From NCBI RefSeq assembly GCF_018446385.1, contig NC_055988.1, forward strand, positions 59,979,788 to 60,043,787: a stretch of DNA of 64,000 nt. Reading direction: 5' to 3'. The notes below the pieces were generated by a model. The model saw only the letters and a list, made by a program, of their open reading frames with translations. It did not search any database and was not told where the DNA came from. Below are positions 1 to 64,000 of the stretch, in pieces. The translations under genes and the position numbers were made by a program. Position 1 is the stretch's first letter. Every line of letters begins with the position of its first letter. Origin of the DNA: Zingiber officinale. Lineage: Eukaryota > Streptophyta > Magnoliopsida > Zingiberales > Zingiberaceae.

Positions 1-2551
1 GCTCGCTCGCGACGGCGCCAGTTCTTCTCGGACGAATCCGCAGCAGGGGATCTAGGGCTTCTCCGGCGGTGGGCGAGGAGGTTCTCCGAGGGGTTTTCTC
101 CACCTCCTTGAGATCGTCTCGTCGAGGAGCTTCCATGGACACGAAGAGGAGCCAAGACCTTCAAGCTCTACCCGAAACCCTAGGGTTTTTCCTCTCCGTC
201 GGTTGTAAGTGCAAGAACAGAGTTGTTCCGCGAGTTTTGATTTGCGAATGAGCTCTGATTTGGTATTTCTGCGCCTTCCTGTTGTTCGGCTAGTTTTCTT
301 TTGGTTCCTGCTATTTTGGGTTTGCTGCCGTGAAACCAAAAGGAAGAAGAGAAGGATTAGTTTAGGTTAGGCATGATGAACAGTTACAAAATTTAGGTTT
401 CTAGTAGCAATTTATCCAATTAGCAGCACATTGGTATCCTTTTTGGCTGTCTACTGTGGTTTTCATGAAGCAATTAAACCTTGAATTGTTCCTTACCAAT
501 CTGATTAAGTATAATTGGAAATTTAAGGTCGCTTTACAATAAGGGTTAAGCTAAGAAGGTGTTTCAGATTATAGAGTACAAAATTGGGTTAGTCCGGGAG
601 TTTAAGCATAGCATGCGTTCTTGGGCTTTTCCTCTTAAGATCTGTTGTAGAAAAAAAATTAGGATCATGTTGCTCCATAAAAGTATAAGAATTGTAGTCA
701 TTTTTAGCTTGTTTTCTGTTGCTGTTGCTGGACATCAGATCTGTTTTAGAAGGGAATCACGATTCCTGCTGGGTTTCAGGAATTTGGAAGGATAGTAAGG
801 TTGTTAAGAGTTTAATAGAAGTCTTTCTTTTAATCGCTAGAGAAATTATAGGTTTCACTTGCTATTGGTATTGCTGGATTGAATTTAGTTGCCTTTCCTA
901 TTAGCAAGTGCAGAACCAGCAGTTTTCCTGGCCAAAACAGGGCACGAACAGCTATATATAAAGTGTATTTTGTGACATGATTAGTAAGATTAGATGTGCT
1001 TTCTTTTTCTTTGTTTTACAGCATGTATAGGAAGCTCAAAGTTGCATTCTTTTGCTCTATCTTACAGCATGTTTAGTAAGTCCAAGTTAGCTTTCTTTTG
1101 CTCTATTTTACAGCATGTTTAGAAAGTCCAAGTTAGCTTTCTTTGCTCTATTTTACAGCATGTTTAGAAAGTCCAAGTTGCTTTCTTTTGCTCTATTTTA
1201 TAGCATGATTAGTAAGTTCAAAGTTGCTTTCTTTTGCTCTATTTTATAGCATGATTAGTAAGCTCAAAGTTGTTTTCATTTGCTATTTTAATAAGCATGA
1301 ACAGCCATGTATTCTAGTGGAAAAATAAGAATCCTATTAAATACTTTTAGAAGTATTAACAAGTAAAAGAAAGAAAAAAAGAAAAGAAAGAGAAAGGCCA
1401 AGGCCTTAAGTAAATTCCAAAGTCCAGACTTTAGGGATTTTTGCACACAAGGTGTCTATTAAAATGCCAAGGCATTTAAAGAATAAGTAATTAAGATTAT
1501 AAGTATTTTACTTTTAAAGGGCATGTACCGGACACAAGGTCCAAGGGATGGGCTCCAAGTTGCCCCTAGGCACAAGGCCTAGAAGTATCTTAGTAGTTTC
1601 GGGATTAGCTACCTCAATTCTTATTAAGAATGCGCGCAAAGTGGTACAATGCTGGGCCCAAGAGAAGTTGATTATTATTTTCAAGTATTAAAGTATAAAT
1701 TTTAAACAAGTGAAATAAAAGAATAAATTTAGAGTAAATGAAGTAAGTTTCACTTTGTTTTAAAGATCAGCAAGATTAGCTTTCTTTTATGCTAGCAGCT
1801 TTTACATGTTTAGTTTCTTACATGTTATTTATTTGCTAGTTGATGAGCATGTTTAGTTTTATATGTTAGCTTTTCTGTTAGTTGATTTCTTTGCTATTTA
1901 TGAGCATGAGTAGTTATACATGTTAGCTTTTCTGTTAGTTGATTTCTTTGCTATTTATGAGCATGAGTAACTTTACATGTTTGCATTCAGTTTTAGCATG
2001 TTTTTATTTGTATACATGCATATCGAGTTTTTGTGAGTAGATAGCGCTCACTAAGCTTTATGCTTATAGACTGCATTTCCTCCTACTGCAGATAAAGGAA
2101 AAGCTAAGGTATGAAAGGAAGGCGACAAGGTGGTGGTGATGAAGGTGTGTGATGGCTGGACTATGGAGAGATCATGAGTTTACTATGGAGTGTTAAAACT
2201 TACCTGATTAGAGTTTCCTTTTCTTTTCTCCTTAATGCTATGATGAAGTTGAGATAGTAATTGAGTCTATTCCGCACTTTGTTATGTTTTATTGTTGGAG
2301 TATTATCTGTTTACTATTGCTAGAGTAGTTTCATTCTTCTTATTGAGTTATTATACTGCGTGGTTGAGTGATTATATGTTCCAGCCGCCTGTGGCTGAGT
2401 ATACATTATTTGTATTGTTGATTTGGTCACCGGTACAGGGGAGATTTTGGTTTTCCATGTGATTTTTAATAAACCGGTTAAGTAGAGTTAGTAGATAAGT
2501 AACGGTCACTCTTAGAGAGTAGTAGTAGTTGTAAGAAGGGTGGTCGTTACA
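1..2551 (+). repeat. 5' LTR, 3' part only
   Basis: This aligns with positions 6282-8933 of the 3' LTR and ends in GGTGGTCGTTACA directly before the primer binding site. Relative to the 3' LTR it lacks 29 bp at the leader splice-donor hairpin (near 216), lacks one copy of a roughly 57-bp repeat (near 1900-1980), and is about 18 bp shorter where the CCGAAATTTTTCGG hairpin should be (near 2440). The short ORFs in its GC-rich leader are not conserved between families and are not called as genes. Confidence 0.93.
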
Positions 2552-2553
2552 GT

Positions 2554-2565
2554 TGGTATCAGAGC
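2554..2565 (+). other. Primer binding site (initiator tRNA-Met)
   Basis: TGGTATCAGAGC lies two bases after the LTR end. It is complementary to the 3' end of plant initiator tRNA-Met, the usual minus-strand primer of plant LTR retrotransposons. Confidence 0.95.
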
Positions 2566-2803
2566 AGTTCCCATTCTCCAGCATCACACACACATCAGCA
2601 TCATCCTTGCCGTCTTCACGTAAGAAAGTATTTAAGTTCTTTCTTTATTCTGCTTTCCTTATTATTATTTGCAGTATAGAGTGATTGCTTATGAGTACTT
2701 AAGTAAGATAGAAGTTATTGTTTCTACTTTCTTGATCCATATATATATATGTATGTTTAGGAAAGATAGAGAAGATAGCAAGTTTCTTTCTTTGCATAAT
2801 TAG

Positions 2804-3545
2804 ATGGCAAGAAGAGAACATCCCCGTACCGTTCGTACTGAGGACCAAGTTAGGAGAACGAAGAGCCCAGAACCCCTGGGCCTATTCTCTCTGAAGTTGT
2901 TGCTCAACTTCAGAGACAAGTAGCGAGCAGCAGCAAGTGATTGCCAATTTAATGGCTAATCAGAAGCTAGCTCCTCCCACTTCCCCAACCATTAATGTGG
3001 AGACCCCAGTGGTGATTGAAGTCCTATCGGTTGTCCTAGAAGTCGCCACAACACCTAGAAGATAATAAGCATACCTCATCCAGTGGCTGAAGCTGAAACC
3101 AGAAAGATTCTCAGTCACGATTGAGCCTGGGATGCTCAGGCTTGATTCAAAACACTAGAGTGCACCATGGAGCTTCTTGACTGACCAGAAGTCGAGAAGG
3201 GTAAGTGTACCTCTTTCTGCCTATCTGGAGGTGCTGGTATGTGGTGGGAGCGAGTTAAGAGTAAGAGAGCAGTCAACCAGATAAGCTGGGTTGACTTCGA
3301 GACAAAGTTTTACGAAGAAGTCTTCCGTCAACGGATCACCAATAAACAGTATGAAGAGCTTATGGAATTTAGACAAGATGATCTACCAGTAGAAGAAGTG
3401 GTTAAAAGATTTAACAGGCTAGCTCACCTTTGCCTAGAGTTAGTAAGTACAGTGAAAGAATGAGTTAGACTGATGCTCCTAATGCTGAGACCAGAAATAA
3501 CACTTAATGTGAGTAGTGAAACTCACCGACCATAGATTGGTGAAG
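2804..3545 (+). pseudogene. gag remnant (capsid region)
   Basis: The likely start is ATGGCAAGAAG at 2804. The best preserved part is 3239-3463, which reads as a retrotransposon gag segment with MWWERVKSK, SWVDFETKFYEEVF and FNRLAHLCLE motifs. Stops and frameshifts occur before and after it, and the zinc-knuckle part is gone. The same motifs occur in the gag remnants at 41320 and 52648. In an active element Gag builds the particle; this copy cannot. Confidence 0.8.
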
Positions 3546-3689
3546 AGCTGGTTAGCAGGGCATTAGTGAGCACTATCTGAACGACAACAAGGTACAACAA
3601 ATGCAACACAAGCCAGTCAAGATAGAAGACAAGACAGTGGGGAAACAGAGACCCCAGTCAAGTAATCAGAACTGGAAGGACAAAGATAA

Positions 3690-4135
3690 CAAGAAAGACC
3701 CAAGCAGGAAGATGTTCGGGTAGTCTGTGAGTATCTAAAGGTATTTCTAGAAGAGCTATCTGGACTACCTCCCAACATAGAAATGGAGTTTGAGATTGAA
3801 CTGGTTCCTGGTACCGGTCCAATTTCAAAAGCTCCGTATCGCATGTCTCCAGCGGAGTTGAAAGAGTTACAAGAACAATTTCAGGAGTTACTTGACAAGG
3901 GTTTCATCCGCCCTAGTCATTCACCCCGTGAAACTCCAGAGTTGTTCGTTAAGAAGAAAGACGGATCCATGCCAATGTGCATAGATTCTAGAGTGCTGAG
4001 CAAAGTAGCAGTTAGGGACAAGTACCCTCATTCCAGAATAGATGATCTATATGATCAGCTAAAAAGGGTAATAGTGTTCTCTAAAATAGACTTGTGCTCT
4101 GGGTATCATCAGTTGGAAGTGAAAGAAAGTGATAC
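3690..4135 (+). pseudogene. Reverse transcriptase, N-terminal fragment
   Basis: The frame at 3783-4145 shows [17 protein letters not shown], the [10 protein letters not shown] segment and [14 protein letters not shown], typical of the palm start of chromovirus RT. The reading breaks after [10 protein letters not shown], where an internal deletion joins it to the end of RNase H. The catalytic xxDD segment is absent. No protease lies between gag and this fragment: the gag tail joins the region just before RT near 3660-3725. Confidence 0.85.
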
Positions 4136-5728
4136 ATCCAGGTAAAGCTAATAAAGTGGCAGATGCACTAAGCAGAAAATCCAGTGCATCCCTGATGTTC
4201 TTGTCATCATTAGCCCTGCCACTACAGAAGGAGTTGTCAGATTTCGGACTTGAAATTATTTATGGGCAACTCTCTGCATTGACTCTAGAGTCAACCCTGC
4301 TTGAGGATATACAGAGAAAGCAAAGTGAAGATCCAGATATCCAAAAGATTAAGCAAGGGATACAGGAAGAAGAAAATTTCGAATTTCGAGTATTAGACAG
4401 TGGAATTCTTTATCAGGGGAGTCGCCTTTGTGTTCCCAATGATGAGGAGCTAAGAAAGAAAATTTTAGAAGAAGCTCATAGTACACCTTATTCCATGCAT
4501 CCTGGTTCTACCAAGATGTATCAAGACGTGAAACAGAGATTCTAGTGGTCTGGACTCAAAAGAGATGTTGCAAAATATGTCAGTGCCTGCCAGAGTCAAA
4601 GCAGAGCACCAGAGACCAGGAGGAATGTTACAACCTCTTCCAATACCAGAGTGGAAGTGGGAAGACATATCCATGGACTTCATAAAAGGTCTTCCAAGAA
4701 CTACGAATGGATATGACGCAATATGGGTAGTAGTAGACAGATCGACTAAGTCTGCCCATTTTCTAGCCATCAAGGTGCCCCACTCTATAGAGCAGTTGAC
4801 ATAAATATACGTTAAGGAAGTGATCAGACTTCATGGAGTTCCGAAATCTATTGTTTCTGATAGAGATGGACGTTTCACCTCTCACTTTTGGGAGTGTGTT
4901 CAGACTGCACTAGGCACCAAACTCAAGTTCAGCACAGCCTTCCATCCTCAGACCGATGGACAGACAGAGCGAGTAAATCAGATCCTATAAGATATGCTCA
5001 GGGCTTGTGCACTAGATTTTAAAGGCAGTTGGTGCAAGTATCTGTGCTTAGCTGAATTTGCCTACAACAATAGCTATCAGGACACCATCAAAATGACACC
5101 ATATGAGGCATTGTATGGCAGAAAGTGCAGATCACCTATATGCTGGCAAGAAGCAGGAGAAAGAAAAGAAATGGAAGTAGAACTGGGCATTCAGACAGAA
5201 CTGATAGATGAGACTACTCAGGCTATCCAGAAGATCAGACAGAGGATTGAGACTGCCCAGAGTAGACAGAAAAGTTATGTTGATACACACCGTAGGCCAC
5301 TGGAATTTCAAGTAGGGGATTCAGTTTTTCTCAAAGTCGCTCCTATGAAGGGAGTTATGAGATTTGGCAAGAAGGGCAAATTAAGTCCTCGTTATGTAGG
5401 ACCTTACCTGATCACAGAAAGGATTGGGAAAGTAGCTTACAAGCTGGATTTATCAAAAGACATGTCAGCAATACACAATGTGTTTCATGTCTCCATGTTA
5501 AAGAAGTGCCTCCATGACCCTAGCCAAGTGATTGAGCCTCAGTCAGTGCAGATCCAAGAGGATCTTAGTTATGAGAGTAGACCTACACAGATAGTGGACA
5601 GAGCAGTCAAGAGACTAAGAAATAAAGAAGTGCCACTAGTGAAGGTTATCTGGCAGAACCAGAAGTACGAGGAAGTCACTTGGGAGCGTGAGGACAGTTT
5701 GAGACAGAAGTATCCAGAATTGTTCTAA
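4136..5728 (+). pseudogene. RNase H tail, integrase and chromodomain, broken
   Basis: It opens with [16 protein letters not shown], the end of RNase H. Integrase follows in pieces: the zinc-finger region (4129-4545) ends at an in-frame TAG and then loses bases in the CxxC segment; a core piece (4565-4804) ends in TAA; 4994-5728 is intact for 244 codons with the end of the core, the GRKCRSPICW motif and the GPY/F-like region. The last 60 or so residues are a chromodomain (IVDRAVKRLRNKEVPLVKV, then EEVTWERED). In chromoviruses this domain guides integration to modified histones. At least three stops make the gene non-functional. Confidence 0.9.
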
Positions 5729-5748
5729 GTTCGAGGATGAACTTTTTA

Positions 5749-5763
5749 TAAGGTATGGGGAAT
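5749..5763 (+). other. Polypurine tract
   Basis: The purine-rich AAGGTATGGGGAA lies directly before the TG of the 3' LTR, where plus-strand DNA synthesis would be primed. The same sequence occurs before the LTRs at 48538 and 55204. Confidence 0.85.
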
Positions 5764-5918
5764 TGTAACAACCCAATTTTCCCTATTTCAAGTTCTAAAA
5801 GTCCATAAAAATATTTGGAAATACTTTTAAAATATTCTAGAGATTTTTAGGAATTTTTAGAGTATTTTTACGTAATTTTTGGAGGTCGTTTAGTAGGGTT
5901 ACAAAAAGAAAGAAGTTT

Positions 5919-6012
5919 AAAAAAAAAAACGTTGAAGGTGAGATTCGAACCCATGACCTCGGGTCCGATTGACCCAAGAAAAACCGGCCCAACCAGCTGA
6001 GCTACACGGTTT
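5919..6012 (-). other. tRNA-like Pol III module 1 in LTR
   Basis: On the minus strand an A box TAGCTCAGCTGG (6004-5993) matches the TRGCNNAGYNGG consensus. It is followed 41 bases later by a B box GGTTCGAATC (5951-5942) and then by a run of eleven T (5929-5919). The order and spacing fit a type 2 RNA polymerase III promoter with terminator. The acceptor stem is not paired, so this is not a functional tRNA gene. Confidence 0.7.
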
Positions 6013-6074
6013 TTGTTAACCTTATATGGTGAGAATTAAATTTATAGCATAGTTAATGATTAGTGAATTAATTG

Positions 6075-6156
6075 GAAAAAATGCACGGCTGAGGGATTGA
6101 AGCCGAGACCTCTTGTTTCGGTTAAAAATCGGTTAACCAGCTGTGCCAGCGAGTTT
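6075..6156 (-). other. tRNA-like Pol III module 2 in LTR
   Basis: The minus-strand A box TGGCACAGCTGG (6148-6137) is followed by the B-box-like GGCTTCAATCC (6104-6094) and a T6 run just beyond. The B box departs from consensus (GGTTCGANTCC) at a few bases, but the same variant recurs in the LTRs at 35412, 55204 and 44606. Confidence 0.6.
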
Positions 6157-6214
6157 TGTTAATTAAGGAAAGAATGGATTATATTTAATGTATAGTAATT
6201 AATAAACATCTTAG

Positions 6215-6223
6215 TTATAAAAA
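6215..6223 (+). promoter_or_regulatory. LTR TATA box
   Basis: TTATAAAAA lies about 60 bp before the GC-rich leader. GTTATAA or ATTATAA recurs at the same place in the other LTRs (near 36018, 38237, 45202 and 55818), which supports it as the LTR promoter. Confidence 0.6.
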
Positions 6224-6504
6224 AAAAAGTTTTAAGTTTTTTTCCTGAAACCTAAATCTTTCTCACCCGAAACCTCTCCTTGCTCGCTCGCGACGGCGCC
6301 AGTTCTTCTCGGACGAATCCACAGCAGGGGATCTAGGGCTTCTCCGGCGGTGGGCGAGGAGGTTCTCCGAGGGGTTTTCTCCACCTACTTGAGATCGTCT
6401 CGTCGAGGAGCTTCCGTGGACACGAAGAGGAGCCAAGACCTTCAAGCTCTACCCGAAACCCTAGGGTTTTTCCTCTCCGTCGGTTGTAAGTGCAAGAACA
6501 AGAG

Positions 6505-8456
6505 GTGAGTTGCTTCTCACCTGCAGTAGGAGTTGTTCCGCGAGTTTTGATTTACGAATGAGCTCTGATTTGGTATTTCTGCGCCTTCCTGTTGTTCGGC
6601 TAGTTTTCTTTTGGTTCCTGCTATTTTGGGTTTGCTGCCGTGAAACCAAAAGGAAGAAGAGAAGGATTAGTTTAGGTTAGGCATGATGAACAGTTACAAA
6701 ATTTAGGTTTCTAGTAGCAATTTATCCTATTAGCAGCACATTGGTATCCTTTTTGGCTGTCTACTGTGGTTTTCATGAAGCAATTAAACCTTGAATTGTT
6801 CCTTACCAATCTGATTAAGTATAATTGGAAATTTTAGGTCGCTTTACAATAAGGGTTAAGCTAAGAAGGTGTTTCAGATTATAGAGTACAAAATTGGGTT
6901 AGTCCGGGAGTTTAAGCATAGCATGCGTTCTTGGGCTTTTCCTCTTAAGATCTGTTGTAGAAAAAAATTAGGATCATGTTGCTCTATAAAAGTATAAGAA
7001 TTGTAGTCATTTTTAGCTTGTTTTCTGTTGCTGTTGCTGGACATCAGATCTGTTTTAGAAGGGAATCACGATTCCTGCTGGGTTTCAGGAATTTGGAAGG
7101 ATAGTAAGGTTGTTAAGAGTTTAATAGAAGTCTTTCTTTTAATCGCTAGAGAAATTATAGGTTTCACTTGCTATTGGTATTGCTGGATTGAATTTAGTTG
7201 CCTTTCCTATTAGCAAGTGCAGAACCAGCAGTTTTCCTGGCCAAAACAGGGCACGAACAGCTATATATAAAGTGTATTTTGTGACATGATTAGTAAGATT
7301 AGATGTGCTTTCTTTTTCTTTGTTTTACAGCATGTATAGGAAGCTCAAAGTTGCATTCTTTTGCTCTATCTTACAGCATGTTTAGTAAGTCCAAGTTAGC
7401 TTTCTTTTGCTCTATTTTACAGCATGTTTAGAAAGTCTAAGTTAGCTTTCTTTTGCTCTATTTTACAGCATGTTTAGAAAGTCCAAGTTGCTTTCTTTTG
7501 CTCTATTTTATAGCATGATTAGTAAGTTCAAAGTTGCTTTCTTTTGCTCTATTTTATAGCATGATTAGTAAGCTCAAAGTTGTTTTCATTTGCTATTTTA
7601 ATAAGCATGAACAACCATGTATTCTAGTGGAAAAATAAGAATCCTATTAAATACTTTTAGAAGTATTAACAAGTAAAAGAAAGAAAAAGAAAAGAAAGAG
7701 AAAGGCCAAGGCCTTAAGTAAATTCCAAAGTCCAGACTTTAGGGATTTTTGCACACAAGGTGTCTATTAAAATGCCAAGGCATTTAAAGAAGAAGTAATT
7801 AAGATTATAAGTATTTTACTTTTAAAGGGCATGTACCGGACACAAGGTCCAAGGGATGGGCTCCAAGTTGCCCCTAGGCACAAGGCCTAGAAGTATCTTA
7901 GTAGTTTCGGGATTAGCTACCTCGATTCTTATTAAGAATGCGCGCAAAGTGGTACAATGCCGGGCCCAAGAGAAGTTGATTATTATTTTCAAGTATTAAA
8001 GTATAAATTTTAAACAAGTGAAATAAAAGAATAAATTTAGAGTAAATGAAGTAAGTTTCACTTTGTTTTAAAGATCAGCAAGATTAGCTTTCTTTTATGC
8101 TAGCAGCTTTTACATGTTTAGTTTCTTACATGTTATTTATTTGCTAGTTGATGAGCATGTTTAGTTTTATATGTTAGCTTTTCTGTTAGTTGATTTCTTT
8201 GCTATTTATGAGCATGAGTAGTTATACATGTTAGCTTTTCTGTTAGTTGATTTCTTTGCTATTTATGAGCATGAGTAGTTATACATGTTAGCTTTTCTGT
8301 TAATTGATTTCTTTGCTATTTATGAGCATGAGTAACTTTACATGTTTGCATTCAGTTTTAGCATGTTTTTATTTGTATACATGCATATCGAGTTTTTGTG
8401 AGTAGATAGCGCTCACTAAGCTTTATGCTTATAGACTGCATTTCCTCCTACTGCAG
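6505..8456 (+). other. Putative intron inside the LTR
   Basis: The donor-like AGAG/GTGAGT at 6505 lies in a small inverted repeat (GGTGAGT...CTCACC). The acceptor-like TTCCTCCTACTGCAG ends at 8456 and is followed by ATAAAGGAAAAGC. Both sites recur at the same relative places in every long LTR in the window. A second possible donor, GTAAGT, is at 6486. Splicing is inferred, not seen. Confidence 0.5.
7325..7600 (+). repeat. 46-bp tandem repeat in LTR
   Basis: About six copies of a 46-bp unit containing AGCATGTTTAGAAAGTCC and CTTTCTTTTGCTCTATTTTA, also present at 1020-1295 in the 5' LTR. A second block of 57-bp units with GAGCATGAGTAG follows at 8150-8340, three copies here against two in the 5' LTR. 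Confidence 0.85.
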
Positions 8457-8746
8457 ATAAAGGAAAAGCTAAGGTATGAAAGGAAGGCGACAAGGTGGTG
8501 GTGATGAAGGTGTGTGATGGCTGGACTATGGAGAGATCATGAGTTTGCTATGGAGTGTTAAAACTTACCTGATTAGAGTTTCCTTTTCTTTTCTCCTTAA
8601 TGCTATGATGAAGTTGAGATTGTAATTGAGTCTATTCCGCACTTTGTTATGTTTTATTGTTGGAGTATTATCTGTTTACTATTGCTAGAGTAGTTTCATT
8701 CTTCTTATTGAGTTATTATACTGCGTGGTTGAGTGATTATATGTTC

Positions 8747-8828
8747 CAGCCGCCTGTGGCTGAGTATACACTGTTTGTATTGTTGATTTGGTCAGCGGTA
8801 CAGGGGAGATTCTGCCGAAATTTTTCGG
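8747..8828 (+). other. Paired hairpins near LTR end
   Basis: CAGCCGCCTGTGGCTG (8747-8762) and CCGAAATTTTTCGG (8815-8828) can each form a short stem. Both recur before the right end of the LTRs ending at 41065, 47874, 51795 and 57616, and in diverged form in the minus-strand LTR at 15578. The role is unknown; the 3' end of the transcript is one possibility. Confidence 0.55.
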
Positions 8829-9239
8829 TAGGGTTTTCCATGTGATTTTTAATAAACCGGTTAAGTAGAGTTAGTAGATAAGTAACGGTCACTCTTAGAG
8901 AGTAGTAGTGTTGTAAGAAGGGTGGTCGTTACATATCCACTGAACTTAATACAAAACCTTGGTCCAACTGGTTATGATTCGTAAGGGGTAGCTTCGGCTA
9001 GTTCCACTTAGCCAAATGCACCAGGTCGAAACCATATCTTCCTAGACATGCATAGACTAAGTTTCCTTAACGTACTATCATCCAAAACTTCACCAGTACC
9101 ATAGGTCAAGTTAAACTTTGTCCCTTTTTAACTTGTCCTAATTACCCTGTTAGGTAGATTTGTTTGGGTTACCCTTTCGGATAGGTTAGTTTCGGAGGTG
9201 CCAGCTATTCTGGAGCCTCCCCTGAATTATTGGCTTTTT

Positions 9240-9727
9240 ATTTTAAGATTTTTGTATAATTAGAATTGGTTTTAGTTAAGTTTTAATGTTTAATTTGTTA
9301 TTTAAATTTAAGTTTTTAATTTTGAATTAATTAAATTGGTTAAATTATCTTTCTTTAAAAGAGTATATTTAATATTTAAATTTTCTTTCAATTTCAATTT
9401 TATTAGGTTAATTAAACTATCTTTCTTTAGTAGCTTATTTTTAAAGTTTAAGTTTTTATTAATTTTTAAATTTGAATTAATTAAATTGTTAGAATTATAT
9501 TTCTTTAAAGTTTTATCTTTTGGCCTTTTATTATTGTTAATTTTAAATTTTCTTGATTATCTTTGTTTAATATGTTATCTTTAACATTCAATTTTAAGTT
9601 TGTTAAAGTGTTTGATTTTATCTTTATTTTTTCTTTTCCTTTTAAATTGAATTTATTAGATTAGTTTTATCTTTAAAAGTTAATTTTTTGTTAATTATAT
9701 TATCTTGATTTTGGATAGCATTTTCTA
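9240..9727 (-). pseudogene. Asn/Lys/Leu-rich low-complexity coding remnant
   Basis: On the minus strand this AT-rich stretch reads in pieces as repeated NLINS-x-LK-type words, as does 11743-11990 on the other side of the solo LTR (INSNNLINSEKLKLSEHL). The two parts were contiguous before the LTR inserted; both carry the TTCTA duplication at their edges. It probably belongs to the copia gag region, but no domain is recognised and breaks are present. Confidence 0.4.
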
Positions 9728-10016
9728 TGTAACACCCCTAGAAAGCCTAGATAAGAAAATAAGGGTAATGAGAGTACGAATGAAAAGAAGATGTAAATAT
9801 TCTATGTTAAATATTAAGATGGATTTAGATGATTAAAACTTTATGAAAGAAAAATAAAGTTGAGAATATAATCATCTATGCATGATTTAAAATGTATGGA
9901 ATTAATGTAGACAAAAGGAAGAAATATGAGATAATATGTACATGTATGAAATATTTATGCATAATGCATAATATGGAAATATACGAATTATTATGTACAA
10001 AAGAAAATAAAATGTT

Positions 10017-10235
10017 AGAAGAGAGATTGAACCTTGGACCTCTTGTAGGGAACATGTATAGGATACCAAAGGGGATAGGAGAATTATTAGTAAAGAGAGG
10101 AAGGATTAAGTAGTTAAGAATAAGAAAGGATTCTTTCTACTTAAAAAGAAAAAGAAGTAAAAATATGCATAACCAAGTTTTGAACCTTGGTTCTCTTGTG
10201 GATGCATGCATGTGTTAACCAATTGGGATAAGAGA
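10017..10235 (-). other. Two weak tRNA-like modules in solo LTR
   Basis: B-box-like words on the minus strand are CCAAGGTTCAATC (near 10037-10025) and CCAAGGTTCAAAAC (near 10190-10177). A-box-like words lie near 10085 and at 10230-10219 (TATCCCAATTGG). The match to consensus is weaker than in the Tekay-type LTRs, but place and orientation within the LTR are the same. Confidence 0.4.
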
Positions 10236-10393
10236 GGATATTGTAAGAGGAGAGATAGAAAATTTTATTAAAGGAGAGAAAAGAGAGAGATTAAGAGAGA
10301 ACTCACAAGGCATATCTATAGAATATTCCTATCATAAAGAAGAGGAATAAATGGGGAGGATGAATCAAGTCAAATTTCCTCCCCTCATTTTAG

Positions 10394-10401
10394 TATAAAT
10401 A
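10394..10401 (+). promoter_or_regulatory. TATA box of solo LTR
   Basis: TATAAATA lies 80-100 bp before a pyrimidine-rich leader containing two copies of a roughly 60-bp unit around GCCGAGCAACACAAGAGGAA. The donor-like GTAAGC at 10719 and the acceptor-like CGCAG/ATAAAAGAA at 11466 follow, the same plan as in the other LTRs. Confidence 0.55.
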
Positions 10402-10764
10402 GGCATGGAGGGGTGACTTCAAATTCATCCTCCACTCCTCTCCCTCTCCTCCTCCCTCTTGTGCCGAGACCCCCCTCTCCCTCTCTTTTCTTCTTGTTGC
10501 CGAGCAACACAAGAGGAAGGAAGCTCCTCTTCCTCCTCACTCCCTCCCTCTTCTTTCTTCCTTGTTGTTGCCGAGCAACACAAGAGGAAGAAGCTTCTTC
10601 TTCCTCCCCTCTCCACCAAAAGACCTAGCCACTCCTTTCCCTCCATTGGTGCCGAACCTAGCAAGCAAGAAGAAAGGTCCAAGCAAGTTCTCAATTCTAG
10701 GAAACTTAAGCGAAGAAAGTAAGCTTCCCCTCACCTGTGGTACAAGGCTTTTTATATGTTTTTA

Positions 10765-10956
10765 TGTGAAATTTATGTAATGCCATGATATGTGATAGCA
10801 TATGAAATGCTATACATAATGAGAAGAATGAAATATATGTAAATGCCATGATATGTGATAGCATATAAAATGCTATACATAATGAGAAGAATGAAATTAT
10901 GTGAATGTCATGATATGTAATAGCATATGAAATGCTATACATAATGAGAAGAATGA
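10765..10956 (+). repeat. 64-bp tandem repeat in solo LTR
   Basis: Three copies of a unit of about 64 bp with CATGATATGTGATAGCAT and GCTATACATAATGAGAAG. It sits where the Tekay-type LTRs carry their AGCATG repeats. Confidence 0.8.
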
Positions 10957-11991
10957 AAAATGAAATGCATGAAAGATTGTTAAGGATATGATATGATAGT
11001 TATGCATGATAAATTACTTTGTATGGTTTGTACCAAGGGTGGGCTCCGTAAACGCCCCGGGGTCGATGGAATAAGACTCGGGCCTCGTCAGTAATGGGCT
11101 TCTGATGCCCTAGGTCGATGGAGTAAGACTCGGGCCTAGTATGTATGTATGGTAGGGTTCAAGACTTGCTACCTTGGACCTACGTATGATGTATGTGGTA
11201 CAAACCGGGATCCCAAATGATGATGATATTAATTTCAAGTACTTACAAGTATAAGTTTTCAAATTCATGATGCATTGCCTGCATATGTGCTTGAATTAGC
11301 TAATGATTTGATATGATGCCATGATGATATGAATATGATACCTTTGTATGTTATATGCTTATGATATTACGCATGATATTAATATACGATGATTTTCGGT
11401 TTTAGTGAGTAGGAAAGGAACTTACTGAGCCATGAGTGCTCACAGCTTACTTTCCTTGTACCGCAGATAAAAGAACTGGATGAACTAGAGGAGCAACAGG
11501 AGGAGCGGATAAGGATGTGTGTGGTGGTGGCTCGGCAAAGAATGATTCGGACAGATTAATATGATTAGTTATAGAATCAATATATGCATATTTTATCTGT
11601 GATATCATGCTTATTTAAATAAAATGAATCTTTAAAAGTTTTTTTCTTCCGCTGCTATAGTATAACCAAAGCATGTACGTAAGTAGTAATAAGAACGTAG
11701 CGCCGCCTTTGGTTGGGTAAGAAGGGTGGGCGTTACATTCTAGACTGATTTTATCTTGCTTATTAAATACTTTATTAAGGTAATTATTGATTTTATCCAT
11801 TTTCTCATTTTTTTAACTTTTAAATTCGAATTTATTTTAATGTTTGACTTATTTATGTCTAAATGCTCACTTAATTTTAATTTTTCTGAATTAATTAAAT
11901 TATTTGAATTGATTTGGTCATTGTTCTGTTTGATGATTGACTTGATCAAAGTCTAGATTGTTTTGTGATTTTGAATTTAAATCATTTATAT

Positions 11992-12456
11992 CTAGATTAT
12001 CATCAACCATACTTGAATAATTTCATACTTATTTGAATCATCATGCTGATTATTTAAACTACTATTAGCAGGGATATTTTGGTAAATATTACTAACCTTG
12101 AGTGCATCCCCTAATTCAGTAGGCTTTTCTGTTGGATCTGACTTAAGTTTGGATTCGATTTCAACTTGATTCTCTAACTCCAACGACTCCTCGTGAATTT
12201 TGATTAACTGGGTCCAAAGCTCATATGCATTCTTGTACTTTCCTAGTCTGCATAAAATATTGTTAGGTAAAACATTACAAATAACTTTACTTACATTTTC
12301 GTTCAATTCTGATTCTTGAGAAGGTTTTCTCAAAATTAGCACATTGTCGAAATCTAAGCTTCCTAAGAAACATTCCATTCTTCTCCTCCAGTAGTTGAAA
12401 TCTTCTTGATCGTATGATAGTGGTTCGTGGGGGTTCCATCCTTCTCGAAGAGACAT
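11992..12456 (-). pseudogene. Ty1/copia gag, N-terminal part
   Basis: The minus-strand reading starts at Met 12456 (MSLREGWNPHEPLSYDQEDF; an upstream in-frame Met exists at 12495). It has the FNYWRRRMECFL motif and the LPNNILCRLGKYKNAYELW segment, typical of copia-type gag (DUF4219 followed by UBN2-like). About 155 codons are readable before the frame turns into low-complexity sequence, so the protein is truncated. It lies about 240 bp inside the PBS, the expected place for gag. Confidence 0.75.
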
Positions 12457-12694
12457 TATTCTTGCACACAGAGAAACAGACAAAAAAAATCCCAAGACTT
12501 GGTCGCAGTGCTAGAAAAAATAGTATTTCACTATTTTCGAAAAAAATAATAAACTATTATTAAAATATTAATTAAAAAAATATTATTTCAAATTTTTGAA
12601 AATGTAATATTTTGTCAATACTAAACAATTGTGAAAGGATGACAATGTATTTTTCAAAAATAGTTTTGGAGGGAAAAAAATGAAAGGCGTACCT

Positions 12695-12706
12695 GCTCTG
12701 ATACCA
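12695..12706 (-). other. Primer binding site of the copia element
   Basis: TGGTATCAGAGC on the minus strand, two bases inside the LTR edge at 12709. It fixes the orientation of this element. Confidence 0.9.
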
Positions 12707-12708
12707 CT

Positions 12709-13743
12709 TGTTGGATCGTGATCGTTCGATAGAGAGGGGTGAATATCAATTTAAAAAAAAACGTCGAAAAGAGTTAAGCGTAGCGAAAAATATAAGAGAA
12801 AAGAGACAAGGCTAACACAGATTCATTTTTACTTAGTTCGGAGCCTGTGTCGACTCCTACTCCAAGGCCCATACTCGTTGAGTACTTTCATTGGGCAATT
12901 CACTAGCAATTCGAATATTGAATACAAATTGAGTACACGAATGCTAATAAAAATAATAATACCGACAAAAGGAAAAGAAAACAGTGTGTAGTCGGAGTAG
13001 CTTCGCAGCGTCGCAAGAGCACAAGAGAGCAGTCTGAGAGTTCTGAGTTGTATTTTGAAGCTCCACCCTTGACCCTTCTTTTATAGGATGCTCGGGGTGC
13101 CCGGATCCCTTCCGAGCGCCCTGGTGTGACGTAGTAGGCCCAACCAGCGAGCTCACGTGTCGAGGACGCGCTGGGGATAAAACTTGCCTCCAGGCGCCCG
13201 GACCTCCTTTCTCCAGAAACTCCTTCTCCTGCAAGACAAGGTTAGTCCTAGGCAATGTATATCCTACAAAACAAATTGTTAGCATTTGACAAAGAGAGTA
13301 TTAATTAGATTCTGTCTCTCCGAGATCGGAATCTAGTCAAGATCTCGACTTAGAGTTCCGAAATGGTTATAAGTCAGATCGGCGCCTAAGTTCCCTTCCC
13401 GGGAACGCGTCCTCACAGTTACTCTCCTCCAGTGACTTACCTGCCAGACGTCCGGTCAGTCCTTCGACCCATCTGGATTTGGTGCCAGCTATCTGGTCAG
13501 CCCGTCGACCTAAGCTGGACTTCGTGCCAAACGTCTGGTCAGCACGTCGACCCGTTTGGACTTCGTGCCAACTATCCGGTCGGCCCGTTGACCTAGCTGG
13601 GCTTCGTGCCAGACATCCGGTCAACCCGTCGACTTGTCTGGACTTCGCCTGCACACTCGATCAAAGTGTCAGACAACGATAAACCTAACTTACCTAATTT
13701 GTCATTTATCAAAACCTGACCGTTAGTGCTAACCGCACCAACA
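12709..13743 (-). repeat. Ty1/copia LTR (1035 bp)
   Basis: On the minus strand it runs from TGTTGGTGCGG to CCAACA, with the PBS directly after. Its far end is followed by ATATC, a possible half of a target duplication whose partner is not in the window. Confidence 0.85.
13442..13655. repeat. 41-bp tandem repeat in copia LTR
   Basis: About five copies of a 41-bp unit with CTTCGTGCCA and TCCGGTC, each slightly different. The short ORFs on both strands here follow the repeat and are not genes. Degenerate relatives of the unit occur at 60440-60790. Confidence 0.85.
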
Positions 13744-15561
13744 ATATCTACATGTTTCATTACCTTTTCATGATGTTTTTAGGAGTAGCTGCATGCATGT
13801 GTTCATGGGGATATTAGGAGTAGCTACATGTATTGTTCAACTTAAGCCTCAAACTATAACACTTGTATATTTTGAACTAGTCATCAAAACATGTATATGG
13901 TTGGAAAGAGAGGGGATGATGTGCTCTCTTGAGTTCCTTTTACATTATATTTTTCGTTCTTAATCAAGATGTACAATATATTTTCCACATCCTTCTTAAT
14001 CTATTATGCAAAGAACTTTTTATTCAGATTTATTTATGCTTATATTCCTAAGTTTGGATGAATTTTGTGTCTTATTTTTGCTAATTAGTGAGGACTGAGT
14101 CATGACTATCATATTTTCATTTCATAGGAAGTAAATGACAATTTTGATATGAAAAATTGCCAACTAATATTTGTTTTGTTGTTAGGCATATTGACATTAT
14201 ATTAAAACATGAAGGGAATGTTAATCAATATTCTTTGTGGATCCTCATTTTTGTTTCAATATTTTTACAGAACTTGAATATGAGTAGTGTTGACGATGAG
14301 CTTGATGATGAGGATGATGACAATATGTTGTTGATACTCTTTGATAAAGATGGAGGTTAGTACTTTTATTTTGCATCGAAAGAGTAATGTTTTAGTTGTT
14401 ATTCTGTTACTTTGTTTATTATTATTGTTGAATGCTAACATCCTATTACATAATAAGCATTCAACTTGAATTCAATCTATCTTTAGTTCTTGGATCTATC
14501 GCTAGATTTTATTACATTAGTTGCTATTGTTAGATCATTAAGGCTAACACCCTCACTATTGGAGTATAAATGCAGGTGTAGTATATGGTAATTTTTTATA
14601 CCACTTTCTATAAAAGGTTTAAAGGTGATTGATAAGGATGCCAGGTTTTAGTATGTAAAGGTGTAGTATGTAATTTGGATATATGATGTAGGCTCAGTTT
14701 TAGATATTTCTTTGTTATTTCTCTTAAATGTAATACATTTTGCATTTTTTTTCCATTTCAATTTATAGGAACAATCAAAAATCAATATTATAATGAATTT
14801 CAATATGGTGAAGTCAAAAGTGAATGAAGCAAATTCGTCTACTCATACCTATGTGCCTAAATAGGTTATGCATGTTGGGATAAATATTTGATTTTCCATT
14901 GTATATTTTTTGATATACTTGTGGATACACTTTTGATTTTGTGGATATATTTTTTTGTTAAACTTATGGATTGATGAATGTAAACTTGTGAATTCGTTGA
15001 TATATAATTTTGGCGTTATACTTATGGATTGGTGGATATATACTTGTGAATTGGTGGATATAAACTTGTGGATTCGTTAATAATTGTGAAGTCATTTCTT
15101 ATCAATTACTTCATACAAAACAATGAAATCTTTTAAATCAATTACTTTGTCAATAAATATAAACAACGAAGTAATATAATATCAAATACTTTGACAAATA
15201 TAAATTCTGGTGAAGTTATAAAATATATTTACTTCGGTAATCAATGTAAACTATAAAGTTACATATCATCTATTACTTCAGTACATTACAAAACCAACAA
15301 AGTAAAAGACATTTTTTTACTTCGGCATCAGTCCAACTTTGAATTGGTTTTGCCTCCTTGAACCAGTCAAAGACTTTGTTAATTTCATATATATGAATTC
15401 GATGATAAGATGAAGTAAAATAGTACCATTTTACTTCATGTGTGTCTACTTCGATAATTATCTATCAATGATTTTGGTTAATATCCGAAGTATATCAAGA
15501 AAATTCACAAAGTGACTACTGAATATTATCACATACCCCGTATTCTATTCATGTGGGGGAT
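13744..15561 (+). other. Unassigned AT-rich DNA, possible CACTA 3' remnant
   Basis: 14277-14355 looks like an exon (TTTTACAG before, GTTAGT after) encoding an acidic stretch (SSVDDELDDEDDDN), followed by another acceptor-like site at 14769. Downstream (14900-15520) there are GTGGATATA/ACTTGTG repeats and then many GAAGTAA/TTACTTC words in both orientations, as in subterminal regions of CACTA elements. No terminal CACTA is seen, so this is only a possibility. Confidence 0.3.
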
Positions 15562-15577
15562 TGTTAGAAATGTGAAT
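15551..15577 (+). other. Possible PPT/LTR edge of another retrotransposon
   Basis: TGTGGGGGAT directly before TGTTAGAAATGTGAAT resembles a polypurine tract followed by an LTR start. The LTR would continue at 18798 after the inserted solo LTR. The end of this LTR and a PBS were not found. Confidence 0.35.
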
Positions 15578-18500
15578 TGTCACGCCCCCAGAGGAGTCCT
15601 TACCGAAAAATTTCGGCAGCATCTCCCCTGTATGGGTGACAATATGATGCATATATACATACAAAATACATCAGCCACATACGGCTGGAATATATTTACA
15701 CAACCACGCAGTTATATAATCAGCCCACTCGGCTGGAGCAGAAATAAACACGACCACGCAGTTATATAAATATATTAATCAGCCCACACGGCTGTACTAA
15801 AAACAACACAGCGGAAATCACAAACAACGATCACAAAACACAAAGCAACTAACTGCGAGCCGGCTCGGCTTGACACGACAATCACCCCATCAAATCAAAT
15901 ACAAGATAACACAAACGATGCACCAAGTAACAGAATACACAAGTACAAGCACAAGTACAAAAACAAATACAAATAGCATAAGATTACCAAAATCATAAGA
16001 TCATCCTCGAATGTGACGTGGGACTGACGGACAGGATCTCCAGGCGACTCCATAATCTTTTACCTGATACCTGGTGAAATTACCAATATACAGGGTGGTG
16101 AGTATACAAACTCAGCGGGTAATAGACAGATAGTACATGAGTATAATAAAGAACTAGAGATACAAAAATATACAGTCTCGTAGGGAACAATAGCAGATAC
16201 TACAGTGATAACCTAATAAGTGTCCATACTTGAAGTCATATCCTAGGCTAGTAATAGAAGGTAAGGTGTAGCAAAGACCTGCTACAGTACTGCTCATATC
16301 TACATGGGTAACATGTGAGGTATACACATAATTACCATAGGTAAGCCAGTGTCTAAACATATATTACAGGTATATATCTCAACCTATGTCAGCACAACAA
16401 CATAAGTAAACAACAGCAGCATAAATAAGCAACAACAGCAATAGTAAACAACAGCTGATATAATAATAACAGCGTATGCACGAATGGTCACTCCCGCCCA
16501 CCCCTCTGGCACCATGACCCTTGTATGGTCGAGAGGCCGGGTTAATGACAGACTGTACACTACTCCAGCTACCACTACTCTCGAGTGGCCGAGGGGACAG
16601 TTGCATAGTAGCTGAATAGCCACATCTGCGACGGGGTCCCTGCTGCTCGCAACTCCAGCTATCACTACCGAGTGTGCGAGTGGGGGGCACGATAGGACAA
16701 GCGGCACGCTCCAAGCTACCACTACCCATGAGTGGCCGAGTGTGCGGCCCTGGCCAACGACCCTCTCAACCACAAGGGAGACATGGTCGCCAGCATGCAT
16801 GCAATGACATGATGCGTAAATGCAACAGTCATCATATATATATATATAAACAGAAACAGGTATGCTACATGAAGCCAGCATGCTCAGTAAGGCATGTAAA
16901 TAAACAGCAACCAAAGCAAGTAAACATGGTATCAGGTGTCCATATATCCAATACCTAATATCTAATGTCTAGCATCTGGTATTTGGTATCTGATACCTAC
17001 TAATATAGTATCTGCTAAATATCATCGATAGCAACAAGAGACTGTATAGAAACAGACATGAGTAGCTCAAAGATTGAGTGGAAGTATCAAGCGCAGGAAG
17101 AATAAGAGTGGAGTCAAGATAAATATAGTATCTATCTGAATATAAAACTCATGCACTAGGGTCAAAATACCAAAGAGATAAAGCAAGAAATATCCGCCTT
17201 TATCTGTCGATCGTGACAAACTAATCCCACGTCGAGTGGTACATCTCGAATCCAAGTCCTGCGATCACATAATATATTTAGCTGATTACATATACAACAA
17301 CTAGCTAAACCTAAAACCCAATTCTAATTCAATTAGATAACCGTTTAATTTCACCTAATAATCCAAATCTAACTAGATGATAAGTTCCTCTTTATCCACC
17401 AATCAATTCTTAAAACAACTTCCTTTGCCTACGCCAATTATCCAATCTAGTTTAATTTCATCAACTACTAGCATCATGGATCAAACATGCACGATTTATC
17501 CACCTTAATCACATCCGAAAATCCAATCTAAGATAGCTAATTACTCCTTCATCATGTTATCACATCTTAACAGCTCAAATAGAATTTGATCCAATCCATA
17601 TCAACCTAATACCAACAAGAGATCAACCAAAACACTATAGTAACTTACCATGAATCAAAGCCCTCAATCCAGCTCTAAAACCTTCACATTTCACATGCAA
17701 GTGGATTTTCAATCCAAGTACCCTTAAACAGAACAATCTAACATGAGACTCAAAGAGGATAATCTTGAAAGGAAACTAAATCAACAAAGGAGCAACGATC
17801 GGATGCTTATACCTCACCAATGATCTGATGGAGCTGCTCCATGACCACCAGAGAACCAATTGGGGCAGAAAGGCAAAGTCAAGCTCACTGCCAGTACATA
17901 GGTAAGCTGCCACGAGTATATTGGAGCACAACGAGTAAGAAAATCCACTCAAGAGCATCCACTCACCATTAGGGCAGACGACGATCTACGATGGTGGAAG
18001 AGCCTCACTGGTGACGACCAGCCCGCCTGGAATGTCGACATCAATGATCGATGATCAGCACTGTGGCAAGCACAACTAGGGCACAGCGTCGGTTATGTAA
18101 GTTAGGGCACGGATCGATGGGATGATGCAGGCTCGTGGTCGGAAATGGCAACTTGCGGAGGAAATCTGACTAGGGCAAGAGACAAGAAGCACCGGTGGTG
18201 AACGGATTGAACGATGACAGTAAGAAGAATAGAGGAGAAAGGGATTTGAGCGAGTGCACAGCCTCGGCATCACCAAATCTCCCATGGCCGGCGGTGAATC
18301 GATGGCGTGACGAGCCGACGTCCGAAATGGACAGCTGCTTCGGTATCCAGAGGTGCCAGCGGTTGCTCCTTTGGTCGACGACGAAGACAAGATGAAGAGG
18401 CGATCACAGCAAGAGGGGCGGAGGAGAAGAGGAAGGGGATCGGGTGGAAAGGGTTCGGCGGCGATGAAGAGAAGAGGAAGAGAGGCCAGCGGCGATGAGG

Positions 18501-18792
18501 AGGTTTAGGGGAAATTGGGAGAGGGAGAGGGAGAGGGAGTGTCGGCGGAGAGGGTGAGGAGAGTAAACTTAGGGTTTTAAATTAAGCTCTAAGTTGATTT
18601 CCTAAATCAATTCCCACTTATTAGGTATTCCAAATAGGCTTTCTCCCATATTTATTAATTCATCCCCGCAAACTACCTCATACGAACTCCGTTTAAATCT
18701 CAGAAAATTTCTAAAAATTCCTGAAAAATCCCATAAGATTATCTGACAAATAACCTTATAATTTAATTATTATCTGGCTGCCGTATTTTACA
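15578..18792 (-). mobile_element. Solo LTR, minus strand, TSD TGAAT
   Basis: 3215 bp. On the minus strand it runs from TGTAAAATACGGCAGCC to GGGGGCGTGACA, flanked by TGAAT at 15573-15577 and 18793-18797. It has the CCGAAATTTTTCGG hairpin (near 15603-15616), the GGTACAGGGGAGA-like word, CAGCC-GGCTG hairpins, and a GC-rich leader (about 18000-18530), so it is a diverged relative of the Tekay-type LTRs. No tRNA-like module was seen. ORFs in the leader are not called as genes. Confidence 0.88.
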
Positions 18793-18797
18793 TGAAT

Positions 18798-19784
18798 GGA
18801 ATAAAGAGGTTGAGAAGAAGAGACTGTATTGTGCATTAGTTTTTAATCCCATATTGGGAGTATTTTGGCTTTATTATTGGTTTAAATTATGACACATGCA
18901 TTGATGTTGTAGACATATATATGGGGAGAAGCTCTCTCTCAAGTGTGGGTGCATAGGGGGGTGCAAATTCAAGGTCCTGATTTGCACTAAACCAAGTTGA
19001 CTCATGTGCAAGTATGACCTGCACGCGTCAAATACTAGACTGGTTGAGGCAAAATTTGTCCAAATGAATAAACTAATGTTTTGCCATGTTTTTTATTGCT
19101 CATGTGAAATGGATGAATTAATTTCAATTAATTCAATCCAATTAAAACTGCCAACAATTAATGATAATAAATTATTATTAATTTATTCAATTGAAACTAT
19201 TAACAATTAATGACAATAAATGGTCATTAATTCGTTCAATTGAATTGTAATAAATGACCATTAATTGATCCAACTAAAAATGTTGAAAATTAATGACAAT
19301 AAATGATCATTAATCAAATATTTGTTAAAACCCCAATATAAGAAGCTCAAATCTTGAGCAAAAAATAGATAGAGCAAGAAGAAGAGTAGGAAGTGAACCT
19401 CTATCTATCCGTGTTCTCCCACAAAAACTCTCTCAGCAGTGTACCCGCTTGGCAGAGCTACTTATAATAGCACTCAGGTGTATATTCAATTTGTTGTGAT
19501 CAACTCATGTTTGGTGGTGATCACAATATTTCTGTTGTATTCTGGGAAACATACGACCCAAGATAGCCTCAAAACACAACCAGAGGTAGGGCGAATCTGT
19601 TTTAAGAAAAATGAGTTGAACGCAGGCCTCAGCTTCGTCTTCTAGACCAGCTTCATCACGACTCGACTTTTCGACTCAAACATCTAAACCAGTTTTACTG
19701 GTAGCCTGAGATTATCTACTAAGGTCATCTCAACAAATAACTTAGAATTGATTTTTGTATAATTTTAATTTAATAATTTTTTCC
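18798..19784 (+). other. Continuation of a possible LTR fragment
   Basis: AT-rich DNA that would continue the LTR edge at 15562 if the solo LTR were removed. It has short repeats of AATTAATGACAATAAATG (19120-19320), a CAATATAAGAAG word near 19330 that could be a TATA box, and a leader-like stretch after it. No gene is supported. Confidence 0.3.
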
Positions 19785-19807
19785 ATATATATATATATAT
19801 ATATATA

Positions 19808-19838
<31 letters not shown>
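19785..19838. repeat. AT dinucleotide microsatellite
   Basis: About 25 AT units with one CT interruption. Confidence 0.95.
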
Positions 19839-19841
<3 letters not shown>

Positions 19842-21763
19842 TTATATCAATGAAATTGAAAATAAGACATGCATTTCAATTAGGATAAAATAAGACATCT
19901 AATTTATTAAATTCATTTAAATAATTGATGTTCAATATGTTTGAATATTATTTACATGAATGAATGGCACATGAATCAATTATGCTCAAAATTGCTAAAC
20001 ATCATGCAGTTTTGGTATATTTTACATGAATGATTGACACATGAAGTTTTGATAAAATTATTTCATAACTCAAACAACATGTTATCTGTGTTTGTTTATG
20101 AAAATCCACCCTACAATTTTTTTATAATTTAAATATTCAATTTTTCAAACTGATCAATCTTGAAGATGACCAATTTGATCCTATAAAAAATTTTTACTGT
20201 CTACCAGAATAAATCATGAAACGCAAGTGGTGAGCATTTTAGCAATCCAACATCTTAGATTTTTCATTTTTTTGGAGGAAAATATCTTATATTACATCAT
20301 AGTTAGGAATTGAACCATAAATGTATGAAAGACTATATGGGGATTGAATATTAGATTGAGGCAAAAACACAAATGAGGATTGAATAAATGCATAAATTAC
20401 AATATTAGCAAGTGGAGCAAAAATTAATGTGGTGGCTTATTACCTATCCATTTTTTTGTAGGATAGGGTTTGTGGTACCTTATTGATAATCCTTTCAACA
20501 TTCTTTTCTCAATACAAGTTTGCATAACATAATCATTAAATTTCTTTATGTAGAAAATGTATGAGTTGATGTATGCACATGCCTTCAAGCAAACAAAAAC
20601 CTGATAAGGAAATGTCAATTATATATAAACTTTACCCTCTAATAACAAAGATCATTAATAGTTTTTAGTGATAAACCTCCAATAGTACAAGTACATTAAC
20701 TATAATTCTCTCAGATTCTCGAATAAGTATACTAATGTTATTGATAAAATTATAAGTATTACTTTCTGTTTTTCAATGAAATACGAAAGAAATAGTTGTT
20801 AACAATATAATTATATTTTATTGTAGGTTTTAATTTTTAGGCAAGTACATATGTCATATTCTGAAAAATCCACACCGTAGTATATCTACTGGAATATTAG
20901 TGTTAGGATCGATGTAAACTAGATGAGATGAATAACTTCAATTCGTGTCGATTTTATTACTGCAGTGAAAATTTGAATTTGACACATCACAATGCAAATA
21001 TGATCATTTTACTTGGTCCATCACCTCCCAAAGTAACTACATCCAAAATATAATTCTAACAACTGCTACAATTAACATTCTCCTTCTCAGATATCTTCCG
21101 GAGGTAAAGAAACATCTTACAATATTTTTCTTGCAACAAATACAAATAATACAAGAATATAAAATTAGAAAATATAATAAAAGTAACTACTTTACAAAAT
21201 TCTTACTTTTGATCGTTGTTGGTTACTTTAGAATATCTCTTGTTGGTACAAAAATATAATAACACTTAGTCCTCAAACCTCAAGAACTGACTACATCGAT
21301 CTTCCTCAAAACTCTTTTTTTATAAATCGAGATGATTACAACCTATTAGTTGACTAATCTTATCTATCAGTTGATTGCTCCACTATAGATTCAAATGTTG
21401 CTCTGACTTGTCAACTCAATGATTTCACCCATTTCAACATTAGTTAACTGTCTACTATCAGTCAACTATTATCTAATTAGTCAAATCCCACAATCAAATT
21501 TTGATTTTTTTTTTCATTGTTATAGTGTCACCCATCAACCAATCAAATCCATCAGTGTATTATCATTATAATAAATTATTATTCAAAATTATTGTAGTAA
21601 ATTAATTCACCATCGATGGATCACTGTTCATAGTACTAAAAATCCCCTCATACTCCAATTTTAAAATTTTGGGTCATTCAGTTAACTAATATACTCTAAC
21701 AATCGTCTAATAGTTTTGTTTTAGTATTGTAAAGGATGAATTCTCTCCTTGCATAGTATCTAA
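19839..21763. other. AT-rich intergenic DNA, nothing recognised
   Basis: No ORF with a recognisable domain, no RNA gene and no element ends are seen. The right part (21250-21720) has repeated GTTGACT/AGTCAACT words, like the 60440-60790 stretch on the other side of the CACTA element, so the CACTA element probably inserted into an old repeat of that kind. Confidence 0.5.
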
Positions 21764-21776
21764 CACTACAAAAAAT
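21764..21776 (+). repeat. CACTA left terminal inverted repeat
   Basis: CACTACAAAAAAT; its inverted partner is at 60421-60433. Confidence 0.95.
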
Positions 21777-22760
21777 AAGACATTTTGGGACAAAATTGGG
21801 GACGAATTTTAAAAAAAAAAATCGTTGCAAAAATTTTAGGGACAAAAATTGGGACGAAAATTTTTTCGTCCCAAAATGGTTGATGCCAACTTTTGGAACG
21901 AATTATGGATTGTTGCAAATTTGGGAACGAATTTGGGGACGAATTTGGCGACGAATAAAATTTTCGTCCCCAAATTCGTTGCAAAAAAGTATACAAATTA
22001 GCAACGAAAACTATTTTTGTTGCAAACTTAGGAACGAATTTGGGGACAAATTCACATAAATTTTCCGTCAAATTTGTCTCTATTTTTGCAACAAATTTGG
22101 GGACGAATTCGGTGACAAATTATATTTTGTTGCCAAGTTTGTCCCTAATATTGCAACGAATTTGGGGACAAATTCGGTGACAAAATTTCTTTTGTTGTCA
22201 TTTTTGTTCCTAAGTTTGCAACGAATAATAAATTTGTTGCAAAATTGGCAATGAATTTAGCAACAAAAACTTGCCAAATTCTTTGATGATCATAAGATAA
22301 ATTTTCGTCCCAAAATTCGTCCAAAAATCTGGGACGAAATTTGGGACAAATTTTGTGATTCGTCCCAGAATTCGTCCCAGAATCTGGGACGAATTTTGGG
22401 ACGAACCCACAAAATTTGTCCCAGAATTCGTCGCAGATTTTTTGTTGCCATTTTTGTTCCTAAGTTTGCAACGAAAAATAAATTTGTTGCAAAATTGACA
22501 ACGAATTTGGCAACAAAAACTTGCCAAATTTTTTTATAATCATATGATAAATTTTCGTCCCAAAATTCATCCCAAAATCTGGGACGAATTTTGGGACGAA
22601 TTTTGTAGATTCGTCCCAGATTCTGGGACGAATTTTGTGGATTCGTCCCAAAATTCGTCCCAAAATCTGGGACGAATTATGGGACGAAAATAATTTTGTC
22701 CCAAATTACGATAGAATTGGGACAACTAATTTTCGTTGCCAAATTCGTCCCTATATCAAA
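21777..22760. repeat. CACTA left subterminal repeats
   Basis: Dense direct and inverted copies of GGGACGAATTT, TTTGCAACGAATT and related words. 22210-22330 and 22460-22575 are two copies of a roughly 110-bp unit. In En/Spm the accessory protein binds such subterminal words; that role is inferred here. The apparent ORFs are products of the repeats. Confidence 0.85.
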
Positions 22761-24259
22761 TATTTTTTTCCAGCTTCAATTTATTTCTGCAATACAATCC
22801 AAATACATAAAAATAATATGCATTCAACACATCCTAATTTAACATCAACACATTCTAATTTAACATTCAACACATCCTAATTTAACATCAACACATCAAC
22901 TCATAATTCAAGAAATATAAAGATTTCAACAAAGTTTACATACAAGATCCATCTTGTTCAACAAAGTTTACAAGTTCAACAACCCAAGTCCATCATCCAT
23001 CTAACAACACTAAGAATACATAACTTTGATCCCCAACACATCAACCCAAGTCATATTCGTGTGCCACAAAATCTTTGATCCCCATAAAATCTCCTTTGCC
23101 TACATAACAACAAACAAATAAACTAGATTATCTGTAACAAGAAAGATTGTAAATATTATACGATATAGCCATGTAAAAAGAATAATTAAAAACAAAACAT
23201 AAATGTGAAATTCCTTAAACATTCTAATAAAGGCCCTAATTCTAATAAAAGTCATATTTACCAACGATATGAATCATCCATGTCATAGCAACGGTAAATA
23301 AAATTATAAGAATTATTTTGAAACTAAGTACATGTATCGTAACTATGATACAACCTAATATAATTGGCACATCATATAGAGAGAAAGAGAGAGAGATCTT
23401 GTGAAGTATGGTATTAGGGTTCAAATTTCTCACTTAGTTAACTTTATTTTTCATTTTAATTTGCTGAATTTATAGTTTTATCTTTGGTTGGTATTTAATG
23501 TAAACTAAAGGATGTTTAAAATAATTGTTCCTTTCATTGTGTTAACTAGTTGACAATTTCATATGAATAACTTTAGCACATTTTTAACAACTCTTTGCAA
23601 AATATTAAAGTAGGAGGATGCATCATTATCTAGTAAAGAATTTTAGAATAGTGTGATGTAATTCTAGATGAAATATAGAACTTTTATGTATCTATATAGT
23701 TTTGAGATTGTACATAGATCAAATTCAGAACTTTTATGCATCATTATCATTGAAGACAAAACAAGAAAGAGCAGCTTATCAAAAAGAAGGAACACAATTA
23801 AACAACTATTTAAAGCTAACTTTAACATAATTATTTAAAGTTAACTTTATATAATTAAACAACTATAACATAATTATTTAAAGCTAACTGTATATATAGA
23901 TCAGTAAATGCATATTAATGAACTTAGGAATACCGAAAAGAAGTGAACAAATACAGCTGTCTTCAACTACAGTGAGATCACACCAAATTGAGACCTGCAC
24001 AAACAACATTATAAAATCAGGACAAAAATAAAGTCAGAGTATTAGAGATTCCATTCATATTGCCTAGTTATGCTTTAATTTTGTTACTGGTACACAACTA
24101 ATAATCATATAGATTAGTCTACGTCAAAGATAAGTCATCTCATACATTGACAGTGGAACAGTGCAAGAAGACAACAGACTTAACCTACAAATGGCAGAGT
24201 TGAAAAGTTAAAAAACCATTGATTAATGTGTAAAGCAGTAAACATGAGAAAAAAATTCA
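22761..24259. other. Noncoding AT-rich interior of CACTA element
   Basis: No gene is seen. 22825-22900 has short tandem repeats of AACACATCCTAATTTAAC. 23741-24012 is one copy of a direct repeat whose partner is at 29881-30098. Confidence 0.6.
23741..24012 (+). repeat. Direct repeat flanking the transposase genes, copy 1
   Basis: It runs from TCATTGAAGACAAAACAA to CTGCACAAACAACATTAT and matches 29881-30098 in the same orientation. Copy 1 is longer because the AACTATxxTAAAGCTAACT part is duplicated inside it. Confidence 0.85.
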
Positions 24260-25955
24260 TCATACATTATTAAAATCATCACCGCCATCATCGTTATCAT
24301 CGTAGGCATCATCATCGTCATCATTGGGAGGATTTTGACTTTGAGCGGAGCTCAACTGAAGGTGTTTCATGATTAATTCTTGTTGTCGGCGCATATCTCT
24401 AATATCTTTCTCCAAATTAGCCCGTTCTAGGTCTCTTTGCACCCTTTCTTGGTCTCTTTGTGATATTATTTCCTTCAGATGGCTAACCTCATCAGTCATT
24501 TGGGTCGTAAGTGCTGATGTGGAGGAAGAAGTTCCAACTAATCTTTGGGTTCTACTCAAGGAACTCATCCCCAATATTCTTCCCCCTTTTGGTCCTCCAC
24601 TGGCCTCTAACCATAAACTCAAATTATTGCCAACAGACTCCTCAGACCCCTGACTCTCGATACCAGCTTGTGAGCATGTTTGAGCTAGCTCGAGTTGATC
24701 ATATTTTTCCTGTTTGTAAAACACATACGATATTGATTAGATATAATAGAAACACATATAATATTAAGACAATAATGGTAGGTAACTAATTAAATTTAAA
24801 CCATATATTAAGGTAAAATAAATATTACCTTGACTGCTTTTGCTCTCGCCCCACTCCATGTGTTATCTTTTTTTTAAAAAGTGCGAGTGAAAGTATCAAT
24901 GAAAGAAGGCTCCTTCCCTGTCTCCTTGGTCTAAAAAAATATTATTTCAAATAATGAAATAATTTGATATATATTAAAAATTTATGAAAGAGTGAAACAA
25001 TTACCATTCTCCGTCTATGCTCATCTATGTTAATGGAGCCTCCCGCATATATAGCACTTGAGTCACCAGAATTGTGAGATTGATTCATTCTATTAAGGTC
25101 ACTCCTTTGTTTACTTTCCTCCGTTGCCCAAAATATAGTGATCCTCTCCCAATTTTCTTCAGTGATGAAGTTTGGCTTTTTCCCCCGACTCTTTGCGTGG
25201 CTTAATACATGTCTAATGTGATCGCCACATTTCTTTTTAAATATTCTTCGTATCTCCATTTCGTCATTCGGGTCCCAATTATTTAAGCGCTGAAATAGAA
25301 ATTTATTTTATTATATAATCACTATAAAATTGAAGTAAACTCAAGAAAATATACTTTGAACTCGCTCCACCAAAGTTGTTTTGTGGCTGATGGAGTGCTT
25401 GAATATGTCAAAGAATCCCCTCCCCAATGGTTGTTCACAATTCTATTTATTTCTCGAACAACTTGTACCGGATTTTCAAAGCTGCATTAAATTACAAAAT
25501 AACGATGTTAAATAATTAAGAAAGGTCTAACAAATAAAATATTTTATAGTACTTACGAATCACCGATGGGGACTAAAGGAGCTCTATCATTCCTAAACTC
25601 AGCAAATGAGTTTCTTGCTGAGTCGGGAGGATCTGAGTGGACAGGTAACTGCTCTGGGTAAGGTACTTGTGGCGGCGAATATGAAACCGGTGCAGAAGGT
25701 ACATGAGATGGACCCGGCTGATGAAGGGGTGGCATAGGTACACTGGCAGGGGAATATGATGCCGGTGGAGAAGACACATGGGATGGGCCTGCCTGAGTAA
25801 GGGGTGGCATAGGTTCACTGGCAGGTGATGGATGTGTCTGGTCCTGTGGTCACTGTCTACGTCCACCACGTCGAAATATATGCTGAAAATTTCAATAATT
25901 TAATAAAGTTAATTACAGATCTGATACAAAATAAAGGATAATTAAAAACTTACCA
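24260..25955 (-). pseudogene. CACTA second gene (Ptta/En/Spm-type transposase), broken
   Basis: The minus-strand pieces, right to left, are: a tiny first exon (ATG followed by GTAAGT near 25953); a Pro-rich exon (25884-25559) with duplicated GPSHV-SPPASYSP words; FENPVQVVREINRIVNN (25484-25352); an exon with MEIRRIFKKKCGDHIRHVLS and NWERITIFWAT (25290-25004) typical of Transposase_24; a short exon with an in-frame stop (about 24930-24836); and a last exon (24711-24260) with a coiled coil (LKEIISQRDQERVQRDLE) and an Asp-rich tail. Another stop lies near 25850. It is the likely accessory, DNA-binding partner of the tnp2 protein. Confidence 0.8.
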
Positions 25956-26134
25956 TTTTTATGTAAATATTATGGAAAAGGGTGGAGGGGAAATTTATGA
26001 AATGTGACCTCTGATAAACTGTAGGAACAAATACAATGTGTTAACAGATAAAGTAAATAAAATTATAAAAGAGACAGTATATACAAAAAAATATGGGAAA
26101 TTTCTTTAAATAAGCTAACAAAACTTACCCATCA

Positions 26135-29100
26135 TCAAAAATCAAAGTCATCATTGTCATTATCATCCTCCTCCTCCTCTTCCTCTTCCTCCTCCTCTTC
26201 CTCTTCCTCTTCCTCCTCCTCCTCCTCTTCCTCCTCCTCTCCTTCCTCCTCCTCCTCCTCCTCATCATCATCAATTTCACTTCTATCTACGTTGATTACT
26301 ACACCGGTGGGATCTCGTAAAGTTGGAATAATATATTCCTCAGTCTGAAAGGTGTTTGAAACTTCCTCTTGTTGATATGCAATGTTTTCCCAACGTGCCT
26401 CAATTTTTTTTCGTGCTTTAGTTTTACAAACAGCCCACCAATCAATCTTATTGCGTTTCAAACTCGGATATGAAGAATAGAATACTTGAATTGCTTGTTG
26501 TGCCAACACAAATGGTTCATATCTCTTATAAAATCTCTTATGATTTATTTCAACTAAATTATAATGTGGATGCACTTTCATCCCTCTAACAGGGTCAAAC
26601 CAACACATAAATAATATAACTTGCATTTGTGGTCCTGGGTATTCTACTTCTATAATTTCATCCAACAAACCATAAAAATCACTGCTTGCACCTCCTTCAT
26701 TGGATGACGATACGCACACCCCACTATTCATGGTATTCTTGCCCATTCCATAGTCTTGAGTATGAAAATTATATCCATTTATGAAATATGCTGGCCAAGT
26801 GCGTACGCATGAATTTGGACCCCATGACAGATGGATTAGCCATTCTTGCTCAAGGTGAGCTTGATTAGCTTGAACCTAAGGTCAAAACACAAATTGTTAA
26901 AAGTATGCATATGTATCAACAAAATATAGATTATTTACTTACATATGATTTAAACCATGCAGCAAATTCTTCTTCACAAAATCGATCGAACTCTTGTGTC
27001 GATAATTCAGAATATAAGTTGGTAAATATCCTACTCAAAAAAACATATTGTTACACAAACAATTGAAAAAATAATAAAATAAAAATAAAAATATATACTT
27101 ACTCGTAATATGATGATACTTCTGGACAATTTAGTAAAATATATGTTTGGGCTGCTCGCCATTCTTTACCAATTAAGTATCTTTGTTTACATGATCCACT
27201 TGGTCGACCAAGGTAGTTAAAAATTGAAAATGAGGTAACATTTGGATCAATAGGACCCTCATCATTTCTGCCCGCTCTTCGCATTTTGCATTGAACATGA
27301 GGTTCAAAATAATATGATGCAAAAGTGGTGACTTCCTCCACAATGTATGCATTAACAATAGAGGCTTCAACTCGTGCTTTATTTTTCACCTTTTTCTTCA
27401 AATGATATAAGAATCTGTTGAAGATATATAAAATTATATTAAATATATATATATAAATGATCCAGGAGTAGAAGTATTTTTTTTTTGCATTCAAACAGTC
27501 GAATTATACAAATAAGACACTCTACCTTTCAAATGGATACATCCACCGAAAATGGACGGGTCCTCCAACTTTGGCCTCATATGGCAAGTGAATCAAAAGA
27601 TGCTCCATGGAGTCAAAAAAAGAGGGTGGAAATATCCTTTCTAAATTGCACAAAATGATTGGAATATCTCTCTCTAACTTCTCCATGTGTGAACGTCTCA
27701 AAACTGTTGAGCAAATATCATGTAGGAAAATACTTAACTCCGTAATCGCTCCCCATACAAATTGTGGTAAGAGTTCCTTAAAAGCAATAGGAATCAGTCT
27801 TTGCATTATGATATGACAATCATGACTTTTCATACCGATTAACTTCCATTCTTTCATATCGACACATCTTCCAAGATTAGAGACATACCCATCTGGAAAT
27901 TTCAAAGATTTCAACCATTCACATAGGACACGTCTTTGATCCTTATTTAATGTATAAATTGCCTTTGGCTTTGATCCTCTACTATTTTCATCGACATCAA
28001 GAGTGGGTACATTGAGATTGTCTTTTGTTTTTCCAGTGATATCCATCACAGTATTTATCAGATTATCAAAAACATTCTTCTCAATATGCATTACATCGAG
28101 ATTATGATGTATCAAATGACTAAACCAATACGGTAAATCCCAAAATATATTTCGTTTAGTCCATTTATGTGTACTCCCATATTCATATGTTGTACCATAT
28201 GGTTGTTCAATAACAGAGGGAAAGTGATGCACTCTGTACCAAATATCTTGACCTGTCATTTCAATGGCGGAAGTGTTCTTTCGATCCTATTTTTTGTGAA
28301 TTTATCTTTATTCTTTCTGAACTTATGATTTGTGGGTAAGAATTGCCTATGACAATCAAAATAACTTGGCTTCTTTCCGTGTTTCAATCTGAATGACTTT
28401 GATCTCTCCATACATATTGGGCATCCCAAGATCCCAGCAGTACTCCAACCTGATAGCATACCATAAGCTGGAAAGTCATTTATGGTTCAAAGAAGAGCAG
28501 CCTTCAGTATAAACATCTGGTTAGAATGAACATCGTATGTAGGAACACCTTCATCCCATAGTTGTTTAAGTTCTGCTATCAGAAGTTGCATATAAATATC
28601 TATTAACTTCTTTGGATTTTGCGGACCTGGTACAACCAATGTTAAAAACATATTAGGTGTTTTCATGCACATCCTATGTGGAAGATTATACGGCGTTAAA
28701 ATAACTGGCCAACAAGAATAATTTCTTCCCAATTTACCAAACGGAGCAAATCCATCAGCACAGAGACATAATCTAATGTTTATAGTCTCCTTTGCAAAAT
28801 CTGGATATGTTCTATCAAAATTTTTCCACGCATCTACATCTGATGGATGACACATTAAACCCTCTTCTGTTTGATGAGTTGCATGTCAAGTCATGTGTTC
28901 CGTAGTTGCCTTTGATGCATACAATCTTTGTAACCTAGGAGTTAAAGATAAATAAAACAACTGGCTGTGTGATTTACGTCGTTATTGACTCCTTCTGGTT
29001 GTCTTATACCTATCTTAATTACAGAATTTACAAACCTCTACATCTACATCATCTCCCCAATATAACATACAGTCATCTCTGCAAACATCAATTCTTTCAA

Positions 29101-29842
29101 CCGGAAAACCTAAATCTTTCACCAGTGTTTTCATACTATAAAAATCAAGAGGCATATTGTGATCACATGGCAATGTATCGTCAAACGCTTAAACAATATC
29201 ATTAAAACAATCTTCCGAAATATTATGATCTGCCTTTATATTTAATAATCTGGAGGTGAGAGATAATTTAGTTTGACTGTCACAACCGGCCCATAATGGT
29301 TCATTTGTGGCACTCAATACTTTTTGAAATTTGTAATATATTTCATCCAGACCTGGTACATCAGGCTCCTCCAACGGCAATATATTAGTGGCAAACATTT
29401 GTTCACTTGTTGAAGGAAAACTAGAACTTGCACCAAACATCTCGGGAATATAATTCTGACAACTTGCATCAATTACCATCCTCTGATATGGATTGAATTG
29501 TTCATAATAACTCTGATCCCCACTAGCAGAGGTTTGAAAATTCCGTCCATAATCCTCATCAGATATGAATGGTTCGCCATGACTTGTCCAATTATAATAA
29601 TTCGGAGTAAAACCAAATCTACAAAGATGTTCTTCAACTTTATCGGTGGGTAAAAATTTTCCATTGTGACATTTTCTACACGCGCACCTTATCTTCTTGC
29701 CATCCATATACATAATTTGAGTAGATGCAAAATTTAAAAATTGCCTCAGTCCAGTGATAAACTCAGGAGTTAACCCCTGACGATTAGGCAAATTTTTGTT
29801 ATACATCCAACTTCGCTCATTCTGCATTTTACCTGAATTCAA
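26135..29842 (-). pseudogene. CACTA tnp2 (TNPD-type) transposase, broken
   Basis: On the minus strand, in order: a Transpos_assoc domain (29842-29189; RCACRKCHNGKFL, HLCRFGF); a tnp2 domain in pieces (about 29188-28260; LCADGFAPFG, WPVILTPYNLP, GWSTAGILGCPICM); the rest of tnp2 and DUF4218 (28259-27522; HDCHIIMQRL, VHFRWMYPFER); further DUF4218 (27494-27103; ASYYFEPHV) ending in a donor; an exon at about 27034-26944; and a DUF4216 exon (26879-26135; FMCWFDPVRG, FVLAQQAIQVFY) ending in a Glu/Asp-rich tail. Five or more in-frame stops (for example near 29190, 29010 and 28490) and a shift near 28259 inactivate it. Intact tnp2 proteins cut and join CACTA ends. Confidence 0.88.
26160..26272. repeat. 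CTC/CTT trinucleotide repeat inside the transposase exon
   Basis: A (CTC/CTT)n run gives about 35 consecutive acidic residues at the end of the minus-strand transposase. The Ser-rich ORF on the plus strand is only its shadow. Confidence 0.9.
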
Positions 29843-29880
29843 CTATTCAGTTAAACATTATTAAAAGTTACTATAGATAA

Positions 29881-30098
29881 ATCTTATCATTGAAGACAAA
29901 ACAAAAACAACAGCTAATCAAAAAGAAGGAACGCAATTAATCAACTATAATATAATTAATTATTTAAAGCTAACTTTATATACAAATTATTAAATGCATA
30001 ATAATGAACTTAAGAATACCGAAAAGAGGTCAACAAATACAGCTGCCTTCAACTACACTGAGATCACGCCAAAATAAGACCTGCACAAACAACATTAT
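29881..30098 (+). repeat. Direct repeat flanking the transposase genes, copy 2
   Basis: Partner of 23741-24012; both share AATACCGAAAAGA, AACAAATACAGCTG and CTTCAACTACA. It lies just upstream of the tnp2 start. Confidence 0.85.
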
Positions 30099-30142
30099 CA
30101 ATTAAGACAATAAATTTCAAAAATTAACTTAAATTCAAGAAG

Positions 30143-30790
30143 GTGCATGCACGGCGGCAGCCATACGTCGTCCAGCCATCGCAAGCCAGCGGGCAGCCAT
30201 ACGTCGTCCAGCCATCGCAAGCCAGCGGGCAGCCACACGCCGGCCAGGCAGCGGCCTGCCGGCGGCCAGACAAGGACTGCCGGCAGCCAAACGGAGCCAG
30301 CCGTAGGCAAGGAAGGCCCTGCCAGAGGCCATGCAGGACCTGCCGGAGGCTAGGCAGGGCTTGGCAGCGGCGGCCAGGCAGCGCCTGCCGCCGCCGGCCA
30401 TGCACGCGGCTGGCGGCGGCGGCCAGCACGCGCCTGGCGCCGGCGGCCATGCGCGCGCCTACCGGCGGCCAGGCAGCGCCTGGCGGCGGCCAGGCAGCGC
30501 CTGGAGGCGGCCAGGCAGCGCCTGGCGGCGGCCAGCCAGCGGCTGGAGGCGGCCAGGCAGCGCCTGCACGCAGGCAACCCACGCCGGCAAGCAACCCCGC
30601 GACGCCGACAGAGAGAGATCAGAGAGCAGAGGGCTTACCAAACGAAAACCTTCCACCGCCGATCGTCGGAGATCACGCCGTCGCCGGTCGGAGATGCGGC
30701 CGAAATCCTGGAAATCGCAGCTGGAAAGGGGAACGGGGGAGAGAGAGGAAAGAAATGATCAGGGAAGGGAAAAAGAATCGGGTAGAAGTT
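30143..30790 (-). promoter_or_regulatory. GC-rich leader/control region of the CACTA transposase
   Basis: A very GC-rich island in AT-rich DNA. It holds two copies of a 36-bp unit (30160-30232) and five of a 21-bp unit with CCAGGCAGCGCCTGG (about 30464-30568). It lies between the subterminal array and the tnp2 start, the place of the GC-rich untranslated first exon and methylation-controlled region of En/Spm. The ORFs through it lack any domain and exist on both strands, so I do not call a protein. Confidence 0.6.
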
Positions 30791-33700
30791 TAGATCTAGG
30801 GTTTTTAGGAACAAACATTTTTTGTTCCCAATTTCGTCCCTAAAATTGGGACGAATCCAAGGATTCATCCCAAATTTTGGGACAAATACTGGATTCGTCC
30901 CAAAATCTGGGACGAATTCAGAAATTTGTCCCAGAATTTAATTTTTTTTAAATAAAAGAGGAACAAAATCAAAAGGAATAAATACGGACCTAGAGACATC
31001 GGAATTTGATAAAACAAGTTTCTATGTGCTCGTATCATTATCCTGATTGTAAATCTATCAATAAAAATATTTTTTCCCAAATAGATATATTTTTGGAATT
31101 TTTTAATCCCAAATTGACCTAATTGGGTGTTAAAAATTCAAATCACTTAAAATATTAATTAAAAATTATGGATGATGACGTATTTATGATCAGCTCAACG
31201 ATACGGATGCATAGAAACTTATTTTATCAAATTCCGATGTCTCTAGGTCCATATTTAGGCCTTAGGTGTTTGATTTTATTTATTTAAAATTATTTTCAGT
31301 TTTGGGATGAATCCAGGGTTCGTCCCAAAATTTGGGATGAATCCAGGAATTCATCCCAAAGTTTGGGACGAATCTCTGGATTCGTCCAAAATTTTGGGAC
31401 GAATCCAGAGATTCGTCCCAAAATTTTATTTATTAAAAAATAAAAAAACAAACTTGGACGCCTTAAATATGGACCTAGAGATATCGGAATTTGATGAAAC
31501 AAGTTTCTATATGCTCGTATCATTATCCTGATCATAAATCTATCAATAAAAATATTTTTAACCAAATATATATATTTTTGGAATTTTTTAATCCCAAATT
31601 GACCTAATTGGGTGTTAAAAATTCAAATAGCTGAAAATATTAATTAAAAATTATGGATGATGACGTATTTACGATCAGCTCAATGATACGAATGCATAGA
31701 AACTTGTTTGATCAAATTCCGATGTCTCTAGGTCCATATTTAGGCCTTAGGTGTTTGATTTTATTTATTTAAAATTATTTTCTGTTTTGGGACGAATCCT
31801 GGATTCGCCCCAAATTTTGGGACGAATCCTGGATTCGTCCCAAATTTTGGGACGAATCCAGGAATTCGTCCCAAACTTTGGGACGAATCTCTGGATTCGT
31901 CCCAAAATTTGGGACGAATCGAGAGATTCGTCCCAAAATTTAATTTATTAAAAAATAAAAAAACAAACTTGGACGCCTTAAATACGGACCTAAAGACATC
32001 GGAATTTGATGAAACAAGTTTCTATGTGTTCATATCATTATCCTGATCATAAATCTATCAATAAAAATATTTTCTACCAAATATATATATTTTTGGAATT
32101 TTTTAATCCCAAATTGACCTAATTGGGTGTTAAAAATTCAAATCGCTGAAAATATTAATAAATAATTATGGATGATGACGTATTTACGATCAGCTCAACG
32201 ATACGGACGCACAAAAACTTGTTTCATCAAATTCCGATGTCTCTAGGTCCATATTTAAGCTTTCGGACATAATTTACAACCGTTCACTACAAACACCTTT
32301 TTTGTTAGTATCAACCTATATATGTTTTAAAAAATATATACCTAGAGACATCGGAATTTGATGAAACAATTTTCTATGTGCTCATATCATTATTCTAATC
32401 ATAAATCTATTAATAAAAATATTTTTTCCCAAATAGATATATTTTTGGAATTTTTTAATCCCAAATTGACCTAATTGGGTGTTAAAAATTAAAATCGCTT
32501 AAAATATTAATTAAAAATTATGGATGATGACGTATTTATGATCAGCTCAACGATACGGACGCATAGAAACTTGTTTCATCAAATTCCGATGTCTATAGGT
32601 CCATATTTAGGCCTTAGGTGTTTGATTTTATTTATTTAAAATTATTTTCAGTTTTGGGACGAATCTCTGGATTCGTCCCAAATTTTGGGACGAATCCAGA
32701 GATTCGTCCCAAAATTTTATTTATTAAAAAATAAAAAAACAAACTTGGACGCCTTAAATACGGACCTAGAGACATCGGAATTTGATGAAACAAGTTTCTA
32801 TGTGCTCGTATCATTATCCTGATCGTAAATCTATCAATAAAAATATTTTTTATTAAATATATATATTTTTGGAATTTTTTAATCCCAAATTGACCTAATT
32901 GGGTGTTAAAAATTTAAATCGCTGAAAACATTAATTACAAATTATGGATGATGACGTATTTACGATCAGCTCAACGATACGGACGCATAGAAACTTGTTT
33001 CATCAAATTTGGATGTCTCTAGGTCTATATTTAGGCCTTAGGTGTTTGATTTTATTTATTTAAAATTATTTTCAGTTTTGGGACGAATCCTGGATTTGTC
33101 CCAAATTTTGGGACGAATCCAGGAATTCGTCCCAAAATTTAATTTATTAAAAAATAAAAAAACAAACTTGGACGCCTTAAATACGGGCCTAGAGACATCG
33201 GAATTTGATGAAACAAGTTTCCATGTGTTCATATCATCATCCTGATCATAAATTTGTCAATTAAAATATTTTTTACCAAATATATATATTTTTGGAATTT
33301 TTTAATCCCAAATTGACCTAATTGGGTGTTAAAAATTCAAATCACTGAAAATATTAATTAAAAATTAGCGATGATGACGTATTTACGATCAGCTCAACGA
33401 TACGGACGCACAGAAACTTGTTTCATCAAATTTCGATGTCTCTAGGTGCATATTTAGGCTTTCGGACACTAATTTACAACGGTTCACTACAAACACCTTT
33501 TTTGTTAATATCAACCTATATATGTTTTAAAAAATATATACATAGAGACATCGGAATTTGATGAAACAAGTTTCTATGTGCTCGTATCATTATCCTGGTC
33601 GTAAATCTATCAATAAAAATATTTTTTCCCAAATAGATATATTTTAGGAATTTTTTAATCCCAAATTGACCTAATTGGGTGTTAAAAATTCAAATCGCTT

Positions 33701-35406
33701 AAAATATTAATTAAAAATTATGGATGATGACGTATTTATGATAAGCTCAATGATACGGATGCATAGAAACTTGTTTCATCAAATTCCGATGTCTCTAGGT
33801 CCATATTTAGGCCTTAGGTGTTTGATTTTATTTATTTAAAATTATTTTCAGTTTTGGGACGAATTCCTGGATTCGTCCCAAATTTTGGGACGAATCCAGA
33901 GATTCGTCCCAAAATTTTATTTTTTAAAAAATAAAAAAACAAACTTGGACGGCTTAAATACGGACCTAGAGATATCGGAATTTGATTAAACAAGTTTTTA
34001 TCTGCTCGTATCATTATCCTGATCGTAAATCTATCAATAAAAATATTTTTTACCAAATATATATAATTTTGGAATTTTTTAATCCCAAATTGACCTAATT
34101 GGGTGTTAAAAATTCAAATCGCTGAAAATATTAATTACAAATTATGGATGATGACGTATTTACGCTCAGCTCAACGATACGGATGCATAGAAACTTGTTT
34201 TATCAAATTCCGATGTCTCTAGGTCCATATTTAGGCTTTAGGTGTTTGATTTTATTTATTTAAAATTATTTTCAGCTTTTGGGACGAATCCAGAGATTCG
34301 TCCCAAAATTTTATTTATTAAAAAATAAAAAAACAAACTTGGACGCCTTAAATACGGACCTAGAGATATCGGAATTCAATGAAACAAGTTTCTATATGTT
34401 CATATCATTATCCTGATCGTAAATCTATCAATAAAAATATTTTTTACCAAATATATATATTTTTGGAATTTTTTAATGCCAAATTGACCTAATTGGGTGT
34501 TAAAAATTCAAATCGCTTAAAATATTAATTAAAAATTATGGATGATGATGTATTTATGATCAGCTCAACGATACGGACGCATAGAAACTTGTTTCATCAA
34601 ATTCCGATGTCTATAGGTCCATATTTAGGCCTTAGGTGTTTGATTTTATTTATTTAAAATTATTTTCAGTTTTGGGACGAATCTCTGGATTCGTCCCAAA
34701 TTTTGGGACGAATCCAGAGATTCGTCCCAAAATTTTATTTATTAAAAAATAAAAAAACAAACTTGGACACCTTAAATACGGACCTAGAGACATCGGAATT
34801 TGATGAAACAAATTTCTATGTGCTCGTATCATTATCCTGATCGTAAATCTATCAATAAAAATATTTTTTACCAAATATATATATTTTTGGAATTTTTTAA
34901 TCCCAAATTGCCTAATTGGGTGTTAAAAATTCAAATCACTGAAAATATTAATTAAAAATTATGGATGATGACGTATTTACGATCAGCTCAACGATACGGA
35001 CGCACAGAAACTTGTTTCATCAAATTCCGATGTATCTAGGTCCATATTTAAGCTTTCGGACACTAATTTACAACCGTTCACTACAAACACCTTTTTTGTT
35101 AGTATCAACCTATATATGTTTTAAAAAATATATACCTAGAGACATCGGAATTTGATGAAACAAGTTTCTATATGCTCGTATCATTATCCTGATCATAAAT
35201 CTATCAATAAAAATATTTTTACCAAATAGATATATTTTTGGAATTTTTTAATCCCAAATTAACCTAATTGGGTGTTAAACATTCAAATCGCTGAAAATAT
35301 TAATTAAAAATTATCGATGATGACATATTTACGATCAGCTCAATGATACAGACGCATAGAAACTTGTTTCATCAATTTCCGATGTCACTAGGTCCATATT
35401 TAGGCC
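30791..35406. repeat. CACTA right subterminal array, proximal part
   Basis: About eleven units of 350-515 bp. Each has an AT-rich core with TTGACCTAATTGGGTG, two inverted arms of about 70 bp (one with GACATCGGAATTTGATGAAA, the other its reverse complement), and a spacer. Most spacers are GGGACGAATCC/GGATTCGTCCC hairpins; those near 32265, 33465 and 35055 are of another kind containing TTCACTACAAACACC. ORFs here repeat from unit to unit and are not genes. Confidence 0.9.
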
Positions 35407-35411
35407 TTAGG

Positions 35412-37208
35412 TGTAACGACCCAATTTTCCCTATTTCAAGTTCTAAAAGTCCATAAAAATATTTGGAAATACTTTTAAAATATTCTAAAGATTTTTAGGA
35501 ATTTTTAGAATATTTTTATGCAAATTTTGGAGTCCGTTTGGTATTTTTACCAAGGAGAATAAGTTTTAAAAATAAACTAAAAAAAAAAAAGGGTTGTAGA
35601 AGCTGGGTTTCGAACCCAGCACCCCTGGCCCAAGCAAAACCGGCCCAACCAACCGAGCTGCGCTCGATTTGTTAATCATATATGGAGCGATATATATTTA
35701 AGTAGTAGTTAGGAACAGTAAAATAAATTGGAATTAAAAGTGCGCGGCTGAGGGATTGAAGCCGAGACTCATTGATTCAGTAAAAGGCCAGCTAACCAAC
35801 TGGGCTAGCAGTTGTTACTTAATCAAATAAAGGGAGAATTTTATTTAATGAGTAGAAGTTAATAACAAGAATTAATAGGCAGAAAATGGTTGCAGCCGAG
35901 TTTCGAACCCGCAACACAAGCCTTAAGCAAAACGCAGCCAACCGACTATACTAGCGATCGTTTGTTATTAAAGAAGGAGAAAAATTCCATTTAAGCTATA
36001 GTTGGAACCGAAAATAACCCTAGTTATAAAGTGAGGACTAAAGTGATTTTCGGAAAACCTAAAATTTCTTTTCCTCTCCTCACCTCTCGCGTGCGACGGC
36101 GGCAGATCAGGCGGAAGGTGAAGCCGACCTAGGGTTCCTCTCCGGCGGCCGGCAAGGGCTTCTTTTCAGAAGTCGTTCACGGATTCGTGGTCTCCTCGTC
36201 AAGGAGAACACGCGGATAGGAAGGGATCGCAGAGATCTTCACATCATCCGAACCCTAGATCTTCCTCCGGTTGTAAGTTCAAGAACAGCGAGGTGAGTTG
36301 CTACTCACCTGCGGTTGTAATAGACGTGCAGTTTTCCTTTTCTAGCTTCCCCTTAGCTATTTGTAAGTATGAGTAGACTTCTTTTCTATTGCTATTAGAC
36401 ATGCAGATTTTCTTTGCTATCAGTTTAACATGAGCAGTATTGATTCCTATTTTTAGTCCTTTACTACTAGATACACATGAGCAGTTTCCTTTAGTTTTCA
36501 TTTGCTATTTTAACAAGCATGAACAACCATGTATTCTAGTGGAAAAATAAGAATCCTATTAAATACTTTTAGAAGTATTAACAAGTAAAAGGAAGAAAAA
36601 GAAAAGAAAGAGAAAGGTCAAGGCCTTAAGTAGATCCCAAAGTCAAGACTTTAGGGATTTTTAGCACACAAGGTGCTTATTAAAATGCCAAGGCATTTAA
36701 AGAAGAAGTAATTAAGATATAACAAGTATTTTACTTTTAAATGGCATGTACCGGACACAAGGTCCAAGGGATGGGCTCCAAGATGCCCCTAGGCACAAGG
36801 CCTAGAAGTATCTTAGTAGTTTCAGGATTAGCTACCTCGATCCTTACTAAGAATGCGCGCAAAGTGGTACAATGCCGGGCCCGAAAGAAGTTGATTATTA
36901 TTTTCAAGTATTAAAAGTATAAGTTTATGAACAAGGAAAAAAATAAGTTTTACATAAGAATAAAAGTACTAAAGAATGAGTTTTAAGCAAGTGAAATAAA
37001 AGAATCAGCTTAGAACAAGTAAAACAAGTTTCGCTTTATTTAAAGATCAGTAAGTTTAGCTTCCTTTTATGCTAGCAGCTTTTACATGTTTAGTTTTCTT
37101 ACATGTTATTGATTTGCTAGTTGATGAGCATGTTTAGCTATACATGTTAGCTTTTCAGTTAGTTGATTCCTTTGCTATTTATGAGCATGAGTATCTTTAC
37201 ATGTTAGC
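35412..37208 (+). repeat. Outer 5' LTR, first part
   Basis: It starts TGTAACGACCCAATTTTCCC and breaks at TTAGC (37204-37208), continuing at 51801. It matches 55204-57001 almost base for base. Donor-like GTGAGT is at 36293; the matching acceptor CTACTGCAG ends at 51909, now on the far side of the inner element. Confidence 0.95.
35580..35960 (-). other. Three tandem tRNA-like modules in outer 5' LTR
   Basis: On the minus strand, module 1 has A box CAGCTCGGTTGG (35660-35649), B box GGGTTCGAAAC (35617-35607) and then T12. The A-to-B gap of 31 bases is close to that of real tRNAs; the T arm (CTGGG-TTCGAAA-CCCAG) and the D stem are fully paired. Module 2 has TAGCCCAGTTGG (35807-35796), GGCTTCAATCC (35763-35753) and T4. 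Module 3 has TAGTATAGTCGG (35953-35942), a GGGTTCGAAAC B box (near 35910-35900) and T4. Acceptor and anticodon stems are not paired. Confidence 0.75.
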
Positions 37209-37849
37209 TGTAACGACCCGACCCTCTTGGCCTCTTGGGCGGCCCTTGTGGCGGCCCAACTAGCGGCCCTTATGTCGTCGGCCCATTTGGCGACCTCTAA
37301 TGTCGTCGACCGACGACCCTTGGTCGTGTCGTTACTCACTAGGACTTTCCACCCCTGGCCAGTGGATTTTTGCCTCTCCCAAGTTTCGAACTCTAAACCT
37401 CCAGGCTTAAGTATTAGAGTTTATGAATCCTGGTAACCAAGTGAGATCATCTCACTTGGTTACCAGGATTCATAAACTCTAGTACTCGACGACATGAGAG
37501 GTCGCCAAATGGGCCGACGACATAAGGGCCGCCAGTTGGGCCGCCACAAGGGCCGCCCAAGAGGCCAAAGGGTCGGGTCGTTACAATAAAAAGGCGCCTT
37601 TTTATTGTAACGACCCGGCCCTCTTGGCCCATTTGGCGGCCCATTTGGCGACCCTCGGGTCGTCGACCGTCGGCCCTTATGTCGTCGGCCCATTTGGCGA
37701 CCTCTCATGTCGTCGACCGACGACCCTTGGCCGTGCCGTTACTCACTAGGACTTTCCACCCCTGGCAGTGGATTTTTGCCTCCCCCAGGATTCGAACTCT
37801 AAACCTCCAGGCTTAAGTATTAGAGTTTATGAATCCTGGTAACCAAGTG
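37209..37849. repeat. Fold-back of three units replacing the start of the inner 5' LTR
   Basis: Unit A (+) 37209-37447 starts TGTAACGACCCGACCCTCTT. Unit B is an inverted, internally shortened copy (37449-37585). A 20-bp perfect palindrome around GGCGCC follows (37586-37605), then unit C (+) from TGTAACGACCCGGCCC at 37606 to AACCAAGTG at 37849. The normal LTR body resumes at GGAAATACTT. The 3' LTR has 53 bp (48538-48590) in place of this block. The units look like the first 240 bp of another LTR family, including its own tRNA-like TTCGAA segment. Confidence 0.88.
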
Positions 37850-37967
37850 TGGAAATACTTTTAAAATATTCTAGAGATTTTTAGAAATTTTTAGAGTATT
37901 TTTTTGCAATTTTTGGAGGTCATTTAGTATGTTTACAAAAAGAAAGAAAGTTTGATAAATAAATGTG

Positions 37968-38190
37968 TTGAAGCTAGGTCTCGAACCCGTGACCTGGGGT
38001 CAGACACGACCCAACCGGACGCAGCTTGACCAGCTGAGCCAGCGAGTTTTTGTTAATTATATAGGAGGTGGAATATATTTAAACTATAGTTAGAGCGTTT
38101 TGAATAAAAGGGGAATAAAAGTGCGCGGCTGGGATTCGAACCCATGAGCTGGGCTTTAAGCAAAACCGGCCCAAACCAGCTGAGCTACAC
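37968..38190 (-). other. Two tRNA-like modules in inner 5' LTR
   Basis: Module 1 has A box TGGCTCAGCTGG (38041-38030) and B box GGGTTCGAGAC (37988-37978). Module 2 has A box TAGCTCAGCTGG (38187-38176), B box GGGTTCGAATCCC (38143-38131) and T4. Both A boxes match the consensus fully. The same pair is in the 3' LTR at about 48710-48935. Confidence 0.72.
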
Positions 38191-40159
38191 GAACTTTGTC
38201 AACCTAATATGGAGAGAATTGGATATAAAGTATAGTTATAATGGAAAACCCTAGATTTAAAAGAAGGCTTAAGTTTCTCCCGAACCAAAATCCCGAAACC
38301 TCTTCTTCTCCTCCTCGCGTGCGCCGTTTCTTCTCGGGCGAAACCGCAGAAACCCTAGTTTCTTCTCCGGCGGTCGGCAGAGGGTTGTCTTCGAGAATCC
38401 TTCACATTCTCGTGATCTTCTTGACGTGGAGAGCACGTAGACGTGAAGAAGGCGCTGCGATTTTGAGTCTCGTCCGAACCCTAGAAGCCTCTTTTCTTCT
38501 CTGGTTGTAAGTTCTAAGAGCAAGGGTAAGTACTACTCACCTGTGGTAGGAGTTGCTTCGATCTTTCGGTTTTCATTTCCTTGTTTTCCTGAGTTTCTTG
38601 AATCCGAAACATGCTATAAAGATTTTGGCTTTGGATGTTCTGCCGTGGGTTTCCTTTGCATTTCGGTTGTAACATGCCTAAAGGTTTCTGTGATTCTGTG
38701 AAGGTATAGTTTTGAATAAGTTACGTGGGTTTTGTTTGTAACATTTCAGCAAGCAGAATTATGCTAGGAAAGGGGCACGATCAGCCTTGTTACTTGGTTC
38801 CAGGAGTAGATTCTATGTTATTTGTAAATTGTACACATTGCTATGTGTTTATTGAGTTCTTTAGAGTTGGATTTCTTAAGTTTCAATTCAGCAAGTTGGA
38901 TTCTTGCTTTTGGGTGGCTGCTGTGAGTTGATAAAAGGGAGAAGAAGGGATTTGAATGGTTTTAAGTCTGTCCTAGCTTAAAGCATGTGGTGTTAGCTTT
39001 AGATACTTGCTGTTTTAGATTTCTTTTGAATTTGGTTCATTCCTGTGGACTGAACAGTAGCAATTCTTCAGCTTTCTTTTGGCTGCCGTGAGTTTTATAG
39101 GAAGTTGAGAAGAGGTTTTAGGTAAATGGAATAGTTTCCATTAGAAATTAGTTGGGCAGGTGTAATTTCCCCTTGCTGCCATGAAACTTAATTTAAGCTG
39201 TGTAGTATTGAACAGCTTATTTGTAGCTTAGTTTTACCTTGTTATATTAAGCACAAACAACATACATTTAGAGCACCTTGTAGTTCAGTTTTCCTGGCCA
39301 AAAACAGGGCACGAACAGCTATATATAAAGTGTATTTTGTATAGCATGTTTAAAGGCCTTAAAGTAGTATTCTTTGTCATGTTTTAATAGCAGGTTTAGA
39401 AGCCCTAAAGTAGCATTCCTTGCCTATTTTTACAGCATGAATGGAGTCACTAAAGTAGCATCCTATACCTGTTTATTACAGCATACTTAGAAAGCCCAAA
39501 GTTAGCTTCCTTTTGCTTTATTTCTAGCATGATTAGAAAGTTTAAAGTAGTATGTTTTTGCCTATTTTGTATAGCATGTTTAGAAGATTAAAGTAGCATG
39601 TTTTATTCTATTTTTCAGCATGTTTAAAAGCCTTAGAGTAGTCATCCTTGCCATGTACTTACAGCAGGGTTAGCAGCCCTAAAGTATCGTTCTATACTTG
39701 TTTTTACAGCATGATTAGAATCATTTCATACTTGATTTTACAGCATGTTTAGAAGCACAAAAATAGCATCCTTTGCCATGTTTTCATCGTATGATTCAAA
39801 GGCTTTAAATTGCTTTCTTTAGTTTAGCTTATAGCATGATCAGTAAGCTTTAAGTTACTTGTTTTATTCTATTATATAGCATGGTTAGTTGATTATACAC
39901 CCATACTTGTTAAGTATATTTAAAGGACTCCCACAATCTTTAATAAAAGATAATAAGGAAGATAAAAGAATAAGAAAGATAACAAGTAAGTCAAGCAAGA
40001 GGCTAGTACCCGACATCCAAGAGCTTGTCGTTAAACAAATCCAGGTGACCATTTCCGAGGTCTTGGCCCTGGTAGACCGAGGTCTGCTCTTTTAGGATTG
40101 GTGGCTCGCAACCCCAACCTATTAGGGAACGCGCATGAGATGGTACTAAGCCTGGGCCC

Positions 40160-40245
40160 AAAGTAAAGAAAAGTAAAGAAAAGTAAAGAAAAGTAAAGAA
40201 GTAAAGAAGTAAAGAAAGAAAGAAAGAAAGAAAGAAGAAGAAAGA
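40160..40245. repeat. AAAGT/GAAA microsatellite in inner 5' LTR
   Basis: AAAGTAAAGA units followed by (GAAA)n. The 3' LTR copy (about 50900-50975) has a different number of units. Confidence 0.9.
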
Positions 40246-41067
40246 AAAAAATAGAAATTAAAAGATTAATTTCTAACACAAGGATACAAGAAATGAAATA
40301 AGTTCCAAGCTTAGAATAAATAAGAATGGTTAGTTTCTTTAATTCTAAGTTTACATAGTTAGTTTCTTGTTATTCTGCTTGATACTGAGTATGATTTGTA
40401 TCTAGTTCATTTTCTGTATACCATGAGCATATGCAGATAGTTTTAGTATTTTAGTTTCAGTACTTATGCATTTCATTTATGCATTTCGAGTTTTGTGAGA
40501 TAGATTAGTACTTACTAAGCGTTTTCGCTTATAGATCTTTTCTTTTTCCTCCTACCGTAGATAAAGGAAAAGCTAAGATATGAAGGGAGGCGACAGGGTG
40601 GTGGTAATGATGGATGTGTGTGGTGACTGAACTATGGAGAGGTCCAGAGGGGACTAGCAAGACTTATTTATTTAGAGTTTATGTCTAGTTTATTTTTCCT
40701 TATTTCTGTTATGAAATTTTGAGTTTATGATTGAGTTTGATGTGCATTGTAGCTTATTATGCTTCATTCTGGGAGCTTGAGTTTAGTTCATATTGCTAGA
40801 TTAGTTTTTGATTTTGATATGATTTATTACTGCGTGGTTGTGAATAAATTGTGATCCAGCCGCATGTGACTGTGTATATATCTTGTGTATTATAGATTTG
40901 GTCACCGGTACAGGGGAGACTCTGCCGAAATTTTTCGGTAGGAATTCCTCTGAACCGTGATAAATCCAACTGACTCTAATAATAGCGTCAGTGACACTAG
41001 TAAGTAGAGTATAGATAGGTAATGGTCGCCCTTAGAGAGTAGTAGTAAGAAGGGTGGTTGTTACAGT

Positions 41068-41079
41068 TGGTATCAGAGC
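41068..41079 (+). other. Primer binding site of inner element
   Basis: TGGTATCAGAGC two bases after the LTR end at 41065. Confidence 0.95.
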
Positions 41080-41319
41080 AGTTCCCATTCTCCAGCATCA
41101 CACACACATCAGCATCATCCTTGCCGTCTCCAAGTAAGAAAGTATTTAAATCCTTTCTTTATTCTGCTTTTCTTATTATTAACTGCAGTATAGAGTACTT
41201 AATTTTTTTTTTGAGTACTAAAGTAAGATAGAAGATTTAGTTTCCCTTGTCTCTATTCGTATTTATGTATGATTAGAAGGGTTAAAGTAAGATATCAAGC
41301 CTTTACCTTGCATAATTGG

Positions 41320-41850
41320 ATGTTAAGAAAAAGGATGTTCTCGTACCGTTCGTACTGAGAACCAAGATCAGGAGAACGAAGAGCCCAGAACCCCTGGGCC
41401 TATTCTCTCTGAAATTGTTACTCAACTTCGGAGACAAGTAGCGAGCACTGCAGCAAGTGATTGCCAATCTAATGGCCAATCGAAACCAGCTCCTCCCACT
41501 CCCCAACCATTAATGTGGAGACCCCAGTGGTATCAGTTACCCTGGAAGTCGCCACAACACCTAGAAGACAAGAAGCATACCTCATCCAGTGGGTGAAGCT
41601 GAAACCAGAAAGTTGAGCCCTGGGATGCCGGGCTTGGTTTAAAACACAATGGAGCTTCTTGACTGGCCAGAAGTCGAGAAGGTCAAGTGCGCCTCTTTCT
41701 GCCTGTCTGGAGATGCTCGTATGTGGTGGGAGAGGATAAAGACCAAGAGAGCAGCCGATCAGATGAGCTGGGCAGATTTTTAGTTAGAGTTCTATGAAGA
41801 GTTCTATCACCAACAAGCACTAAGAGGAGTTTATAGAGTTCAAGTCAGCC
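41320..41850 (+). pseudogene. gag remnant of inner element
   Basis: It starts with ATG at 41320 in the same context as 2804 and 52648. It has a TAG at about 41782 and a deletion near 41640 that removes part of the capsid. Its tail joins the RT-upstream region near 41845-41940, so the zinc knuckle and protease are missing here too. Confidence 0.75.
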
Positions 41851-41929
41851 AAGATAGAAGACAAGACAGTGGGAAAACAGAGACCCCAGTCAAGTAAGTG
41901 TAGAAGAACAGAAAGAAGGTAAGACAGAG

Positions 41930-43330
41930 GGGGTTCGGGTGGTCTGTGAATATCCCGAAGTATTCCCAGCAGATCTACCTGGACTACCTCCCAATAAATG
42001 GGTAGATTTGAGATTGAATTGGTTCCTGAAACCGGTCCAATTTCAAAAGCTCCGTATCGCATGTCTCCAGCAGAGCTGAAGGAGTTATAAGAACAACTAC
42101 AGGAGTTACTTGACAAAGGCTTCATTCGCCCTATTCATTCACCCCGGAGAGCTCCAGAGTTGTTCGTTAAGAAAAAGACGGATCCGTGCTAATGTGCATA
42201 GATTTCAGAACGCTGAGCAAAGTAGCAGTTAAGGACAAGTACCCCTTCTCAGGATCGATGACTTCTTTGATCAGTAAAGAGGAGCAACAGTGTTCTCAAA
42301 GATAGACCTACGCTCTGGGTACCATCAGTTGAAGGTGAAAGAAAGAGATATACCCAGAACGGCGTTCAGGACCAGATACGAGAACTACGAGTTTGTAGTC
42401 ATGTCTTTTGGAATGACTAATACACCTGCGGTCTTCATGGACTTAATGAACAGAGTGTTCAGAGAATATCTTGACAAATTTGTCATTGTATTCATCGATG
42501 ACATTCTGGTCTAATCAAGGACCCCAGAGGGGCATGACACGCACTTGAGGATAGTACTGCAGACTCTTCAGCAGAAGCAGCTTTATGCTAAATTCTCCAA
42601 GTGCGAGTTCTGGTTAAATCAGGTGGCGTTTTTAGGTCACATAATTTCTAAAGAAGGTATTCAAGTGGATCCAGCCAAAGTGGAAGCGGTCAACAACTGG
42701 TGTAGACCCAAGAACGTTAGAGAGATCAGAAGCTTCCTTGGTTTAGTAGGGTATTACAGGAAATTCGTGGAGGACTTTTCCAGGATAGCTTCTCCACTAA
42801 CATCCCTCACCAGAAAGAACAAGAGATTCGAATGGTCAGATAAATGTGAGCAGAGTTTCCAAGAGCTAAAGAAGAGATTGATCAGTGCTCCCATTCTGAC
42901 TGTTCTACAGAGCGACAAAAGTTTCAACATCTACAGCGATGCTTCCAAGATGGGTTTGGGAGCTGTACTCATGCAAGAAGGAAAGGTCATAGCTTATGCT
43001 TCCAGACAACTCAAAGATTATGAGAAGAACTACCCTACTCATAATCTTGAGCTGGCAGCTGTGGTTTTTGCACTTAAACTCTGGCGACATTTTTTTGTAT
43101 GGAGTTCAGTGTAGAATCTTCACAGATCATCAGAGTCTTAAGTACTTCTTCACTCAGAAGGACTTAAACATGAGACAGCGTAGGTGGCTGGAATTGGTCA
43201 AAGATTACGACTGTGAAATTCTCTACCACCCCGGCAAAGCTAACAAAGTGGCAGATGCACTCAGCAGAAAATCTAGTGCATCACTGATGTCTTTGTCATC
43301 ACTAGTCCTGCCACTGCAGAAGGAGTTGTC
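41930..43330 (+). pseudogene. RT and RNase H of inner element, broken
   Basis: The RT N-terminus (42000-42290) has shifts and a TAA in the KEL-QEQL segment. 42290-42514 reads [21 protein letters not shown] and [11 protein letters not shown], so the catalytic Asp pair is kept, and is followed by a TAA. 42545-43114 covers the end of RT ([25 protein letters not shown]) and RNase H ([27 protein letters not shown]). 43115-43330 continues in another frame with [11 protein letters not shown] and ADALSRKS. In intact elements this enzyme copies element RNA into DNA. Confidence 0.88.
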
Positions 43331-43474
43331 GATTTGACTCAAATTATCGAAGGATGCTCTCTACATTGACCTTAGAGTCTACACCGCCTGGAGATACAGA
43401 GAAAGCAAAGTGAAGATCCGGACATCCGTAAGATCAAGCAAGGGATACAGAAAGAAGACAACTCAGAGTTTAGA

Positions 43475-44175
43475 GTGACAGATAGCGGAATTCTTTATCA
43501 GGGGAGTCGCATTTGCGTGCCCAATGATGAGGAACTGAGAAAGAAGATCTTAGAGGAAGCTCACAGTACACCATATTCCATGCATCCTGGTTCTTCCAAG
43601 ATGTACCAAGATGTGAAACAGAGGTTTTGGTGGTCAGGACTCAAAAGAGATGTAGCTAAGTATGTCAGTACCTGCTTGACATGCCAGAGAGTCAAAGCAG
43701 AACACCAGAGACCAGGAGGAATGGAAATGGGAAGACATTTCCATGGACTTCATAACAGGTCTTCCAAGAACCACCAGTGGATATGATGCGATATGGGTAA
43801 TAGTAGACCGATTGACCAAGTCTGCTCACTTCCTAGCCATCAAGGTGTCCCACTCCATAGAACAGTTGGCCCAGCTATATGTTAAAGAGGTAGTCAGACT
43901 TCATGGAGTTCCTAAATCTATCGTTTCTGATAGAGATGGGCGCTTCACCTCACATTTTTGGGAGTGCGTTCAGAATGCACTGGGCACCAAACTCAAGTTC
44001 AGCACAGCTTTCCATCCGCAGACTAATGGACAGACAGAGCGAGTGAATCAGATTTTAGAAGACATGCTCAGAGCTTGTGCGCTAGATTTCAAAGGAAGTT
44101 GGTGCAAGTATTTGTGCTTAGCTGAATTCGCTTACAACAATAGCTATCAGGCTACCATTAAGATGGCACCTTATG
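43475..44175 (+). pseudogene. Integrase of inner element, N-terminal and core part
   Basis: 43475-43730 holds the zinc-finger region (CLTCQRVKAEHQRPGG). 43743-44175 has the catalytic core with the D,D,E residues in [20 protein letters not shown] and NGQTERVNQ. The reading shifts near 43725. It stops at APY because the innermost element is inserted there; the rest follows at 47880. Confidence 0.88.
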
Positions 44176-44228
44176 TGTAACACCCCACCCTCCTCGCAAC
44201 TAGTCTGCGAGGAGGGTGGGGTGTTACA
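44176..44228. repeat. 53-bp hairpin acting as the 5' LTR
   Basis: The left arm TGTAACACCCCACCCTCCTC plus GCA, a 7-base loop ACTAGTC, then the exact reverse complement of the 23-base arm ending GTGTTACA. It sits exactly between the target duplication and the PBS. Only about the first 12 bases match the start of the 3' LTR at 44606. Confidence 0.95.
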
Positions 44229-44230
44229 GT

Positions 44231-44605
44231 TGGTATCAGAGCAGTTCCCATTCTCCAGCATCACACATCAGCACCAGCCTTGTCGTTTTCAAGTAAGAAA
44301 GTATTTAAGTTTCCTTTTATACTTTCTTTATTATTTGCAGTATGGAATAATTGCTTATATGTGCTTTAGTAAGATAGAAATTTTGTTCTCTTATATTCAT
44401 ATATATAAGTATGTTTAGAAAGGATAGAGAAGATATCAAGTCTTCCAAAGACCACTAATGGGTACGATGCGAGATGAATACTAGAAGACTGAGAAGTTAA
44501 GAGATTAAGGCACAGAAAGGTACCACTAGTAAAGGATAGTATAAGATAGAAATATCCAGAATTAGTCTAAGTTCGAGGACGAACTTTTTATAAGGTAGGG
44601 AGGAT
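44231..44605 (+). other. PBS and reduced internal region of innermost element
   Basis: PBS TGGTATCAGAGC at 44231-44242, then leader sequence as in the other copies. A jump at about 44438 leads to a piece of integrase (TTCCAAAGACCACTAATGGG), then to the end of the chromodomain region (44480-44570), then to the polypurine tract (AAGGTAGGGAGGA). No protein can be made. Confidence 0.88.
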
Positions 44606-47600
44606 TGTAACACCCCAAATTTCATGATTTGGAGTCCCAAAAGACCTTATTAAAATCTAGAAATGCTATAGAAAAATTCTAGAGATTTTTAGGAATTTTT
44701 AGAGTATTTTTACGTAATTTTTGGAAGTTGTTTGGTATTTTTACCAAGAGAAAGAAGTTTATAAATATATATATATAAAAGTGTTAAAGCTGGGTTTTGA
44801 ACCCAAGAGCTCGGACCCGAATCAGATTTTAACGGACTCAGCCAACCATCTGGGCTATGGCTATTTTGTTTATAATATATGAGATAAGATGTAGAAAATG
44901 GTAATGGAGAATAATAGCAAGGGAAATAAGTTGAAGAAACTGGGTTTCGAACCGAGCTCCTCGGCCCAAGCAGAACTCGGCCCGACCAACCGTGCTATGC
45001 TCGATTGTTAACTTGATGTGAGAACAAATTTATATAAGGTATAGTTGGTAACAGAAAATAAATCGAAACGAAAAGTGCGCGGCTGAGGAATCGAAGCCGT
45101 GACCTTAGAATTGGTCAAAACCCGACTAAAGCAGGTGATCTAGCCGTTGGTTCCGTTGAGAAAAGGTAGGAAAATTATTTAACCAGTTAACAGAATATGG
45201 AGATTATAAAGAGGGATAAGTTGAGGTGGTAAATTCCCAAAATCGAAAACCCTTTACCCTCTCCCGATCGCGAGCGACGGCGACTCCCTCTCGGGCGAAG
45301 ACGCAACAAGGGACCTAGGGCTTGGTCTCCGGCGCCGGCGAAGGGTTGTTTACAACCGATCTTCACCCGTGTGTGGCCACTCCGACGAGGGGAGCTTGAA
45401 AACACAAAGAGGTTGCCGAGAATTGAAGCTCCTCCGAAGCCCTAGTTGCCTCCTTTCGGCTGTGAGTCCAAGAACACGAAGGTAAGTCGCTACTCACCTG
45501 CGGTAAGGGTAGCTCCGGGGTTTTTATTTCTTTTCTTTGCAATCCGAAGCATGCATGAACCCTAGTTTTCAGTTTGGTTTTGATCTTGTATTCTGTTCTT
45601 GTAGAATAGCTTCGAATTTTGGTTTTTCGGATAGGAATGAGTAAGCTAGTTCTGAGTTCTTGTTGAGATCGAATTCGTTGTTGTATTTGATCCTTTCTTT
45701 ACTCCCGAGACCTAGCATTCTCGGTCCCTTTTTGGTTTTCTGGCAGTGGCACTGAACAGGAGTTTTGGGAAGTTTCGGTTTGTGCTTTGGAATGGGCATG
45801 AATGGTTTGGAGTTTTTTGGATAGGATTGAAGTGCTTAGAGATGTTTTTTTTTATGTGTTCAGTTCATGAGTTGGTTGAGCAAATGTTGGATCGGATTCA
45901 AGGTTGATTAGAACCCTTAATGATGCTTTCAGATTTTAAGCTTAGGTTTGAGTTTTAGTTTCCTTCTTTGATTCAGATTAAGCTGTACCTACCTTCTTAG
46001 TTTCGGTTTATCTTGAAGTTTGCTGCCATGAAACCAAAAGTTAGTTATTTAGATTTGGAGAAGAGTAAACCTTTTGTGCTATAAGTTGAACAAGGATAGC
46101 CCATTAAACCTATCCTAGCTTTAGAGCTTGCATTGCAGATTTTTGATTGTCTAGCATGGCAGATTTTGAATGGTTAGCATTGTAGATTAGCATTGCAGAG
46201 TTTTTTTGGTTTATTCTAGCATGCTGTTTGGGCTTTCCCATTTGCTATTGAATATGCATGATTAGATTTCATTTTCTATTTCGTGGCTATAGGTTTGAGC
46301 ATGAGTAGATTTAGAGTTCTAGTTCCTTATGTAATTAAATGTGCATGAGTGACATTCCTTTAAAGCAATCAGTTTCTGGTTTCTTTTGTATTGGTTATGT
46401 ATGCAGAATTTGTCATTGTAGGTTAGTTTTTCCTTGCTAATTCTATGCACATGTTCAGTTTAAGGTTGGTTTCTCCTTGTTAATTCCTTAATTGAAGCAT
46501 GTGAACTCAAATTACGAGCATGAACAGTTTATGTTAAGTTCAGCAAGTCTAGTTTTGTGTTACACTTCAATTTCAGCAAGTTTAAATTCCAGTTAGTAGA
46601 TCTTGTTGGTTCATTACTACCTCATTTAGCATGGACAGATTTATTTCGGCTTTAGTTGTGGTTTCCTACTAAAGTACCAAAAGATAAGAGTAAAAAGAGA
46701 TAAAGAAAAGAAAAGAAAAGGCCGAGGCCTTAAGTAGATCCCAAAGTCGAGACTTTAGGGATTTTTGGCACACAAGGTGCCTATTAAAATGCCGAGGCAT
46801 TTAAAGAAGAAGTAAATAAGCTAATAAGTATTTTACTTTTAAGAAGAGGCTAGTACCCGACATCCAAGAGCTTGTCGTTAAACAAATCCAGGTGTCCAAT
46901 TCCGAGGTCTTGTCTCGTAGACCGAGGTCCGCTTCTTTAGGATTGGTGGCTCGCACCCCAACCTATTAGGACGCGTAAGATGGTACTACGCCTGGGCCCA
47001 AGAAGAAGTTGATTATTATTTTGAAGTATTATAAGTATAAGCTTTTGAACTAATAAAACAATGTGTTTACAAAAGTTTACAGGTATTAAAGAATAAGTTT
47101 TAAATAAGTGAAATAAAAGAATAAGTTTTTAAGTAAGTTTAATAAGAATCAGAAAGTGTTTAGAATTCAGTAAGTTAAGTTCTTTATGCTAGCATGATAG
47201 TATAGACTTGTCTTACATGTTTAGCCTTTCAGTATGTTTCTTTACTATTAGAAGAGCATGAGTTAGCTTACTGTTATTTGCTATTTATGAGCATGAGTAG
47301 CTTTTCATGTTAGCATTCAGTTTTAGCATGTTTTTATTTATACACATGCATATCGAGTTTTTGTGAGTTAGATAGCGCTTACTAAGCAAATTTTGCTTAT
47401 AGACTACACTTCCTCTTACTGCAGATAAAGGAAAAGAGAAGATTTAGCAAGGAAGGCGACAAGGTGGCGCGGATGGTGTGTGATGCCAGGACTATGGAAG
47501 CCTTGGGACTTAGTTTAGGAATTTATTAAGATTGTCATTTATTAAGAATGTATTAGATGAGTCATTTAGTCTTCCGCTGTTAGTTAATTGTATGTTTTTA

Positions 47601-47874
47601 TTTTGTTTCCTCTATTCATTGCTTGCATGATTTGATTTCATTAAACTGCGTGGGATGTTATTCCTTTTGTGTGCTTGATATGCGTTCCAGCCGCCTGTGG
47701 CTGTGTATATTATGTTATGTATTAATGATTATGGTCACCGGTACAGGGGAGACTCTGCCGAAATTTTTCGGTAGGGTTTCCACGTGATTTTTAATCACAC
47801 CGGTTAAGTAGAGTTAGTAGTTAAGTAACGGTCATCCTTAGAGAATAGTAGTAGTAAGAAGGGTGGTCGTTACA
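44606..47874 (+). repeat. 3' LTR of innermost element (3269 bp)
   Basis: It starts TGTAACACCCCAAATTTCAT and ends GGTGGTCGTTACA. It has three antisense tRNA-like modules, a TATA word near 45202, donor-like GTAAGT at 45482, an acceptor-like TACTGCAG ending at 47424, and the two hairpins near its end. Confidence 0.95.
44775..45145 (-). other. Three tRNA-like modules in innermost 3' LTR
   Basis: Module 1 has A box TAGCCCAGATGG (44857-44846), B box GGGTTCAAAACCC (44803-44791) and T4. Module 2 has A box TAGCACGGTTGG (44997-44986) and B box GGTTCGAAACCC (44953-44942) without a clear T4. Module 3 has a weak A box near 45142-45131, B box GGCTTCGATTCC (45098-45087) and T4. Confidence 0.68.
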
Positions 47875-47879
47875 TTATG

Positions 47880-48502
47880 AAGCACTATATGGCAGGAAAT
47901 GCAGATCACCCATATGCTGGCAAGAAGCAGGAGAGAGAAAAGAGATAGAAGCAGAGTTGGGCATTCAGACAGAGGTGATAGATGAGACTACTCAAGCAAT
48001 CCAGAAAATCAGACAGAGAATTGAGACTGGCCAGAGCAGACAGAAGAGTTATGCTGACACACGCCGTGGGCCATTGGAGTTCCAAGTAGGAGATTCAGTT
48101 TTCCTCAAGGTCGCTCCTATGAAGGGAGTGATGAGATTTGGCAAGAAGGGCAAATTAAGTCCTCGCTATGTAGGACCTTACCTGATCATAGAAAGGATTG
48201 GGAAAGTAGCTTACAGGCTGGACTTACCACAAGACATGTCAGCAATACACAATGTGTTTCATGTCTCTATGCTAAAGAAGTGTCTCCGTGACCCGAGCCA
48301 AGTGATTCAGCCTCAGTCAATGCAGATCCAAGAGGATCTTAGTTATGAGAGCAGACCTACACAGATAGTGGACAGAACAGTCAAGAGATTGAGAAACAAA
48401 GAAGTACCACTAGTGAAGGTCGTCTGGCAGAACCAGAAGCACGAGGAAATCACTTGGGAGCGGGAGGACAGTATGAGACAGAAGTATCCAGAGCTATTCT
48501 AA
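47880..48502 (+). pseudogene. Integrase C-terminus and chromodomain of inner element
   Basis: Continues the integrase of 43475-44175 after the innermost insertion (EALYGRKCRSP words at 47880-47915). 47957-48502 is one open frame: the GPY/F-like region (GKLSPRYVGPYLI) and a chromodomain (IVDRTVKRLRNKEVPLVKV, then HEEITWERED), ending at a normal stop. This half is well preserved. Confidence 0.88.
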
Positions 48503-48524
48503 GTTCGAGGATGAACTTTTTATA

Positions 48525-48537
48525 AGGTATGGGGGAT
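48525..48537 (+). other. Polypurine tract of inner element
   Basis: AAGGTATGGGGGA just before the 3' LTR. Confidence 0.85.
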
Positions 48538-50932
48538 TGTAACAACCCAATTTTCCCCTATTTCGAGTTCCAAATGTCCATAAAAATATTTGGAAATACT
48601 TTTAAAATATTCTAGAGATTTTTAGAAATTTTTAGAGTATTTTTATGCAATTTTTGGAGGTCATTTAGTATGTTTACAAAAAGAAAGAAAGTTTGATAAA
48701 TAAATGTGTTGAAGCTAGGTCTCGAACCCGTGACCTGGGGTCAGACACGACCCAACCGGACGCAGCTTGACCAGCTGAGCCAGCGAGTTTTTGTTAATTA
48801 TATAGGAGGTGGAATATATTTAAGCTATAGTTAGAGCGTTTTGAATAAAAGGGGAATAAAAGTGCGCGGCTGGGATTCGAACCCATGAGCTGGGCTTTAA
48901 GCAAAACCGGCCCAAACCAGCTGAGCTACACGAACTTTGTCAACCTAATATGGAGAGAATTGGATATAAAGTATAGTTATAATGGAAAACCCTAGATTTA
49001 AAAGAAGGCTTAAGTTTCTCCCGAACCAAAATCCCGAAACCTCTTCTTCTCCTCCTCGCGTGCGCCGTTTCTTCTCGGGTGAAACCGCAGAAACCCTAGT
49101 TTCTTCTTCGGCGGTCGGCAGAGGGTTGTCTTCGAGAATCCTTCACATTCTCGTGATCTTCTTGACGTGGAGAGCACGTAGACGTGAAGAAGGCGCTGCG
49201 ATTTTGAGTCTCGTCCGAACCCTAGAAGCCTCTTTTCTTCTCTGGTTGTAAGTTCTAAGAGCAAGGGTAAGTACTACTCACCTGTGGTAGGAGTTGCTCC
49301 GATCTTTCGGTTTTCATTTCCTTGTTTTCCTGAGTTTCTTGAATCCGAAACATGCTATAAAGATTTTGGCTTTGGATGTTCTGCCGTGGGTTTCCTTTGC
49401 ATTTCGGTTGTAACATGCCTAAAGGTTTCTGTGATTCTGTGAAGGTATAGTTTTGAATAAGTTACGTGGGTTTTGTTTGTAACATTTCAGCAAGCAGAAT
49501 TATGCTAGGAAAGGGGCACGATCAGCCTTGTTACTTGGTTCCAGGAGTAGATTCTATGTTATTTGTAAATTGTACACATTGCTATGTGTTTATTGAGTTC
49601 TTTAGAGTTGGATTTCTTAAGTTTCAATTCAGCAAGTTGGATTCTTGCTTTTGGGTGGCTGCTGTGAGTTGATAAAAGGGAGAAGAAGGGATTTGAATGG
49701 TTTTAAGTCTGTCCTAGCTTAAAGCATGTGGTGTTAGCTTTAGATACTTGCTGTTTTAGATTTCTTTTGAATTTGGTTCATTCCTGTGGACTGAACAGTA
49801 GCAATTCTTCAGCTTTCTTTTGGCTGCCGTGAGTTTTATAGGCAGTTGAGAAGAGGTTTTAGGTAAATAGAATAGTTTCCATTAGAAATTAGTTGGGCAG
49901 GTGTAATTTCCCCTTGCTGCCATGGAACTTAATTTAAGCTGTGTAGTATTGAACAGCTTATTTGTAGCTTAGTTTTACCTTGTTATATTAAGCACAAACA
50001 ACATACATTTAGAGCACCTTGTAGTTCAGTTTTCCTGGCCAAAAACAGGGCACGAACAGCTATATATAAAGTGTATTTTGTATAGCATGTTTAAAGGCCT
50101 TAAAGTAGTATTCCTTGTCATGTTTTAATAGCAGGTTTAGAAGCCCTAAAGTAGCATTCCTTGCCTATTTTTACAGCATGAATGGAGTCACTAAAGTAGC
50201 ATCCTATACCTGTTTATTACAGCATACTTAGAAAGCCCAAAGTTAGCTTCCTTTTGCTTTATTTCTAGCATGATTAGAAAGTTTAAAGTAGTATGTTTTT
50301 GCCTATTTTGTATAGCATGTTTAGAAGATTAAAATAGCATGTTTTATTCTATTTTTCAGCATGTTTAAAAGCCTTAGAGTAGTCATCCTTGCCATGTACT
50401 TACAGCAGGGTTAGCAGCCCTAAAGTATCGTTCTATACTTGTTTTTACAGCATGATTAGAATCATTTTATACTTGATTTTACAGCATGTTTAGAAGCACA
50501 AAAATAGCATCCTTTGCCATGTTTTCATCGTATGATTCAAAGGCTTTAAATTGCTTTCTTTAGTTTAGCTTATAGCATGATCAGTAAGCTTTAAGTTACT
50601 TGTTTTATTCTATTATATAGTATGGTTAGTTGATTATATACCCATACTTGTTAAGTATATTTAAAGGACTCCCACAATCTTTAATAAAAGATAATAAGGA
50701 AGATAAAAGAATAAGAAAGATAAAAAGTAAGTCAAGCAAGAGGCTAGTACCCGACATCCAAGAGCTTGTCGTTAAACAAATCCAGGTGACCATTTCCGAG
50801 GTCTTGGCCCTAGTAGACCGAGGTCTGCTCTTTTAGGATTGGTGGCTCGCAACCCTAACCTATTAGGGAACGCGCATGAGATGGTACTAAGCCTGGGCCC
50901 AAAGTAAAGAAAAGTAAAGAAGTAAAGAAGTA

Positions 50933-50964
<32 letters not shown>

Positions 50965-51795
50965 AGAAGAAAGAAAAAAAATAGAAATTAAAAGATTAAT
51001 TTCTAACACAAGGATACAAGAAATGAAATAAGTTCCAAGCTTAGAATAAATAAGAATGGTTAGTTTCTTTAATTCTAAGTTTACATAGTTAGTTTCTTGT
51101 TATTCTGCTTGATACTGAGTATGATTTGTATCTAGTTCATTTTCTGTATACCATGAGCATATGCAGATAGTTTTAGTATTTCAGTTTCAGTACTTATGCA
51201 TTTCATTTATGCATTTCGAGTTTTGTGAGATAGATTAGTACTTACTAAGCGTTTTCTCTTATAGATCTTTTCTTTTTCCTCCTACCGCAGATAAAGGAAA
51301 AGCTAAGATATGAAGGGAGGCGACAGGGTGGTGGTAATGATGGATGTGTGTGGTGACTGAACTATGGAGAGGTCCAGAGGGGACTAGCAAGACTTATTTA
51401 TTTAGAGTTTATGTCTAGTTTATTTTTCCTTATTTCTGTTATGAAATTTTGAGTTTATGATTGAGTTTGATGTGCATTGTAGCTTATTATGCTTCATTCT
51501 GGGAGCTTGAGTTTAGTTCATGTTGCTAGATTAGTTTTTGATTTTGATATGATTTATTACTGCGTGGTTGTGAATAAATTGTGATCCAGCCGCATGTGGC
51601 TGTGTATATATCTTGTGTATTATAGATTTGGTCACCGGTACAGGGGAGACTCTGCCGAAATTTTTCGGTAGGAATTCCTCTGAACCGTGATAAATCCAAC
51701 TGACTCTAATAATAGCGTCAGTGACACTAGTAAGTAGAGTATAGATAGGTAATGGTCGCCCTTAGAGAGTAGTAGTAAGAAGGGTGGTTGTTACA
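48538..51795 (+). repeat. Inner 3' LTR (3258 bp)
   Basis: It starts TGTAACAACCCAATTTTCCC and ends GGTGGTTGTTACA. It carries two tRNA-like modules (about 48710-48790 and 48862-48935, minus strand), a TATA word near 48978, donor-like GTAAGT near 49267 and an acceptor ending at 51290. Confidence 0.95.
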
Positions 51796-51800
51796 TTAGC

Positions 51801-52398
51801 ATTCAGTTTTAGCATGTTTTTATTTATATACATGCACATCGTGATTTTGTGAGTTAGATAGCGCTCACTAAGCATTTTGCTTATAGATACTACTTTCCTC
51901 CTACTGCAGATAAAGGAAAAGGAAAGCTAAAGTATAAGAAGGAAGGCGACGAGGAGATGCTGTGACGGTGTGTGATGCCAGGACTATGGAGAGATCATGA
52001 GTTTGCTAAGGAAACAGTCAAGACTCCTTTTGAGTTTTCTTTCAGTTATTAAGTTGATAGAGATTGTATTAGTTGTTTCCTTTGTCTATGTTGATTAATT
52101 GAGTCTATTCCGCATTGTTAGTTGAGTTATTTCCTATTGTTGGAGCTATATAGTTTTCTATTGCTAGAATAGTTTCTTTTAGTGTCGTGTTATTATTTCT
52201 GCGTGGTTGTGAAAAATATGTTCCAGCCGCCTGTGGCTGTGTATATAGTGTTTGTAGCCGAGTTTGACAGGGGAGACTCTGCCAAATTTTTCGGTAGGAT
52301 TTTCCAGAGATTTTAATAAACCGGTTAAGTAGAGTTAGTAGTTAAGTAACGGTCACTCTTAGAGAGTAGTAGTAGTAGTAAGAAGGGTGGTTGTTACA
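51801..52398 (+). repeat. Outer 5' LTR, second part
   Basis: Continues 35412-37208 after the inner element; 51796-51800 is the duplicated TTAGC. It matches 57004-57616 closely except at about 52240-52320, where several differences and a short deletion cluster. It ends at the PBS. Confidence 0.93.
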
Positions 52399-52400
52399 GT

Positions 52401-52412
52401 TGGTATCAGAGC
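52401..52412 (+). other. Primer binding site of outer element
   Basis: TGGTATCAGAGC two bases after the LTR end. Confidence 0.95.
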
Positions 52413-52647
52413 ACTGTTCCATTCTCCAGCATCACACACACATCAGCATCATCCTCGCCGTCTCCAAGTAAGAAAGTATTTAAATCCTCTCTTTATTCTG
52501 CTTTCCTTATTATTAACTGCAGTATAGAGTATTTGTTTTTGAATGCTTAAGTAAGATAGAAGATTTTGTTTCCCTTTTCTATATTCATATATAAGTATGA
52601 TTAGAAGGGTTAGAGAAGCTATCAAGCCTTTTCTTCTGCATAATTAG

Positions 52648-53440
52648 ATGTCAAGAAGAGGACGACCCCGTACCGTTCATACTGAGGACCGAGTTCAGGA
52701 GAACGAAGAGCCCAGAACCCCTGGGCCTATTCTCTCTGAAGTTGTAGCTCAACTTCAGAGACAAGTAGCGAGCAACAGCAAGTGATTGCCAATCTAATGG
52801 CCAATCAGAAGCCAGCTCCTCCCACTCCCCCAACCATTAATGTGGAGACCCCAGTGGTAACTGAATTCCTATCGGTTGCCCTAGAAGTCGCCACAACACC
52901 TAGAAGACAAGAAGTATACCTCATCTAGTGGCTGAAGCTGAAACCAGAAAGATTCTCAGGCACGACTGAGCCCTGGGATGCCCAGGCTTGGTTCAAGACA
53001 CTTGAGAGCACAATGGAGCTTCTTGACTGACCAGAAGTCAAGAAGGGTAAGTGTGCCTCTTTCTACCTATCTGGAGGTGCTCGTATGTAGTGGGAGCGAG
53101 TTAAGAGTAAGAGAGCAGTCAACCAGATGAGCTGGGTTGACTTTGAGATAGAGTTTTACGAAGAATTCTTTCGTCAACGGATCACCAATAAACATTATGA
53201 GGAGTTTATAGAATTCAGACAAGGTGACCTATCAGTAGAAGAAACGGTAAAAGGATTCGACAGGCTAGCTCGTCTCTGCCTAGAGTTAGTAAGTACAGAG
53301 AAAGAACGAGTCAGACTAACGTTCCTAATGCTGAGACCAGAAATAACGCCTAATGTGAATAGTGAAACTCACCGACCATAGATTGGTGAAGAGCTGGTCA
53401 ACAGGGCATTAGTAAGCACTATCTGAACAGCAATAATGCA
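52648..53440 (+). pseudogene. gag remnant of outer element
   Basis: It starts with ATGTCAAGAAGAGGAC. The best part is 53127-53381 (SWVDFEIEFYEEFF, GFDRLARLCLE). A TAG lies at about 53087 and more stops follow. Very similar to the remnant at 2804, including the same loss of zinc knuckle and protease. Confidence 0.8.
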
Positions 53441-53569
53441 CAACAAACGCAACACAAGTCAGTCAAGATAGAAGACAAGACAGTGGGGAAATAGAGACCC
53501 CAGTCAAGTAATCAGAACTGGAAGGACAAAGATAACAAGAAAGACCCAAGCAGGAAGATGTTCGGGTAG

Positions 53570-54640
53570 TCTGTGAGTATCCAAAGGTATTTTCAGAAGA
53601 ACTACCTGGACTACCTCCCAACAGAGAAGCGGAGTTTGAAATTGGACCGGTACCAGGAACCAGTTCAATTTCAAAAGCTCCATACCGCATGTCTCCAGCA
53701 AAGCTAAACGAGTTACAAGAACAACTTCAGGAGCTGCTTGACAAAGGCTTTATCCGCCCTAGTCATTCACCATGGAGAGCTCCTGTGTTGTTTGTCAAGA
53801 AGAAAGATGGATCTATGCGAATGTGCATAGATTACAGAGCTCTGAATCAAGTGACCATCAAGAACAAGTACCCCCTTCCCAGGATCGATGACTTATTTGA
53901 TCAGTTAAGAGAGGCAACAATGTTCTTAAAGATAGACTTGTGCTCTGGGTACCATCAGCTGAAGGTGAAAGAAAGAGATATACCCAGAACGGCGTTTAGG
54001 ATCAGATATGGACGCTACGAGTTTTGGTCAAGCCTTTTGGAGTGACTAATGCACCTGCAATTTTCATGGACCTGATAAACAGAGTGTTCAGAGAATACCT
54101 TGACAAATTTGTCATTGTGTTCATCGACAACATTCTAATCTATTCCAGAACCCCAGAGGAGCATGACACGCACTTGAGAATAGTCCTGCAGACCCTACAG
54201 CAGAAACAGCTTTATGCTAAGTTCTCAAAGTGCGGATTCTGGTTAGATCAGGTGGCATTTCTAGGCCACATAATTTCTAAAGAAAGTATCCAAGTGGATC
54301 CAGCCAAAATAGAAGCAGTCAATAACTGGAGTAGACCCAAGAATGCCAGGGAGATCAGAAGCTTCCTTGGTTTAGCTGGGTACTACAGGAAATTCGTGGA
54401 AGACTTTTCCAGAATAGCCTCTCCACTTACAGCCCTCACCAGAAAGAACAAGAAGTTTGAATGGTCAGATAAATGTGAGCAGAGTTTCTAAAAGTTGAAG
54501 AAGAGACTGATCAGTACTCCCATTCTGACAGTCCCAGAAAGTGACAAGAGTTTTGACATCTACAGTGATGCTTCCAAGATGGGTCTAGGAGCTGTACTCA
54601 TGCAAGAAGAAAAAAAATTATAGCTTATGCTTCCAAACAA
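53570..54640 (+). pseudogene. RT and part of RNase H of outer element, broken
   Basis: 53689-54020 reads the RT start ([32 protein letters not shown]). After a shift, 54024-54491 has [10 protein letters not shown], then [13 protein letters not shown], in which the second catalytic Asp of the usual DD is Asn (GAC to AAC). The end of RT ([14 protein letters not shown]) and the RNase H start ([14 protein letters not shown]) follow after a TAA. The RNase H middle is deleted. Confidence 0.88.
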
Positions 54641-55170
54641 AGCTAATAAAGTGGCAGATGCACTAAGCAGAAAATCCAGTGCATCCCTGATGTCCCTGTC
54701 ATCATTAGCCCTGCCACAACAGAAGGAGTTATCAGATTTCGGACTTGAAATTATTTATGGGCAATTCCAAGTAGGGGATTCAGTCTTTCTCAAGGTCGCT
54801 CCTATGAGGGGAGTGATGAGATTTGGCAAGAAAGGCAAATTAAGTCTTCGTTATGTAGGACCTTACCTGATCACAGAAAGGATTGGGAAAGTAGCTTACA
54901 AGCTGGATTTACCACAAGACATGTCAGCAATACACAATGTGTTTCATGTCTCCATGTTAAAGAAGTGCCTCCACGACCCTAGCCAAGTGATTGAGCCTCA
55001 GTCAGTGTAGATCCAAGAGGATCTTAGTTATGAGAGTAGACCTACACAGATAGTGGACAGAGCAGTCAAGAGACTAAGAAGCAAAGAAGTATCACTAGTG
55101 AAAGTCATCTGGCAGAACCAGAAGCATGAGGAAGTCACTTGGGAGCGGGAGGACAGTAACTATTCTAAGT
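54641..55170 (+). pseudogene. RNase H tail joined to integrase C-terminus, outer element
   Basis: [14 protein letters not shown] leads through ...LEIIYGQ straight into FQVGDSVFLKVAPM, so the whole integrase zinc finger and core are deleted. The GPY/F-like part and a chromodomain follow, with a TAG at 55006 and a deletion near the end. Confidence 0.88.
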
Positions 55171-55203
55171 TCGAGGACGAACTTTTTATAAGGTATGGGG
55201 AAT

Positions 55204-57616
55204 TGTAACGACCCAATTTTCCCTATTTCAAGTTCTAAAAGTCCATAAAAATATTTGGAAATACTTTTAAAATATTCTAAAGATTTTTAGGAATTTTTAG
55301 AGTATTTTTATGTAAATTTTGGAGTCCGTTTGGTATTTTTACCAAGGAGAATAAGTTTTAAAAATAAACTAAAATAAAAAAAAAAAGGGTTGTAGAAGCT
55401 GGGTTTCGAACCCAGCACCCCTGGCCCAAGCAAAACTGGCCCAACCAACCGAGCTGCGCTCGATTTGTTAATCATATATGGAGCGATATATATTTAAGTA
55501 GTAGTTAGGAATAGTAAAATAAATTGGAATTAAAAGTGCGCGGCTGAGGGATTGAAGCCGAGACTCGTTGATTCGGTAAAAGGCCAGCTAACCAACTGGG
55601 CTAGCAGTTGTTACTTAATCAAATAAAGGGAGAATTTTATTTAATGAGTAGAAGTTAATAACAAGAATTAATGGGCAGAAAATAGTTGCAGCCGAGTTTC
55701 GAACCCGCAACACAAGCCTTAAGCAAAACGCAGCCAACCGACTATGCTAGCGATCGTTTGTTATTAAAGAAGGAGAAAAATTCCATTTAAGCTATAGTTG
55801 GAACCGAAAATAACCCTAGTTATAAAGTGAGGACTAAAGTGATTTTCGGAAAACCTAAAATTTCTTTTCCTCTCCTCACCTCTCGCGTGCGACGGCGGCA
55901 GATCAGGCGGAAGGTGAAGCCGACCTAGGGTTCCTCTCCGGCGGCCGGCAAGGGCTTCTTTTCAGAAGTCGTTCACGGATTCGTGGTCTCCTCGTCAAGG
56001 AGAACACGCGGATAGGAAGGGATCGCAGAGATCTTCACATCATCCGAACCCTAGATCTTCCTCCGGTTGTAAGTTCAAGAACAGCGAGGTGAGTTGCTAC
56101 TCACCTGCGGTTGTAATAGACGTGCAGTTTTCCTTTTCTAGCTTCCCCTTAGCTATTTGTAAGTATGAGTAGACTTCTTTTCTATTGCTATTAGACATGC
56201 AGATTTTCTTTGCTATCAGTTTAACATGAGCAGTATTGATTCCTATTTTTAGTCCTTTACTACTAGATACACATGAGCAGTTTCCTTTAGTTTTCATTTG
56301 CTATTTTAACAAGCATGAACAACCATGTATTCTAGTGGAAAAATAAGAATCCTATTAAATACTTTTAGAAGTATTAACAAGTAAAAGGAAGAAAAAGAAA
56401 AGAAAGAGAAAGGTCACGGCCTTAAGTAGATCCCAAAGTCAAGACTTTAGGGATTTTTGGCACACAAGGTGCTTATTAAAATGCCAAGGCATTTAAAGAA
56501 GAAGTAATTAAGATATAACAAGTATTTTACTTTTAAATGGCATGTACCGGACACAAGGTCCAAGGGATGGGCTCCAAGATGCCCCTAGGCACAAGGCCTA
56601 GAAGTATCTTAGTAGTTTCGGGATTAGCTACCTCGATCCTTACTAAGAATGCGCGCAAAGTGGTACAATGCCGGGCCCGAAAGAAGTTGATTATTATTTT
56701 CAAGTATTAAAAGTATAAGTTTATGAACAAGGAAAAAAATAAGTTTTACATAAGAATAAAAGTACTAAAGAATGAGTTTTAAGCAAGTGAAATAAAAGAA
56801 TCAGCTTAGAACAAGTAAAACAAGTTTCACTTTGTTTTAAAGATCAGTAAGTTTAGCTTCCTTTTATGCTAGCAGCTTTTACATGTTTAGTTTTCTTACA
56901 TGTTATTGATTTGCTAGTTGATGAGCATGTTTAGCTATACATGTTAGCTTTTCAGTTAGTTGATTCCTTTGCTATTTATGAGCATGAGTATCTTTACATG
57001 TTAGCATTCAGTTTTAGCATGTTTTTATTTATATACATGCATATCGTGATTTTGTGAGTTAGATAGCGCTCACTAAGCATTTTGCTTATAGATACTACTT
57101 TCCTCCTACTGCAGATAAAGGAAAAGGAAAGCTAAAGTATAAGAAGGAAGGCGACGAGGAGATGCTGTGACGGTGTGTGATGCCAGGACTATGGAGAGAT
57201 CATGAGTTTGCTAAGGAAACAGTCAAGACTCCTTTTGAGTTTTCTTTCAGTTATTAAGTTGATAGAGATTGTATTAGTTGTTTCCTTTGTCTATGTTGAT
57301 TAATTGAGTCTATTCCGCATTGTTAGTTGAGTTATTTCCTATTGTTGGAGCTATATAGTTTTCTATTGCTAGAATAGTTTCTTTTAGTGTCGTGTTATTA
57401 TTTCTGCGTGGTTGTGAAAAATATGTTCCAGCCGCCTGTGGCTGTGTATATAGTGTTTGTATCCCAGTTTGGGGTCATCGGTACAGGGGAGACTTTGCCG
57501 AAATTTTTCGGTAGAGTTTTCCTAGAGATTTTTAATAAACCGGTTAAGTAGAGTAGTAGATAGGTAACGGTCACTCTTAGAGAGTAGTAGTAGTAGTAAG
57601 AAGGGTGGTCGTTACA
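55204..57616 (+). repeat. Outer 3' LTR (2413 bp)
   Basis: It starts TGTAACGACCCAATTTTCCC, ends GGTGGTCGTTACA and is preceded by the tract AAGGTATGGGGAA. The uninterrupted version of the split 5' LTR. Confidence 0.95.
55374..55760 (-). other. Three tRNA-like modules in outer 3' LTR
   Basis: Copies of the 35580-35960 modules at about 55388-55468, 55537-55608 and 55681-55755, with the same A boxes, B boxes and T-runs. Confidence 0.72.
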
Positions 57617-60420
57617 TTAGGTGTTTGATTTTATTTATTTAAAATTATTTCCAGTTTTGGGACGAATCCAGGAATTCGTCCCAAAATTTTATTTATTAAA
57701 AAATAAAAAAACAAACTTGGACACTTTAAATACGGACCTAGAGACATCGGAATTTGATGAAACAAGTTTCTATGTGCTCGTATCATTATCCTGATCGTAA
57801 ATCTATCAATAAAAATATTTTTTACCAAATATATATATTTTTGGAATTTTTTAATCCCAAATTGACCTAATTGGGTGTTAAAAATTCAAATCGCTGAAAA
57901 TATTAATTAAAAATTATGGATGATGACGTATTTACAATCAGCTCAATGATACGGACGCATAGAAACTTGTTTCATCAAATTCCGATGTCTCTAGGTCCAT
58001 ATTTAGGCCTTAGGTGTTTGATTTTATTTATTTAATATTATTTTCAGTTTTAGGACGAATCCTGGATTCGTCCCAAATTTTGGGACGAATCTAGGAATTC
58101 GTCCCAAACTTTGGGACGAATCTCTGGATTCGTCCCAAAATTTAATTTATTAAAAAATAAAAAAATAAACTTGGACGCCTTAAATACGGACCTAGAAACA
58201 TCGGAATTTGATGAAACAAGTTTCTATGTGTTCGTATCATTATCCTGATCGTAAATCTATCAATAAAAATATTTTTTTACCAAATATATATATTTTTGGA
58301 ATTTTTTAATCCCAAATTGACCTAATTGGGTGTTAAAAATTCAAATCGCTGAAAATATTAATTAAAAATTATGGAAGATGATGTATTTATGATCAGCTCA
58401 ACGATACGGACGCATAGAAACTTGTTTCATCAAATTCCGATGTCTCTAGGTCCATATTTAAGCTTTCGGACACTAATTTACAATTATTCACTACAAACAA
58501 CTTTTTTGTTAGTATCAACCTATATATGTTTTAAAAAATATATACCTAGAGACATCGGAATTTGATGAAACAAGTTTCTATGTGCTCGTATCATTATCCT
58601 GATCGTAAATCTCTCAATAAAAATATTTTTTACCAAAGAGATATATTTTTGGAATTTTTTAATCCCAAATTGACCTAATTGGGTGTTAAACATTCAAATC
58701 ACTGAAAATATTAATTAAAAATTATGGATGATGACGTATTTACGATCAGCTCAATGATACGGATGCATAGAAACTTGTTTCATCAAATTCTGATGTCTCT
58801 AGGTCCATATTTAGGCCTTAGGTGTTTGATTTTATTTATTTTAAATTATTTTCAGTTTTGGGACGAATCCGAATTAAATTTTGGGACGAATCCAGAGATT
58901 CGTCCCAAAATTTTATTTATTAATAAATAAAAAAACAAACTTGGACGCCTTAAATACGGACCTAGAGACATCGGAATTTGATGAAACAAGTTTCTATGTG
59001 TTCGTATCATTATCCTGATCGTAAATCTATCAATAAAAATATTTTTTACCAGATATATATATTTTTGGAATTTTTTAATCCCAAATTGACCTAATTGGGT
59101 GTTAAAAATTCAAATCGCTGAAAATATTAATTAAAAATTATGGATGATGACGTATTTATGATCAGCTCAACGATACGGATGCATAGAAACTTATTTCATC
59201 AAATTCCGATGTCTGTAGGTCCATATTTAGGCATTAGATGTTTGATTTTATTTATTTGAAATTATTTTCAGTTTTGGGACGAATCCTGGATTCGTCCCAA
59301 ATTTTGGGACGAATCCAGAGATTCGTCCCAAAATTTTATTTATTAAAAAATAAAAAAAAAAAATACGGACCTAGAGACATCGGAATTTGATGAATCAAGT
59401 TTCTATGTGCTCGTATCATTATCCTGATCGTAAATCTATCAATAAAAATATTTTTTACCAAATATATATATTTTTGGAATTTTTTAAACCCAAATTGACC
59501 TAATTGGGTGTTAAAAATTCAAATCGCTGAAAATATTAATTAAAAATTATGGATGATGACGTATTTACGATCAGCTCAATGATACAGATGCATAGAAATT
59601 TGTTTCATCAAATTCTGATGTTTCTAGGTCCATATTTAGGCCTTAGGTGTTTGATTTTATTTATTTAAAATTATTTTCAATTTTGGGACGAATCCTGGAT
59701 TCGTCCCAAAATTTTATTTATTAAAAAATAAAAAAACAAACTTGGACGCCTTAAATACGGACCTAGAGACATCGGAATTTGATTAAACAAGTTTCTATGT
59801 GTTGTATCATTATCCTGATCGTAAATCTATCAATAAAAATATTTTTTACCGAATATATATATTGTTGGAATTTTTTAATCCCAAATTGACCTAATTGGGT
59901 GTTATAAATTCAAATCACTGAAAATATTAATTAAAAATTATGGATTATGACGTATTTAGGATCAGCTCAACGATACGGACGCATAGAAACTTGTTTCATC
60001 AAATTCCGATGTCTCTAGGTCCATATTTAGGCCTTAGATGTTTGATTTTATTTATTTAAAAATATTTTCAGATTTGGGACGAATCCTGGATTCGTCCCAG
60101 AATTTGGGACAAATCCTGGATTCGTCCCAGAATTTGGGACAAATCCTGGATTCGTCCCAAAATTTGGGACGAATTCTCGATTTGTTCCCAAATCTGGGAC
60201 GAATCCAGGATTTGTCCCTAAATTTGGAACAAATTTTTACTTCGTTCCAGATTTGAGGACGAATTTAGCAACGAATTTTTTTTATGTTGCAAACTTGAAA
60301 CGAATTTTGTTTGTTGCAAGTTTTGTTGGTTATTTGGGTCGAAATTTATTTTCGACCCTAAATTTGTCCCAATTTTGGGACGAATTATTTTCGTTCCAAA
60401 CTTTTGTCCCCAAAGTTATG
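57617..60420. repeat. CACTA right subterminal array, distal part
   Basis: Continues 30791-35411 with about six more units, then a stretch of short GGGACGAATCC/GGATTCGTCCC hairpins (60070-60240) and CAACGAATT words like those of the left end. One spacer of the second kind lies at 58456-58545. Confidence 0.9.
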
Positions 60421-60433
60421 TTTTTTTGTAGTG
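60421..60433 (-). repeat. CACTA right terminal inverted repeat
   Basis: TTTTTTTGTAGTG, followed by the TAA duplication. Because the genes read leftwards, this is the 5' end of the element. Confidence 0.95.
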
Positions 60434-62150
60434 TAATTGACCTCAACCTATTAAGACTTCGTCTGCCCGACATCCGGTCAACCTTGATCAATCAAGATTT
60501 TCTGTTGCATAGCATCCAGTAAATCCGTACTTGATTCTTCGTGTCAACTTCTTGTTAGACTTCCGATCGCTTAACATCTAGTTAACTTTGATCTATCAAA
60601 ACTTCATGCATCAATTGTCAACTCTTCGTTGGACTTCTAATACCAACTATCTGATCAATTGTGACTCACTTGGACTTTCATTTTGACAACTCTATGTTGA
60701 ACTTCTAACTATCAAGTGTCTGGTTAACTATGACTCACTTTGACTTTTATTTAGCCAACTCCATCATTAAGTATCTGGTTGATATGGATCTACTTATCTC
60801 TTTGCTTTAGTAAACAAACATATTGATTAAGTATTAAAATTCAACTCGAGCTTGCTTAGTTAACTAAACATAGTCAATCTTGATTAGTGGTCGATGAGTA
60901 ACTTTTTGAAATAAAAGTTAAAGACATATTAATTAAATATTGAAATTTAACTCGAATTAGCTCGAGCTTGATTAATCAAGCTGGATCCACCCGTGACTAG
61001 AGGTGGATGAGTAATTTTTTTGAAAATAAAAGTCAAAGGCCCAAAGTAGGTCACATCTTAAATATCTATTGCAACTATGTTTGATTGTTGTTGTCTATAT
61101 GTTAATATAATTAGCTAAAGTTTTATAATTTTATCAATCTAACTATGCATACTTTGTGATGTGATACGTTGAGAGTCTAATATATGGTAGACCAATAGAA
61201 TTCCTCCAAGAAGAGAAGAAGAGAAGGTACACGATTTGTGTAGATAGGGATGGCACACATTTAGTGTAATTAATGTAGTGATGAATAATCAAAACTCGAG
61301 TGGTAATATAGAACTCTGATTAATTTTGTGCAACAAAAATTAAAAGAAGTTCAAATAAAACATGCACACATAATTAAATGGGAAAAAATATTCAAACTTT
61401 TGTATCACCAAGATATAATGTTTAATAAAAATTATAATTAACCTCGTAACTTTGTATACTATATGTTTAAATATTATATATAGATGTTTTGTAAACATTA
61501 ACGAATTATATCTTGTCAAATAGATTCATGAAATAATATTGATTTGAGAAGAAAAGTGAAATGTTTGTCATTAACAAGAAAAACGCAAAGTTTGCATGAA
61601 AATGAAAAAGTGTAGTGGAATTATAGAAATGCAATAATATTTGTGCGGATGATTGTTAGTTTAGGTGAAGTGTAAGAATGTGACTTGGGGTGGCGTCTTG
61701 ATTTTTATCCAATATAATTTGATTAAATTATGTTATCCTTCTTATAAAAAAATGAATCGGTAACTTTCAGTACGTACCCTCAAGGTGAGCTAGGTGTGAT
61801 GCAGTACGAATGTCTGTACCAGAAAAAACTTTTGCAAAGAAACTCAAAAGTTTCATTACTTAAGTATTCACTTCCAAACTAAACATACAACTCAAATTTT
61901 CTGAAAATTATTAATAGTTACTTTCTAAGTAAATGTATTGGCATAGTTCTTCTCTTTCCCTTGTAGGACAAAAGTCGCTAAGCCACCCATAATCTGGTTC
62001 CGACTAGCCTGTGCTAGACTAGTGGATCCGGGTTCGAGCCAACATGGCCATGAGCTTATGTCGAGCTCATGCTCGGCAAATGGTGTTGTTGTCACAGACC
62101 CAATTCTGACCTTCCCAAAGTATAGGATCATAAATGAGTAAAGCTGAGTC
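60434..62150. other. Degenerate intergenic DNA
   Basis: 60440-60790 holds degenerate 50-60-bp repeats with CTTCGTGTCAACT/GACTTCC/ATCCGGTC words, similar to the copia LTR repeat at 13442-13655. 60800-61950 is AT-rich with no gene. 61970-62110 is less AT-rich but no gene or complete tRNA is supported. Confidence 0.5.
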
Positions 62151-62850
62151 AAATTTTATAGTATTCAAATTTGATTTCACTTTTTTTTTAAAGCTTGAGT
62201 TTGGTTTAAACTTATCATTTATCATTTAAATGTTATTGAATTTTCAATTAAACTTGTTTGATTATTTGATTTTTTATATTTTAATCTTATTTGGTTGAAT
62301 ATTAAATTATTAAATTTGATAATACAAATTTATTCATTTATTTTAAAAGTTTTTTTATTTAATATATTGATAAAATTTTTATTGATAAATATAATTTATT
62401 TAAACACTGTTCATAACTATCGAATTAAATATCTTAAATTTATTTATTTAATTTAACTAATTGTTCAACCTCATTTATTTAATTAATCTTGTAATCAGTA
62501 AAGAAAGATAAATAAAATTTTGCAAAATTGAATATTTCATATCGTTTACAGTCCACCCGTCAAGGAAAAGAGTGGAATCTCGTTCCTCCCTACCTTGCAC
62601 GTAGTGGCGGCCAAGCAATTATTTCACTTGTTTATTATATGACCGAGCTACTACATGCATTCAATATTGATATGTTCAGTGCTCTCCCACCTTTAAACCA
62701 TTCACGATGAGACTTGTGATGGGAAAAAGAAGAGTTAGTGCAATTGGAGGATATGGATTCGCCTAAGCAATTGGATTCCTACTTGTCCCTTTCGCAAAAC
62801 TCGCCGAATTAATGGCCAGGCAGAGGTAAATATGTCTCGTACTAGATTTT
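62151..62850. other. AT-rich DNA upstream of the MYB gene
   Basis: 62160-62520 is very AT-rich with no gene. 62550-62850 is of mixed composition and would be the proximal promoter of the MYB gene; a CACGTAG word lies near 62598. Confidence 0.5.
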
Positions 62851-62878
62851 GTGTGCATAAGTAGATGGCTTTGGTGCC

Positions 62879-62886
62879 TATAAAAG
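62879..62886 (+). promoter_or_regulatory. TATA box of the MYB gene
   Basis: TATAAAAG lies 126 bp before the chosen ATG, giving a 5' leader of about 100 nt. It also shows that the in-frame ATG at 62865 is upstream of transcription and is not the start. Confidence 0.75.
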
Positions 62887-63011
62887 CCGGTTTATGGCAG
62901 CCAGACGCCTCGCACTCATTCAGACATAAAGTGGGCAAGGCAGCGACGCCCAGCGAGAAAGAAAGAGATCGAGGATCAGGTCACAGACAGAACCGTGAAG
63001 AATCCAGGGGG

Positions 63012-63912
63012 ATGGCACCGGCGGCAGCGAAGACGACGAGGAAAGGACCGTGGACAGAGCAGGAGGACCTTCAACTGGTATGGTTTGTGCGCTTGTTCGG
63101 TGAACGTCGTTGGGATTTCTTAGCCAAGGTATCAGGTTTGAGCGGTGGCGGGGGAAATAGCTAGGGAGGTCCCTGATCGGGCCTCGCCTAAAGAGTGTCA
63201 CCACGCAGTGCTGGTTTAACCTTAACCTCCATGCCTCTCCTCCTCCTCATCTCGCAGGTCTTAACAGAACAGGCAAGAGCTGCAGGTTGCGCTGGGTCAA
63301 CTACCTCCATCCCGGCCTCAAGCACGGCCGCATGACCCCCCAGGAAGAACGCCTCGTGCTCCAACTCCACGCTAAGTGGGGCAACAGGTCTTGTTTCTAC
63401 ATCAAGATCACGAGTGTGCATATTTTCTTGTGCTTTAATCTTGTGCTTGTAGGTGGTCTCGCATTGCTCGGAAGCTCCCCGGCCGCACTGACAACGAGAT
63501 CAAGAACTACTGGAGGACTCTCATGAGAAAGAAGGCGCAGGAGAGGAATGGGAATGCTATCTCTTCCTCATCTCCATCCTCCTCATCGACTTCCAGTAAT
63601 GCCGCCTCTCATGGAATCGGTAGCATCCCAGCGGGGAACTCCCTGTATCTCTCAGAGGTCAAAGGGTACACGACGGATCAGATATGGAATGAGATCGCTG
63701 CGTCGGACTCAGTCAGCAATCTCACTTTCGAAGAGTACAAGGGAGGTTCGGGTTGCAGCTGCATGGTCGGCACTCCAGTGGCTTCCCCCATCTGGGAAGC
63801 TTGCGAGTCACTGTGGAGGATCGATACTGAAGACATGACGACGATGACCTCCATGCCCGACTTCTTCGAATCTTACTGCAGCAAGCAGAGAATAGATTCT
63901 CAGAAGCATTAA
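63012..63912 (+). CDS. MYB59-like: R2R3-MYB transcription factor, MYB48/MYB59 type
   Basis: Three exons: 63012-63135, 63258-63387 and 63453-63912. They join in frame to 237 residues. R2 has Trp at 14, 34 and 54; R3 has Met67 in place of the first Trp and Trp at 86 and 105. The motifs [34 protein letters not shown] and [18 protein letters not shown] are those of the MYB48/MYB59 group, as is [11 protein letters not shown] in the C-terminal part. The protein should act in the nucleus and bind MYB-type DNA sites; in Arabidopsis this group affects root growth and nutrient response (family knowledge). Splice sites are TCAG/GTTTGA to CTCGCAG, and ACAG/GTCTTG to TTGTAG. Retaining intron 1 would stop the protein after 50 residues. 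It is the only intact host gene here. Confidence 0.93.
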
Positions 63913-64000
63913 GCTTTAACTATAGCTGTTTTTTCTCAATTCCCGTGGTCTGAGATGCTTTAGGATAGCTCTAGATGTCTGTAAAGTTTAGCTAGATGAA
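63913..64000 (+). other. 3' flank of the MYB gene
   Basis: The start of the likely 3' UTR; no poly(A) signal is seen before the window ends. Confidence 0.5.

What the first reader, a model, noticed from the sequence alone, without database searches (positions are those of the whole stretch)
35580..35960. Tandem antisense tRNA-like Pol III modules built into long Ty3/gypsy LTRs
Seen: in the upstream part of every Tekay-type LTR whose start is present (5764, 35412, 37850, 44606, 48538, 55204), two or three modules in a row carry on the minus strand an A box (many perfect matches to TRGCNNAGYNGG), then a TTCGAA- or TTCAA-containing B box 31-45 bases later, then usually a T4-T12 run. In the first module here the D stem and T arm are fully paired and the A-to-B spacing is that of a real tRNA. 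Known: A and B boxes with a T-run make a Pol III gene. Inference: these LTRs carry Pol III units opposed to their own Pol II transcript, perhaps giving short antisense RNA, acting as boundary elements, or marking a captured tRNA-derived SINE that was kept and multiplied. Cassandra elements with 5S rRNA are the nearest parallel I know.
Basis: partly seen in the sequence, partly recalled or inferred. Interest (0 to 1): 0.87.

Follow-up and report, generated by a model that had tools for sequence, protein, structure and literature searches.

The report
Antisense Pol III promoters inside retrotransposon LTRs
In what is very probably the ginger genome, a lineage of long retrotransposons carries one to three tRNA-gene-like start signals, pointing backwards, in its control regions; the signals have stayed more alike than the DNA between them, which suggests they are used as promoters, although no transcript has been seen.

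Summary
In 64 kb, A+B box pairings scoring at least 16/18 occur 24 times on the minus strand (some are alternative pairings of one module) and never on the plus strand, all inside the six listed LTR copies; four shuffled LTR starts give about 0.007 against 15. That is the anatomy of a plant tRNA gene. Boxes, CAA and T-run outlast the DNA between them. The cloverleaf mostly does not: acceptor pairing is at chance and no list shows RF00005. A Pol III promoter, rather than a tRNA, seems to be kept. The 3.09-Gb genome matches published ginger. More diverged LTR families there carry one module in the same place. Known parallels (Cassandra, Helenus) are short TRIMs; here the modules sit antisense in the U3 of 2.4-3.3-kb LTRs of protein-coding-type Ty3/gypsy elements. 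Transcription and function are untested. New variant of a known kind.

The parts
35412..37208 (+). 5' LTR (family b) of a 22.2-kb nested insertion 35412-57616; interrupted after 37208 by nested elements
   Evidence: 98.9% identical to 55204-57005; 5-bp target duplication TTAGG on both sides of 35412-57616
35579..35671 (-). module b1: CAA 35669-35671, A box 35649-35660 (7/9), B box 35606-35616 (9/9), T12 run 35590-35579
35736..35817 (-). module b2: A box 35796-35807 (9/9), B-like box 35752-35762 (8/9), T4 35739-35736; TAACAA shifted to 35812-35817
35883..35964 (-). module b3: CAA 35962-35964, A box 35942-35953 (8/9; 9/9 in the 3' LTR), B box 35899-35909 (8/9), T4 35886-35883
36022..36031 (+). 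putative Pol II TATA (AGTTATAAAG), 72 nt beyond the start of the last A box
   Evidence: TATAAA 63-72 nt beyond the last A start in 4 of 15 LTRs (a, b, d, L079); at 37 nt in 5 (c and relatives), where it overlaps the TATA-like stretch of the last module; not found in 6. Motif-level inference only
55204..57616 (+). 3' LTR of element b, 2413 bp, after PPT-like GGTATGGGGAAT; modules with A boxes at 55445-55456, 55592-55603, 55738-55749
5764..8933 (+). 3' LTR of element a (5' LTR mate ends at 2551; 97.7% over 1-1981)
5919..6015 (-). module a1: CAA 6013-6015, A box 5993-6004 (9/9), B box 5941-5951 (8/9), T11
6076..6158 (-). module a2: CAA 6156-6158, A box 6137-6148 (9/9), B-like box 6093-6103 (8/9), T6
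44777..44868 (-). module d1: CAA 44866-44868, A box 44846-44857 (8/9, spacing 42), B box 44793-44803 (9/9), T4; no TATA-like stretch at the usual place
44943..45007 (-). module d2: CAA 45005-45007, A box 44986-44997 (8/9), B box 44943-44953 (9/9); no near T4
45071..45149 (-). module d3: CAA shifted to 45147-45149, degenerate A box 45122-45133 (7/9), B-like box 45087-45097 (8/9), T4
48538..51795 (+). 3' LTR of element c (nested in the 5' LTR of b); the reading frame with the weak chromodomain match ends just before its PPT
48718..48793 (-). module c1: CAA 48791-48793, A box 48771-48782 (9/9, spacing 42), B box 48718-48728 (9/9); T5 only 36 nt on
48858..48939 (-). module c2: CAA 48937-48939, A box 48917-48928 (9/9), B box 48873-48883 (9/9), T4
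37977..38198 (-). both c modules again in the truncated 5' LTR copy (A boxes 38030-38041 and 38176-38187)
47858..48499 (+). integrase C-terminal SH3-like domain and weak chromodomain match of element c, next to the module-bearing LTR
   Evidence: Pfam PF24626 E 5e-28; PF00385 E 7e-4, below its cut-off

Best explanation
The U3 part of the LTRs in one chromovirus lineage of what is very probably ginger carries one to three tandem, tRNA-gene-derived RNA polymerase III (type 2) promoters facing away from the element's own Pol II start. Shown: most units have, in order and at nearly fixed distances, a CAA start motif, an A box, a B box and a T4 terminator, often with a TATA-like stretch before the CAA; these signals are conserved above the RNA body, and most of the cloverleaf is not. 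Inferred: TFIIIC and TFIIIB bind these units and Pol III makes short RNAs (median 81 nt if it stops at the first T4 after the B box; 27 modules measured). Because the RNA sequence drifts more than the promoter, I infer that the act of binding or transcribing is what is selected: it would keep the U3 free of nucleosomes and silencing just upstream of the Pol II promoter. The single module of more distant families was probably multiplied later at about 145-nt spacing.
For: A+B pairings far above shuffles, one strand only at 16/18. Pairwise identity over 10 window modules: A 0.72, B 0.77, TTAACAA 0.72, TATA-like 0.64, against spacer 0.47 and the 7 nt between CAA and A 0.27; 0 of 178 circular shifts of the A+B mask reach the observed difference. 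CAA and TATA-like were not used to find modules. Gapless, A-anchored upstream block 0.625 against a jitter null of mean 0.39, maximum 0.49 in 1000. Over 36 modules in 15 LTRs: CAA at -4/-3 in 27; T4 at 12-17 in 29; TWWAAW at one distance (30 nt before the CAA) in 14; A 0.75, B 0.76, TTAACAAA 0.68, T-run 0.61 against lead 0.33, mid 0.49, spacer 0.51; A+B minus non-box regions 0.31 (bootstrap 0.28-0.34). No T4 starts in the 11 nt after any B box (0 of 36; 19% of random U3 windows have one). In 20 preset 10-kb stretches, 7 of 8 places similar to the LTR 5' end carry a B box where module 1 lies (scored, two of the seven read by eye). Most of the structure is not kept. Published plant tRNA genes use the same signals (PMC11700998, passages).
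Against: No RNA, Pol III or chromatin data. 21 of 36 modules have a T4 inside the A-B body (2 have T5 or more), which could stop Pol III early. In the 36-module set the TATA-like stretch (0.54) is barely above its neighbour (mid 0.49), and in the m2-type modules of the window TTAACAA is not conserved (0.49, mid 0.52). Families f-h lack the CAA and have weak A boxes; family i lacks the CAA; d3 has a degenerate A box; c1 and d2 lack a near T4. Families b and e show no excess of box identity (A 0.89, B 0.91, spacer 0.91; in m1, A 0.73 is below spacer 0.82); m2/m3 are nearly identical between them. A and B scores were used to pick the 36 modules, which inflates their identity. T-stem (P 0.005) and D-stem (P 0.04) pairing are above shuffles, so some RNA structure may be kept, though these stems overlap the boxes. 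Three other plant-like chromovirus 3' LTR families (L001, L002/L003, L004) have no such modules, so the group at large does not need them.
Confidence: 0.47

Rival explanations
1. The modules are active Pol III genes whose antisense RNAs themselves matter, e.g. as small RNAs against the element's own 3' end, decoys for silencing, or tRNA-fragment-like RNAs.
For: Promoter anatomy with a start motif and a terminator; T-stem pairing above shuffles; Pol III RNAs from U3 matter in bovine foamy virus (PMC7693620, abstract and passages).
Against: RNA body and lead sequence drift (lead 0.27-0.33, spacer about 0.5); folding z-scores of eight window modules lie between -1.8 and +0.6; internal T4 in 21 of 36.
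Confidence: 0.2
2. Only TFIIIC binding matters (B-box sites used as insulators, like extra-TFIIIC sites); Pol III is not needed.
For: In the B-anchored comparison of nine families the B box is the best conserved part (0.81), including f-h with weak A boxes; binding of TFIIIC to B boxes, in active promoters and elsewhere, is described as contributing to chromatin architecture (PMC8007984, passages).
Against: CAA and T4 positions are kept too, which binding alone would not need.
Confidence: 0.15
3. Fossil: a tRNA gene or tRNA-derived SINE was inserted once in an ancestral LTR, duplicated with the U3, and is carried along without function.
For: Tandem duplication is plain; acceptor stem gone and no RF00005 listed; b/e comparison shows no box excess; TTAACAA not conserved in m2-type modules.
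Against: Under neutrality the boxes, CAA and T4 should drift like the spacer; in pairs with non-box identity under 0.45 (346 of 602) A is still 0.72, B 0.75, TTAACAAA 0.59 and T-run 0.59 against lead 0.23 and mid 0.40, with the caveat that A and B were used for selection.
Confidence: 0.15
4. The repeats are ordinary Pol II enhancer repeats of U3 whose resemblance to Pol III promoters is accidental.
For: U3 tandem repeats of unrelated sequence exist in another plant-like chromovirus (L002, seen by eye).
Against: Four to five Pol III signals in order and spacing, on one strand, are far beyond chance; 9 of 9 modules tested align to this genome's own tRNA genes above the best of 60 shuffles (b3 and d2 only by 0.5).
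Confidence: 0.03

Closest known systems
Helenus (TRIMp3), LTRs with tRNA-like sequence (Kojima 2024, PMC10886601; abstract, passages and discussion read)
   Same: tRNA-derived A and B boxes conserved inside an LTR, structure not kept, Pol III promoter inferred from conservation; the paper also says that not a few Repbase LTRs hold part of a tRNA, without analysing those over 1000 bp
   Different: Helenus are non-coding TRIMs (311-1263 bp in total) and the Pol III promoter is thought to make the template RNA. Here the LTR alone is 2.4 kb or more, pol domains (RT, RNase H, integrase) are present, and the units are antisense and tandem, so they cannot make the genomic RNA
Cassandra (5S rRNA-derived promoter in TRIM LTRs; as described in PMC10886601)
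   Same: Pol III promoter inside an LTR, widespread in plants
   Different: 5S rRNA-derived promoter in a short non-coding element; here tRNA-type (type 2), tandem, opposed
Foamy virus Pol III miRNA cassette in U3 (PMC7693620; abstract and passages read)
   Same: Pol III units in the U3 of an LTR in an element with its own Pol II promoter
   Different: Animal retrovirus, hairpin miRNA product shown to matter; here no conserved hairpin was found
Plant nuclear tRNA genes (PMC11700998; passages read)
   Same: TATA-like, CAA, A box, B box, poly(T); the paper finds a TATA motif in 22-32%, CAA within -10 in 36-45% and poly(T) in 67-72% of tRNA genes
   Different: No full cloverleaf and no RF00005 match listed here
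tRNA-derived SINEs (recalled)
   Same: A/B box head of tRNA origin
   Different: No SINE body, tail or target duplication seen around the modules (by eye); unit period about 145 nt with homologous flanks

Membership tests
Helenus / TRIMp3 | tRNA-derived A and B boxes in the LTR | tested here: met
Helenus / TRIMp3 | short non-coding element (under about 1.3 kb) | tested here: not met
   LTR b is 2413 bp; pol domains inside
Helenus / TRIMp3 | Pol III promoter oriented to make the element's template RNA | tested here: not met
   modules found are antisense to the element
plant type 2 Pol III gene | A and B boxes at tRNA-like spacing | tested here: met
   32-33 or 41-42 nt for nearly all 36 modules, d3 24
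plant type 2 Pol III gene | upstream CAA (and TATA-like), downstream T4+ | tested here: met
   27 of 36 CAA at -4/-3; 29 of 36 T4 at 12-17; TWWAAW at one distance in 14 of 36; CAA absent in f-h and i
plant type 2 Pol III gene | transcribed by Pol III | not testable with these tools
   no RNA or ChIP data
functional tRNA gene | covariance-model match and paired acceptor stem | tested here: not met
   ARAGORN default 0. In one search two lower-scoring matches of the clan of a 7-bit tmRNA match were left out of the list and could be tRNA models
Ty3/gypsy chromovirus | RT, RNase H, integrase and C-terminal chromodomain | tested here: met
   domains found over three element copies, not in one; chromodomain E 4e-5 and 7e-4, both below Pfam's cut-off
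Tekay clade | RT phylogeny with Tekay references | not tested
tRNA-derived SINE | tRNA head plus body and tail, target duplication | tested here: inconclusive
   only the head-like part is seen, by inspection of alignments

The most novel reading that the evidence does not exclude
A full-size Ty3/gypsy lineage has turned a captured tRNA gene into an array of antisense Pol III promoters at nucleosome-length (about 145 nt) spacing, used as an opening or anti-silencing device for its own Pol II promoter, and has so scattered perhaps tens of thousands of Pol III start sites over the ginger genome (a crude extrapolation from 7 module-bearing U3s in 4 of 20 ten-kb stretches).
Probability: 0.33. Interest if true: 0.85.

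Novelty: new variant of a known kind. Interest (0 to 1): 0.65.

Why it matters
The described Pol III promoters in LTRs that I know of belong to short parasites of other elements (Cassandra, Helenus) and to some animal retroviruses; the 2024 Helenus paper argues that the autonomous partners must use a Pol II promoter. Long, protein-coding-type plant elements with antisense tandem Pol III units would add a new way for an element to shape its own control region. If the units recruit TFIIIC and Pol III, this genome could hold many more Pol III sites than the 3514 tRNA genes annotated in ginger (PMC8342452, passage), and the question whether tRNA-gene-like sites protect DNA from silencing in plants becomes testable with simple reporters.

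Tried and rejected
Real tRNA genes: rejected (ARAGORN default 0; RF00005 absent at gathering and from the lists at E up to 10 or 5; one search left out two lower-scoring clan matches under a 7-bit, 15-nt tmRNA match). ARAGORN at 85% lists 11 in the window, 4 of them modules, and 128 at 75%, so it does not discriminate. A matching acceptor stem in c2 (6 of 7 in a shifted frame, counted by hand) was dropped as expected by chance over ten modules and three frames. A 145-nt spacing tied to nucleosomes is kept only as an idea. Isotype of the ancestor: tRNA-Ile scored best for 6 of 9 modules and tied for a seventh, but only 15 genes of 7 isotypes were compared, so no isotype is claimed. Related elements elsewhere: viral contigs gave nothing by protein; a DNA pattern found four viral contigs where the match overlaps an ARAGORN tRNA gene in all four, discarded; genome contigs gave five loci that look like plant contaminants, with three distinct usable 3' LTR families, none with modules. 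Box-specific conservation between b and e: not found; m2/m3 are nearly identical there. Paper searches for a plant parallel listed only the Helenus paper as a close match; most subscription journals are not in that library. MLV 'let' transcripts were recalled and searched for; none of the 8 papers listed of 58 held the term, so they are not used.

Full report
WHAT THE WINDOW IS. The window lies in an unnamed 3.09-Gb assembly, contig C3. Contig sizes of 194.39, 141.27 and 88.69 Mb match the published haplotype-resolved ginger genome (3.09 Gb, pseudochromosomes 88.69-194.39 Mb, scaffold N50 141.27 Mb; PMC8342452, passages), and the best named protein relatives are from Curcuma longa at 74-75% (120 of 7961 listed). 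Zingiber officinale is therefore very likely, by inference.

THE ELEMENTS. Six LTR copies of four families (a 5764; b 35412 and 55204; c 48538 and a truncated copy at 37850; d 44606) lie in nested Ty3/gypsy elements. Element b spans 35412-57616 with the target duplication TTAGG and a 2413-bp 3' LTR. LTR pairs are young: b 98.9%, c 98.9%, a 97.7% identical. Over three element copies the reading frames show RT, RNase H, integrase, a Tf2-1-like SH3 domain and a weak chromodomain match below Pfam's cut-off, which makes them chromoviruses; the clade name Tekay was not tested. No reading frame over 254 aa is open in the window, so these copies are decayed.

THE OBSERVATION. A+B box pairings of at least 16 of 18 matched positions occur 24 times on the minus strand and 0 times on the plus strand of the window, all in these LTR starts (at 15 of 18: 34 and 4). 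Four non-redundant starts hold 15 against a shuffle mean of 0.007, maximum 1 in 300 (some are alternative pairings of one module). Ten non-redundant modules were aligned.

MORE ANATOMY THAN REPORTED. Upstream of the A box each window family has TTAACAA or a close variant, and in nine of ten modules (not d1) a TATA-like stretch (by eye). CAA sits at -4 relative to the inferred tRNA start in six of the ten modules, at -3 in two (a2, d2), at 0 in b2 and at -9 in d3. T4 or longer starts 12-16 nt after the B box in eight of ten. Published plant tRNA genes show the same set, each signal in only part of the genes (PMC11700998, passages). So these are not just A and B boxes but tRNA-gene-type promoters.

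CONSERVATION. Mean pairwise identity over the ten modules: A 0.72, B 0.77, TTAACAA 0.72, TATA-like 0.64, spacer 0.47, far upstream 0.41, and only 0.27 in the 7 nt between CAA and the A box; no circular shift of the A+B mask (0 of 178) reaches the observed excess. By class, TTAACAA is 0.93 in m1 across families but only 0.49 in m2-type modules. A gapless test anchored on the A box, which leaves no freedom to the aligner, gives 0.625 for the best upstream block against a jitter null of 0.39 (maximum 0.49). In 36 modules from 15 of 17 LTRs examined (g and h gave none under the A-box threshold, and the third slot of i was missed) CAA is at -4/-3 in 27, T4 starts at 12-17 in 29, and TWWAAW lies at one distance in 14 with a second peak of 8 beside the CAA. 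Identities there: A 0.75, B 0.76, TTAACAAA 0.68, T-run 0.61, TATA-like 0.54, spacer 0.51, mid 0.49, lead 0.33. The excess of A+B over four non-box regions is 0.31 (bootstrap over LTRs 0.28-0.34). A and B were used to choose those modules, so that part is inflated; CAA, TATA-like and T4 were not, and of these the TATA-like signal is the weakest. T4 never starts in the 11 nt after the B box (0 of 36), although 19% of random U3 windows hold one.

STRUCTURE IS MOSTLY NOT KEPT. Acceptor pairing is 24 of 70 against a null of 24.2; anticodon stem 39 of 50 (null 37.4); D stem 30 of 40 (null 25.8, P 0.04); T stem 37 of 50 (null 28.6, P 0.005). RF00005 is in none of the lists; one search left out two lower-scoring matches of the clan of a 7-bit tmRNA match, which may be tRNA models. 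Eight window modules fold with z from -1.8 to 0.6. tRNA ancestry is still likely: nine of nine modules tested (d3 not tested) align to real tRNA genes of this genome above the best of 60 shuffles, b3 and d2 narrowly, though the shared boxes drive part of that.

OTHER COPIES IN THE GENOME. The eight family-b loci returned (two are the window) and the 17 family-e loci fetched all carry three module positions, some with one weaker box. Twenty 10-kb stretches at preset positions (200 kb) hold eight places, in five stretches, similar to the LTR 5' end. Seven carry a B box where module 1 lies; L042, whose similarity is only 51 nt, has none. Three of these families (L045, L050, L054) are much more diverged and have one module: B box 9/9, T4 about 12 nt on and TATA-like letters upstream, but a weak A box and no CAA. 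One box pair not near such an LTR was found in L038. The simplest history is one module in an ancestral LTR, later multiplied to two or three; A boxes of neighbouring modules lie 136-149 nt apart, 17 of 21 at 144-147. Families b and e share nearly identical m2/m3 but differ in m1, so U3 parts recombine. The first-look counts (11,884, 5,451 and 6,901 candidates for queries b, d and c) are unscored, but may point to thousands of copies. Three plant-like chromovirus LTR families from elsewhere lack the feature.

HOW IT MOST LIKELY WORKS. Shown: the signals and their conservation. Inferred: binding by TFIIIC/TFIIIB and Pol III. Since the RNA drifts more than the promoter, the binding or the act of transcription is the likeliest selected property. 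In families a, b and d (and L079) the last unit sits 63-72 nt before a TATAAA that may serve Pol II and points away from it; in c and four relatives the only TATAAA overlaps the module's own upstream stretch, and in six LTRs none was found. I favour a role in keeping U3 open. Published work ascribes nucleosome positioning and insulator roles to tRNA genes (PMC8007984, passages). Against this stand internal T4 runs in 21 of 36 modules, the missing CAA in f-h and i, and the absence of any expression data.

COMPARISON. The nearest published case is Helenus (PMC10886601; abstract, passages, discussion), short TRIMs with tRNA-like LTRs; the paper expects autonomous partners to use a Pol II promoter. 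The present elements fail two defining features (short and non-coding; promoter oriented to make the template RNA), so they are not Helenus. They work like it at most in using Pol III boxes in an LTR. Bovine foamy virus has a functional Pol III cassette in U3 (PMC7693620, abstract and passages), in a different kind of element. I found no report of this in plants in the held library.

Noticed in passing
30833-35414 and 57617-60239: Element b sits inside an array of direct and inverted repeats with palindromic TTCGTCCC/GGGACGAA motifs, which give sub-threshold Rfam plant microRNA matches such as MIR2646 on both strands.
   Followed up: no
26138-29842: Transposon remains of apparent CACTA type on the minus strand: Transposase_21, DUF4218, DUF4216 and Transpos_assoc domains.
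   Followed up: no
37209-37849: Fold-back sequence with inverted arms that begins TGTAACGACCC like the LTRs and stands where the first 53 bases of the c 5' LTR are missing.
   Followed up: partly
35412-35576 and the matching 5' ends of the other LTRs: The AT-rich first 165 bp of the LTR, with an inverted repeat, is well conserved between families and partly shared by the single-module families; no function is known to me.
   Followed up: partly
window LTRs and L018-L034: LTR family e looks like a mosaic: m2/m3 as in b, m1 with the spacing and boxes of a, which suggests recombination between LTR families.
   Followed up: partly
997-1300 and 7306-7610: A tandem repeat with a 46-bp shift lies in the downstream part of the family a LTR.
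   Followed up: no
L002, from 5541 on: The U3 of another plant-like chromovirus, apparently contamination in a bacterial genome record, has tandem repeats of about 50 bp without Pol III boxes.
   Followed up: no
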